A DNA stretch of 44,664 nucleotides from a virus. The DNA is taken from the IMG/VR virus record IMGVR_UViG_3300031857_000391, positions 1 through 44,664 of that record. The stretch is one strand, 5' to 3'. A program made the translations under genes and the position numbers. This document shows, piece by piece, positions 1-44,664 of this stretch. The first letter of the stretch is position 1, and each line of letters opens with the position of its first letter. Under the pieces are notes generated by a model. The model made no database searches and had not been told where the DNA came from. It worked only from the letters and a program-made list of their open reading frames with translations.

Positions 1-286
1 CCAGCGTCGAAGCAGGCCAGTATTGGCTGAAGCGCTTCTGCTTGGTCACCGGGTCGGTGTACGTAACACCAACAAAAATGCCCGTCACTTGGTTCACGCC
101 CGTGCCGGTGGAGACCGACGCCCGAGTAATGAAACCACGCGACAACACAACGAAATCACCGTAGAAGATGTCCGTTGCGTAGGCGTACTGAATGGGAAGT
201 TCGCGGGTTGACCCCGCAAAAGGCTGACCACCGATCAAATTGATCGGCTTTAGCCCGTAAGGCTTGTCAACAGTTGGGTAAGCCAT
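1..286 (-). CDS. Virion structural protein, N-terminal part (cut by window edge)
   Basis: The first 95 codons of a leftward gene that runs off the left edge. It starts at ATG 286 with AAGGAG seven bases upstream. The N-terminus (MAYPTVDKPYGLKPINLIGG) resembles a family of structural proteins I associate with uncultured aquatic phages, but I cannot assign a precise role. It lies downstream of portal and scaffold, where a major capsid or head-decoration protein normally sits, so a head role is inferred from position. No cysteines, signal peptide or membrane segment are visible in the part present. The C-terminus is missing. Confidence 0.75.
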   Translation of the reverse strand, partial: MAYPTVDKPYGLKPINLIGGQPFAGSTRELPIQYAYATDIFYGDFVVLSRGFITRASVSTGTGVNQVTGIFVGVTYTDPVTKQKRFSQYWPASTL

Positions 287-301
287 TTAAGACTCCTTGA
301 A

Positions 302-748
302 TTACGTACCGCGTCCGAACGAAACTTCGCTGCGCCGTTCCTTGAACAGCGGCATACGGGGATCGTTCTCGCGCATGAAGTTGTTGTCCACCGAAGCCAT
401 CTGCCCGTCAGCTTGACGCTGGTAGTGGGCATTACGCTGTTCAGTGAACTCCTTTGGGGTTTTGCAAAGCAGCAGACCACCGACTTCAATACTGTCCGGG
501 AAGCGACCTGAGCCACCTCCACCCAGTTGAATCTCAGGATGTTCGCTTGCTTTCACGGGCTCCCAACCCTCGCGGAGCTTGGAGGAAACATTCATCGGGT
601 CGTTGTTCCCGAGAGTGCTGACGCGAATCCAACGAAAAGCATACCCTTCTTCCGGGTTCGGATCGGGCAGGAGTTGGGGAGGCATCCACTGCTTAGGTCT
701 TTCGAACTTAGCGCGGGTGTCAAATTCACGGGGAATACGTTCAGCCAT
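302..748 (-). CDS. Conserved phage protein, head-gene neighbour, 148 aa
   Basis: A 148-residue soluble protein of unknown function between the scaffold and the edge-truncated virion protein. Its ATG (748-746) lies inside the end of the scaffold gene (8-nt overlap), so the two are probably translationally coupled. The protein is rich in Pro, Arg and Glu and has a short Gly run (residues about 76-80) but no recognisable catalytic motif, signal or membrane segment. A head-assembly accessory or minor virion role is inferred only from position. Confidence 0.75.
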   Translation of the reverse strand: MAERIPREFDTRAKFERPKQWMPPQLLPDPNPEEGYAFRWIRVSTLGNNDPMNVSSKLREGWEPVKASEHPEIQLGGGGSGRFPDSIEVGGLLLCKTPKEFTEQRNAHYQRQADGQMASVDNNFMRENDPRMPLFKERRSEVSFGRGT

Positions 749-1664
749 TTTGTTTCCTCATTTCTTCCGCAACCGCACGGGCGTACTGTTCATTGGTCAG
801 TCCGAGCCGTTTGGCGATGCTTACTTGTGATTGCGTCAGCACGATCTTTTTGGGCGCTGTGCTGCGCGTGGCAGGTGCTACAACTGATGACTTTCTGACT
901 TTTTCCGAGGGGAACGCATCTGGAAAAAGCTGACGTACACGGAAATTGATCTTCTCGTAATACTCGTCGCTGGTTGTGTTTACACCGCTTTCCACAAGTT
1001 TCTTGTGAACTGTCAGGGCCACTGCCGTCATTTCATCGTCGGCCCCAAACCACGGATTGGCATCTTGCCACGCACGGGCTTTGGTATCGACTTGAACTTG
1101 GGGCTCAGGCCTTGGAGCGGGTTGTACCACAGGTACTTCTGGCTTTGCAACTGCTGGCTTGAAATTATTTACCCGCTCCGCTTTGATCTTGGCGGTGGTC
1201 AACTCCTCCTGCGCAGCGATAAACGCTTCGGTATCCCCCGCCTCGTGAGCAGATTTCAGCTTCGCCTTGGCCTGCTCTACCTCGTTGGCGACTACCTTCT
1301 TGGCTTGCTCAAGAAGCGCCTGCTGCCCCTGGCCCAAGCTCCCTTGGAGCTTCTTGTTTTCTTCCACAAGCGTTTGAGCGATGCGTACAGCCTCTTCTCG
1401 CTCACGCAGGGCAGTTTCCTTGGCCCGGCGCTCTTCGTGATAGCCCTTAGAGAAATGCTGGATCCGCTTCTTAACGCCTTCAGAGTACTGCGCCAACTCA
1501 TCGTCAGTTACCTCTGCCGGAGCCTCCTTCATCGGGGCTCGGCCACGATCCTTCTCAGGCGTGTCGTCTACTACCTCAATCTCGGCTTCGCCTTCGACTT
1601 CAAACTCAACTTCGTCTTTGGCCGCTTCTGCGGCAACCTCATCTGGAAACTTGAAATCTGCCAT
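741..1664 (-). CDS. Putative capsid scaffolding protein, 307 aa
   Basis: Scaffolding proteins organise capsid subunits during procapsid assembly and then leave. This one has the typical make-up: a very acidic N-terminus (residues 1-50, many Glu/Asp), a long charged central segment predicted as coiled coil (about 60-170, rich in Glu, Lys, Ala and Gln), a Pro/Ala/Val linker (about 170-195), and a basic C-terminal helix (about 280-307) of the kind that contacts capsid protein. It lies between portal and the virion gene at the left edge, the standard place. Start ATG 1664 has AAGGAG six bases upstream. The call rests on composition and position, not on a specific motif. Confidence 0.7.
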   Translation of the reverse strand: MADFKFPDEVAAEAAKDEVEFEVEGEAEIEVVDDTPEKDRGRAPMKEAPAEVTDDELAQYSEGVKKRIQHFSKGYHEERRAKETALREREEAVRIAQTLVEENKKLQGSLGQGQQALLEQAKKVVANEVEQAKAKLKSAHEAGDTEAFIAAQEELTTAKIKAERVNNFKPAVAKPEVPVVQPAPRPEPQVQVDTKARAWQDANPWFGADDEMTAVALTVHKKLVESGVNTTSDEYYEKINFRVRQLFPDAFPSEKVRKSSVVAPATRSTAPKKIVLTQSQVSIAKRLGLTNEQYARAVAEEMRKQNG

Positions 1665-1674
1665 GAGTTACTCC

Positions 1675-2334
1675 TTAGATCACCGCAACCATTGCGCCTT
1701 CTTCCTTGACGTACGGAAGAACAAAGTCTTCTACCAACTCAGGCAAGGCAAGACGCATCCGCATCCTGTGAAGCTGGGTTTTGCTCAAGACTTGACGGTA
1801 GCTGTTGTTCACAAAATCCAATTCAGCGTCAGCGGGCAAGCGAGCAAAATCAACAAGCCCGTCCTCAACTGCTTCTGTTGTGCAGTACGTGTGACCGTAT
1901 TTCACATCTTCTACAGACGAAAACTTCGGTTTTGTTCTCCAAACTAGAGGGCCAGAAGGCAACTGGCTCAAGTGGTCATAGAAGTGCTTGGCAAGCCGTG
2001 CTTCAGCTTCCTTTTCATCACCGCCTTCAACCGCACAAGCAAGCGTGACATATCGCACTGTCTTTTCATGCTGCGCTAGTTCTAGCCAACGGTTGTTTGG
2101 CATGTCTTCCGGGCCAACCTCAATAAAAGGCAGTTCGTTTGCCATGCCGTTCAGAAAAGCAAACGCTGCTGCTTTTGGTCCGACTTGACACTTGAACATG
2201 CGCTCCATTGCAGAGGTTAGTGTTGCCGCGTTCCACTCCGTAAGGTTTGGCGCTGCTTGAGCAAGTTGTGCTGCCGGAAGAAGAGGTGCGGCAAGAGCAC
2301 ATATTGCCGCGAGTACAAAGTTACGTCTTTCCAT
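1675..2334 (-). CDS. Secreted protein with Tat-like signal peptide, inside the head gene cluster
   Basis: A 219-residue protein with a clear N-terminal export signal: a twin-arginine motif at residues 3-4 (ERRNFV), a hydrophobic core (about 6-20) and an Ala-rich AQA|AP-type cleavage region near residue 27. The start is well fixed, because AAGGAG lies six bases before ATG 2334, so the signal is not an over-extended start. RRxFV fits the Tat core, though the h-region could also serve Sec. The mature part (about 190 aa) is acidic, has three cysteines (near 49, 100 and 151) and no motif I recognise. A secreted protein between a co-chaperonin and the scaffold is unusual; its function is unknown. 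Confidence 0.75.
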   Translation of the reverse strand: MERRNFVLAAICALAAPLLPAAQLAQAAPNLTEWNAATLTSAMERMFKCQVGPKAAAFAFLNGMANELPFIEVGPEDMPNNRWLELAQHEKTVRYVTLACAVEGGDEKEAEARLAKHFYDHLSQLPSGPLVWRTKPKFSSVEDVKYGHTYCTTEAVEDGLVDFARLPADAELDFVNNSYRQVLSKTQLHRMRMRLALPELVEDFVLPYVKEEGAMVAVI

Positions 2335-2344
2335 GTCCTACTCC

Positions 2345-2743
2345 TTAGCCGCGCTTGATGCCACGGGGGTCTTGCACAACCGCCTCGACGCTATCGTCGT
2401 TGATGATGCGGAACTCTTGGCCGTGGATCTTCAGCCGTGTGCCGGTGTTAGGACGGACAAGGACGAATTGACCTACTTTGCATGAAGGCCCACTGGGAAA
2501 GCGCAGCGGATCTTTGTAGCAGTCTGGCCCCATCTTCATCACCCACAACACTGGGCTCATCACCTCTTCAAAGTGCATGGTCTGCCCCGCCTTGACCAGC
2601 CCACTCTCATACGCTTCTTCTGCCTTTGGAAGTGCGCACAGCAGGTGGTAAGTCACCGGATCAGGCACCTGACGGGCCTTTTCTTCGTCGGTCTGCGGCA
2701 ACACGGTTGTGTTTTCGCCGTCGCTCAGGAGTAGTTCACTCAT
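2345..2743 (-). CDS. GroES-like co-chaperonin (phage Cpn10 type)
   Basis: Phage GroES-like proteins cap the host GroEL chamber and can adapt it to folding capsid protein. The C-terminal two thirds reads like a Cpn10 barrel: VxKxGPxxYxD, FPSGPSCKVGQFVLVR (about 80-95), GTRLKIHGQEFRIINDD and a final VEAVVQDPRGI. I chose ATG 2743 (132 aa) over an in-frame start eight codons earlier because it overlaps the stop of the 64-aa gene by eight bases, as is common here. The mobile-loop region (about 45-60) is not obviously canonical, so GroEL binding is inferred. Neighbours are head genes, which fits a role in folding head proteins. Confidence 0.7.
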   Translation of the reverse strand: MSELLLSDGENTTVLPQTDEEKARQVPDPVTYHLLCALPKAEEAYESGLVKAGQTMHFEEVMSPVLWVMKMGPDCYKDPLRFPSGPSCKVGQFVLVRPNTGTRLKIHGQEFRIINDDSVEAVVQDPRGIKRG

Positions 2744-2930
2744 CGTCGTTTTCCATCTTTCGCACAAGGTCGGTTATGAAAGCATGAGCACGCGAGAGAC
2801 CCTGGATCTCGCCCGTCATGAATTTGTACTCAGCAAAATCCTTCGCTGAGCCTGAGATAAGCGCCTGGGCGATGGACTCCCGGCGTTCCTCAATTTCCTT
2901 AATGACTACGTCAAACGCAGTAGCCGCCAT
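2736..2930 (-). CDS. Small helical phage protein between portal and co-chaperonin, 64 aa
   Basis: A 64-residue, mostly helical, charged protein without motif, signal or membrane segment. It begins at ATG 2930 with AAGGA nine bases upstream, ten bases after the portal stop, and its end overlaps the start of the GroES-like gene by eight bases. Small proteins like this often sit next to the portal in podovirus-like phages; the function is not known to me. Confidence 0.7.
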   Translation of the reverse strand: MAATAFDVVIKEIEERRESIAQALISGSAKDFAEYKFMTGEIQGLSRAHAFITDLVRKMENDDE

Positions 2931-2939
2931 GTTTAATCC

Positions 2940-5390
2940 TTACTGTTTTGGTTGTTTAGGTTGATTGGCCTTCATAGCTTGCTGACGAGCACGCATGGCA
3001 TCGGTCTGCATCTGCTGCCGCAGCTTTTGCTGGTGAACTTGCTCCTTGTGGTTCATATCCTGTTGTGCCATTGCAGCCTTCAGGCGAGGATCTTCACCTT
3101 GTTTACGTTGAGCATCCAAAGCTAAACGAGCCTGCTCAAGTTGCAGCTTTCCCTGCGCGATTTGGAAATCACGCTGGCTGTCTGCTTCCTTGCGTTTAAG
3201 CTCTTCTGCCTTGAGTTGCAGTTCCGCCTGCATCATCTGCATCTGCGGGTTCTGCGCCATCTGCTGGGCTTGTTGCTGTTGGGCCTTTTGCGAGTTACTC
3301 TGCAGCAATTGAGTTGCTGCCTGGGCTACCAGACGCGACAACTGCACTTCAGTCTGCTCATCAAGCTCCTGATCCGGCGCGGTCATCGGAACACCAAGCT
3401 GTTCCTCAATCTGCTGACGATAGGCAAACGCCATGTGCTCAGCCATGTGAGCCAAGATTGCACCTTGCATCTGCTGAGCCATTGGGCTCTGCCCCATCAT
3501 CTGCATGATCATTGGATCTTGCAGCATGCTCATGTGCGTGGTGATATGAGCTTTGTGGTCTTGATAGATAAACGCCTTGGTGGGCTTACCTGTCAAGAAG
3601 CTCATGTTCTCTGACACAGGGTCACGGGGCTTTTGATCGTCCTCGACCGGAACCAGCTTCTCGGCGTTCTTGATGCCAAGAACCTCAAGCATCTGCCGGT
3701 GCAACTGGGGCAGGTCATAGATCTGCGGAGCGCCTTGTGCAAGTTGGAGTGCAGCTTGGTACTGCATGATCCGCTGCGCCATCGTGGCCGCGTTGGGATC
3801 ACTGACCGGAATGACTTCTACGATGTCGTAGTCGGCCTGTTTAACCGCACGGTCTCCACCTTCCGGCGTGTAAGCGTAGTCAGGCGGCAGGAAATCGCGG
3901 ATGATCTCCTTAAGGATCTTGAACTCCATCCGCAGGCTGGAATGAACCCGAGCCTGCACAGCGCTCATGGTCTTGAGTTGGCGCTCAAGGATAGCCAGCG
4001 TGGTTCCAACAGGAGCCTGGGCGGACATATCACTGATCTTCAGATCAGCAATAGCTGCCAGTCGTCGCCCGTCTTCTGTGATTGACTGGAGCAGAGCAGC
4101 TAAAACTTGGCTCGGCTCCTTGTACGGCAGGGGCATAATGTTGTCCCTGACCGACCCGCTAGGGATGTCTACATCCCTGAACTCCCCCGGAGCAATGGGG
4201 GTGTCATCGCCCTTGATCCGCAAGCCACGGCTCTTCAGACCCCCCGGAAGATTGCTTAGGGTTCCAGCATCAACGAGTTGGCGAATGATGGAAGTGCCAG
4301 CGCGAGCATAACCACCAATAAGGTGGATATAACCCAGGCCATAAGCGCCAAAACCAGGGATATAGGTGTATTGGACGAAGTGCTGTCGCTTGAGCTTTTT
4401 TTCGTCGTCTTCGTTCCAGTTTCTTCGGATGGACAAGACGGTGGAGGTTCCACGCTCAATGGTGATGACGTAGGGAAGAGGGATTTCTTCTTCATACCCA
4501 GGCAAATCCATGTCTACGTGGATCTCCAATACCTGATACCGATCATCATCGGTAAGGGTATACCCTTGCTCTTCTGCCTTTTTCTTCTCAATGTCGGTGA
4601 AAAACCTGACCGGCTCACCCAATTCTGCGTCTTTGTAGAAGCCTGCTACTTGAAGTTTCTTGAGTTCGTTCTCCGTCTTGCGCATGACATGCGTCACTCG
4701 CTCGGCGGTGTAAACATTAGATGCCCCATAGGGCATGATCAGGTCTTCAGCCGGTACAAACGGCGCTGATGGCAGTTCAGTGCTCGGGTTTGGGTAGATC
4801 TTCTTAAACGCTGCACCCGACAAACCCAGGGAGTACAGCATCCGCTCATGTTCTGAGCGGTAGTCAATCATCCGCTCGGTCAGCATGAAGTTCATGTCAT
4901 CACGAACTCGCTCGGCGGCCTCTTCTTTGAGTCTGGTGGACTCACCAATGATCTGCGTCTTCACTGGACCTTGAGCCGGGAAGGTCTCCGTGATCATTTC
5001 AGACTGAAAACGGATGGCAGCTTCCGTCAGGAGAGGCGAGTAAACACCGCAAGCCCCATTCCACGGTTCGGTACGCTCCTCGTACTTCATGCCAAGGACT
5101 TCCAAACCCTTGACAAACATTTCTGACCAGTCTTTGCGACTGTTGATATCTGCGTCTACAAGGTCTACAAGCTCCGAGGCCAGAGACTGAAGCTCAGACT
5201 CATCCATGTACTCGGCGAGGTTTGCATCAAACTCTTCTGCCGTTTCGGTTTCTGGCATGAGGTCGATCTCAAGGCCGTCCAGCCCGATGCTGACCCCTTC
5301 GGGGTTCTCGATTTCGATCTCGATGGCGGGCTCGTCGGTCATGAGGGCGGGGTCGAGCGGCATCAGTGCTTGGTCGATGTTCGTTGCCAT
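2940..5390 (-). CDS. Portal (head-tail connector) protein, P22/T7-like, 816 aa
   Basis: The portal forms the dodecameric ring through which DNA enters and leaves the head and to which the terminase docks. The protein has an acidic N-terminal extension (1-50), then the portal core (about 75-590) with blocks typical of large podovirus portals, such as YEERTEPWNGACGVYSPLL and SEHERMLYSLGLSGAAFKKIYP, and a Gln/Met-rich coiled tail (about 640-816) like the C-terminal barrel region of P22-type portals. The length of 816 aa fits this class (P22 gp1 is about 725). Start ATG 5390 has AAGGA upstream. It follows the large terminase gene directly. Confidence 0.9.
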   Translation of the reverse strand: MATNIDQALMPLDPALMTDEPAIEIEIENPEGVSIGLDGLEIDLMPETETAEEFDANLAEYMDESELQSLASELVDLVDADINSRKDWSEMFVKGLEVLGMKYEERTEPWNGACGVYSPLLTEAAIRFQSEMITETFPAQGPVKTQIIGESTRLKEEAAERVRDDMNFMLTERMIDYRSEHERMLYSLGLSGAAFKKIYPNPSTELPSAPFVPAEDLIMPYGASNVYTAERVTHVMRKTENELKKLQVAGFYKDAELGEPVRFFTDIEKKKAEEQGYTLTDDDRYQVLEIHVDMDLPGYEEEIPLPYVITIERGTSTVLSIRRNWNEDDEKKLKRQHFVQYTYIPGFGAYGLGYIHLIGGYARAGTSIIRQLVDAGTLSNLPGGLKSRGLRIKGDDTPIAPGEFRDVDIPSGSVRDNIMPLPYKEPSQVLAALLQSITEDGRRLAAIADLKISDMSAQAPVGTTLAILERQLKTMSAVQARVHSSLRMEFKILKEIIRDFLPPDYAYTPEGGDRAVKQADYDIVEVIPVSDPNAATMAQRIMQYQAALQLAQGAPQIYDLPQLHRQMLEVLGIKNAEKLVPVEDDQKPRDPVSENMSFLTGKPTKAFIYQDHKAHITTHMSMLQDPMIMQMMGQSPMAQQMQGAILAHMAEHMAFAYRQQIEEQLGVPMTAPDQELDEQTEVQLSRLVAQAATQLLQSNSQKAQQQQAQQMAQNPQMQMMQAELQLKAEELKRKEADSQRDFQIAQGKLQLEQARLALDAQRKQGEDPRLKAAMAQQDMNHKEQVHQQKLRQQMQTDAMRARQQAMKANQPKQPKQ

Positions 5391-5405
5391 AGTGGTCCTT
5401 CAGTG

Positions 5406-6965
5406 TCAGTAGTACGCCGCTGTTCGGCGGTATGTTGGTTCGTCGCGCCGGTCTGAGGGCAGTTGGATAAACCCACCTTGGCGGTATCTTGCAAGCACCA
5501 TGCTGAGGCAGTCCACCAAGTCATCATGCGACCCGTAGGGAAACGCTACCGACTGCTCAATCACTTCCTCGGCCCAGCGTCTTCCGGCAGGATACCAGAC
5601 CATACCCGAGCGCAGGATGTCCGCCACGGCGTTCAGACGAGCAACTTTGTCCCCGGTGCCCCGGTGTGGAGTGAACTCCTGCACGGGTATGCCCAGCCGC
5701 CGCAGTTCTTGGTACAGCGGCGTGCCGTTGGACTTCTTCTCCACGATGAACGCATCGGGCTCCCAGTCCTTCCACTCACGGATGGCGAGGTCTTTTAGTT
5801 CAGGAAACTCCACGCGGATGTTGATCGCGTTCAGCAAGATGATGTGCGCAGCACCGTCTGTCAGGTTGTCGTCCGAGAACACACCGAAGGTCAGCAGGGC
5901 TGTGTAGTCCGACCGGTTAGTCTTTTCCGCCGCTGCGTCCAGGGCCATGATGATGTATTCACAGGTGGGTGGGTCGTCTTTCTCCCAAGGTTTCCACCAA
6001 TCACGCTGGATGATCGCACCTTGCTCCCCGGTGGGGCTCTGCATGTACTGCGCGTTCCACTGGTACGCAGGCATGGACGCTTTGGTGCGTTCTAATGCGT
6101 CTAGGTCGAATTTCTCAGGCCAGAGCGCCTTTTCGGTGACCTTTTCGGGCACTTCTGGATCGGCAGAAGGCACAGTTGTGGTCATGATCGCCGGAAACTC
6201 GAAAACTTCGTACTGATCCGCTTTGGAGTTGTTGGCACCGTCCTTTATAAGGTGCCCAATCAGGTCATCTTGGTGCCAACGCGTGTGAATTACTGCGATT
6301 CGACCGCCTGACATCAGACGGGTACGTGCACCGAAGGCAAACCACTGGTAGGTTTTCTCCAATTCCTCAAAATTACCCGCCAGCAGGTCCTGTTCTGAGT
6401 GTGGATCGTCAACAAGCAGGAGGTCGGCACCTCGCCCAGCAAGGGCTGCGCCCACACCGGTAGCAAAATACTCTCCACCACGGTTGGTTGACCACCGACC
6501 GGCAGATTTTGAGTCGGCAGAGAGGGTGACTCCGGGAAAAATGGACGTATATCGAGGGTCTGCGATGATGTTTCGCACTTTTCGACCAAAATCGACCGCC
6601 AAATCACCCGTGTGAGACACCATCAGCACCTTCTTTTCGGGGAATTTACCCAAAAACCATGCTGGAAACAGCGTACTGACAAGGTGTGACTTACCGTGAC
6701 GAGGTGGAATTGAGACTGCAATACGGTCTTTTAGTCCGTAGGCGATTTGTGTAAGCAGTTCTGCCAACTTCTTGTGGTGTGGGGCCACAATATAGGTCGG
6801 GTCCATGTACTTGCAGAACTCGATCAGGCTGTTTTGGCAGAGTTTGGCGTGCCTACGCCGCTCCAACTCGTCGATGACGACGGCGATCTGAGCCTGCTCT
6901 TCGGGGCTGAAGTGCCCGATGTTGGTCGCCAGAGCTTCAAGGTCCTGATCGGTAAGGGTCTGCAT
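5406..6965 (-). CDS. terL: Terminase large subunit, 519 aa
   Basis: The DNA-packaging motor and headful/cos nuclease. The N-terminal ATPase has a Walker A (SIPPRHGKS, residues 85-93) and Walker B (LLLVDDP, about 182-188). The C-terminal RNase H-like nuclease shows the expected acidic residues in MALDAAAEKT, DAFIVEKKSNG and GSHDDLVD. I take ATG 6965, which shares its A with the upstream TGA (TGATG); a GTG one codon earlier is also possible. It is coupled to the small-terminase candidate upstream and followed by portal, the classical packaging order. Confidence 0.95.
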   Translation of the reverse strand: MQTLTDQDLEALATNIGHFSPEEQAQIAVVIDELERRRHAKLCQNSLIEFCKYMDPTYIVAPHHKKLAELLTQIAYGLKDRIAVSIPPRHGKSHLVSTLFPAWFLGKFPEKKVLMVSHTGDLAVDFGRKVRNIIADPRYTSIFPGVTLSADSKSAGRWSTNRGGEYFATGVGAALAGRGADLLLVDDPHSEQDLLAGNFEELEKTYQWFAFGARTRLMSGGRIAVIHTRWHQDDLIGHLIKDGANNSKADQYEVFEFPAIMTTTVPSADPEVPEKVTEKALWPEKFDLDALERTKASMPAYQWNAQYMQSPTGEQGAIIQRDWWKPWEKDDPPTCEYIIMALDAAAEKTNRSDYTALLTFGVFSDDNLTDGAAHIILLNAINIRVEFPELKDLAIREWKDWEPDAFIVEKKSNGTPLYQELRRLGIPVQEFTPHRGTGDKVARLNAVADILRSGMVWYPAGRRWAEEVIEQSVAFPYGSHDDLVDCLSMVLARYRQGGFIQLPSDRRDEPTYRRTAAYY

Positions 6966-7582
6966 CACAGATCCGCGAGTACCTGAGCAGGGCGCATCTT
7001 CATGGGCACATCAATCGGCGGCGCAATGATCCGAGCCTCTTCGGCGGCGTCTGTACCGCGCAGCTTGCGCAGCTTGTCCCGCAGGGAGTTTTCCAACTCG
7101 ACGGTACTGCGGTTGTTGACGGTGATCTCGGTACGTTCTGTGAAGAGCCCCACATCGCTGACCTTACCCAGCAGTTCAAGGGCGCGCATTCTGATGCGGG
7201 CGTCGGGGTTGTCAGACTCGATGATGAGTTTGTTCGTGACGTAGTGACGCAGGCGCTTGGAATCCTTCACCACCTCCATGTCGTAGGCAGTCAGGATGGA
7301 ACTCACGTACATAGCCCCTATGGGGGTATTCACAGCCACGTTGACCTCCTCGACGGGCACAGTCTTGTTCTCCGCCACGCGGCGCAAAGCGTTCTGCGTG
7401 AGGGCTCGGACGAACTCACCGTCTTCGGGCATGTCGTGATACCCCTCTTTGTCCAGCAGAGCGGCTGCGCGTAAGGCAGCGTTGGCCTTCTCACGCATTT
7501 CCTTGTACCCCACCGGCCCCTTCTGGGCACCGGCCTTGGTAGGCAGAGGTACGAACTCATCAACTGGGCAGGGTATGGTCAT
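6965..7582 (-). CDS. Putative terminase small subunit, 205 aa
   Basis: First gene of the leftward late block and directly upstream of the large terminase, to which it is joined by a TGATG overlap. The protein resembles a phage family always found in this position: a helical middle with RLRHYVTNKLIIESDNP and ARIRMRALELLGKVSDVGLF, then TERTEITVNNRSTVELE. It probably recognises DNA and starts packaging, but this rests on position and family resemblance. The start is uncertain: ATG 7582 lacks a good Shine-Dalgarno, and an in-frame GTG lies at 7618. Confidence 0.75.
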   Translation of the reverse strand: MTIPCPVDEFVPLPTKAGAQKGPVGYKEMREKANAALRAAALLDKEGYHDMPEDGEFVRALTQNALRRVAENKTVPVEEVNVAVNTPIGAMYVSSILTAYDMEVVKDSKRLRHYVTNKLIIESDNPDARIRMRALELLGKVSDVGLFTERTEITVNNRSTVELENSLRDKLRKLRGTDAAEEARIIAPPIDVPMKMRPAQVLADL

Positions 7583-7917
7583 GGCAGCACGGGAATCCCG
7601 GTGATCGGAATGTAGCACTATTTTTTCGGGCAGGGAAGTGTGGGACTCCTACCGGGGGGTGCTCTGTATTTGAGGGGGTGGGGTTTGTTTACCGGTATTT
7701 ATTTTTTCTTCTAATACCGTACTCAATTACCGTTGTTACGCCCCCAAGTTGTTGTCGTGTGGCAGAAATACAGCGCAAAGCGCCGCGCGAGGGACCCAAC
7801 GCGTATTGGGGGGCTCCGGGTAGGGTGGGTGTTAAACCCCGTTAAACCAAAAAACACCGGTTTACCTATAGTGTAGGCAACCATAAGACCTACACAACCA
7901 ACCCGAAAGAGGTTTTC
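7583..7917. promoter_or_regulatory. Divergent intergenic region between late (leftward) and early (rightward) genes
   Basis: No gene is visible in this 335-bp stretch. It should carry promoters for both directions. I see a direct repeat GTTAAAC at 7831-7837 and 7841-7847 (10-bp phase), which is the half-site of the palindromic operator found further right. I also see an inverted repeat CGGTATT / AATACCG at 7693-7699 and 7713-7719 around a T-rich 13-nt centre. A weak sigma70-like candidate (TTTACC at 7861-7866 and an A/T-rich -10 near 7882) could serve the rightward gene. No convincing leftward promoter was found. Confidence 0.5.
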
Positions 7918-8421
7918 ATGTTTGATCTGTCTAACATCACTCTCGCATTCTCAACGGCTGCCGCGCATGACGAAGCATTCGCGCTAATGCAGTCCGATAT
8001 GATTGCATGGCATGCTGCGCAGTCTTTCCCGTCCAATCAGGACCTTATCGCAGCCATCGGCGCAGGGCTGCCACACCTCGGCGCAGCATCGCTGAAGGTC
8101 TACGCGTCACGGGTTCTGAAATGGGCGCGCAGTGGGCAGACCCCTGCCAATATCCGCGCAGTGGTCAATACTGACCCCAAGGGCGCAGCCAAGGGCAAGG
8201 GCGGCCGCCCGGCTGGCAAGGGCGCAGGGAAGACCACCAAGCCTGCCGACGATAAGGCGCAAGCTCCCGCCGCGACGGTAGAGAATACCGATACCTCATG
8301 GCGCATGTTTATCGAAGATATGCGCGCCAAGGTGGCAGGCCGGAAGGAATGGCCTTCTGACCGTATCGTCGCATTCCAGGATTGCGCAGCAAAGATGATC
8401 GCGCTCCTCAAGTCAGTCTGA
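7918..8421 (+). CDS. Small basic protein, possible DNA-binding regulator, 167 aa
   Basis: First rightward gene, alone between the divergent region and its own strong terminator, an arrangement typical of a regulator or an abundant DNA-binding protein. AAAGAGG precedes ATG 7918. The N-terminal 80 residues are helical (for example AASLKVYASRVLKWARS). Residues about 85-120 form a Lys/Gly/Pro/Ala-rich linker containing GGRPAGKG, reminiscent of an AT-hook core (GRP flanked by basic residues). The C-terminal 45 residues are helical again. I do not recognise the family; DNA binding is an inference from composition and position. Confidence 0.8.
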   Translation: MFDLSNITLAFSTAAAHDEAFALMQSDMIAWHAAQSFPSNQDLIAAIGAGLPHLGAASLKVYASRVLKWARSGQTPANIRAVVNTDPKGAAKGKGGRPAGKGAGKTTKPADDKAQAPAATVENTDTSWRMFIEDMRAKVAGRKEWPSDRIVAFQDCAAKMIALLKSV

Positions 8422-8431
8422 CTGACGCAGA

Positions 8432-8461
8432 CCCCGCAGCCCCGCGCTGCGGGGTTTTTTT
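8432..8461 (+). terminator. Strong Rho-independent terminator
   Basis: A perfect 9-bp stem, CCCCGCAGC (8432-8440) with GCTGCGGGG (8446-8454), a 5-nt loop, then seven T (8455-8461). It lies ten bases after the stop of the 167-aa gene and should isolate that gene from the region downstream. Confidence 0.92.
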
Positions 8462-8593
8462 GTGCCCGGTGGGACCGGATGTCAAGAGCACGCGAGCGGC
8501 ACGCCTGCACGCGAGACCCCACCACCGCATCGACGCTTCGCGCCTGCACGCGAGCCCACAACGTTTGCGCATGCTACGCGCACATGAAGGGCT

Positions 8594-8613
8594 GAGTTAA
8601 ACGCGTTTAACTC
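8594..8613. promoter_or_regulatory. Palindromic operator, copy 1
   Basis: A perfect 20-bp palindrome, GAGTTAAACGCGTTTAACTC, 15 bp upstream of the -35 box of the promoter at 8628-8656. Identical to copy 2. It is probably bound by a dimeric repressor or activator, as yet unidentified. Confidence 0.85.
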
Positions 8614-8627
8614 TCTACGTTAATTGC

Positions 8628-8656
8628 TTGACATAATTGATGGCATGTGATAGCAC
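8628..8656 (+). promoter_or_regulatory. Sigma70-type promoter between two operators
   Basis: A consensus -35 TTGACA (8628-8633), a 17-nt spacer, and an extended -10 (TG at 8648-8649, then TAGCAC 8651-8656). The predicted start near 8663 lies inside operator copy 2 (8658-8677), and copy 1 lies upstream. A protein bound there would block initiation. No gene follows for 500 bp, so the transcript would begin with a long untranslated part. Confidence 0.65.
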
Positions 8657-8657
8657 G

Positions 8658-8677
8658 GAGTTAAACGCGTTTAACTC
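8658..8677. promoter_or_regulatory. Palindromic operator, copy 2
   Basis: The same perfect 20-bp palindrome as copy 1, 64 bp further right centre to centre (about six helical turns). It covers the expected transcription start of the promoter at 8628-8656. Confidence 0.85.
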
Positions 8678-9042
8678 GCCGACACCCGGTCCACACGAGT
8701 CCGCGAGGGCTGGCAGGGGCACGCGAGAGCAGGCCGGGGCGTGTTCTTGTTCCTGTTCGTTCTACCCCTTTTAATATATCTACTAAAGATAGATAGATAC
8801 CCTAGTGTAGGAACTAGTCAACCACGAAGGTAGGGTCCTCTACCCCACGCATTCTCCTGAGCGGGAACTCGGGAACACAACTCCTCCACCCCTTCGCAAA
8901 TCCTTGTCGCACAACAACTTTTTCCGTTCCAGCACCCTAACTATACGTCCAAAAAACGATGTAAGTTCCATACGTCCCAATCACGCCTCAGAGTAAAGCT
9001 CATATTAGGGTTTGTGTAATTATTTACAGCCAACATTTAGCC

Positions 9043-9060
9043 GTTTGTAAGGTTTGTAAG
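9043..9060 (+). repeat. Tandem 9-mer GTTTGTAAG x2
   Basis: Two exact head-to-tail copies of GTTTGTAAG, followed by AAAAAG, in non-coding DNA about 50 bp upstream of the promoter for the HNH-like gene. It could be an activator site or part of the origin; nothing further can be said. Confidence 0.6.
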
Positions 9061-9106
9061 AAAAAGTCTGTACGTTCCATACGACAGCCCGTCCGCCAGT
9101 CGGGGC

Positions 9107-9135
9107 TTGACACCCCCAAAACCGGTAAGTACGAT
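9107..9135 (+). promoter_or_regulatory. Sigma70-type promoter for the HNH-like gene
   Basis: TTGACA (9107-9112), a 17-nt spacer and TACGAT (9130-9135), 49 bp before the start codon of the 392-aa gene. The -35 is perfect and the -10 matches four of six positions. No palindromic operator overlaps it, although copy 2 lies 430 bp upstream. Confidence 0.75.
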
Positions 9136-9183
9136 ACGCTCCCAGCGTGCTGTTCCGGCACGCTCTTGTAAGGAACTAACACC

Positions 9184-10362
9184 ATGCGCTACCCCGACGT
9201 CAACACCCTCGTCCAGCATGTCATGCTGCAACTCAGCCCCAACGGCAAGCCCCGTGCCGTCTTCCGCCACAACGAACGCAACCTCTCCACCTGCTGGGGC
9301 AAGGAAGTGCCCTACTGCATGGCCGATTTCCTCCGCACGGGCAAAGCCCCCGTGCTCGTCTTCGACAACTACATCGCACCCCTCTCGATCTACGTCGATG
9401 CCCTGGAGGCCACACAAGAGCAACCCATCGACACGCCACATCAGTACATCGGCTACACCCCAGGGCCGCACGAGAAAGTCTGGACCCTGCTGGACAAAGA
9501 CATGGCATCAACCATAGCGTCACAAGACACTCTGAAGATGTTGCAGCGTCACGCAACCACGAAGACCTACGAGCGGGTCAAGCAGGAGATGCCCGATGAG
9601 CGCCTGGAGCATGTGCTCACCGAAGTTGCCAACAGGATGGGCCGCACCCGTGCGCTGGTGCGCAAGATCTTGGTCGAGGCCCAGGTCGAGCTGCCCGTGG
9701 AGCAGAAGCCCGAGAAGCCGAAGGCTGTCGTGAAGCCGCACAAGTTCAGCACCGCTCTCGCGTTCAAGGGGCACTTCTCCATACTCACTGCCATCGCGCA
9801 GCAGTGTCGGGTCAGCGTGATCCAGCGCAGACGCAAAAACGCAGGAGAGCCCGAGCCCTGCTCGTTCTCGTTGGCTGACCTGCATGACCCCACGGCGTTG
9901 GGCGGGTTTCCCATCCGCTGCCCGGTGCTGGGCGTGGAGTTGAACTGGGAGGAGAGCATGTCTTGGTACGCGCCCCGCGTGGGGCGGTACGACCCGAACG
10001 GGTTCTGCGTGGGGGGCAACATCGTCATCATGAGCAAGCTGGGCAAGCGCATCACCGAGGGCTTGTCGGTGCGTAACTTGGAAGGGCTGCTGAAGCAGCA
10101 TCCCTACGCTGGCACAGCGTTCAAGGAATGGGCTTCCAAACACCCGGTCCCCTCGGACCCAGCCACGCGCCTGCTGCTCAACCTCCCGTACCACCCCCTG
10201 CCACCCCTGCCGACCATCGAGGAACAGCGTGAAGCACAACAAGCAGGATTCGACCGGTATCACAATCAGGTAGGAATGACCGACACCGCACCAACCCCTG
10301 CCAAACCGATTAAACAACTGTCAGTGCATGACATATTGGGCGGTAATTGGGATGAGGATTGA
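9184..10362 (+). CDS. Phage protein with degenerate HNH-like C-terminal domain, 392 aa
   Basis: AAGGA lies nine bases before ATG 9184. Residues about 240-300 resemble the HNH/VSR-type endonuclease fold of phage proteins: CPVLGVELNW (zinc or core segment), then VGRYDPNGFCVGGNIVIMS, where active relatives usually read LDRIDP..GY..GN..V.S. The expected Asp and Ile of LDRID are replaced (VGRYD), and only one clear metal-type Cys pair partner is visible, so catalysis is doubtful. The N-terminal 110 residues are unrecognised; the middle (120-185) is helical and charged, perhaps DNA-binding. The gene has its own promoter and sits between operator copies 2 and 3. Confidence 0.8.
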   Translation: MRYPDVNTLVQHVMLQLSPNGKPRAVFRHNERNLSTCWGKEVPYCMADFLRTGKAPVLVFDNYIAPLSIYVDALEATQEQPIDTPHQYIGYTPGPHEKVWTLLDKDMASTIASQDTLKMLQRHATTKTYERVKQEMPDERLEHVLTEVANRMGRTRALVRKILVEAQVELPVEQKPEKPKAVVKPHKFSTALAFKGHFSILTAIAQQCRVSVIQRRRKNAGEPEPCSFSLADLHDPTALGGFPIRCPVLGVELNWEESMSWYAPRVGRYDPNGFCVGGNIVIMSKLGKRITEGLSVRNLEGLLKQHPYAGTAFKEWASKHPVPSDPATRLLLNLPYHPLPPLPTIEEQREAQQAGFDRYHNQVGMTDTAPTPAKPIKQLSVHDILGGNWDED

Positions 10363-10398
10363 ACACGCTAAACAACACCACTATTCAAGAACAATCAC

Positions 10399-10427
10399 TT
10401 GACATAAAGGTCCACTTGTCCTATAAT
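10399..10427 (+). promoter_or_regulatory. Perfect consensus sigma70 promoter
   Basis: TTGACA (10399-10404), a 17-nt spacer and TATAAT (10422-10427): both hexamers are perfect and the spacing is optimal. Transcription should start near 10434. It drives the structured leader and the early gene cluster from 10916 on. Operator copy 3 lies about 24-43 bases downstream of the start, so a bound protein would act as a roadblock. Confidence 0.93.
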
Positions 10428-10457
10428 AAAGACAGTCGAGATTCGTCTACGACAAAC

Positions 10458-10477
10458 GAGTTAAACACGTTTAACTC
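10458..10477. promoter_or_regulatory. Palindromic operator, copy 3 (one central mismatch)
   Basis: GAGTTAAACACGTTTAACTC, which differs from copies 1 and 2 by a single central base (A for G). It lies 30 bp downstream of the -10 box of the perfect promoter at 10399-10427, within the transcribed leader. Confidence 0.82.
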
Positions 10478-10503
10478 CTCGCTGCCAGCACTGCTGTCAG
10501 CTT

Positions 10504-10515
10504 CGCTCTTTAACA
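10504..10515 (+). promoter_or_regulatory. boxA-like antitermination element
   Basis: CGCTCTTTAACA matches 11 of 12 bases of the boxA of bacterial rRNA leaders (TGCTCTTTAACA), which binds NusB/S10 in antitermination. It lies about 70 nt after the predicted start and 8 nt before the first hairpin, the order boxA then stem seen in antitermination leaders. Function is inferred. Confidence 0.6.
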
Positions 10516-10915
10516 GTTTGTAACTGGCGTCGGCACCGGGAGGTGCTGTGGGCCAGCGTTCGGCAGGATCGCAACCTGCCTGACAAAGATATCGGACCAG
10601 CGCAAAACGCACACAAACTTACGGTTCGCAGGTGGAAGGCAGTTACGACTACGGTTGACTCTGCTCGGTAGCACTGCGTGGGTGAGACAGATGCGTGCCC
10701 GCGTTCGATTCCTCGATGTGCTTGGGGGTAAGAATCCCTCGGCGCATAGGCCGCGAAGGAAAGACTTCGCGCAACAAGTAAACGTAAACACCGCACGGGG
10801 GTGGAAACCACTCGCCCCCTGCTTAAAGGGCATCACGCAACACAACCGCAACGTGCCTTTTAAGCAGCATGTGCTGCGCATACGGGAGCATCGCTCCCAA
10901 ACACCGGAGAGTGCA

Positions 10916-11179
10916 ATGATCAAAACCGAAGAGTTCCTCCTGCCCGTTCACTGGGCTAGCTACCTCATCAACGGTGACGCCACCGGGTACGAAGACCACG
11001 AGTTCGACGAGATCGAAGAGTGGTGCACATGCAACGCTCCTGGCCCGTGCCTCGATGTGGGCGAAGCGAGTTTCTGCTGGCGTGGCGACGACTCAACGCT
11101 CGGTGCAGACCGTGCAGTGTTCACCTTTCAGGTGATCGAGGAGTTGGTATCGGACGGGGAGGTGGTGTCATGGGAGTAA
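10916..11179 (+). CDS. Small acidic early protein (DUF6926-like), 87 aa
   Basis: First gene after the structured leader. ATG 10916 has GGAGAG six bases upstream; the frame is open further left, but that would put the start inside the hairpins. The acidic protein begins with the pattern (K)TEEFLLPVHWASYLINGDATG, which I associate with DUF6926-type small phage and plasmid proteins, and contains two Cys-x-Cys/Cys pairs near 40-47. Function unknown. Its end overlaps the next gene by ten bases. Confidence 0.78.
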   Translation: MIKTEEFLLPVHWASYLINGDATGYEDHEFDEIEEWCTCNAPGPCLDVGEASFCWRGDDSTLGADRAVFTFQVIEELVSDGEVVSWE

Positions 11180-11352
11180 CACGACAAACCACCAACAAGC
11201 TCCTTGAGATGGTGGAAGAAGGCCTGCTAGACAAAGACACACTCATCATGGCATGCCTCAAATATATGAGTGAGGACGAGGTGGCTGACATGGCTCACCA
11301 CAACGAACTGCTGAACGACGAGGAGAACGAAGATGAAGACGACGAGGAGTAA
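11170..11352 (+). CDS. Small acidic early protein, 60 aa
   Basis: Start ATG 11170 lies within the end of the preceding gene and has GGGGAGG about 12 bases upstream. The protein is helical (KLLEMVEEGLLDKDTLIMACLKYMSEDEVADMA) with a strongly acidic C-terminus (residues 47-60, almost only Asp/Glu/Asn). This helical pattern is common in small phage and plasmid proteins of unknown role. It overlaps the zinc-ribbon gene by 20 bases, so the acidic tail is encoded in the overlap. Confidence 0.75.
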   Translation: MGVTRQTTNKLLEMVEEGLLDKDTLIMACLKYMSEDEVADMAHHNELLNDEENEDEDDEE

Positions 11353-11554
11353 CCCCTGCCCGCAGTGCGGCGATGCGGTGCCTCAAGCACGGATCGACCT
11401 GGGCCGCAGGCTCTGCCTGCCATGCGGTGAAGAGCACGCTCGGGTCGAGCGCCGCTCGTGGACCGTAGCGCCCATGCACAAGAGCAACTACATGCTGCTC
11501 GTGGACCGAGCGGACCTGCTCGGGATCAACAACAAGGGTGGACTCCACCGTTAA
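11333..11554 (+). CDS. Small zinc-ribbon protein (DksA/TraR-like Cys pattern), 73 aa
   Basis: Two Cys pairs, CPQCG (residues 9-13) and CLPCG (28-32), with basic residues between, form a four-cysteine zinc ribbon like that of DksA/TraR-family proteins. The N-terminal coiled coil of DksA is missing, so binding in the RNA polymerase channel is not expected. The C-terminal APMHKSNYMLLVDRADLLG segment recurs in small phage proteins. GAGGAG lies eight bases before ATG 11333. Function unknown; nucleic-acid or polymerase binding is possible. Confidence 0.78.
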   Translation: MKTTRSNPCPQCGDAVPQARIDLGRRLCLPCGEEHARVERRSWTVAPMHKSNYMLLVDRADLLGINNKGGLHR

Positions 11555-11586
11555 TACTTAACACAACCGCTTCAAGAAAGGCCATC

Positions 11587-11817
11587 ATGAAAGTCAACAT
11601 CGAAGTCACCGACACGTTCGGTCACGAACCGAACTACTCGTGGGTAAAGCGTGTCACGATTGAAGCCCCGGAGGGGATATCGAACTACAGCGTAGTACGG
11701 CGAGCGAAAGCCGCCGTAGGCTGGAATGGGAAGAGATGTACTACCGTTAACTACGGTGACATGATAGAATTAAGACCTTACGGTGAATGCACAGTGTGCT
11801 TTATCACGTTCGGTTAA
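11587..11817 (+). CDS. Small conserved phage protein, 76 aa
   Basis: A beta-rich 76-residue protein (MKVNIEVTDTFGHEPNYSWV at the start) of a type I have seen in other phages, with no assigned function. AAAGG lies seven bases before ATG 11587; an upstream in-frame extension would overlap the zinc-ribbon gene out of phase and is rejected. Its stop codon TAA (11815-11817) is inside operator copy 4, so the operator cannot move without altering the gene end. Confidence 0.75.
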   Translation: MKVNIEVTDTFGHEPNYSWVKRVTIEAPEGISNYSVVRRAKAAVGWNGKRCTTVNYGDMIELRPYGECTVCFITFG

Positions 11818-11828
11818 ACGCGTTTAAC
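11813..11828. promoter_or_regulatory. Palindromic operator, copy 4
   Basis: A perfect 16-bp palindrome, GTTAAACGCGTTTAAC (the core of copies 1-2 without the GA/TC flanks). It overlaps the stop of the 76-aa gene and ends 11 bp before the ATG of the DUF3150-like gene, placing it over that gene's ribosome-binding region. No clear promoter was found beside it. Confidence 0.82.
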
Positions 11829-11839
11829 AGGAGAAGGAA

Positions 11840-12772
11840 ATGATCTCAATTGCATCCGCTGCCATGCTCGGCAGCATCAACATCAGCGTGTGGGAAGCAC
11901 GTAAGCAGGACCGCAAGACTGCGGAGGAGGTGACCCAATCCAAGGGCGCACGCAGCAAGCGTGCCGCTACGGTACACAAGCACCTCTTCTCGGAGTGCCC
12001 CGCCCTTGAAGCCATCAAGTCTCTGCGCGGTGAGGTCCGCAACTGGTTCAACACCCAGACCCTGCCGTGGGACGACAACGGCAGACGCCTGATAACGACG
12101 GCGCAGTACCTCAACGTGATGGGTCAGGCAGCACGGTATCAGCAGCGGTTCGAAGACCTGACACGGGTCTTCGTCAACACGTACGCCACCGAGATCAGCA
12201 AGCAGGCTTTCGAGATGGGTGCACTGTTCGACCGTGCCGAGTACCCGCCCGAGTCCGAGGTTGCGGCTAAGTTCCGGTTCAGTTTCACCGTCGAGCCGGT
12301 GCCTGAGTCAGGTGACTTCCGCGTAGATGTGGGCATCGCTGCCGCTGCTGATCTGAAGGATCAGTATGAGAAGGCCGTGCAACTTCGCATCGCCTTCGCC
12401 GTCGATGACGCATGGCGCAGGGTGAAAGACCAAGTTGAATGGATCAAGGAAAGGATGGAGGCTGTCCTTTCGCACGACCCGGATGCAGTGGAGCAGGTGC
12501 CCACCACCGATGACACAGGCGCAGTCGTGTCCGTCGAGATCAAGAAGAAGCGCAGACCGAAGCTGTACGACAGCATGCTGGAGCAGGGGTTGGAGTTGAC
12601 CGCTCTGTTGCGTGACCTCAACGTCACGAACGACCCTCGCCTGGAAGCTGCACGCGTGGCACTGGAGACGGCACTGAGCCGCGTTGACATCGACTCTCTC
12701 AAGGAGTCCCCCGAGTTGCAGCAGGCCACACGGACAGCGATGGAGAACATCCTGTCGGAATTTGCTCTTTGA
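11840..12772 (+). CDS. DUF3150-like protein, first gene of MoxR/VWA trio, 310 aa
   Basis: A soluble, helical, charged protein with no catalytic motif, signal or membrane segment. Length, composition and position directly before a MoxR-type ATPase and a metallopeptidase-VWA protein fit the DUF3150 family as I know it from phages and plasmids. A charged coiled segment (about 185-225) contains EWIKERMEAVLSHDP. It begins at ATG 11840 with AGGAGAAGG upstream and operator copy 4 just before. It may be an adaptor or substrate-recognition partner of the ATPase, which is inference. An in-frame start at a later Met (residue 9) is possible. Confidence 0.75.
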   Translation: MISIASAAMLGSINISVWEARKQDRKTAEEVTQSKGARSKRAATVHKHLFSECPALEAIKSLRGEVRNWFNTQTLPWDDNGRRLITTAQYLNVMGQAARYQQRFEDLTRVFVNTYATEISKQAFEMGALFDRAEYPPESEVAAKFRFSFTVEPVPESGDFRVDVGIAAAADLKDQYEKAVQLRIAFAVDDAWRRVKDQVEWIKERMEAVLSHDPDAVEQVPTTDDTGAVVSVEIKKKRRPKLYDSMLEQGLELTALLRDLNVTNDPRLEAARVALETALSRVDIDSLKESPELQQATRTAMENILSEFAL

Positions 12773-12783
12773 CTTTTTAACCC

Positions 12784-12797
12784 GCCCCTTCGGGGGC
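12784..12797 (+). other. UUCG-tetraloop hairpin between cassette genes
   Basis: GCCCC-TTCG-GGGGC, a 5-bp G/C stem closed by the very stable C(UUCG)G tetraloop, in the 41-nt gap between the DUF3150-like and MoxR genes. There is no T-run after it (five T precede it), so it is not a good terminator for this strand. It may set mRNA stability or the ratio of the two proteins. Confidence 0.6.
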
Positions 12798-12813
12798 TCA
12801 TCAGGAGAAGCAA

Positions 12814-13866
12814 ATGAAACTCAACATCAACCAGTGCGCCAACCTCGTTGGCAGCATCGCTCAGCACACGACCGTTCTGATCGAGGGTCCGTCTGGCACG
12901 GGTAAGTCCAGCATCCTGCACCTCCTCGCGGAGAAGTTCCCGAACCATAGGCCTGTGTACATCGACTGCACGCAGATCGATGTGGGTGACATTCAGATCC
13001 CTGCCGTGGACCATGCCACGAAGACCAGCACGTTCTACCCCAACGAGGTGTTCGGTGTGCACGACGACAAGCCTGTCATCCTGTGCCTGGATGAGTTCGG
13101 TAAGGCCCCGCGCCCTGTGCAGAATGCACTCCTGCCTGTGCTGCTTGACCGGCGTGTGGGTCACCGCCCCTTGCCCGAGGGCAGCATCGTCTTCGGCACC
13201 ACGAACCTTGCCAGCGAGGGCGTGGGTGACACGATGCAGATGCATGTGCGTAACCGTATGTCCGTCGTGACGATGCGCAAGCCGACCGCCCCCGAGTGGG
13301 TCGAGTGGGGCGTAGCCAATGGCGTGCATCACGCAGTGCTGGCGTGGGTTACCGACACGCCGCAGGTGCTGGCCGAGGAGGACACGGTATCGAGCCCCGA
13401 CCAGAACCCGTACATCTTCCACAGGCAGGAGCAGCGCAAGGCGTTCGTGACGCCGCGTTCCCTCGCAGCCGCAGGTCGGATGCTCAACTGCCGTGATGCA
13501 GTGGGTGATGACGATGCGATGCGATGTGCGTTGGCTGGTTCGCTGGGTGCTCGTGCTGCGCTGGACCTGATGGCGTATGTGGAATTGGCCGATGGCCTGC
13601 CGACCTGGGCTTCGATCATCAACGCACCGGAGCAAGCCAAGCTGCCGACCACACCGACCACGAACATGATGACCGTGCACCGTGCAGTGCACCGCGTCGA
13701 GAAGGACACGCTCGACAACGTGTTGAAGTACATGGCCCGCCTGCCGAAGGAGTTGCAGGCAGTGTTCGCTACCAACCTGTTGCGTCAGAAGCACAAGTCA
13801 ACGTGGTCTGCACTCAACCGGGAGTTCACCAACTGGTGCATTACCAATAGCTGGATTTTGCGTTAA
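12814..13866 (+). CDS. MoxR-family AAA+ ATPase, 350 aa
   Basis: MoxR ATPases are AAA+ machines that, with a VWA-domain partner, remodel or mature protein complexes (known pairs: RavA-ViaA, NorQ-NorD, CbbQ-CbbO). Here Walker A is GPSGTGKSS (25-33), Walker B VILCLDE (88-94) and sensor 1 TTN (129-131), with arginines at 146 and 148 (RNRM) in the arginine-finger region. The C-terminal half (160-350) is a helical lid. CATCAGGAGA lies before ATG 12814. The metallopeptidase-VWA partner follows nine bases later. A long antisense frame over this gene is a codon-bias shadow. Confidence 0.88.
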   Translation: MKLNINQCANLVGSIAQHTTVLIEGPSGTGKSSILHLLAEKFPNHRPVYIDCTQIDVGDIQIPAVDHATKTSTFYPNEVFGVHDDKPVILCLDEFGKAPRPVQNALLPVLLDRRVGHRPLPEGSIVFGTTNLASEGVGDTMQMHVRNRMSVVTMRKPTAPEWVEWGVANGVHHAVLAWVTDTPQVLAEEDTVSSPDQNPYIFHRQEQRKAFVTPRSLAAAGRMLNCRDAVGDDDAMRCALAGSLGARAALDLMAYVELADGLPTWASIINAPEQAKLPTTPTTNMMTVHRAVHRVEKDTLDNVLKYMARLPKELQAVFATNLLRQKHKSTWSALNREFTNWCITNSWILR

Positions 13867-13875
13867 GGAGTTGTG

Positions 13876-15096
13876 ATGCTTAAAGCCGAAGACAAGATCA
13901 CCAAGGCACGCACTGCCATCATGCGTGACCCGCGTTTCGTAGCCATGTCCGGTGTGCTGATGGTAGGTAGCTGGGAAGTGCGCGATGACTGCCCGACCGC
14001 TGCAACCAACGGCAAGGATGTGATCTACGGGCGTGCGTTCGTTGACCAGTGCGACGACAAGTTGCTACGCTTCGTGGTTCTCCACGAATACTTCCATGTC
14101 ATGCTGATGCACATGACTGTGTGGCAATCGATGTTTGAGGAGGACGCGCAGACCGCCAACTTCGCAGCCGACGCAGTGATCAACCTCATGCTGCATGACC
14201 TCGACCCACGGGGTGACTTCCTCACCGTGTGGGAGCACGCTGTGCTGGATACCCAGTACCGTGGCATGGACACGGGCGAGATCTACCGGGCTCTGAAGAA
14301 GCAAGGCACCGGGCAGGGTGGTGGCAAGGGGCAGGGCGGCAGCCCCCGTTCAGCCAGCGGTGGCAAGGCCAAGGACTTCGACAAGCACGAGCCTGCCAAG
14401 CCGGGAGACGGTGACGCCAAGGGCGATGGTATGAAGCCGTTGACCCCCGACGAGGCCAAGGAGGTGCAGAAGACTGTGGACACAGCCCTGCGTCAAGGTG
14501 CGCTCATCGCAGGCAAGGTCGGTGGCAGCGTGGACCGCACGTTCGGTGACCTGCTTCAGCCGCAGGTCAACTGGGAGGATCAACTGCGTGAGTGGCTGCG
14601 TACCACTGCCGTGGGTAACGACCTGTCTACGTGGCGCAAACCGGCGAGGCGGTGGCTGGCGCAGGATTCCTACATGCCAAGCCGCTACACCGAGGCAGTC
14701 AAGCGCATCACCATCGGCGTGGATACGTCGGGCTCCATCGGGCATGACCAGTTGCGCCGTGCGCTGACCGAGATCATGTCAGCCTGCGAGTCTGTCCACC
14801 CCGAGATGGTCGATGTGATCTATTGGGACGCAGCCGTGGCAGGGCATGAGGTGTACGAGGGTGACGCTGTGCAGACGCTGCCGCAGACGACGAGACCTCG
14901 GGGTGGTGGGGGGACTGACCCCCGCTGCATGGCCCGCTACCTTGAAGAGCAGGGGATTGAGCCGGACTGCATCATCCAGTTTACGGATGGTTACGTCGGC
15001 AGTTGGGGGGATTGGAAAGCGCCTGTGCTGTGGGCTATCAGCACCAAGGGGATACAAGCCCCCACTGGTGTGTCGTTGTTTGTGCCCGCCGCTTGA
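13876..15096 (+). CDS. Zinc metallopeptidase-like + VWA-domain protein (DUF2201 type), 406 aa
   Basis: The N-terminal part (1-140) has the zincin motif HEYFH (70-74) and a helix AADAVINLML that usually supplies further ligands in the putative metallopeptidase domain. A Gly/Lys/Ser linker (about 143-190) follows, then a helical stretch and a C-terminal von Willebrand A fold with an intact MIDAS: DTSGS (283-287), GGGGTD (343-348) and FTDG (369-372). It should bind a divalent metal and interact with the MoxR ATPase encoded upstream. ATG 13876 has AAGGAG five bases before it; a GTG one codon earlier is less well spaced. Substrate unknown. Confidence 0.85.
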   Translation: MLKAEDKITKARTAIMRDPRFVAMSGVLMVGSWEVRDDCPTAATNGKDVIYGRAFVDQCDDKLLRFVVLHEYFHVMLMHMTVWQSMFEEDAQTANFAADAVINLMLHDLDPRGDFLTVWEHAVLDTQYRGMDTGEIYRALKKQGTGQGGGKGQGGSPRSASGGKAKDFDKHEPAKPGDGDAKGDGMKPLTPDEAKEVQKTVDTALRQGALIAGKVGGSVDRTFGDLLQPQVNWEDQLREWLRTTAVGNDLSTWRKPARRWLAQDSYMPSRYTEAVKRITIGVDTSGSIGHDQLRRALTEIMSACESVHPEMVDVIYWDAAVAGHEVYEGDAVQTLPQTTRPRGGGGTDPRCMARYLEEQGIEPDCIIQFTDGYVGSWGDWKAPVLWAISTKGIQAPTGVSLFVPAA

Positions 15097-15110
15097 GCGG
15101 ACCGGGTGTC

Positions 15111-15126
15111 GCCCGCTTCGGCGGGC
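15111..15126 (+). other. UUCG-tetraloop hairpin after the VWA gene
   Basis: GCCCGC-TTCG-GCGGGC, a perfect 6-bp stem with the C(UUCG)G tetraloop, 14 bp after the stop of the VWA gene and 2 bp before operator copy 5. It lacks a T-run. It may protect the 3' end of the cassette mRNA or act as a weak terminator. Confidence 0.6.
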
Positions 15127-15128
15127 AA

Positions 15129-15144
15129 GTTAAACGCGTTTAAC
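15129..15144. promoter_or_regulatory. Palindromic operator, copy 5
   Basis: A perfect 16-bp palindrome, GTTAAACGCGTTTAAC, identical to copy 4, in the 62-bp gap after the VWA gene. GGAGG of the next gene follows four bases later. With copy 4 it brackets the DUF3150-MoxR-VWA trio exactly. Confidence 0.83.
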
Positions 15145-15158
15145 CGTTGGAGGTAATC

Positions 15159-15461
15159 ATGAGCAAGAAACCAGAATTTGATCTTGTCCTGTTGTCTGGC
15201 CTGGGGCATCGGGATTACGCCGTGCCCAAAGATGCAGCAATGGCGATCTTCAATCTCTTCGCAGGGCACGACATCTACGAGATCAACACTGAGTGGGTGG
15301 GCGGGGACGTTGGCAGCGTTCAGATTGCCAAACTGATAAGTTCCGACAATAACCCCACCATCAAAACGCTTGGCCCGGTGCAGTTCCACCAAGCACTGGA
15401 GAACCAGCGTGTGAGGGAAGAAGAAAAGGAAGCCAAGAGGAAGGCAAAGGAAAATGCTTGA
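15159..15461 (+). CDS. Small phage protein with basic C-terminal helix, 100 aa
   Basis: Start ATG 15159 with GGAGG six bases upstream, directly after operator copy 5; the frame is open four codons further left, which would cover the ribosome site. The protein has a mixed alpha/beta core and ends in a highly charged helix rich in Glu, Lys and Arg (residues about 80-100). No motif recognised. Overlaps the next gene by eight bases. Confidence 0.72.
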   Translation: MSKKPEFDLVLLSGLGHRDYAVPKDAAMAIFNLFAGHDIYEINTEWVGGDVGSVQIAKLISSDNNPTIKTLGPVQFHQALENQRVREEEKEAKRKAKENA

Positions 15462-15783
15462 CCCCGAGCGCAACCCACACACAACCTACCGGATAACGAT
15501 CTGGCCCAATGATGGTCTGTACGAGGTCGTCGTCTACCCGAAAGCCCCGGAGAAAATCTTCAGCGCAGCGTACCGGTTCGACCTACTGCCTCAGTGGATA
15601 CAGGAGGCTGTCTCTATGCTCAACTGGGCGTACCCTGATGAGGTCAAAGGTCTAGGTCGAAGGGTGGGGGACGAAACGTACTGGGTCGAGGCGGTGGACT
15701 ACACCGACGCCATCTCGTTGTGGACAACGCATGAAAAAGCGTTGACACGAATGCGGGGAGTGGTAACATCACGCTCCCGTTAA
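15454..15783 (+). CDS. Small phage protein, 109 aa
   Basis: An aromatic-rich soluble protein (several Trp and Tyr) with no recognised domain. ATG 15454 lies inside the end of the preceding gene (8-nt overlap), with AAGGA four bases upstream, so translation is probably coupled. Function unknown. Confidence 0.72.
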   Translation: MLDPERNPHTTYRITIWPNDGLYEVVVYPKAPEKIFSAAYRFDLLPQWIQEAVSMLNWAYPDEVKGLGRRVGDETYWVEAVDYTDAISLWTTHEKALTRMRGVVTSRSR

Positions 15784-15811
15784 CCAAGCACTACGGTGCG
15801 AAAGGAATCTT

Positions 15812-16051
15812 ATGTTTGAAATTCAAGCTGGCGTGCCGATGACGAGCGCACGCCGTGGTCGTAAGGCTGTGGAATTCCCGTTTCACCAGATGGACATTGG
15901 CGACAGCTTCCTTGTGCCGTGCGATGTCGCTGCCAAGAACGAACTGAACAACTGGCGTCGGAAGATCCTGCTGGCGAAGAAGGCCTTCGGTCAGGGTCAG
16001 TTCTCCACCGGCACCGTGTCGGACGGTATCCGTGTCTGGCGTACTGCATAA
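15812..16051 (+). CDS. DUF7303-like small phage protein, 79 aa
   Basis: Small basic protein whose middle (VEFPFHQMDIGDSFLVP) and end (GIRVWRT) match a pattern widespread in phages: a P(F)xxMxxGxSFxVP block, then a basic helix, then a final beta-strand GxRVWR. I know the type as DUF7303; no biochemical role is known. GAAAGGA lies before ATG 15812, and a terminator follows its stop. Confidence 0.8.
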   Translation: MFEIQAGVPMTSARRGRKAVEFPFHQMDIGDSFLVPCDVAAKNELNNWRRKILLAKKAFGQGQFSTGTVSDGIRVWRTA

Positions 16052-16075
16052 CGCAGCCCCTCGATAGCCTACTCA

Positions 16076-16101
16076 ACGCTCTGCAAACGCAGGGCGTTTT
16101 T
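16076..16101 (+). terminator. Rho-independent terminator
   Basis: A 9-bp stem, ACGCTCTGC (16076-16084) with GCAGGGCGT (16089-16097, one G-T pair), loop AAAC, then a T-run to 16101. It separates the early block from the chain of ATGA-coupled genes that starts at 16135. Confidence 0.82.
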
Positions 16102-16134
16102 CATGGCTAAACACTTTTCATCAGGAGAAATGCA

Positions 16135-16296
16135 ATGACAACTAAACAACTCGTTCGTCACGCTCGTGAACTCTGGAATTCCCCACTGGTGCCCCCGGAG
16201 ATCAACCGGCACAATCGAAAGGCCTGGGTCAGGAGCGTCCTGCGCCTGGGCGACCGCTGGTTACTTGCTGTGAAAAAGGAAAGGATCACACAATGA
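16135..16296 (+). CDS. Small basic phage protein, 53 aa (first gene of the coupled chain)
   Basis: A 53-residue basic, Trp-rich protein (MTTKQLVRHARELWNSPLVP at the start, then RKAWVRSVLRLGDRWLLAVK). This RELWNSPxVP...NR..W pattern recurs in small phage proteins of unknown role. CATCAGGAGA ends seven bases before ATG 16135; an ATG five bases earlier is in another frame. Its stop TGA overlaps the next start as ATGA, the first of twelve such links. Confidence 0.7.
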   Translation: MTTKQLVRHARELWNSPLVPPEINRHNRKAWVRSVLRLGDRWLLAVKKERITQ

Positions 16297-16445
16297 AAGA
16301 TGAAGCACCGCCGCCCGCCGAGGCGGCAACAGAACTTGGACACACAGACGATGGGCCGGAGGCCCTGGGCTCCGTCGTTTTGATGGGCGTGGTTATCGTC
16401 GCAGTGGTCGGCGTGATCGCACTAATAGCGGGGTACTTCGCATGA
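16293..16445 (+). CDS. Small single-pass membrane protein, 50 aa
   Basis: The first 27 residues are acidic and Pro/Ala-rich; residues 28-50 form one strongly hydrophobic segment (GSVVLMGVVIVAVVGVIALI then AGYFA), ending at the stop. This is a tail-anchored or single-span inner-membrane protein. It is linked to both neighbours by ATGA overlaps. A holin-like or membrane-anchoring role is conceivable, but the usual lysis neighbours are absent, so no function is assigned. Confidence 0.65.
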   Translation: MKDEAPPPAEAATELGHTDDGPEALGSVVLMGVVIVAVVGVIALIAGYFA

Positions 16446-16648
16446 AAGCCACACTGACATTTGATACGGACGAGGAAGGATCGACGTTCATGGTCGCCCT
16501 TCATGGCCGCGAGGTTTACATGACGCTTAGCGATGTGCAGAGCCAGCTTCGCACCCACCTGAAGCACGGAGATGATGCCAACAGTCGGCAGGTCTTGGAG
16601 TCCGTTTACCGGGAGGTGTGCAATGTCTTAGGGAGGATTGAGGAATGA
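16442..16648 (+). CDS. Small phage protein, 68 aa
   Basis: An alpha/beta 68-residue protein starting MKATLTFDTDEEGSTFMVAL, followed by a helical half. This arrangement (beta hairpin, YMTLSDVQSQLR helix, ExVxREVCNVLG helix) is frequent in short phage proteins without known role. Joined to both neighbours by 4-nt ATGA overlaps. Confidence 0.72.
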   Translation: MKATLTFDTDEEGSTFMVALHGREVYMTLSDVQSQLRTHLKHGDDANSRQVLESVYREVCNVLGRIEE

Positions 16649-16827
16649 AAGTTGAAGTCACACATGCCAGCATCGTCAACGACATGGGTGTTGTTGCCTC
16701 AGTGGAGCTTGTCGATGGGGTCACCGTCAAGGTGAGCGTCAACCAATATGTCGGTTGGAAAGACTGGTACGAACTCACCGACGCAGTTCGGAAGGTCATG
16801 GTCCTGATGGAGGTGAAGCAGCCATGA
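16645..16827 (+). CDS. Small phage protein, 60 aa
   Basis: A 60-residue beta-rich protein with no motif recognised. ATG 16645 is preceded by GAGGATTGAGG and overlaps the upstream stop as ATGA; its own stop overlaps the next gene in the same way. Function unknown. Confidence 0.7.
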   Translation: MKVEVTHASIVNDMGVVASVELVDGVTVKVSVNQYVGWKDWYELTDAVRKVMVLMEVKQP

Positions 16828-17003
16828 GCGAAGATCAGTTCAAAGCACTGTGCAACACATACGGTTTCGCCCCGTCGCGGGCACTGCGGGAGTTGATTGA
16901 CTGCGTGATAGCGCAGGAGATCGCGGCGTGTGTGCGGCTGGCAGAAGAAACGAAGGCTCCGTTTACAGCGGATGTAATTAGGGCAAGGAAGGATAAGCAA
17001 TGA
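16824..17003 (+). CDS. Small phage protein, 59 aa
   Basis: The start at ATG 16824 is set by the ATGA overlap with the preceding stop and by GGAGGTGAAG upstream; the frame is open further left, but that would lie inside the other gene. The protein is helical and charged with two cysteines (10 and 27). It ends in KDKQ because the ribosome site and start of the next gene (GGATAAGCAATGA) are embedded in its last codons. Confidence 0.7.
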   Translation: MSEDQFKALCNTYGFAPSRALRELIDCVIAQEIAACVRLAEETKAPFTADVIRARKDKQ

Positions 17004-17095
17004 CCCGCATCCATTACTGGTGCCCGGTACATCGGGCTTACGTTACGGCAATTGTGCCGACTGAGGTTGCGTTTAAGTTGATGGGGTTGGTATGA
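17000..17095 (+). CDS. Micro-protein, 31 aa
   Basis: A 31-codon gene (starts MTRIHYWCPVHRAYVTAIVP) that fits exactly between two neighbours with a 4-nt ATGA overlap on each side and GGATAAGC before its start. It has CPVH (a possible half metal site) and a hydrophobic C-terminal half. The exact packing is the main evidence that it is translated; without it, the gene on the right would have no ribosome-delivering partner. Confidence 0.6.
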   Translation: MTRIHYWCPVHRAYVTAIVPTEVAFKLMGLV

Positions 17096-17553
17096 CCGAC
17101 CTACGAACCTCAGCAATCCAGGCGCTGGAGGCGTTGGTTAGGGCCAGCAGTTATTACGACACCTACGCAGAGATTTCCGCTCTTGAGGCCGCGCTGGCAG
17201 AGCCAACTACCGAGGATTCCTCGGAGGTTGAGCCGGTGCAGGAGCCGCCCTGTGCCACGCGGGAATGCATGCCCAGTGAATGCCCCAACTGCGTCAGCCT
17301 GCAAGACCAGAACACCGAACTGGACCGCAAGTTGGCAGATCTTGAGCAGACATCGCTGGAGCTATGCAACGTCTGCGGCTGGAAGACTTTAATTCCCGGC
17401 GACTGCTGTTTGAACTGTGTGCGTAAGCCCATGAATGAATTTGATGCTTTGCGACTTATTACGGAATCAATAGGTCGTCTGCAATCCGCAGGCCCGGTGG
17501 AAGGGTTGATAGGAATAATTCGCGCCGTCGAGCGGGCGCATGGCATCCCATGA
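17092..17553 (+). CDS. Cys-rich phage protein with zinc-ribbon-like motif, 153 aa
   Basis: The N-terminal 45 residues are helical. A region with single Cys and CPNC (about 54-67) follows, then a coiled helix, and CNVCGWKTLIPGDCCLNC (about 92-109), a plausible four-cysteine zinc ribbon. The C-terminus is helical. I have seen similar layouts in small phage proteins; the role is unknown, perhaps nucleic-acid or protein binding. ATGA overlaps on both sides. Confidence 0.75.
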   Translation: MTDLRTSAIQALEALVRASSYYDTYAEISALEAALAEPTTEDSSEVEPVQEPPCATRECMPSECPNCVSLQDQNTELDRKLADLEQTSLELCNVCGWKTLIPGDCCLNCVRKPMNEFDALRLITESIGRLQSAGPVEGLIGIIRAVERAHGIP

Positions 17554-17675
17554 ACCCTAAACAATTCCTCCGCCGTTGCTTCGCATGCAACAAGGATCTA
17601 CCTGAACACACTGGCAGTAGCAGGCCCCGTGGGTTGTGGCGCTGCGCTGCTTGCACACAAAGGAGTAAGCAATGA
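17550..17675 (+). CDS. Very small zinc-finger-like protein, 41 aa
   Basis: 41 residues (starts MNPKQFLRRCFACNKDLPEH) with two Cys-x2-Cys pairs, CFAC (10-13) and CAAC (32-35), and many basic residues: a minimal zinc ribbon. It is bounded by ATGA overlaps on both sides. The C-terminal SKQ comes from the embedded junction GGAGTAAGCAATGA. Confidence 0.65.
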   Translation: MNPKQFLRRCFACNKDLPEHTGSSRPRGLWRCAACTQRSKQ

Positions 17676-17851
17676 AGTCTGTTTATGTTGTTCTAGCTTA
17701 CAGATATAGCCCAATTTACATCACTCACCCTAAGCCTGTTGCGGCGTTTGCGACTCGTAAGGAAGCACAAGCGTTTGTTACACAGAAAAACAACCGCGCT
17801 GTTGCAAACGACTACGGTGTCGTGCGTGTTCCATTTGGGAGTAAGCAATGA
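17672..17851 (+). CDS. Small phage protein, 59 aa
   Basis: A 59-residue basic alpha/beta protein (starts MKSVYVVLAYRYSPIYITHP). AAGGAG lies ten bases before ATG 17672, with ATGA overlaps on both sides; it ends in GSKQ because the same GGAGTAAGCAATGA junction is used again. The base composition here (about 17672-17830) is richer in A/T than its neighbours. Function unknown. Confidence 0.65.
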   Translation: MKSVYVVLAYRYSPIYITHPKPVAAFATRKEAQAFVTQKNNRAVANDYGVVRVPFGSKQ

Positions 17852-18192
17852 GTAAAGAAGACATCATCCGCATGGCGCGGGAGGCTGGGCTTGAGGATGG
17901 TTGGGCAGGTTGGTGCCAAGAGTGTGGTTGCGACAGCGACAAACTCACCCGCTTCGCCGCCCTTGTTGCCGCTGCCGAGCGGGACAAATACGAAGCCAAG
18001 TTCAAACAGCTAGAAGCGATCATGCAGGAGCGGGAGCAGCAGCCTAATAAGCCATGCTGTTTGGCTGAACGAGAAGCGTGTGCGAAGGTGTGTGAGACAT
18101 ACGAGGTGGCAAGCATCATGAACGACGCGCACAACACCGCCAAGATCTTCAATCACTGCGCCGCAGCCATCAGGGCAAGGGGGCAGGTATGA
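17848..18192 (+). CDS. Conserved small phage protein, 114 aa
   Basis: The start MSKEDIIRMAREAGLED and the segment FAALVAAAERDKYEAKFK are a frequent phage pattern. Residues about 75-85 (EREACAKVCE) belong to the same type. It is helical, with several scattered Cys, no membrane segment and no known biochemical role. GGGAG precedes ATG 17848, and ATGA overlaps occur on both sides. Confidence 0.78.
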   Translation: MSKEDIIRMAREAGLEDGWAGWCQECGCDSDKLTRFAALVAAAERDKYEAKFKQLEAIMQEREQQPNKPCCLAEREACAKVCETYEVASIMNDAHNTAKIFNHCAAAIRARGQV

Positions 18193-18380
18193 CCTACATC
18201 TTGATCATCTGGACCGTAGTCGCTTGCGTGCCTGGGGTATGCAAGTACGACTGGAGGCCCTTAGGTGAATTTCATCAAGAGGTCTTGGAGCGCAAAATCA
18301 GTGCTCAAGAAATGTGTGAAAACGCCGCTCGTCAATTGAGTATCAAGACTAACGAGTACCGTTGCGTGAGGTCGAGATGA
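18189..18380 (+). CDS. Small exported or membrane-attached protein, 63 aa
   Basis: The first 15 residues (MTYILIIWTVVACVPG) are hydrophobic and end in VVAC, which fits a lipobox; however no basic residues precede the core, so it could equally be a short membrane anchor. The remaining 45 residues are soluble, with Cys near 43 and 59. Comparable small proteins with a hydrophobic start and two later cysteines are common in phages; their function is unknown to me. ATGA overlaps on both sides. Confidence 0.7.
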   Translation: MTYILIIWTVVACVPGVCKYDWRPLGEFHQEVLERKISAQEMCENAARQLSIKTNEYRCVRSR

Positions 18381-18562
18381 GATACGAAGCCCAAGACTTT
18401 GCCCGCTGTGCGGGTAACCCATGCTTTGAATACTGCAAGGCATGTAAACGCAACGTAGCCAACTCACCCGTGAACCCGAAGTCCGACCGCCAGTGGTGGA
18501 TGGGGCCGTGGATCATGGAGGATGAGAAGTGCCCATCATTTACGGAGAACAAGGAGGAATGA
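18377..18562 (+). CDS. Small Cys-rich phage protein, 61 aa
   Basis: The start MRYEAQDFARCAGNPCFEYC is typical of a small Cys-rich phage family. Four cysteines (11, 16, 20 and 23) are clustered and a fifth lies near the end (EKCPSF), suggesting a metal site. I chose ATG 18377 because it overlaps the upstream stop as ATGA. The next gene begins in its last codons after AAGGAGG. Confidence 0.73.
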   Translation: MRYEAQDFARCAGNPCFEYCKACKRNVANSPVNPKSDRQWWMGPWIMEDEKCPSFTENKEE

Positions 18563-18774
18563 AATGCCCCGAGTGCGGAACATGGACGGAAGTTCTGGAT
18601 ACGCGGATGCGCAAAGATGGATCGCGCCGCCGTCGCTACCAATGTGCAAACCTGCACAAATTTTGGACCGAGGAGCGGATCGTCCCTGGCCCTTCCTCTA
18701 CTCCTACCGAGAAGGACGCTGCATTGTCAATGCTGCCCCACATAAATCCAAGTACCAAGAAGCCTGCGCCGTAG
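18559..18774 (+). CDS. NrdR-like zinc-ribbon protein without ATP cone, 71 aa
   Basis: Residues 1-40 follow the NrdR zinc-ribbon pattern: CPECG (3-7), VLDTR (12-16), DGSRRRRYQC (20-29) and WTEER (36-40). In NrdR the second half-site is Cys-x2-Cys; here it is Cys29-x3-His33. The ATP-cone domain that senses dNTPs is absent, so it cannot be a complete NrdR repressor, but it may bind DNA. ATG 18559 overlaps the previous stop (ATGA). A GTG start ten codons earlier exists but lies further inside the neighbour. Last gene of the coupled chain. Confidence 0.75.
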   Translation: MKCPECGTWTEVLDTRMRKDGSRRRRYQCANLHKFWTEERIVPGPSSTPTEKDAALSMLPHINPSTKKPAP

Positions 18775-18848
18775 GCGTAGCACTAATTTAGCGGGCAGTG
18801 CATACCGTAGGACTGGTTCTAGCCCAACAGATGTGAAGCCTTTCTTAC

Positions 18849-18887
18849 GCATCACGCGTGCCCGCTGGAGTTTGTAGCGCGTGATGC
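18849..18887. repeat. 10-bp inverted repeat in the gap before the DUF3310 gene
   Basis: GCATCACGCG (18849-18858) and CGCGTGATGC (18878-18887) are perfect inverted copies around a 19-nt centre in a 190-bp gap without genes. It could form a hairpin or be a protein site. No T-run follows. The rest of the gap holds CTAGACCGAGGG (18898-18909), also found at 22534-22545, and a C/A-rich leader. Confidence 0.6.
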
Positions 18888-18964
18888 TCTCCCCAACCTA
18901 GACCGAGGGGGCTAGGAATCTGTTTCTCCCCCTCAACCCCAAAACCAATCAACCAACCCCCAAA

Positions 18965-19210
18965 ATGCAACCAACACAAAACGCTGATGATGTGCAGCAT
19001 GGCGGCACACACTACAAGAAATTTAAGTACGAAACGTGGAACGTAATCCTCGACTGGGAACTCGGCTACCTCGACGGTAATGCCGTCAAGTACCTGTCCC
19101 GCTGGAAGCACAAGGGTGGCGTGCAAGACCTACGTAAAGCAGCGCATTACATCCAGAAACTGATTGAAGTAGAGGAGTTCAACGATGGCCACCCCCGAAT
19201 CGAAAGTTAA
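18965..19210 (+). CDS. DUF3310 family protein, 81 aa
   Basis: The pattern QHGGTHYKKF...W, then NAVKYLSRWKHKGGVQDLRKAAHYIQKLIE (residues about 12-68), is diagnostic of DUF3310, a small phage family often annotated as nucleotide-kinase-like or SaV-like, without firm biochemistry. It opens the replication block. The start ATG 18965 has no Shine-Dalgarno; its leader is C/A-rich and unstructured. Its end overlaps the nuclease gene by 26 bases. Confidence 0.88.
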   Translation: MQPTQNADDVQHGGTHYKKFKYETWNVILDWELGYLDGNAVKYLSRWKHKGGVQDLRKAAHYIQKLIEVEEFNDGHPRIES

Positions 19211-19487
19211 GTCCCGCTGCGTGGACATCATCAAGAAGTACAAGGGCTACTACTTCTTTCCTGCGCAGAACGGCTACGGTCGTGCGGGTATACCAGACAT
19301 CATCGTGTGCTATCGAGGCATGTTCTTGGGTGTAGAATGCAAGGCAGGCTTTAACAAGCCCACCGCCCTGCAAGAGCGCGAGATGGCGGAGATCCACAAA
19401 GCCGGGGGCTCGGCTATGGTAGTGCGTGAAGACACAACGGAACTGCTTGAAGAGTGGTTCCATGAAAGGTCATTGTGGACATCCTAA
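19185..19487 (+). CDS. VRR-NUC endonuclease, 100 aa
   Basis: A single-domain PD-(D/E)XK nuclease of the VRR-NUC type, which in phages cuts branched DNA. Visible motifs: an N-terminal Glu helix (ESKVKSRCVDIIKK), GIPDIIVCYRGMFLGVECKAG (about 36-55) with the catalytic Asp, Glu and Lys, and a following Gln helix (LQEREMAEIHKAGG). GAGGAG lies eight bases before ATG 19185. It overlaps the polymerase start by 13 bases. Confidence 0.9.
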   Translation: MATPESKVKSRCVDIIKKYKGYYFFPAQNGYGRAGIPDIIVCYRGMFLGVECKAGFNKPTALQEREMAEIHKAGGSAMVVREDTTELLEEWFHERSLWTS

Positions 19488-21349
19488 CGGTAGACTTCGA
19501 AACGTACTACGACAAGGAGTTTTCATTATCGAAGATGACGATGGAAGCCTACGTTCGGGACCCACGTTTCGAGGTCATCATGCTGGGCATACGCTGGCCG
19601 GACGGAAAGAAGGAGATCATCACTGGCACCGAAGCAGAGGTGCAGTACCGGCTGGATGCCATCGAGTGGGGCAAGTACGCGGTGCTGGCGCACAACACAT
19701 TGTTCGATGCCGCCATTCTCGCGTGGCGGTTCGGGGTGAAGCCTGCTGCGTGGCTGGACACCCTGTCTATGGCCCGTGCCATGTTCGGGATGAAGGGCAA
19801 CTCGCTGGCTTTGCTTGCCAAGCGTTACGGGCTGGAGGACAAGGGCACTGAGGTGCAGAACGCGATGGGCAAACGCAGGGCTGACTTCACTCCGGAGGAG
19901 TTCGCCAAGTACGCTGACTACTGCCTGCATGACGTAGAGCTATGCCATGAGTTGTTCTTCCTTATGTCCAACGGTTGGTATAACCCGGAGACGTTCGATC
20001 ATCGGGACCCCTACCCTACGCAGGAACTCAAGCTCATCGACAAGCTCATCAGGATGTACACCGAGCCTGTCCTACACCTCAACAAGGCGCAGTTGGAGGA
20101 GCATCTGGCAGATGTGATCCGCCGCAAGGAGGAACTGCTGTCCAACGCGGGCATCGCCAAGGAAGACCTCATGTCCAACCCGAAGTTCGCTTTGGTGCTG
20201 GAGAGTTTTGGGGTTGTTCCGCCGATGAAGATCAGCCCGACCACGGGCAAGCAAGCGTTCGCTTTCGCCAAGACTGACCCGGCTATGAAGGCCCTGCTGG
20301 ACCACCCCGACGAGCGGGTGCAGGCTGTGGTGGCTGCGCGGATGGGAGTCAAGAGCACCTTGGAGGAGACCCGCACGCAACGGTTCATTGACATGGCGGG
20401 GCGAAGCCCGCTGTTCCCGGTGCCCCTGCGATATTCCGCTGCGAGAACCCACCGCTTGGGCGGCACTGATGGTATAAACCTGCAAAACCTCCCGGCTCGT
20501 GGGGCGCAGGCTAACAAGCTCAAGCGCTGTATCGAGGCACCTCCGGGCTACGTGATCATTGACTGCGACTCGTCCAACATCGAGGCGCGGATGCTTGCGT
20601 GGCTGGCGGGGCAGGAAGATCTTGTAGAAGACTTCGCCAACGGTGTTGATGTGTACTGCAAGATGTCTGGAAAGATATTCGGCAGAGAGGTAACGAAAGC
20701 CGATAAGCGTGAACGGTTCGTAGGTAAAACTGTGGTGCTTGGTTGCGGATACCAGACCGGTGCAGTGAAACTTCAGGTGACACTGAAGGCGTCCGAAATG
20801 AACATGGACTTGGAACTGGACGCATGCAAGCAGATCATTGACACATACCGGCAGTCAGTCCCTGCCATCACAAGGCTGTGGCGTGAAGGTGAGGCAGCTA
20901 TTGAGACCATGCACAGTGACAAGACCATGTGGTTCGGTCGTGAAGGTGTCGTGCTGGTCGAAGGGCGCAAAGGGATCAAGCTGCCCAGTGGGCTGTACAT
21001 CAGCTACCCGCAACTGCACCGTGGGGTGAAGAACAAGAACGGCATGGCGATGGAGGCGTGGCAGTACAAGGATGAGACTGGGCTGGTGGACATCTACGGT
21101 GGCAAGCTGGTTGAGAACGTGGTGCAAGCGCTGGCCCGCATCGTTGTGATGCAGCAGCTACTGAAGATCTCCAAGAAGCTGCATGTGGTCCTGACTGTGC
21201 ATGATGCTGTAGCTGCCATTGCCCGTGAGGAAGAAGCTGAACAAGCTCAGGCATACGTTGAAGAATGTATGCGCTGGGTTCCCAAGTGGGCACAGGGGTG
21301 CCCTATCAACTGTGAAAGTGGAATAGGAAGGACATATGGGGATTGTTGA
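19475..21349 (+). CDS. Family A DNA polymerase with 3'-5' exonuclease, 624 aa
   Basis: The replicative phage polymerase. Exonuclease motifs: VDFETYYD (Exo I, 6-13), AHNTLFDAAILAW (Exo II) and YCLHDVELCHELF (Exo III). Polymerase motifs: VIIDCDSSNIEARMLAWLAG (motif A), KRERFVGKTVVLGCGYQTGA (motif B region) and VVLTVHDAVAA (motif C, HD). The length suits T7-like/phage PolA without a 5' nuclease domain. It must start at GTG 19475, since an in-frame stop lies at 19463-19465 and no ATG comes between. Coupled to the VRR nuclease upstream. Confidence 0.96.
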   Translation: MDILTVDFETYYDKEFSLSKMTMEAYVRDPRFEVIMLGIRWPDGKKEIITGTEAEVQYRLDAIEWGKYAVLAHNTLFDAAILAWRFGVKPAAWLDTLSMARAMFGMKGNSLALLAKRYGLEDKGTEVQNAMGKRRADFTPEEFAKYADYCLHDVELCHELFFLMSNGWYNPETFDHRDPYPTQELKLIDKLIRMYTEPVLHLNKAQLEEHLADVIRRKEELLSNAGIAKEDLMSNPKFALVLESFGVVPPMKISPTTGKQAFAFAKTDPAMKALLDHPDERVQAVVAARMGVKSTLEETRTQRFIDMAGRSPLFPVPLRYSAARTHRLGGTDGINLQNLPARGAQANKLKRCIEAPPGYVIIDCDSSNIEARMLAWLAGQEDLVEDFANGVDVYCKMSGKIFGREVTKADKRERFVGKTVVLGCGYQTGAVKLQVTLKASEMNMDLELDACKQIIDTYRQSVPAITRLWREGEAAIETMHSDKTMWFGREGVVLVEGRKGIKLPSGLYISYPQLHRGVKNKNGMAMEAWQYKDETGLVDIYGGKLVENVVQALARIVVMQQLLKISKKLHVVLTVHDAVAAIAREEEAEQAQAYVEECMRWVPKWAQGCPINCESGIGRTYGDC

Positions 21350-21506
21350 TTACGCCTACCCGTGCATGATGGCGGAGAAGGCACTGAAGGAACTACATCA
21401 GGCAATGTTGCAAAACGACATAGATGCCGCGCTTGAACACGCACTGGTTGCGATGGCTGAAGCCAAGCTGACGTACAACGCTATTCGGGCTACGAAGGAG
21501 CAGTGA
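21336..21506 (+). CDS. Small helical protein between polymerase and nuclease, 56 aa
   Basis: A 56-residue helical protein (starts MGIVDYAYPCMMAEKALKEL) in the narrow gap between two replication genes. It overlaps the polymerase end by 14 bases and meets the next start as TGATG; AGGAAGGA precedes ATG 21336. No motif. Its exact fit between two real genes supports it. Function unknown. Confidence 0.68.
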   Translation: MGIVDYAYPCMMAEKALKELHQAMLQNDIDAALEHALVAMAEAKLTYNAIRATKEQ

Positions 21507-22186
21507 TGAGTCTGCCCGGTGCTTGGTCGTATTCGTCCCTGAAGAAGTTCAAGACATGCCCGAAGCAGTTTGCTGAGGTCAAGGTCTACAGGAACTTCAC
21601 GGAGCCGCCGTTCACAGAAGCAACGCTGTACGGGAGCAGTTTCCACGAAGCGGCTGAGCACTATGTGCGCGATGGCACCCCCCTGCCTGAGGCGTTCAGC
21701 TACGTCAAGTCGCACCTCGACACCCTGCGGTCCATCGAGGGGACCAAGCTGTGTGAGTACAAGATGGGCCTGACGCAGCAGCTAGAGGCTTGTGCCTTCG
21801 ACGCGAAAGATGTATGGTGCCGGGGTGTGGCTGACCTGCTCATCGTCAACGAGGAGACAGGCATCGCCCGGATCGTGGACTACAAGACTGGCAAGTCTGC
21901 CAAGTACGCCGACACGGCGCAGTTGGAACTGATGGCGCTCATGGTCTTCAAGCACTTCCCGGCGATCCGCAGGGTCAGGGCAGGGTTGCTCTTCGTCGTG
22001 GCGAACGACTTCAAGCGGGCGGACTACGACCGGACGCAGGAGAAGAACTACTGGCGGCAGTGGATGCAGGACATCGGCAGGCTGGAAGGGGCGTACAAGT
22101 CTGGCGTCTGGAACCCCAACCCGTCAGGTCTGTGCAGGAAACACTGCGTGGTAACAAGCTGCCCACACAACGGAGCCAACGGATGA
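21506..22186 (+). CDS. PD-(D/E)XK nuclease, RecB/Cas4-like, 226 aa
   Basis: A RecB/Cas4-type nuclease as found in many phage replication blocks. Seen: the N-terminal SYSSLKKFKTCPKQF with a Cys, GSSFHEAAEHY (His motif), WCRGVADLLIV with the catalytic Asp, then IVDYKTGK (Asp/Lys) and a QLELMALMV helix. The C-terminus CRKHCVVTSCPHNG carries three Cys that, with the N-terminal Cys, could bind an iron-sulfur cluster as in Cas4/AddB. I take ATG 21506; a GTG one codon earlier is possible. Confidence 0.9.
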   Translation: MSLPGAWSYSSLKKFKTCPKQFAEVKVYRNFTEPPFTEATLYGSSFHEAAEHYVRDGTPLPEAFSYVKSHLDTLRSIEGTKLCEYKMGLTQQLEACAFDAKDVWCRGVADLLIVNEETGIARIVDYKTGKSAKYADTAQLELMALMVFKHFPAIRRVRAGLLFVVANDFKRADYDRTQEKNYWRQWMQDIGRLEGAYKSGVWNPNPSGLCRKHCVVTSCPHNGANG

Positions 22187-22223
22187 ACTGGGTTCAACTG
22201 GAACTTGATTTTGGAGAAGAGCC

Positions 22224-22493
22224 ATGCCCTACAAGGATATGTCCGACCGAGACCACAAGAAGGAGTACGCTGACTTCCTCGCCAACGGAGGCAGAGCCAA
22301 GCAGTCCGAGCGGCAGCGTGCACGCCGTGCCTGGGACAAGGAACACGGTAAGGATTCTCGAAAGGGCAAAGCCCTCGATCATGTGACCCCCATCAAGGAT
22401 GGTGGGAAGAGCAAGCCCGGAAACGTGCGGCTCAAGAGCTTCAGCGCCAACAGCGCGAAAAATTTCAAAGGTCCCCGCTCAGGCGGGCGTTGA
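22224..22493 (+). CDS. HNH endonuclease-like protein, 89 aa
   Basis: A small basic HNH protein: LDHVTPIKDGGKSKPGNVRL (about 51-70) contains DH, the middle GG/GN pattern and a following Asn/Lys helix, as in phage HNH nucleases. The first 45 residues are a basic helix, and an Arg/Ala-rich stretch lies at 28-36. GGAGAAG lies before ATG 22224. It could be a nicking or packaging-linked HNH, or a homing-type nuclease; here it sits in the replication block, far from the terminase. Confidence 0.8.
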   Translation: MPYKDMSDRDHKKEYADFLANGGRAKQSERQRARRAWDKEHGKDSRKGKALDHVTPIKDGGKSKPGNVRLKSFSANSAKNFKGPRSGGR

Positions 22494-22494
22494 C

Positions 22495-22525
22495 GCATAG
22501 CCCCGCTGGGGCTATGCTTTCGTTT
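22495..22525 (+). terminator. Rho-independent terminator
   Basis: A perfect 10-bp stem, GCATAGCCCC (22495-22504) with GGGGCTATGC (22508-22517), a 3-nt loop and TTTCGTTT after it. It lies directly after the HNH gene stop. A second hairpin (CCTCGG / CCGAGG, 22526-22544) follows it. Confidence 0.85.
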
Positions 22526-22533
22526 CCTCGGCG

Positions 22534-22545
22534 CTAGACCGAGGG
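22534..22545 (+). repeat. CTAGACCGAGGG, second copy of a 12-bp intergenic repeat
   Basis: The same 12-mer lies at 18898-18909. Both copies are in non-coding gaps in front of a gene of the replication block and both fall within short hairpins (here CCTCGG / CCGAGG; there CCTAG / CTAGG). It may be a regulatory or processing site. Confidence 0.5.
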
Positions 22546-22604
22546 TCTTGGCTCGATGGGTTCCCCCTATCGGGCCGTTCTGCTATCTGCATCAGGAGAT
22601 AAAA

Positions 22605-23138
22605 ATGTCGGTAATGAAGAACGTAATGATGGACATTGAGACACTAGGCACTAGGCCGGGGGATACCATCCTCAGTATCGGTGCTGTGAAGTTCGATGAG
22701 AACGGGTTGGGTGAAGAATTCTACGTCACCATTGACCCTGAGTCCTGCAAAGCAGCAGGACTTCGTGCACAGAAGAGCACGTTGGAGTGGTGGGGTAAGC
22801 AGTCTGCTGAGGCTCGCGCCGCTGCGTTCAAGGGTGAGTTCAGCCTGAATGTCGCGCTGACTAAGTTCACCATGTGGATGCCGCCAATTGACACGGTGTT
22901 GGTCTGGGGTAACGGAGCGAACTTTGACAACACGCTGGTGGCCGCTGCCTACCGGGCGCTGAAGATGGATACGCCTTGGCACTACTGGAATGATCGCTGC
23001 TACCGCACCATCGCTGCGATGTTCATGAAGACCAAGATCGAGCGAGTAGGCACCGGACATCATGCGCTGGACGATGCCAAGACCCAAGCCCTGCGTCTGC
23101 TGAAGATGCAGGAAGAAGCTAAGTTCCCACTGAGGTAA
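22605..23138 (+). CDS. DnaQ-like 3'-5' exonuclease, 177 aa
   Basis: An RNase H-fold DEDD exonuclease: MMDIETLGTRPGDTILSIGA (about 7-26, Asp and Glu of Exo I), WGNGANFDNTLV (about 104-115, Exo II Asp) and GTGHHALDDAKTQA (about 154-167, Exo III HxxxxD). The DEDDh arrangement fits T4 DexA-type or DnaQ-type enzymes. CATCAGGAGA ends five bases before ATG 22605; an in-frame start 19 codons earlier would run into the hairpin region and is rejected. It may degrade host DNA or trim replication ends, because the polymerase has its own proofreading domain. Confidence 0.9.
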   Translation: MSVMKNVMMDIETLGTRPGDTILSIGAVKFDENGLGEEFYVTIDPESCKAAGLRAQKSTLEWWGKQSAEARAAAFKGEFSLNVALTKFTMWMPPIDTVLVWGNGANFDNTLVAAAYRALKMDTPWHYWNDRCYRTIAAMFMKTKIERVGTGHHALDDAKTQALRLLKMQEEAKFPLR

Positions 23139-23140
23139 TC

Positions 23141-23341
23141 ATGGCTACACAAACTGAACTTAAAGAAATCGCCGGGTTCATGCTTCAAATGCTTCAAGAC
23201 CAAGATTTGGACAATCGAGAGGCTTTAGAAGTAACACTAAATGTGTACGCAAGCGTAGCACAACTGTGCGGCGTTACCGTACATGATGCTGTCGGCGCTG
23301 TCATGACCTACTACAAAACAAATGCAAATCATCGACAGTAA
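23141..23341 (+). CDS. Small acidic helical protein, 66 aa
   Basis: A 66-residue all-helical protein with no Lys-rich or Cys motifs, starting at ATG 23141 (GAGGT upstream) three bases after the exonuclease stop and overlapping the helicase start by 20 bases. This short helical type is common before phage helicases; no function is known. Confidence 0.72.
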   Translation: MATQTELKEIAGFMLQMLQDQDLDNREALEVTLNVYASVAQLCGVTVHDAVGAVMTYYKTNANHRQ

Positions 23342-24863
23342 AGCGCTCCTGCTCAAACTGCGGCACCCCGAGCGGGTGCTCAACACCATACCCAAGAGCA
23401 GGCGTCTGGACGATGGGCAGGTGCTGGTGCGGTGGGGGCTTGAGGAAGCTCAGGTCCTGAAGAACCTCGGGGTCAAGAACGTCCCCTCACCCATCGAGGG
23501 GCGCTACAAATGGCCGGGGCTGTTCAAGCCGTTCGACCACCAACGGGAGACCGCAGCGTTCATGACCCTGCACCGCAGGGCGTTCTGCTTCAACGACCCA
23601 GGCACGGGCAAGACAGCCAGCTTCGCGTGGGCTGCTGACTACCTGCTGGACAAGGGCTACGTCAAACGCGTGCTGGTCATCTGCCCGCTGTCGATCATGA
23701 ACTCGGCATGGCAGGCGGACCTGTTCAAGACCATCATGCACCGTACTGTGGACGTAGCACACGGTAGCAGGGACAAGCGGGTCAAGGTCATCAACTCCGG
23801 GGCTGAGTTCGTCATCATCAACTTCGACGGTGTAGAGACAGTCCTGCCTGAACTCAAGGCCGGGGGGTTCGACCTCGTCATCATTGACGAAGCTAATGCA
23901 GTGAAGACTGCTACAACTAAAAGATGGAAATCAATCAACTCACTCATCACTCCAGAAACGTGGTTATGGATGGCGACCGGCACCCCCGCTTCGCAGTCTC
24001 CGATAGACGCATACGGCATAGCCCGTATGTTGAATCCTTCCTCCGTACCTCCGCACTTCTACTCCTTCAGAGATCAGGTGATGTACAAGGTCACCCAGTT
24101 CAAATGGGCGGCGAAGAAGAACGCAGCGGAGGTCGTCAACAGAGTGCTTCAACCCGCGATACGCTTCACCAAGGATGAGTGCCTGGACCTGCCTGAACTG
24201 CTGTACACCACGCGTGAAGTGTCGTTGACCCCGCAGCAGGCGAAGTATTACAAGATGCTGAAGGATCAGTTCATCATGGCAGCGGCAGGGGAGACCGTCA
24301 CTTCCGTTAATGCTGCGACGAACCTGAACAAGCTATTGCAGGTAGCCAGTGGCGCGGTGTACACAGACGACGGCAACACGGTGGAGTTCGACATCACGCA
24401 CCGGTACAACGTGCTGGTGGAAGCCATCGAGGAGAGCACCCACAAGGTGCTGGTCTTCGTTCCGTTCAGGCACGCCATCGAGGTGCTGCGCGACCGGCTC
24501 CGCAAGGATGGGTACGCAGTGGATGTGATCCACGGCGGGGTCTCTGTCAACAACCGCACGGAGATCTTCAAGAACTTCCAGACCCAGCCCGAGCCCCGCA
24601 TCCTGCTCATCCAGCCTGCGGCTGCATCGCACGGCGTGACCCTACACGCAGCGAACACCGTGGTCTGGTGGGGTCCTGTGACCTCCAACGAAATTTGGCA
24701 CCAAGCCAACGCCCGCGTGCACCGGGCAGGTCAGAAGAACCCCTGTCTCGTCGTGAGGTTGTGTGGCTGCAACGTGGAGCGCAAGCTCTATGACGCGCTG
24801 GACCTCAAGACCGAAGACATGGACACCCTGCTCAATCTTTATCGGGAGGAGCTTGACGCCTAA
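23322..24863 (+). CDS. SF2 (SNF2-like) DNA helicase/ATPase, 513 aa
   Basis: A two-domain superfamily 2 motor. Domain 1: a Q-like FDHQRETAAF (71-80), Walker A DPGTGKT (92-98), motif II IIDEAN (187-192) and motif III MATGTPA. Domain 2: VLVFVPFRHAIEVL, ILLIQPAAASHGVTL, and motif VI QANARVHRAGQ with the arginine finger. Motif II reads DEAN, not DEAH. Phage SNF2-type helicases are thought to act in replication start, fork remodelling or recombination. The promoter for the next genes (24853-24881) starts within its last codons. Confidence 0.92.
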   Translation: MQIIDSKALLLKLRHPERVLNTIPKSRRLDDGQVLVRWGLEEAQVLKNLGVKNVPSPIEGRYKWPGLFKPFDHQRETAAFMTLHRRAFCFNDPGTGKTASFAWAADYLLDKGYVKRVLVICPLSIMNSAWQADLFKTIMHRTVDVAHGSRDKRVKVINSGAEFVIINFDGVETVLPELKAGGFDLVIIDEANAVKTATTKRWKSINSLITPETWLWMATGTPASQSPIDAYGIARMLNPSSVPPHFYSFRDQVMYKVTQFKWAAKKNAAEVVNRVLQPAIRFTKDECLDLPELLYTTREVSLTPQQAKYYKMLKDQFIMAAAGETVTSVNAATNLNKLLQVASGAVYTDDGNTVEFDITHRYNVLVEAIEESTHKVLVFVPFRHAIEVLRDRLRKDGYAVDVIHGGVSVNNRTEIFKNFQTQPEPRILLIQPAAASHGVTLHAANTVVWWGPVTSNEIWHQANARVHRAGQKNPCLVVRLCGCNVERKLYDALDLKTEDMDTLLNLYREELDA

Positions 24864-24881
24864 AAAGTTGCGATGTAAACT
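24853..24881 (+). promoter_or_regulatory. Sigma70-type promoter for the ssDNA-binding operon
   Basis: TTGACG (24853-24858), a 17-nt spacer and TAAACT (24876-24881), 30 bp before ATG 24911. The -35 lies in the final codons of the helicase gene. It gives the two downstream genes (133 and 314 aa) extra expression, as expected for a stoichiometric ssDNA-binding protein. Confidence 0.65.
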
Positions 24882-24910
24882 TTATCCCCTCACTTCATCA
24901 GGAGACCAAC

Positions 24911-25312
24911 ATGGAAGACCAAGAACTTCCTCCAACTGAAAAGCTCGTCAAGGCCTACATCAAGATGCGCGATGCGCGTAGTGTGTTGAGTGCTGAGTAC
25001 GAGACGAAAGACAAAGAGATCAAAGAGCAGATGCGGGTAGTTGAGAACTTCCTGCTAGAAGCCTGCAAGCGTGCAGGTGGCAACGTCAGCATCCCCGGTG
25101 TTGGCGTGGTAATTCGTGGCGTAGATACACGCTACTGGACCTCCGACTGGGAGGCTATGCACAACTTCATCAAGGAGAACAACGCGCTTGAACTGCTAGA
25201 GAGACGCATTGCGCAACGTGCGATGGGGGAATACCTCAAAGCAAACCCCGACCAAATGCCCAAGGGTATGAACGTCGAATCCAAGTACACAGTAACTGTT
25301 AGGAGATCCTAA
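24911..25312 (+). CDS. Conserved phage replication-block protein, 133 aa
   Basis: A type of protein often found just before phage ssDNA-binding proteins: an N-terminal coiled helix (about 10-55), then WTSDWEAMHNFIKENNALEL, a LLERRIAQRAMGEYLK helix and the final GMNVESKYTVTVRRS. It starts at ATG 24911 with CATCAGGAGA upstream and joins the next gene by TAATG. It is possibly a partner of the ssDNA-binding protein or a recombination mediator; the function is not established. Confidence 0.8.
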   Translation: MEDQELPPTEKLVKAYIKMRDARSVLSAEYETKDKEIKEQMRVVENFLLEACKRAGGNVSIPGVGVVIRGVDTRYWTSDWEAMHNFIKENNALELLERRIAQRAMGEYLKANPDQMPKGMNVESKYTVTVRRS

Positions 25313-26256
25313 TGTCTGATCTGACCCTTTTCCAATCCGGTAACGCACTGCCTGCACATCTGCGCAGGGGTGAGTTGAGTTCGCTAACCAAGTCCCTGAT
25401 GGGCGGTGGCAGCAGCAAGCGCATCAGTATTGACAACAACGTCTTCACGATGCTGGTGGGTGGCAAGTCGGTCGCGGTGAACGAAGACCGCGCCATGAAC
25501 ATCATCGTCGTCCGTGCGTCGGACAACAACGCCCGTACGTTCTACGGCTCTCAGTATGAGAAGGGTGTGAAGGGTCGCCCCCTCTGCTGGTCTGATGACA
25601 GCACCAAGCCCCACGCCAACGTCAAGAACCCGCAGCACAAGTCCTGCACGGGTTGCCCGCAAGACATCAAGGGCTCTGGGCAGGGTGACTCCAAGGCCTG
25701 CCGTTACAGCCGTCGTCTGGCAGTGCTGCTGGCTTCCGACATCCAGGGTGACATCTACGCGATGAGCATCAACGCGTCGAGCCTCTTTGCCCAGGGCGAA
25801 GGTCGCAAGATGGGCTTGCAGCAGTACGCACGCTTCCTTGGCGGTCACGGTATCGAAGTCAACGCAGTGGTGACCGAGATGCGCTTCGACACTTCTGCCA
25901 ACATGAAGCTGGTGTTCAGCGCCGTGCGCCCGCTGGAAGAGCACGAGTGGGAGATGGTCAAGGCCCGCATGGATGAGCCTGCCGCCATCGAAGCAGTCAC
26001 GATGACCGTTGCGGAAATTGACGGTACGCCGGAAGCCGCTGCCCCTGCGCCCGCTCCTGTGGAGCAGCCTGTGTTCATCCAGCCCAAAGCCGCAGCGCCC
26101 GCTGCCAAGGCTGAGTTCAAGGTGGAGAAGCCCAAGAAGGCTGAACCCGCCGCCGTTGAGGTGGTCGAGGAGCCCGTGGTGCGGGAAGCCAAAGCGGCAG
26201 CACCTGTGAGCGTGAAGTCGATCCTGTCCGACTGGGGTGATGACGCTGACGACTGA
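25312..26256 (+). CDS. Putative ssDNA-binding protein, 314 aa
   Basis: The layout is that of a phage single-stranded-DNA-binding protein: an N-terminal core (1-230) with a Cys cluster (HKSCTGCPQDIKG, later KACRYSRR) that may bind zinc as in T4 gp32, a long Ala/Pro/Lys/Glu linker (about 235-295) and an acidic tail SDWGDDADD like that which recruits partners in SSBs. It has its own promoter with the 133-aa gene, and a hairpin follows. No OB-fold signature can be confirmed by eye, so the call rests on tail, zinc-like core and context. Confidence 0.75.
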   Translation: MSDLTLFQSGNALPAHLRRGELSSLTKSLMGGGSSKRISIDNNVFTMLVGGKSVAVNEDRAMNIIVVRASDNNARTFYGSQYEKGVKGRPLCWSDDSTKPHANVKNPQHKSCTGCPQDIKGSGQGDSKACRYSRRLAVLLASDIQGDIYAMSINASSLFAQGEGRKMGLQQYARFLGGHGIEVNAVVTEMRFDTSANMKLVFSAVRPLEEHEWEMVKARMDEPAAIEAVTMTVAEIDGTPEAAAPAPAPVEQPVFIQPKAAAPAAKAEFKVEKPKKAEPAAVEVVEEPVVREAKAAAPVSVKSILSDWGDDADD

Positions 26257-26264
26257 GTAAGGCG

Positions 26265-26286
26265 GGGGGCTACGGCCCCCTCTTTG
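26265..26286 (+). terminator. Hairpin with short T-run (weak terminator or 5' structure)
   Basis: GGGGGC (26265-26270), loop TACG, GCCCCC (26275-26280), then TCTTTG. It directly precedes the start of the HTH gene (ATG 26292), so a full stop to transcription would silence that gene. It may be a partial terminator or a 5' hairpin. See the similar hairpin at 26544-26567. Confidence 0.65.
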
Positions 26287-26291
26287 TCACC

Positions 26292-26525
26292 ATGACCTAC
26301 TCAGCGAAGATCGTTCGGCTGAACGCGGATGCAGATCCGGCGATGCTGGGCGTCCAACTCGGACGCCTGTGCATATACCTCAAGCATCCTGTCGCGCAAG
26401 TGTGCACTGACCTCGACGTTTCCAAGGCCGCTGTCTATCGGTGGTTCTCGGGTAAACACGAGGTCGGAAAGCACTTGCGCGACAAGGTGCTGACGTACTA
26501 TCGTCGCCTTCTTCCTCCGGCCTGA
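26292..26525 (+). CDS. Small helix-turn-helix DNA-binding protein, 77 aa
   Basis: Residues about 36-66 form a helix-turn-helix: VAQVCTDLDVSKAAVYRWFS (35-54), with the VSKAAVYRWF turn and recognition helix, then a basic RDKVLTYYRRL. It resembles small phage HTH proteins of the Cro/XRE-like or MerR-fragment size. It has no Shine-Dalgarno: a hairpin and then TCTTTGTCACC precede ATG 26292. Whether it binds the palindromic operators further left is unknown; it is a reasonable candidate. Confidence 0.8.
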   Translation: MTYSAKIVRLNADADPAMLGVQLGRLCIYLKHPVAQVCTDLDVSKAAVYRWFSGKHEVGKHLRDKVLTYYRRLLPPA

Positions 26526-26543
26526 CCAGCCCCCCGCCACCCG

Positions 26544-26567
26544 AACCACGACCCTGCGTCTGTGGTT
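26544..26567 (+). other. Short hairpin upstream of the primase-helicase gene
   Basis: AACCAC (26544-26549) and GTGGTT (26562-26567) around a 12-nt loop, 14 bases before ATG 26582, followed by ACCCCTTCGTCACC. Placement and following sequence closely match the hairpin before the HTH gene. No Shine-Dalgarno is present. Confidence 0.5.
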
Positions 26568-26581
26568 ACCCCTTCGTCACC

Positions 26582-29386
26582 ATGTCTCAACTTAGATTCC
26601 TAGAAGGCATTCTCCCAGAAGGAACGCGGTACTCTCTCAGAATAATCAAGAAGGCAACAGGCAGCGCATTCAATCGGTTCTTCTCGTCAGTCCAAGATAT
26701 GGCCGATGAGATACAGACTTATGTTGATAATGGATACGATGTTTATTACGTCACTGCTGGGTTTGGGGCAGGAGACACCGCAACATCGGAAAACGCTGTA
26801 GCCAAGAGAGAACTGTACATTGATGTGGACTGCGGTCCCAACAAGCCCTACGCTGACAAGGGCGAGGGTGCACAAGCACTGAGAGAGTTTTGTAAGACAA
26901 CAAACCTGCCTCGTCCCACCATCGTGGATTCGGGCAACGGCCTACACGCCCACTGGATTTTCTTCGACGCTGTACCTGTCCACTCATGGATCGAGGTAGC
27001 CAGCGGACTCAAAGCGCTCTGCAAAGAGCACGACTTCAAAGCTGATCCTGTCTGCACTGCGGATGCAGTTCGCGTCCTGCGTGTACCTGAGACGATCAAC
27101 TCCAAGAACGGTAGCACCGTTACGCTGCTCACCCCAATCACCCAATACGACTTTGAAGAACTGAAGAAGGCTATTGGGGCACCAGAGATCTTTGCTTTTG
27201 ACAAGGCAAAGGCTATCTCAAAGACTTCACCATCGAGCCTGACAAAAAGTTTGGCAGGTGGTGACCCTAACCGAATTAGCAAGTTCGAAATAATTTGGAC
27301 TAAATCAGTCAAGGGAGATGGCTGTGCGCAAATACAAAACGCGATTGACCAATCTGATACGCTACCAGAGCCTGTCTGGCGGGGCGTACTTTCGGTTGCA
27401 CAACACTGCGAAGACCGTGACTGGGCCATCCATGCGGTGTCGGAGAAGCACCCGAATTACTCGGCGGATGAAACCGAGCGAAAGGCTATTGGCACGAAGG
27501 GTCCGTATACCTGTGAGACTTTTCAGGGCATGGAGACTGCGTCACTGTGCGCGGGTTGTCCGCATAGTGGCAAGATAACGTCCCCGATCCAACTCGGTGC
27601 TGCGATCAAAGCTGCGCCACCGGGGCCTACTGAGATTATTATCGCAGAGAAGAAGTTTGAGATTCCTGCATACCCGTGGCCCTACTACCGTGGAGCGAAC
27701 GGCGGGGTCTATACCGACGTTAAAGTTGGCGATGAGATGAAGTCCGAGGTAGTCTACCCCTATGACCTCTACGTATACAAACGGATGCGAGAGTCGGAGT
27801 TAGGGGATGTGGTTTGGCTCCGCCACCACCTGCCTAATGATGCAGTGCGGGACTTCATGGTTCCGCAAAAAGACATCGGTGCATTGGACAAGTTCCGGGA
27901 CAAGCTCAGTGCAGAAGGTGTAGCAGTCTTCGCCCAGGCGCAGCTTGTCAAGTTGCAGACTTATGTGGGCAAGTCGATTCAAGAACTTCAACTCAGAATG
28001 AAGGCGGATGATGTGCATACTCGTTTTGGATGGACTAAGAACGGCACGTTCATTGTGGGTGATCGTGAGTACACAAAACATGGCGTAGTCAGTTCCCCGG
28101 TGGGTAAGTCAGTTGAGAAGTACGTCCCCTGGTTTGCGCTACGGGGCTCCTTGGAGAAGTGGAAGGAGATCGCCAACGCTTACAACGACCCTCGGTTCGA
28201 CCTGCACGCCTTCGGTCTGCTGTCTGGCTTCGGCAGTGTGCTCATGGCGCTGTCCCCCGAGAACGGGGCGGTGATCAACTACTACTCCAAGCGCAGCGGC
28301 ACCGGCAAGACCACTATCCTGCGGATGGTCAACTCGATCTTCGGTGACCCCAAGGCCATGATGAAGGATGCGCAGGACACGCACATGACCAAGGTGCACC
28401 GGATGGGGGTGTGGAACGGCATCGCCATGTGCTTGGACGAGATGACCAACGCCTCGCCGGAAGAGATCTCCGCCCTGCTCTACGGCAGCACGCAGGGGCG
28501 TGCCCGAGACCGCATGGAGGCGGGTAGAAACGCGGAGCGCACGAACGACATCACTTGGAAGGGCACCTCGATCTGGTCTACAAACGCCAACCTAGAAGAC
28601 CAACTGAGCAAGATCAAGGTAGACCCGCAGGGTGAGATGGCGCGGACCATCGAGATCTACCTACAGACACCCGTTCCTAAAGATGTTCTGGAAATACAGA
28701 GGGTCTTCAACGCACTGGCAGACAATTACGGCCACGCCGGGGATGCGTTTCTCAAGTACGTTGTCCCGCATTTAGAAGAGGTGCAGGCCATGTGGTTGGA
28801 GACGCAGGCCGCTATCTACTCAAGGGGTAACTGGACCCAGACAGAACGGTATCGACTAAACGCAGTGATCTGCGCGGTTACAGCAGGAGTTGTCCTGCAG
28901 AATCTTGGGTTGGTCTCTTACAACATCGTGAGAATCGCCCGTAAGATGGTCAGGCTCGTATCCAATGCTGGGGCTCAGATGCTGCTCCAAGCTACCAAGG
29001 CATCGGAATCCATTGCATCGTTCGTCAACAAGAACGTCAACAACATGCTGATCGTGGACGCCACCTCACGGGCTAACGGCTTGCAGAACCAAGCCTATGT
29101 GAAGCCCAAAGGTCAGCTTGTCATTCGGTATGAACCTGATACTAAAATCCTGTTCATCGTGCAGAAGGACTTCAACCGGTGGTGCGTGGATCAGTACATC
29201 AACACGCGTGAGTTGCCTGACTTGTTTGAAGCAGAGACCAAGCAGAAACTGGAAGTCGTCAAGAAGCGTATGGGCTCCGGGTGGGACGCAGACTTTGGAG
29301 CGGTGAATGCCTACTGCATTAGAGACGCAGAGGCGGTGTTAGGTTTCCAAGCCGATGACTTCATCCCTATTGCAGAAGAGGCTTAA
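26582..29386 (+). CDS. Primase-helicase (archaeo-eukaryotic-type primase + DUF927 helicase), 934 aa
   Basis: N-terminal primase-like half: LYIDVDCG (78-85, metal Asp pair), DSGNGLHAHWIF (116-127) and RVLRVPETINSKNG (164-177) are typical AEP/primase-polymerase motifs. Middle (about 270-400): two Cys clusters (CETFQG, CAGCPHSG). C-terminal half: DUF927 superfamily helicase with Walker A SKRSGTGKTT (about 570-579) and Walker B-type MCLDEMT (about 615-621), then RDRMEAGRNAE. It would unwind and prime at the fork with the PolA. Start ATG 26582 lacks a Shine-Dalgarno. Base composition changes near 28140, at the domain border. Confidence 0.88.
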   Translation: MSQLRFLEGILPEGTRYSLRIIKKATGSAFNRFFSSVQDMADEIQTYVDNGYDVYYVTAGFGAGDTATSENAVAKRELYIDVDCGPNKPYADKGEGAQALREFCKTTNLPRPTIVDSGNGLHAHWIFFDAVPVHSWIEVASGLKALCKEHDFKADPVCTADAVRVLRVPETINSKNGSTVTLLTPITQYDFEELKKAIGAPEIFAFDKAKAISKTSPSSLTKSLAGGDPNRISKFEIIWTKSVKGDGCAQIQNAIDQSDTLPEPVWRGVLSVAQHCEDRDWAIHAVSEKHPNYSADETERKAIGTKGPYTCETFQGMETASLCAGCPHSGKITSPIQLGAAIKAAPPGPTEIIIAEKKFEIPAYPWPYYRGANGGVYTDVKVGDEMKSEVVYPYDLYVYKRMRESELGDVVWLRHHLPNDAVRDFMVPQKDIGALDKFRDKLSAEGVAVFAQAQLVKLQTYVGKSIQELQLRMKADDVHTRFGWTKNGTFIVGDREYTKHGVVSSPVGKSVEKYVPWFALRGSLEKWKEIANAYNDPRFDLHAFGLLSGFGSVLMALSPENGAVINYYSKRSGTGKTTILRMVNSIFGDPKAMMKDAQDTHMTKVHRMGVWNGIAMCLDEMTNASPEEISALLYGSTQGRARDRMEAGRNAERTNDITWKGTSIWSTNANLEDQLSKIKVDPQGEMARTIEIYLQTPVPKDVLEIQRVFNALADNYGHAGDAFLKYVVPHLEEVQAMWLETQAAIYSRGNWTQTERYRLNAVICAVTAGVVLQNLGLVSYNIVRIARKMVRLVSNAGAQMLLQATKASESIASFVNKNVNNMLIVDATSRANGLQNQAYVKPKGQLVIRYEPDTKILFIVQKDFNRWCVDQYINTRELPDLFEAETKQKLEVVKKRMGSGWDADFGAVNAYCIRDAEAVLGFQADDFIPIAEEA

Positions 29387-29594
29387 CTACTACAGACGCC
29401 CTCTGCGGATCAAGGGGGCGGAGTTTGATATCCCCGACGCGCTGGCACCTTTGCAGAGCTTCTTTATCCCCAGCTTGAAGCACAAGGAGACCTTCGCTGC
29501 TGTGGATCGGCACTACAAGAACCGTTACCCGCTGGTCTGGGCGGAGCGGATCGAGAACGGAGTGCTTGGCATTCGGGTCTGGTGTACCCCATAA
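29355..29594 (+). CDS. Small phage protein, 79 aa
   Basis: The last rightward gene, overlapping the primase-helicase end by 32 bases. The segment LNYYRRPLRIKGAEFDIPDA and FIPSLKHKETFAAVDRHYKN look like a conserved phage type of unknown role. The exact start is uncertain; ATG 29355 is the only good in-frame candidate early in the frame. Its stop is 45 bp before the terminator. Confidence 0.72.
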   Translation: MTSSLLQKRLNYYRRPLRIKGAEFDIPDALAPLQSFFIPSLKHKETFAAVDRHYKNRYPLVWAERIENGVLGIRVWCTP

Positions 29595-29638
29595 TGCGCC
29601 CGCTGGTTCAGTTGCCAGCTTGTTTCTCCTGATGATTA

Positions 29639-29673
29639 CCCCCGGCACGGCGCAAGCCTCCGGGGGATTTTTT
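29639..29673 (+). terminator. Terminator at the end of the rightward block
   Basis: CCCCCGG (29639-29645) with CCGGGGG (29660-29666), a 14-nt loop, then ATTTTTT (29667-29673). It separates the early/replication block from the convergent leftward virion genes, whose last stop codon is at 29676. It works in the rightward direction only, as no T-run exists on the other side. Confidence 0.88.
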
Positions 29674-29675
29674 CA

Positions 29676-32600
29676 TCACCGCCCCATCTGGATGTCCCGT
29701 GCCATCTTGCGCAGCATCATCGCCTGCTGAGCCAACTTGTTCTGGTCGATACGCAGCAGGTCGATCTGTTTGCGGCGCTCCTCGGGGCTCACGGACTTGT
29801 CTTGATTGACCGCCATCGCGGCTTTGTTGAGCGTGCGGATGCCTTCCATGACCCCTTGCACGGCACCACGGATCGAGTACAGGCCGATGTTATCCTTGAT
29901 GAACTGCTCCGCATCCTCGGGCTTGCGTTCCATCAAACGGTTCACTGTACCGTTGACCTGCTCGACGCGCTTCTCCAAGTCGTAGATGAAGTCGAGGTTG
30001 CGACTGCCGATGGGGTCCTTCGTCACCGCGCTCAGGCCCGTAAGCTGAGAACCAAGCTGTTGATGCAGGGGGCGGTCGGTGCGCCCCGGGTTGACCATCA
30101 TGTCAGCCATCGACAAGCCCAGCCCTGCAGCGGTGCCGAAGATGCCCCGGATCGCGTTCTCCAGCTTGATCGGAGACACAGCGAAGGCTTCGATGCCTGT
30201 AGCGTTGGCAGCGTCTTCCAGCCCCTTGGCTATCGCCTTCATGGCGTCCGAGGTGCCCGTGCCGTAGCGCTCAAAGGGGCGCAGGGCTTGCTGCGCCTGA
30301 CTCTCCAACGGACGGCCAAGAAAGAACGAGTAGTTGGCGATGTTCTCAAGGAACGGGCGGAGCACCTGCGGCGTGATGTTGGGCGACGAGAATACGTCGA
30401 TGCCACGGGAAGTCAGGTTACCCAGCACATCCAGAGCGGCTTGCTCTTCGTCGGTGCCGTACAGCTTGTAGTACCGGACGATGCGTTCAGGGATAGCCTT
30501 GAAGAAGAACGCGAGTTCAGCAGGAATCGGGATGACCGGAGTGAAGCCTAACTCCTTGCCGTAAGGCAGGACCCAGTTCGTATCCCGCACATGGTCAGGC
30601 AGGTTCTGGTATTCCTCATCGTCCTGCATCATCAGGGCATAGGCCAGACCCATCGAGGTCATGACTGCCATGCGCTTGTAGAACATCGACCGGGCGGTGC
30701 CTGTAGCCTGCCCCACCACGTTACCCGCAGCAGCCGTTGCCAGCTTGTCCATGCCTCGCGCATAGGCGTTGAAGAAGGGGATGATGCTGATCATCTGCCC
30801 CATGAGCCTTGAAGATCCACGGCGGCTGAAGTTGATGATCTCTCGTGCGGCAGACTCGGCTTGAGCCTTGTCCCCGGTTTCCTTCATCACTTGGTTGTAG
30901 ATAGCTTGGCGCACCGCAAGGTCTGATGCCTTGGCACCAGCTTCCATCACGCGCATGATCGAGGAGCCCAAGCTCTCCTTCTTCGCCCCGGCTTCCTCAA
31001 GGATGTTCTTCAGGTTGCCTTGCTGTGTGAAGTCGAACGTGCCGACAATGCCAAGCCCTTCCAGCGCTTTGATGTCCTTGGGCTTGCGCTTGAAGATCTC
31101 GTTGACCCAGTTCTTGGGGAAGTTGAGCATCACGCTCTTGACAAGCGCGGCGTTGTTCTTCACCCCTGCGTAGGTGTAGGCGCGGACGATGTCGTCGAAG
31201 ACCTGCTTGATAGCGAACGGTGGCAGGGAAGTCACACCCGCACGCAGCACCTGCGAACCCCGCTGGAATGCCTTGAGTACGTTGGACAGTTGCGGGTCAG
31301 CGATGCTGAACGCCACCACATGCGCCGGGTCAGGCACGTAGAACGAAACGGGCTTGCCGTCGTCGAACACGGTGATCATGTCACCGGGAGAGTCAGTCTT
31401 CGGCTTGTTGGGGCGCTTGAACGCAGCGCCCATCAGCACCATGTCCTTCAGCGCACGTAGAGCCGCATCGTTCTTCATCGCCTCCTTCGTTCCCCAATCC
31501 ATGAGCTTGGAGAAGTTCTCGGTGACGGATGTGGTCTTGCGCTCTTCGCTGCCTTCCAGCTTGCGGATGTTCTTCAGTGCAGCTACGCCACGGTTGGCAC
31601 CACGGGTCGCATTGGCCCAGGCGTTTTCGTACTCTCCAATACGCTCAAAGGGGATGTAGCCGATGGCGTCCTTGTAGTCCTTGGCCTGCTCTTCAGAAAT
31701 GCGCTTCGCCTGCACAAGTGTGTCCAGCAGGTTGAAACGGATCGTGTCGAGGTCAGACGAGACACCCTTGATGAAGTCGTCCTTCTGGAACGCAGCTTCC
31801 AGTGCGTCGATCTGCTTGTCGTCCAGCAGCAGCTCGACCTGCTCATCAGGGGGCAGGGTCTTGTTCTTCTCCCGCAGGTTGTATTCCCGGTGCCCGTAGA
31901 GCACGGTGTCTACCTTGGTGCGGAACTGCTCGTAGGTCTCGCCTTGTTGCTTGGCAGCTTCAGCGATGCGCCCCATGACGCCCTGGTAGCTGATGTTCTG
32001 CCCATCGGCGTTCTTCAGTTCTGTGGCAACGATGAGCCCAGTGTCGAAGCCCAGCCCGCCTTGCTCCTGCGCCGCCTTGCTGACGCGGGTTGCGTCGAGC
32101 GCCCGAGAGATGAGCACCATCGGGTTCAGCCTGCCGGTCTTCGTAGTGCGGGTCGCACCGCCGTAGGCGTTGACGAAGAAGTCCTCCAGCGCAGCCAGAG
32201 AGTCCGTGAGCTTGACCCGTGCCTTGAGGGCAGGGTTGTTGGACAGATCGGTCTTGATGCGCTGGGTGAGCGTCTGGCGCTCCTTATCCCCGATGACATC
32301 GACACCTTGGACAGCAGCTTCGGTTTGAGCGGTGATGCGGTATTGCGCTTCGTCGGTTGTCGCTGCCGTTTTGCCTTCTGCTTTCTTCCCACGCTTTACC
32401 CAAATGCGTGATTGTCGTAGGAGATCTTCGACTTGATCACGACTGAAGTAATGTGAACCCTTAAAGATCTTTTGAAGCGCGGTGCGGATGACGCCAACGA
32501 TACGCTTATAGAGCGGGCGCGAACGGTCCTTCTCCTGCATATCTGCAAGAACTTCCTCCACTGCCACATCACGGGTCAACTTCGGCTGACGCTGCATTTT

Positions 32601-35561
32601 CTCAACAGCCTTCATCCGAATCTCAGCATCGCTGGTGTAGATCCTACCCATCGTTTCGCTGTACTTATCTCCGAGCACACCACGTAGGCCGTAGTGCCCA
32701 GTGACTTCATGCGCGATGGTGTCGAAGATTTCTACAGGCGCGGCGTTGTTGTCCGCAATTAACCAGACTTTGCCGTTGTTGTACAGCCCCGGAACCTGCC
32801 CCGAAACTTTATCGCGTTTTATCTGCTCTTGGATATTCGCAGGGAGGTCGGTTTCTGACTGCACCACCTCGATAGGTGGTAGGTTGGTCCAACCCTCAGT
32901 GACCTGAGCAACTACCTTCTCTACCCGCTCCTTAGTCATCCCAGTCGTGGGCTTCTGACGAAGTTGGTATTGGGACTCGTCTGCCTCTTCATCGCTCAAC
33001 CGACGCGTCTTGTCCTCTGTTTCGACTTCTTCTGCCTCAACACCCTCTTCAGCAACGCGGTCGGTCTCAGTCTGCTCCGCAGCAGCCTCTTCCTCAGTAC
33101 GGACCACACGATAGGCGCGGTCGAGTGCCGACTGCATCCCCCTACGGTCTGTCTTGGTACGAGTAGCAATCTCAGCGTTGAGCTTCTTGATGACCTCTAG
33201 GTTGCCGCCACGCTTTGGGTCGTAGTTCGACGCACGGGCGTAGATCTCAGCAATCTGCTTGTTGTCGAGCCCTGTGAAGTCCAGCTTCCCGTCAGAAGTC
33301 AGTGCACCGCGCAGGAACCCGGCTGCTTTTCCGGGCTGGTTCTTCTTCGGCGCTTCGTACAGCACACCACGAGTGGGCTGCAGGTCGGTGGCCCCCGTCC
33401 CTGCCTCAGAGACGTTCTTGCCACGGACGATGATGTCCGTCTGCCCAGCATGGAACCGACTCACCACATCGGCAGTTATACCCATCGCCTGTGCGGCGCG
33501 GGTCACGTTGGCTCCAGTGCTTCGCGCAAGGCCCGCCATCTCAGCAGCATCTTCGCGTGAGTAGGTGCTCGGCAGGAAGTTGCCATCGGCATCCACGCCG
33601 ATGTAGTTCAGGATCGCCTCGTATATCTTGGGCGCGGCGCGGGCCTTGATCAGGTTCTCCCGTACAGCGTCGAGGTCGATGATGGGCCTTTCCCCACGGG
33701 TACCCACTACACCAGAAGCCTCCATCTTCTCCAGACGATCTACAAGATCACCCTCTTCCTTGGGTGCCAACGCATCAAGCTGCGCTTGCAATTCATCGTA
33801 CTTGGCACGGGCGGGTGACTTCTTGGCCGGAGCCTTACCGTTACGGCGCAGCGCATCCATCTGCGCCTTGATCTGATCCACCTGCTTTTGGAACGCAGTG
33901 CCCATTGCAGTGGGTGGACCTTCGTCGCGCAGTTCTGCGCGGTACACCTCGGCTTGCTCCTCGGTCAGGAGTCCGGTATCCACTGCCCGGTCGATGTCTT
34001 CCTGGGTATATTCAGGAGTGACGGGTGCGGGCTTGGGTGCCGGTGCCGGGGTTACTGCAGCGGGCTTTGCTTCTTCTCTTCTAGCAGGCTGTCCAGCATC
34101 CGCGACAGGAGGAACCACTCCAGTTGGTTCAACGGCTCCAGCCCCTTCGGGGGCGGCGACGGCAGCGGGTCCGCCAGCCACTGGAGCGCCTGCTCCACCT
34201 GCTTCTGGTTCAGTTGGTGTAGTTGCGACACTGGGTGTCTCCGATACTGGGGGTGCAGGTGGTGTAGGTTCAACAACGGGCGCTCCGCCCACCGGAGCCT
34301 CTGCCGGGGGCACAGCAGGGGTTTCAATTACCGGGGGCGGAGCAAACTTGGCCTTGAACTCCGTCAGCTTGGCGCGTGACTCTTCGCTACCCAGACCCTT
34401 GGTCAGGTAGTTCTCGATGTCAGCAAGCACCTCTGTACGCTGCTCGGGGTTCTCAAGGTCCTTGCCCAGCATGCGCCGGTAGATCGGCTGCTTCTTTGAG
34501 ATGCCAAGCCCTTCGATCTCAGCAGGCTGCATACCGCCAGCGGGCGGCTCACCGGGCTTTCTAACCTTGGGCTCCTCGATGGGCGGTGGCGCTGGTGTTT
34601 CCACCACGGGCGGCGGTGCTGGGGGTTCAGGTGCCGGTGCAGGCACCGGAGGTGCTGGGGGTTGTTGTGCGGCTTTGGCCGCTGCCACTTCAGCCGCAAG
34701 GCGTTCGGCACGCTCAATTGGTGTTTCACCGGGCAGAGTACCCGGAGCAGGCTGCGCAGCACGTGCGCGACGACCCAACGCAAGGTCCATCAACCCCTGC
34801 ACGATGGCACCAGTGGCACCGCCGTAAGCGGCCTGCTCACCCAGACCCTCAATGAGTTCCTGCTCGGGCTTGTAGACACCCTTGGCGATCAGGTTCTGAG
34901 CGAAGCCTGATGCAGCTTCCTGTGCTGCTTCTTCCCCACCAGCGACAAGCGCCCGCTTGACCAACTGGACGCCCTGAGCCGTGGCAGCGTCAGGAATGCG
35001 CGACAAGATGCGGAAGGGAGCGAAGACCTCCATCGCTCCAGGGATGATGCCCAGCGCCGTGGCTGTGCTGCGTTGTTCAGCAGTGGCACCTCCTTGCTCG
35101 GCACGCCCGCGTGCTTCCCCAGCACCGGCTCCGACACCAAGACCGACTGCGCCGATGCGCCCCGCAAGACCCAGGGGGCCAGCAGCCAAGAACGGCACCG
35201 TTGAGCCAATGGCTTCGCCCAGCTTACGCCCAACAGTGTCTTCGTATCCTGCGGAAGCAGCGAACGGGGCCTTGGCTACGCCAGCGATGCTGGCAATCTT
35301 CTCCCGAGCGGCTTTTTCGTACTGTTCTGGCAGGAGCGCAGAGGCACCCACAGCCGCGCTTTCAACAAGACCTACTGCACCGGGCACCAGCCCCTTGAAG
35401 CCTTCTTTGACTTGACCGAGGACAGTGGTTTCAGGCGGTTTCTTCGCTGCGTCTGGGTACTGAGCAAGTAGTGCCTGAACAACCAGCGCGTTGCTGGCCC
35501 CCGCTGGACCCTCAATTTCGTAATCTTTTCCGTTGGGGGCAGTGACGCGATACAAGGCCAT
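29676..35561 (-). CDS. Giant internal virion protein with zincin motif and LPD38-like end, 1961 aa
   Basis: Probably a virion protein ejected into the host with the DNA. Seen: an N-terminal ~50-residue beta domain (ALYRVTAPNGKDYEIEG), a Gly/Ala-rich hydrophobic region (about 100-270) that could insert in a membrane, long Pro/Ala linkers (about 280-520) and a zinc-protease motif HEVTGHYG (about 946-955). A C-terminal region (about 1480-1820) resembles the LPD38 domain of phage polyvalent proteins, for example IPFFNAYARGMDKLATAAAG and WVLPYGKELGFTP. The zincin could cut peptidoglycan-linked or host proteins on entry. Start ATG 35561 is one base after the upstream stop. Confidence 0.78.
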   Translation of the reverse strand: MALYRVTAPNGKDYEIEGPAGASNALVVQALLAQYPDAAKKPPETTVLGQVKEGFKGLVPGAVGLVESAAVGASALLPEQYEKAAREKIASIAGVAKAPFAASAGYEDTVGRKLGEAIGSTVPFLAAGPLGLAGRIGAVGLGVGAGAGEARGRAEQGGATAEQRSTATALGIIPGAMEVFAPFRILSRIPDAATAQGVQLVKRALVAGGEEAAQEAASGFAQNLIAKGVYKPEQELIEGLGEQAAYGGATGAIVQGLMDLALGRRARAAQPAPGTLPGETPIERAERLAAEVAAAKAAQQPPAPPVPAPAPEPPAPPPVVETPAPPPIEEPKVRKPGEPPAGGMQPAEIEGLGISKKQPIYRRMLGKDLENPEQRTEVLADIENYLTKGLGSEESRAKLTEFKAKFAPPPVIETPAVPPAEAPVGGAPVVEPTPPAPPVSETPSVATTPTEPEAGGAGAPVAGGPAAVAAPEGAGAVEPTGVVPPVADAGQPARREEAKPAAVTPAPAPKPAPVTPEYTQEDIDRAVDTGLLTEEQAEVYRAELRDEGPPTAMGTAFQKQVDQIKAQMDALRRNGKAPAKKSPARAKYDELQAQLDALAPKEEGDLVDRLEKMEASGVVGTRGERPIIDLDAVRENLIKARAAPKIYEAILNYIGVDADGNFLPSTYSREDAAEMAGLARSTGANVTRAAQAMGITADVVSRFHAGQTDIIVRGKNVSEAGTGATDLQPTRGVLYEAPKKNQPGKAAGFLRGALTSDGKLDFTGLDNKQIAEIYARASNYDPKRGGNLEVIKKLNAEIATRTKTDRRGMQSALDRAYRVVRTEEEAAAEQTETDRVAEEGVEAEEVETEDKTRRLSDEEADESQYQLRQKPTTGMTKERVEKVVAQVTEGWTNLPPIEVVQSETDLPANIQEQIKRDKVSGQVPGLYNNGKVWLIADNNAAPVEIFDTIAHEVTGHYGLRGVLGDKYSETMGRIYTSDAEIRMKAVEKMQRQPKLTRDVAVEEVLADMQEKDRSRPLYKRIVGVIRTALQKIFKGSHYFSRDQVEDLLRQSRIWVKRGKKAEGKTAATTDEAQYRITAQTEAAVQGVDVIGDKERQTLTQRIKTDLSNNPALKARVKLTDSLAALEDFFVNAYGGATRTTKTGRLNPMVLISRALDATRVSKAAQEQGGLGFDTGLIVATELKNADGQNISYQGVMGRIAEAAKQQGETYEQFRTKVDTVLYGHREYNLREKNKTLPPDEQVELLLDDKQIDALEAAFQKDDFIKGVSSDLDTIRFNLLDTLVQAKRISEEQAKDYKDAIGYIPFERIGEYENAWANATRGANRGVAALKNIRKLEGSEERKTTSVTENFSKLMDWGTKEAMKNDAALRALKDMVLMGAAFKRPNKPKTDSPGDMITVFDDGKPVSFYVPDPAHVVAFSIADPQLSNVLKAFQRGSQVLRAGVTSLPPFAIKQVFDDIVRAYTYAGVKNNAALVKSVMLNFPKNWVNEIFKRKPKDIKALEGLGIVGTFDFTQQGNLKNILEEAGAKKESLGSSIMRVMEAGAKASDLAVRQAIYNQVMKETGDKAQAESAAREIINFSRRGSSRLMGQMISIIPFFNAYARGMDKLATAAAGNVVGQATGTARSMFYKRMAVMTSMGLAYALMMQDDEEYQNLPDHVRDTNWVLPYGKELGFTPVIPIPAELAFFFKAIPERIVRYYKLYGTDEEQAALDVLGNLTSRGIDVFSSPNITPQVLRPFLENIANYSFFLGRPLESQAQQALRPFERYGTGTSDAMKAIAKGLEDAANATGIEAFAVSPIKLENAIRGIFGTAAGLGLSMADMMVNPGRTDRPLHQQLGSQLTGLSAVTKDPIGSRNLDFIYDLEKRVEQVNGTVNRLMERKPEDAEQFIKDNIGLYSIRGAVQGVMEGIRTLNKAAMAVNQDKSVSPEERRKQIDLLRIDQNKLAQQAMMLRKMARDIQMGR

Positions 35562-35562
35562 A

Positions 35563-37131
35563 TTACTGTCCTACAGGACGAACTTTGAACTGGCTAAGAA
35601 GTTCGGGAGAAACCCCTGCAGCAGGTGGGGGTGCGGAAGCAGCGGCACCATACCCTTCTTCAGCCAGCACCCGCTTCAACCGCTCGTCGATCATTCTAGT
35701 CCTGTACGTTTCCGCGTTGGCGGGGTCACGCACTTTCATCGATACGTACCTGGGATCTTTCCCCAGTTGTGCGTCCACATCTTTTTCAGCTTGTGCACGG
35801 AGTCGAGCGATATCCCGAGGAGTGAGAGCACCTTTCGCTTCCCCTGCTGTATTACGGATATTTGCAATCTTCAAAGCATTCGCACGGTCTTCCGCAGCGG
35901 TCTGTGCCGTGATGTCTTGGCCGCGCAATTTCACCGCACCTTCATACTGAGCCCCTGCGCTTCTTTGTCGAATTTCCTGCGCCTTGAGTGCGTTGTCACG
36001 GGCCTTCTCCATGAGAGCGGAGGCTTCCTTCTCAAGAGCAATCGCACGGTCGAGCCTACCAAGTTGCCGCTCTTGTTGGGCCTTTTCAAGCAGTAGTTGT
36101 GCCCGTTGATTTTCAAGTCTTGCTTGACTAAAGGCATCCGCTGCGGCTTTTTGAGCATTCATAAACTGAATGTCTGCACGCGCCGCGCCGCCAGCACCTT
36201 GCATCCCGCCCAAAAGTTGTTGGATTACACGGTCTAACCCAAGACTTTCTTTTCTTGACGCTTCCGCCGATTCAACATCTGCCATACGTTGACGTAGCGC
36301 TTCGATCCCTTTGGCACTCAGGTCAGGCAGTGTCTTTTCAAACTCAGCACGTTTACCTTCTGCTTCACGAAGTCGGTTGACATCACCTTCTCCTGCTGTC
36401 ATGTAAGGCGCACCAGCAACGGCGATACCCGCCGTGTCATATGTTGGGCGTGCAGCAAGCTGTGCAATGCCTCCTTGAGGCGCTGACGGTGCCGCTGGTG
36501 GAGCGGGAGGACGAGGTGCCGGTGGGCGAGGTGCTGGCGGACGGGGCGCAGGAGTCGCTTCGCTTCTTTGCTGCGTTTGCCTCTGAGGAGCAGCAGCCAG
36601 TCTCTCCTTTGTCATTGGCCCCAAAAGTTCTTCAGCCACGGCTTCAATTACCCGTTGTCTTTCAGACTTCATCGGCCCAAACAACTCATCTTCTTCTCGG
36701 CCTGTCCTTGCTTCGCGTGTCGGCTCAACGTAATTTTCGTACACAGAAGGGAACTGCGGATCAACATATGACCCTTCTTTCCCCGCATAACCAACAACAC
36801 CACCCTGCGCCGCAGTGAACGTGCGCATGTTGTCAGCAGGCAACCCAGCCACGCCTTGGCTTTGCTGCGCCATTTGGCTTTGTTGCAGTGCTTGTTGCAT
36901 TTGAGCCTGTGTTACGGGCTGCGCAGCCTGCGCCGCGTTTACGGCTTGCTGCCTAACACCGGGCATCAGAGCACCGATGCCGGGGGGTGTTGTTGGAGGG
37001 GATAATTTCTGTTGCGCGGCCTGAGCTACTTGTGCAGCAACAGTGGGCGTCTGTTCGGGTGTGACCATCTGTGCTGTTGCAAGAACAGCATCAAGTTCTG
37101 GTACCCCGGTTCTAGATTGTTGTGCGTACAT
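35563..37131 (-). CDS. Coiled-coil virion protein, 522 aa
   Basis: Gln/Ala-rich N-terminus (1-110), a Pro-rich tandem linker (APRPP repeated, about 195-230), then a long coiled coil rich in Ala, Gln, Arg and Glu (about 265-420). It has the motif GGVVGYAGKEG (about 110-120), similar to GGI-type motifs in the neighbouring 966-aa protein. Position in the block of giant virion proteins and the coiled-coil make-up suggest an internal core or ejected protein. No enzymatic motif. Start ATG 37131 with GGG upstream, three bases after the 966-aa gene stop. Confidence 0.72.
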   Translation of the reverse strand: MYAQQSRTGVPELDAVLATAQMVTPEQTPTVAAQVAQAAQQKLSPPTTPPGIGALMPGVRQQAVNAAQAAQPVTQAQMQQALQQSQMAQQSQGVAGLPADNMRTFTAAQGGVVGYAGKEGSYVDPQFPSVYENYVEPTREARTGREEDELFGPMKSERQRVIEAVAEELLGPMTKERLAAAPQRQTQQRSEATPAPRPPAPRPPAPRPPAPPAAPSAPQGGIAQLAARPTYDTAGIAVAGAPYMTAGEGDVNRLREAEGKRAEFEKTLPDLSAKGIEALRQRMADVESAEASRKESLGLDRVIQQLLGGMQGAGGAARADIQFMNAQKAAADAFSQARLENQRAQLLLEKAQQERQLGRLDRAIALEKEASALMEKARDNALKAQEIRQRSAGAQYEGAVKLRGQDITAQTAAEDRANALKIANIRNTAGEAKGALTPRDIARLRAQAEKDVDAQLGKDPRYVSMKVRDPANAETYRTRMIDERLKRVLAEEGYGAAASAPPPAAGVSPELLSQFKVRPVGQ

Positions 37132-37134
37132 ATT

Positions 37135-40035
37135 TCAACCCTTCAGGCCCAGTGCCTCAAGACTCTTTACCAAGTCTGACAAACCACCCCTAACTTCACC
37201 CAACTGACTCGTATTCGCCGTCGTCGCAGCCGTTGCAACAGGCAGACCCTGAAGCATTTCCTTCTGGAACCGCAGCTTGGTGTATGGATCAAGCAACTCC
37301 GTCTCGTACTGCCTTTGAAGAGCAGTGATACCTTCTTGCTCAATGCCACGCTGCTGCTGACCCGCTCCGGCCATCATGTCAGCAAGGGTCTTGGCTTGGC
37401 CTTGCTCCACATTGAACTGCCCCATCGCCCGGTCATAGGCGTTTGCATACCCAGTACCGATAGCTTTGTTCTGCTCCTGCAGAAGATTACGTTGCGTCTC
37501 AGCATCCATGATGGCTTGACGGGATCCGCCAAACGCACCAGCCTGAGCCAGTTTTCCAGCCGTCCCCATCTGCGTGATCTGGCTTTGCCGACGCAGTTCA
37601 TCCAGTTGAGGGGTCAGCACTGCACTCAGGTACGGATTCATGTACTGAGAGGCAACCCCGGTCGGACCAGTTGCTTGCCCGGTCATACCACCCGGAGTCA
37701 TGCTTGGAAGTTGATAAGCACCTTGTGCTGAGAACGACTGCCCCAGTTGGCCGGGGAAGTTCAAACCTTCTAGGCCGCTGAACACCTTGCTTTGCAGAGG
37801 AGCCGTCCCGGCGACCATCGGTCCTTGGTAGGCTTGATACGGTGTGTTAGTAAGAGCAGATGTCTTACTGAGCATGTCACCCACATACGGGCCTGCCCAT
37901 GAAGAGATGTTGGTCTCAGTGGAAGTTCCAAGCGGGGCCGTAGGCGGTGCGGGGGCAGCACCACCAGCATTGAAAGCAACCGCGCCACCACCAGCGTAAC
38001 CAGCGATGCCGCCCGGTGTAAATTTTTCCGGGTTGATCTGACGGCCTTGCTTCTTGGTCCCTGTCCGAGCTTTACGCACACGATCCATCATGCCGTAGAG
38101 AACCTTTGCGCCAGCATCAGAGTTGCCATTACCCAGATGTGAGACCACATCAGCGGGAATCACGAACTCACCGTGGCTCAATTTGGCAGGCTGCACACCG
38201 TCGATGTTACTCGGGATCTTGTCTGCCATGCCATCAGTTTGGCCTCGGAGATACCTAGGTGGCAACTTGCCACCTCGGGCAAGACCCATCAGGCCACCTT
38301 GGGCGGCTTCAACTTCTTCCCCTTGTCCAAGTTGAAAATTAGGCATGGGGAATCGCTGCGGAGTTTGAGGGGTCTGTGGTTGAGATGCCGGTTGCGCAGC
38401 AGTTTGCTGAGCCATAGGCTGAGCCATAGGTTGCGCAGGTTGCGCTATTGGTTGCGAAGGTTGCTGCTGGCCGCCAAGATAGCCTTGTGTGCCCATCCAA
38501 TCAAGCTCATCTTGCTGCACTCCAGCACCGAGCAACTGATCAGGCGTCACTTGGTTTTGGTTGTACCAATCAATCTTTTGGCCGGCATCGTAGCCCGACC
38601 ACCCGGAAGGAAGCGACCCTGCAAGACCAGTGAGAGCGGCGGGTTGATTAACAGGCGTGTTACCAAGATGCACTCCAGGCTGGAAATGCGCTTGTGATGA
38701 TGTTCCTGCACCTTGCAAAAAGTCCTGCACTGATCCAACTTTTATGCTGCCTACGTCATACCCAACATAGGGCGTAGCAGGAACTGAGGTTTGGTTTTCA
38801 TACGCCTGTCCGTAAGTGCCTGTTGGTTGAATGCCGTGTTTTGCAAGAACATTTGACGCTTGCAAATAATCCCACGTTGGCAAATATGCTCCCGGCTGTA
38901 GATCTCGCGTCCCTTCAAACACAGACACTTGATTAAACTTGTTCGCCGTATTGGCAAGCAAATTGTCTGTGTAGTTGTAAATCAGGTTTGGATCGGTGCC
39001 CTCAGGAGCGGTTGATCCACCAAGCACCAGCCATGCGGGCTTATTAGTTTCCTGCGCATGATCACCGATCATACCGGTGATCTGGATCAGTTTCTCTTGA
39101 ACTCCCGGCGTAGCGGTTTGTGCGCTGACAACATATGGATCAGTCACAACAAAATCCGCAGCGTTCATGTAATCCTTCAACTGGTCAAAGGATGCACCGG
39201 GCATGGAGCGAGGATGCGCGGAGCCGGACTCAAGGTCTTCGCCAATTGCGTCTTTACCAAACGCATCCCAAGAATATGGCGACACAACCACGCCCGCCTG
39301 GAGTCCTTGATCACGCGCCCAAGCAACGGCTTTGTTTAGGTCTTCCCCAATTGGAGCGTTGGGGTTCCAGTACCCTTCGTCGCTGACAACAACTCGGTTG
39401 TTAGGAATGTCAAAGAACATCAGCACCGGCTTTTCAATACCGGGCACATCCACCATTCTGGCGTTTGCGCCAACGTGGTAGTCATAGAACTGAGGGCCTG
39501 CCTTTGGTTGGCCAACATCGCCGCCACCTTCAAATTTACGCAGCGATGCAATACCACCTTTGGCCTTACCGCCAGTAGAAGATGGACTGTCCAGATCAGG
39601 ATTTGTAGCAGGAGGCGTAGCGGGTGGAGGCAACGCACCACCGGCAGCAGGAGGCGCAGCGGGGGCAGCGCTATACGAGGAAGTAAAGAACTGTCGCCCC
39701 ATCACAGGCGAAGCACTCTGAGCGTACGGTTTGTACTCCGGCTGAGCAATCGGCGTTCGGGTGAACTGCTTGTTCATGTCGATGGAGCCTTTCCACCCGG
39801 CGGTCTGAGGTCTGTTCAGACTGGGCATGATCAAACCAAGTACACCTAGCGCCGCGTTTACATCATTGGCCGTGGTGTTGCCAGACTTCAAGCGGTCAAA
39901 GATGCCTTTGAACGGAGTTAGCAGGCTGGTGAGGCCAGAAAGGTTTGGGGCCGCCGACAAATAATCTTGATATTCGGTCCCTGTCATTGTTGCGGGGCCA
40001 GTAACTTCACCCAGGCGGTCCAACTCGTCAGACAT
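37135..40035 (-). CDS. Large virion protein with possible TIM-barrel/glycosidase-like domain, 966 aa
   Basis: Start ATG 40035 (AAAGG upstream); an in-frame TTG two codons earlier is less likely. Residues about 185-430 look like a folded alpha/beta barrel (KPVLMFFDIP, KAVAWARDQGLQAGVVVSPY, ADFVVTDPYVV, KPAWLVLGGSTAPEGT), which recalls a glycoside hydrolase or similar TIM barrel, though catalytic residues cannot be fixed. Residues about 478-521 contain a module also present in the 1332-aa protein. Then KLSHGEFVIPADVVSHLGNG (about 610-630), a block typical of this phage protein type, and a Gln-rich helical C-terminus. Internal or spike-associated virion role inferred. Confidence 0.75.
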   Translation of the reverse strand: MSDELDRLGEVTGPATMTGTEYQDYLSAAPNLSGLTSLLTPFKGIFDRLKSGNTTANDVNAALGVLGLIMPSLNRPQTAGWKGSIDMNKQFTRTPIAQPEYKPYAQSASPVMGRQFFTSSYSAAPAAPPAAGGALPPPATPPATNPDLDSPSSTGGKAKGGIASLRKFEGGGDVGQPKAGPQFYDYHVGANARMVDVPGIEKPVLMFFDIPNNRVVVSDEGYWNPNAPIGEDLNKAVAWARDQGLQAGVVVSPYSWDAFGKDAIGEDLESGSAHPRSMPGASFDQLKDYMNAADFVVTDPYVVSAQTATPGVQEKLIQITGMIGDHAQETNKPAWLVLGGSTAPEGTDPNLIYNYTDNLLANTANKFNQVSVFEGTRDLQPGAYLPTWDYLQASNVLAKHGIQPTGTYGQAYENQTSVPATPYVGYDVGSIKVGSVQDFLQGAGTSSQAHFQPGVHLGNTPVNQPAALTGLAGSLPSGWSGYDAGQKIDWYNQNQVTPDQLLGAGVQQDELDWMGTQGYLGGQQQPSQPIAQPAQPMAQPMAQQTAAQPASQPQTPQTPQRFPMPNFQLGQGEEVEAAQGGLMGLARGGKLPPRYLRGQTDGMADKIPSNIDGVQPAKLSHGEFVIPADVVSHLGNGNSDAGAKVLYGMMDRVRKARTGTKKQGRQINPEKFTPGGIAGYAGGGAVAFNAGGAAPAPPTAPLGTSTETNISSWAGPYVGDMLSKTSALTNTPYQAYQGPMVAGTAPLQSKVFSGLEGLNFPGQLGQSFSAQGAYQLPSMTPGGMTGQATGPTGVASQYMNPYLSAVLTPQLDELRRQSQITQMGTAGKLAQAGAFGGSRQAIMDAETQRNLLQEQNKAIGTGYANAYDRAMGQFNVEQGQAKTLADMMAGAGQQQRGIEQEGITALQRQYETELLDPYTKLRFQKEMLQGLPVATAATTANTSQLGEVRGGLSDLVKSLEALGLKG

Positions 40036-40037
40036 GA

Positions 40038-43000
40038 TCAAGCCTTTCTAGATTTCAGCTTGCCACGCAAGCCTTCACGTTTTTCTTCACGCTCTGCTTT
40101 GAGCGCGGTGGTCAACTGGAGCAGATCTGCTTCGTCCGTCTGCATCAGTTCTTGAATGAAGTTAGCCAACTCTGGCGTCATCTTAGGCATAGCCAATTGT
40201 GCCGCAGGAGACGGCGCAGGGCTAGTTGGTTTAACCGCTGGAGGTTTAACTGTCGGCGCAGGAGGTGCCGGCGTAGGTGCGGGAGGCGCAGGCGTTGGTG
40301 CTGGGGGCGCAGGTGTTGGCGCAGGCGGTGCCGGTGGAGGCCCGGAAACAATCTCGCGCAACTCTTCCTCTGTCACAGGCGGCAGAACGTCCTCTCCAGG
40401 GGGTGTGGTCGCGGGAGGTTGTGCGGGGGGCTGAGACGGTGGCTGCGCTGGAGGTTGTGCAGGCGGTTGAGCCGGAGGAGGCGCAGGTGTAGGAGCTTGA
40501 GTTGTTGGCGCGGGTGCTGGTGCAGGAGCCGGCGCTGCGGTAGTTACTTCTGCAGGAGCCGGTGCAGGACTAGGTGCCGGAGCAGGTGCTTCGGTCTTAG
40601 TTTCCGTTGTGCTTGGGGCAGGTGCAGGAGCCTCTGTTTTAGTCTCAGTTGTCGTCGGAGCAGGAGCGGGTGCCTCAGTCTTAATTTCAGTGGTCGTAGG
40701 TGCCGGAGCAGGTGCCTCGGTCTTTGTTTCCGTTGTGCTCGGAGCAGGCGCAGGTGCCTCAGTCCTAGTTTCCGTAGTTGCCGGGGCGGGAGCCGGCGCT
40801 TCCGTTTTGGTTTCCGTGGTTGTGGGGGCTGGAGCGGGTGCTTCTGTTTTGGTTTCAGTCGTCGTTGGGGCAGGCGCGGGAGATGGCGCGGCAGGTGCCG
40901 GGGCTTCCGTCTTGGTCTCAGTTGTACTCGGCGCTGGTGCAGGCGCTTCCGTTGAAGCAGGACTTGGAGCCGGTGCCTCAGCAGGAGCGGTAACTTTAGC
41001 GGGGGCTGGAGCGGGCGCAGGTGCTTCTGAGGGCGCTGGTGCTGGACTAGGAGCGGGAGCTTCGGCAGGAGCAGGACTTGGCGCAGCAACTTCAGTCTTT
41101 ACTTCTGCGGGTGCCGGAGCTGGCGTCGAAGGCGTTACATCCGCAAGTGTCAGCGTCTCGCCTGTTATTGGATCTACTGCGACAGGAGTTGTAAGGTCAA
41201 CTGCGGGTGCCGGAGCAGGGCTTGGAGCAGGACTTGGAGCGGGGCTAGGTGCCGGAGCAGGTGCTGGCGCAGTTACCAATGCCGTTGTTGTAGCAGGAGC
41301 AGGGCTTGGTGCGGGGCTTGGTGCGGGGCTTGGAGCAGGGGGCGGAGAAGGCAGTACATCGCCAAGCGTAAGCACTTCGCCAGTTGCGGGATCAGTGGCA
41401 ATCGGCGTGGAAAGATTCAACGCGGGAGCAGGAGCAGGAGCCGCAGGCGTTGGTGCAGGCGTTGGTGCAGCGCCAATATTTACGGTATCTCCGGGCTTGG
41501 AGTCGGGTGAGACATCAACAACTTTGGTGTTCCCGCTGGGATCAACCACCAGCGCCGTGCCCTGCGTGGGGTCCGTTGACAAAATTGTCCCCGTGGCGGG
41601 TGCAGCGGCAGGGGCAACCGATGGCGTGACTGAGGGGCTTACCGTAGCAGTTACTCCAAGGTCTTCTTTTGTTACATTTTCCCCGGTGACTGGATTAGTC
41701 CACAACACTTCGTAAGCATCTAACGCTGGCGTACCTGAGGGAGTAACTGAAGGAATATCTGAAACAGCTTGCCCACCCAAAATGTCGTTTACGTAGTCGT
41801 TAATTATTTGGCTTGTGTCCAAATCAAAATCGGGGGTTGTTACATTTTCGGCAGTCCTAATGCTTGACGTAGGTATAGACGCGGAACCCCCCAAAATATC
41901 ACCTGTGGTTATAGGGTTTCCATCTTCATCTTGCCCAACTATTGTGGCTGTATCTAATTGATTCCCGCCATCTGGGATTACAGACCCGGTAATAGGATCT
42001 ACAGAGCTTCCCCCAATAACGTCAATTAATGCATCAATGGCAGCAGGGTTTGCAATTCTTGTGCCAGCGGTAACAAAAGGTGGCAGTGTGGTTACACCCC
42101 CGTCGCTACCAGTATTATCTTTACCTCCGCCATCTTTCCCCCCGCCTGCGCTTGTAGCAGATGTACCTTCTCGTGTCCTAGACGTATCCGAAATGTATGG
42201 GTTATACGTTGCCAACCCCGGTACTTGATTGACAAGCTCCGGTTTCATCGCTGCTTGGCGTAGCTGGTCAGTAAAAAATGCGCGCTCTTCTGCTGTCAGG
42301 GTTGGATCTGACATTAGACCCATCATTTCTGACGCAAACGTAGCTGCTCCTGGACCCGCAAACCATCCTTGACCACCAGTACCTGAAGTTAATAAAGCAC
42401 CAGGGTAAACATTGGTGTATTCACTTCCGGCACCCCTAAATAAATCTCTTGCTGTCATTGCCGCCTGCGGCAATGCTGGTGTTTGTGCCACACCAGATTG
42501 AACTGGTTTTTTTAACAACTCTAATAAATCACCCTGTCCTGGGGTTCTTTCTAGTATTGTTTGTAGCAATGATGCTGCTTGCGGTTTTTTATTTAATAGT
42601 TCATGTAATGCAGATGTGCCAGTATCTGTAACTGTTGTATTTAACTTGTTGGCTAAATCAGGGTTGGCTAGTGCCAATAACAACGTAGTTTCGTCAGCGT
42701 CAGGCGCTCTTCCGGCCCCATTTGCAAACTGTTCTACAAAATTGTCAAAGATACTTGCTTGTTCTGGGGATGCAAATTGCGTTGGTTCAAACGGCTCTGC
42801 GTTTGCAGCTACTTGTTTTAGATATGAATTAAAATTATCAAATGCAGTACCATACCGGGCCGTAAGGCGGGCAGTTTCGTCACCTGTGTCTGTCTTGCTG
42901 TAGTAGTTCTGAAGACCTTGAATTGCAGGGCCAGCGCTAACTACCGCGTTAAATATTTTCTGCGGATCGCCGCCAGACTTGGCAACATTAATTGCCGCGT

Positions 43001-44036
43001 TAACAAGTTCTGGTGGGAGTCCTGTCGCCCCCGTAGCAGCTCCGACACCGCTGTTAACCAACGAACCAATAACTGCGCTCTCAACATCCCCGCCGTTTAC
43101 AGCAGTACGTACACCTGCTTCAGTGGCAGTCTTAAGCGCAGCATCAAGCGCTGCTGTGCCTGTCGATGGGATGAAAGACGAGACTTGGCTGGGCAGGAAC
43201 GCTGTAGCACCTGCCCTGATTGCGTTTTGAAGGACATCCAGTGGGTCTTGGCCCTGCAGGATACCAAGTCCTGCGCTGCCAACTGTAGTTCCAAGCGCCG
43301 CTAGTTGGGCGGCAGTCAGCCCTGCTGATGTTGCAGTGGCTACAGGTATACCTAGTGCTCCAGCAACAGTGCTGCCGAGCATCCCACCTAATGGGCCAAC
43401 GCCAAGGGCAAATGTGGCTAACTGAGCTAAATCTTGCAGGTCCGTATTGCGAGCGTCATTGATGAACTCGCCAATTTTCTTTCCAGAAGCATCAAAGCGT
43501 TCGGCTTTGTAAATGCCATCCTGCGCAGTCGGCGTGTTAACAACGTAGCCACCTTGATCGTCAGGGACAACGGTTTGATTTCCTAGTTGGTAACTTCTTG
43601 CGCCAGCCTGAAACTGATCTGCTCCAGTTTCCGGAGATGCTCCAGTTGGCAACATTTCTGTTGTAAACAGATCCTGCTTAAAAACGTCAAATGGCGTTAA
43701 AGGAGGAGCAGGAGCAACAGTTGGAGCAGGGGCAGTAGTAGGCTTCCCTACCGTGTACCCCATGTGGTCATAGAAATACTGGATCTCTTCAGGGGTGGCG
43801 TAAGGCGCTAGTTGCTCAGGCGTTATCCCATGTTGGTTGAAATACTGTATCTTTTCCTCGCCAGTAAACCCGCCCCAACCCGTGGGGGTGTTTGACATCC
43901 AGTCTGTGGTGGAGGCAGCAGGGGCCGGAGCCGGAGCGGGGCTAGGCGCAGGCGCAGCGCCGCGCACAATCCGACGCAGTTCGTCTTCGTCCGCTGCGTC
44001 TTCTACTTCGTACTCGGTTTGAAGGCGTGGGATCAT
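40038..44036 (-). CDS. Giant Pro/Ala-repeat virion protein, 1332 aa
   Basis: Layout: an N-terminal acidic motif (DEDELRRIVRG, about 18-28) with a Pro/Ala spacer, a ~45-residue module (about 51-95) shared with the 966-aa protein, hydrophobic Ala/Gly-rich segments (about 205-380) that could cross a membrane, a long Thr/Ser/Asp-rich middle (about 600-850), a Pro/Ala region with eight 14-residue repeats (PAPAP-TTTETKTEA type, about 1030-1150), PAQPP and APTP tracts, and a charged helical end (about 1285-1332). Start ATG 44036 overlaps the upstream stop as ATGA. The part at about 41.7-42.95 kb is strikingly A/T-rich. No enzymatic motif recognised. Confidence 0.78.
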   Translation of the reverse strand: MIPRLQTEYEVEDAADEDELRRIVRGAAPAPSPAPAPAPAASTTDWMSNTPTGWGGFTGEEKIQYFNQHGITPEQLAPYATPEEIQYFYDHMGYTVGKPTTAPAPTVAPAPPLTPFDVFKQDLFTTEMLPTGASPETGADQFQAGARSYQLGNQTVVPDDQGGYVVNTPTAQDGIYKAERFDASGKKIGEFINDARNTDLQDLAQLATFALGVGPLGGMLGSTVAGALGIPVATATSAGLTAAQLAALGTTVGSAGLGILQGQDPLDVLQNAIRAGATAFLPSQVSSFIPSTGTAALDAALKTATEAGVRTAVNGGDVESAVIGSLVNSGVGAATGATGLPPELVNAAINVAKSGGDPQKIFNAVVSAGPAIQGLQNYYSKTDTGDETARLTARYGTAFDNFNSYLKQVAANAEPFEPTQFASPEQASIFDNFVEQFANGAGRAPDADETTLLLALANPDLANKLNTTVTDTGTSALHELLNKKPQAASLLQTILERTPGQGDLLELLKKPVQSGVAQTPALPQAAMTARDLFRGAGSEYTNVYPGALLTSGTGGQGWFAGPGAATFASEMMGLMSDPTLTAEERAFFTDQLRQAAMKPELVNQVPGLATYNPYISDTSRTREGTSATSAGGGKDGGGKDNTGSDGGVTTLPPFVTAGTRIANPAAIDALIDVIGGSSVDPITGSVIPDGGNQLDTATIVGQDEDGNPITTGDILGGSASIPTSSIRTAENVTTPDFDLDTSQIINDYVNDILGGQAVSDIPSVTPSGTPALDAYEVLWTNPVTGENVTKEDLGVTATVSPSVTPSVAPAAAPATGTILSTDPTQGTALVVDPSGNTKVVDVSPDSKPGDTVNIGAAPTPAPTPAAPAPAPALNLSTPIATDPATGEVLTLGDVLPSPPPAPSPAPSPAPSPAPATTTALVTAPAPAPAPSPAPSPAPSPAPAPAVDLTTPVAVDPITGETLTLADVTPSTPAPAPAEVKTEVAAPSPAPAEAPAPSPAPAPSEAPAPAPAPAKVTAPAEAPAPSPASTEAPAPAPSTTETKTEAPAPAAPSPAPAPTTTETKTEAPAPAPTTTETKTEAPAPAPATTETRTEAPAPAPSTTETKTEAPAPAPTTTEIKTEAPAPAPTTTETKTEAPAPAPSTTETKTEAPAPAPSPAPAPAEVTTAAPAPAPAPAPTTQAPTPAPPPAQPPAQPPAQPPSQPPAQPPATTPPGEDVLPPVTEEELREIVSGPPPAPPAPTPAPPAPTPAPPAPTPAPPAPTVKPPAVKPTSPAPSPAAQLAMPKMTPELANFIQELMQTDEADLLQLTTALKAEREEKREGLRGKLKSRKA
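40592..40948 (-). repeat. 42-bp tandem repeat coding 14-residue Pro/Ala/Thr/Glu units
   Basis: About eight head-to-tail 42-bp units, one lengthened by 21 bp, encode PAPAP-x-TTE-x-KTEA repeats of the 1332-aa virion protein. The units differ mostly at third codon positions while the peptide stays nearly constant, so the protein sequence is kept by selection. Tandem repeats of this size are prone to change in number. Further tracts, PAQPP (about 40420-40480) and APTP (about 40262-40340), lie to the left. Confidence 0.9.
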
Positions 44037-44664
44037 TGCGTCAAATCGTAGAAGGTCAAAGACCCGATGGCCGCACCAGAGGAGCCTGACAGCACCCGGA
44101 TGCCCAGCGTATAGATATCGCTCGTCCCCGTCAAGGACGACCCCAACTGAAGATCCCAGTTGTACCCGGCAGTCTGGTTGATCGTCCCGCTGGACTGATT
44201 GGTGGACTTTACGTACTGGATATCCACGATGGTGCCCAGCGTCATAGCAGTGGCAGAAGTATCCATCTCCACATTTGCATCACTTGCTACCGCAGCCCAA
44301 GAGGCCGATGTCAGCCCGGTACAGTTCTTAGCCAGAACTACCTCAAAGTCATCCCCCGTTGAGGTTGGCATCACGTTAAATTTGGCAGGCAGCACCACGG
44401 CGTTTAACGCCGTAGAAGCAAGCCGGATGGAAACCAAAGGCACAAAGGTCGTACTGATCCCGGTCAGCGTTGCAGTTCTACGCGCTACGTGCTCAATGGA
44501 TGTCTGCTCATAGCCGCCTTCAGAAACTACGGAGGCACAAATCTGCTTCATGGACGAAGCGCTTGCCGTTGCTGCGGTGTTGGTGATCTCGTAGCGCACC
44601 GGCAGAATTGCCGTGGTCATGTAAACAGAAGTAACTTCGTTTGCATTCTCAAACGTGTGGCAGA
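44033..44664 (-). CDS. Virion structural protein, C-terminal part (cut by window edge)
   Basis: The frame is open from the stop at 44033 to the right edge. An internal ATG at 44620 gives 195 residues, but the codons before it continue open (ending CHTFENANEVTSVY), so the gene start lies outside the window. The visible part is beta-rich, with many Thr/Ser/Ala, no Cys cluster and the segments TTAILPVRYEITN and YNWDLQLGSSLTGTSDIYTL. This looks like a head or tail surface protein; its precise role is not recognised. It overlaps the 1332-aa gene by four bases. Confidence 0.75.
   Translation of the reverse strand, partial: CHTFENANEVTSVYMTTAILPVRYEITNTAATASASSMKQICASVVSEGGYEQTSIEHVARRTATLTGISTTFVPLVSIRLASTALNAVVLPAKFNVMPTSTGDDFEVVLAKNCTGLTSASWAAVASDANVEMDTSATAMTLGTIVDIQYVKSTNQSSGTINQTAGYNWDLQLGSSLTGTSDIYTLGIRVLSGSSGAAIGSLTFYDLTQ

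Follow-up and report, generated by a model that had tools for sequence, protein, structure and literature searches.

The window analysed in this study is the whole of the IMG/VR virus record IMGVR_UViG_3300031857_000391 (44,664 bp). Its minus strand carries the genes for the portal, the large terminase, a GroES-like protein and giant virion proteins, and a rightward arm on the plus strand (~7.9-29.6 kb) opens with small early genes, followed by those for a DNA polymerase, exonucleases, a helicase and a primase. Near the beginning of this rightward arm, on the strand opposite to the structural genes, lie three plus-strand ORFs, designated A, B and C, with the following features:

11840-12772, plus strand: gene A, 310 aa, distant DUF3150 protein (ORF and profile-profile comparison)
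12814-13866, plus strand: gene B, 350 aa, AAA_5 ATPase of the MoxR/CobS/midasin type, phrog_1297 (Pfam, PHROG)
12886-12909, plus strand: Walker A of B, GPSGTGKS (sequence, alignment of 20 homologues)
13087-13095, plus strand: Walker B of B, LDE (sequence, alignment of 20 homologues)
13873-15096, plus strand: gene C, DUF2201_N metallopeptidase-like and DUF2201 VWA/MIDAS domains, phrog_1314 (Pfam, PHROG)
14083-14097, plus strand: zincin motif of C, HEYFH, aa 71-75 (sequence, homologue alignment)
14722-14736, plus strand: MIDAS DTSGS of C, aa 284-288 (sequence, homologue alignment)
14902-14916, plus strand: MIDAS threonine loop of C, GGGGT, ending at T348 (sequence, homologue alignment)
14983-14991, plus strand: MIDAS TDG of C, aa 371-373 (sequence, homologue alignment)

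All three genes are under purifying selection (dN/dS 0.10-0.22). On the minus strand, a phage-type GroES-like co-chaperonin near the portal gene (2345-2767) is common to HTVC023P, DSL-LC04 and CRP-902, and positions 29676-44036 encode very large virion-arm proteins of 1961, 968 and 1332 aa; no PHROG matches the 968-aa and 1332-aa proteins.

The three proteins

The naming of A as DUF3150 in the sequence-only reading holds when profiles are used on both sides, where the comparison with plasmid DUF3150 proteins gave a P of 7.6e-7, but the direct Pfam search was weak (PF11348, E 0.03; 14.1 bits, below the gathering cut-off of 24.9 bits). Because A scores under this cut-off but is related at the profile level, it is best regarded, from its sequence, as a distant relative of DUF3150 rather than a formal member of the family. 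The single-sequence comparison of A with the pCAR1 DUF3150 protein was not significant. Its predicted model is mainly helical (pLDDT 87) and had no match in the PDB at E<=0.001; its dN/dS was 0.12-0.17.

B matches AAA_5 at 6.5e-10 (Pfam) and phrog_1297 at 2.7e-54, and midasin is the best PDB match of its profile (8e-34). Walker A and B, the sensor-1 Asn and the conserved Arg motifs are all intact, and dN/dS was 0.10-0.11. A scan of contigs from bacterial chromosomes with B found no relative.

C comprises 407 aa from its GTG start, or 406 aa from the ATG at 13876. It exceeds the gathering cut-offs of both DUF2201_N (PF13203; 6.1e-29, 101.9 vs 23.2 bits) and DUF2201 (PF09967; 1.3e-11, 45.1 vs 26.4 bits), matches phrog_1314 at 2.2e-75, and has a dN/dS of 0.19-0.22. 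Sequence and alignment confirm that HEYFH and a full MIDAS stand intact in one protein, as had been claimed. C is a candidate active zincin metallopeptidase, a class defined by HExxH and a third ligand, of which HExxH is present. Matches of the predicted model of its VWA domain include NorD in the NorQD complex and the Rea1/MDN1 MIDAS; together with the likeness of B to midasin, this fits an AAA-ring-plus-MIDAS mode of action.

PHROG 1314 bears the name 'HNH endonuclease'. Since neither C nor N4 gp25 has an HNH Pfam domain, and the phrog_1314 proteins checked carry DUF2201_N and DUF2201 only, this name was rejected; a misannotation seems to have spread through phrog_1314, N4 gp25 (L005:3165-4307) and numerous phage records in RefSeq.

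Most homologues of C keep HExxH. The motif is gone in five contigs (L071, L072, L073, L075 and L076), which form one clade with support 1.0; ANxTMR-type residues stand in its place, and HExxH occurs nowhere in the protein. The clade retains an intact MIDAS and the ATPase motifs, with a dN/dS of 0.26-0.37 indicative of purifying selection, which argues that remodelling, and not proteolysis, is the constant function. This new observation suggests, at the level of sequence, that remodelling is the conserved activity of the trio, while peptide cleavage would be optional or repurposed. The clade thus reveals a dispensable activity, and contradicts a zinc protease as the obligatory function of the trio.

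Conservation of the trio among phages

Co-occurrence was assessed in 21 mostly distant loci (L060-L080), taken from loci located with A alone. The genes were not found singly in unrelated places: in 18 of these 21 A-bearing viral loci, B and C lie a few kb away at most, on the strand of A, and the remaining three are short contigs. The order may be A-B-C, B-A-C or B-C-A, with extra small genes interspersed. A complete trio is also present in Synechococcus phage MinM2, and a B-C pair (20-27% identity) is found in N4-like phages, beside which tblastn detected no DUF3150 gene. No trio was found in the 50 kb examined of each of CRP-902 and RW. In the record of one sampled locus, L067 (G009:C1:4629-6143), the large-terminase match spans an in-frame TGA, a possible case of stop-codon recoding, frameshift or sequencing error.

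The partnership of a MoxR-type AAA+ protein with a VWA protein, joined by a third conserved gene, is therefore borne out by intact motifs and by joint conservation in many phages and plasmids. Since the B-C pair has been described in N4-like phages and, independently, in group 2.2 jumbo phages, this pair is already known, and the trio is a real, conserved module of an already described kind.

Among the neighbours in 14 distant loci, no defence or virion gene was recurrent. Furthermore, padloc reported no VMAP-type or other known defence system in the window; all its hits were weak and generic, to ATPases and peptidases, and a known defence system was rejected as the identity of the trio.

Palindromes, promoters and hairpins

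The sequence-only reading described the trio as bracketed exactly by two operators and cleanly delimited. The relevant features of the window are:

8594-8613, no strand assigned: palindrome copy (8597), first of a pair around promoter-like TTGACATAAT...GCATGTGATAG
8658-8677, no strand assigned: palindrome copy (8661), second of the pair around the same element
10461-10474, no strand assigned: palindrome with one mismatch, beginning 34 bp past a perfect sigma-70 promoter
11813-11828, no strand assigned: palindrome GTTAAACGCGTTTAAC, just upstream of the ribosome-binding site of A
12781-12800, plus strand: UUCG hairpin between A and B
15111-15126, plus strand: UUCG hairpin 3' of C
15129-15144, no strand assigned: palindrome GTTAAACGCGTTTAAC, 3' of C and upstream of the ribosome-binding site of the next gene

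The two 16-bp palindromes beside the trio (11813 and 15129) are indeed identical and exact. However, the 14-bp core occurs at five sites in the window (<=2 mismatches allowed, one copy having one mismatch; 0.03 expected), all in the early region, so that the trio is not bracketed exactly. Nor are the positions constant: among 13 loci of the window clade the palindrome may precede A, fall in the A-B gap, occur after C only, or be absent, and a 91% identical relative (L022) has no site. Sites so dispersed and differently placed in relatives are no cassette borders, and the description as cleanly delimited falls with them. The palindromes are read as operator-like sites of a putative early regulon; no HTH domain was detected in ten proteins searched for a regulator, nine of them early-arm ORFs.

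The pair at 8594-8677, 63-64 bp apart around TTGACATAAT...GCATGTGATAG, is conserved together with this element in relative L007 (4243-4321), and resembles a control region for early genes. The sigma-70 promoter at 10399-10427 matches the consensus perfectly (TTGACA-17-TATAAT).

Both UUCG hairpins, at the A/B junction and after C, are present as described, and some relatives likewise have hairpins, of varying sequence, in the A-B gap or behind C. The window contains five such hairpins vs 2.9 expected; without enrichment, they were discarded as a special feature of the trio.

Plasmid relatives and a possible anti-restriction link

The trio was found in many phages and in conjugative plasmids; its palindrome flanks are variable or absent among the window-clade loci. 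Burkholderia conjugative plasmids carry close versions of the module. MOBH conjugative plasmids hold a further branch, represented by pCAR1, where the genes for an AAA ATPase, for DUF3150 and for a zincin/VWA protein with HECSH and DKSGS are adjacent; such a block is also reported for R478, Rts1, SXT and R391 (PMC2642839). DUF3150 was detected by tblastn in 1,118 of 72,556 plasmid records, 969 of the 1,118 being conjugative, and it adjoins recT/bet and a lambda-type exonuclease in the six regions examined. More than a thousand sequenced plasmids carry the trio, and the literature found gives its function as unknown or proposed only.

The phage and plasmid trios are very distant from each other. 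Profile-profile comparison gave P values of 7.6e-7 for A, 1.6e-4 for the zincin part of C and 2e-8 for B, vs 0.22 for an unrelated control; the B match is unspecific taken alone, since both proteins are AAA+.

In the IncC plasmid pVCR94deltaX (pVCR94dX) the gene order is AAA, hyp301, ssb, bet, exo, DUF3150, VWA, so that the homologous trio genes surround ssb-bet-exo. This order fits the published vcrx089-093 operon, in which, according to PMC11602122, vcrx091-093 are Red-like recombination genes and vcrx089-090 anti-restriction genes, whose deletion raised EcoBI restriction 424-fold and EcoKI restriction 906-fold. By gene order, we infer that vcrx089 is the IncC AAA+ gene and vcrx090 is hyp301. 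The link is suggestive and no proof, because vcrx089 and vcrx090 were deleted jointly, so that hyp301 alone could carry the anti-restriction effect, and because the operon tested, vcrx089-093, does not include the IncC DUF3150 and VWA genes. Furthermore, in this phage the trio adjoins no Red system.

Of the three roles put forward in the sequence-only reading, anti-defence appears, with moderate confidence, to be the best supported by this analysis. Its outside support comes from the IncC relative, while the transfer of the phenotype from plasmid to phage would rest on homology. The link may make anti-defence the most promising and a directly testable role of the trio. It connects the phage genes to a region with a published anti-restriction phenotype, and makes their function testable by a simple knockout. 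Two further points are new here: the homologous trio around ssb-bet-exo in IncC plasmids, with vcrx089 as its AAA+ gene by gene order, and the lack of a detectable trio in virion-module cousins.

A putative remodelling machine and its possible roles

We propose that the trio is an early-expressed AAA+/MIDAS machine acting on a host complex, likeliest a defence enzyme; we give this statement as a whole a probability of about 0.4. That the trio is an AAA+/MIDAS remodelling machine is very probable. Its role in counter-defence is tentative, somewhat short of even odds, and is drawn from the homologous IncC module, where gene order points to vcrx089 as the AAA+ gene.

In the proposed mechanism, A, B and C would together form the machine, expressed from the early/replication arm. 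B, as its family suggests, would form the ATPase ring. C would dock via its MIDAS/VWA domain, with the zincin-derived domain presenting or clipping the client, and A would be a dedicated third component, probably an adaptor or scaffold. The machine would dismantle or inactivate a host protein complex, presumably shortly after DNA entry. The likeliest class of client would be host defence against incoming DNA, for instance a type I restriction enzyme, much as ClpXP acts on HsdR in restriction alleviation.

A broader version of this proposal is doubtful. Phages and conjugative plasmids may share a self-contained 'restriction alleviation' machine, built from an AAA+ ring, its partner with MIDAS and zincin domains, and DUF3150 as adaptor; on entry it would take apart host complexes that restrict or otherwise target DNA. 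Some lineages would unfold their client without a peptidase site, and the N4 core pair would belong to it. The B-C pair is part of the core gene set of the whole N4-like phage family, and if this version is true, two core genes of N4 are part of such a machine.

Alternatively, the machine could be a replication or recombination helper that remodels or recycles the replisome or recombinase complexes of its own element. Plasmid neighbours include ssb-recT/bet-exo, DNA polymerase and helicase genes lie nearby in N4-like phages, and among the 74 neighbours in the 14 distant loci the most frequent family is DNA_pol_A, with three. However, early arms hold replication genes anyway, which makes adjacency weak evidence, and cousins with related replication genes manage without the trio. 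We consider this role rather unlikely.

Virion maturation had also been suggested for the trio. In that reading the MoxR-VWA pair would act as an assembly chaperone and, with its peptidase, mature structural proteins, as PMC7824862 proposes for jumbo phages, citing an archaeal ATV precedent; the giant virion proteins of the window (29676-44036) would suit such a role. However, the complete genomes of HTVC023P and DSL-LC04, structural cousins that share portal, terminase and GroES with the window, have no detectable trio, which disfavours this reading. Plasmids, which have no virion, carry the module, the trio lies in the plus arm and the structural genes in the minus arm, and several trio-bearing viral records have no phrog_38 terminase, though these may be fragments. 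Virion assembly is thus unlikely as a general role, with a low probability overall, and may be a lineage-specific one.

A metal-insertion chaperone or cobalamin-related auxiliary gene of the CobS/CobT kind is very improbable: the plasmid AAA+ protein matches CobS TIGR01650 at 2.8e-36, but far under the cut-off (125 vs 558 bits), B has no match to the CobS family, C does not fall in the CobT family, and the neighbours examined include no CobN or cobalamin gene. Lastly, a mobile cassette bounded by palindromes, as the identical pair on either side of the trio had suggested, can be set aside, given the scattered and variable sites, gene gaps within the trio of 6 to 951 bp among relatives, and close relatives without sites.

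Comparison with known systems

RavA-ViaA, NorQ-NorD, CbbQ-CbbO and midasin resemble the trio in combining an AAA+ ring with a MIDAS-domain partner; none of them is known to have a zincin domain or DUF3150. At the NCBIfam cut-off, the trio does not belong with the cobaltochelatase subunits CobS/CobT. Ternary conflict systems built on MoxR and vWA, VMAP among them (PMC7159879), likewise join these two to a third protein, but differ from the trio in that protein and in their effectors.

In N4-like phages (Schitoviridae), gp24 and gp25, core genes of unknown function (PMC4193335), similarly encode an AAA+ ATPase and a DUF2201_N-VWA protein near DNA polymerase genes; they differ from the window trio in their low identity (20-27%) and in having no DUF3150 gene detected alongside. 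Group 2.2 jumbo phages have a MoxR AAA+ protein whose vWA cochaperone carries a metallopeptidase domain at its N-terminus, a pair proposed for virion assembly; the likeness is by description only, and DUF3150 is not named in the passages of PMC7824862 examined.

The window trio falls outside the IncC vcrx089-093 anti-restriction operon as such, no hyp301 homologue having been detected in the window; the likeness to that operon rests on the common AAA+/DUF3150/VWA set. The CobS-like AAA/DUF3150/VWA trio of MOBH plasmids (pCAR1, IncC) differs in its larger C (~600 aa), which has a long acidic linker and another zincin second motif, and in its linkage to ssb-bet/recT-exo. Yet it has the same three components, with HExxH and MIDAS in one protein, as found in this phage.
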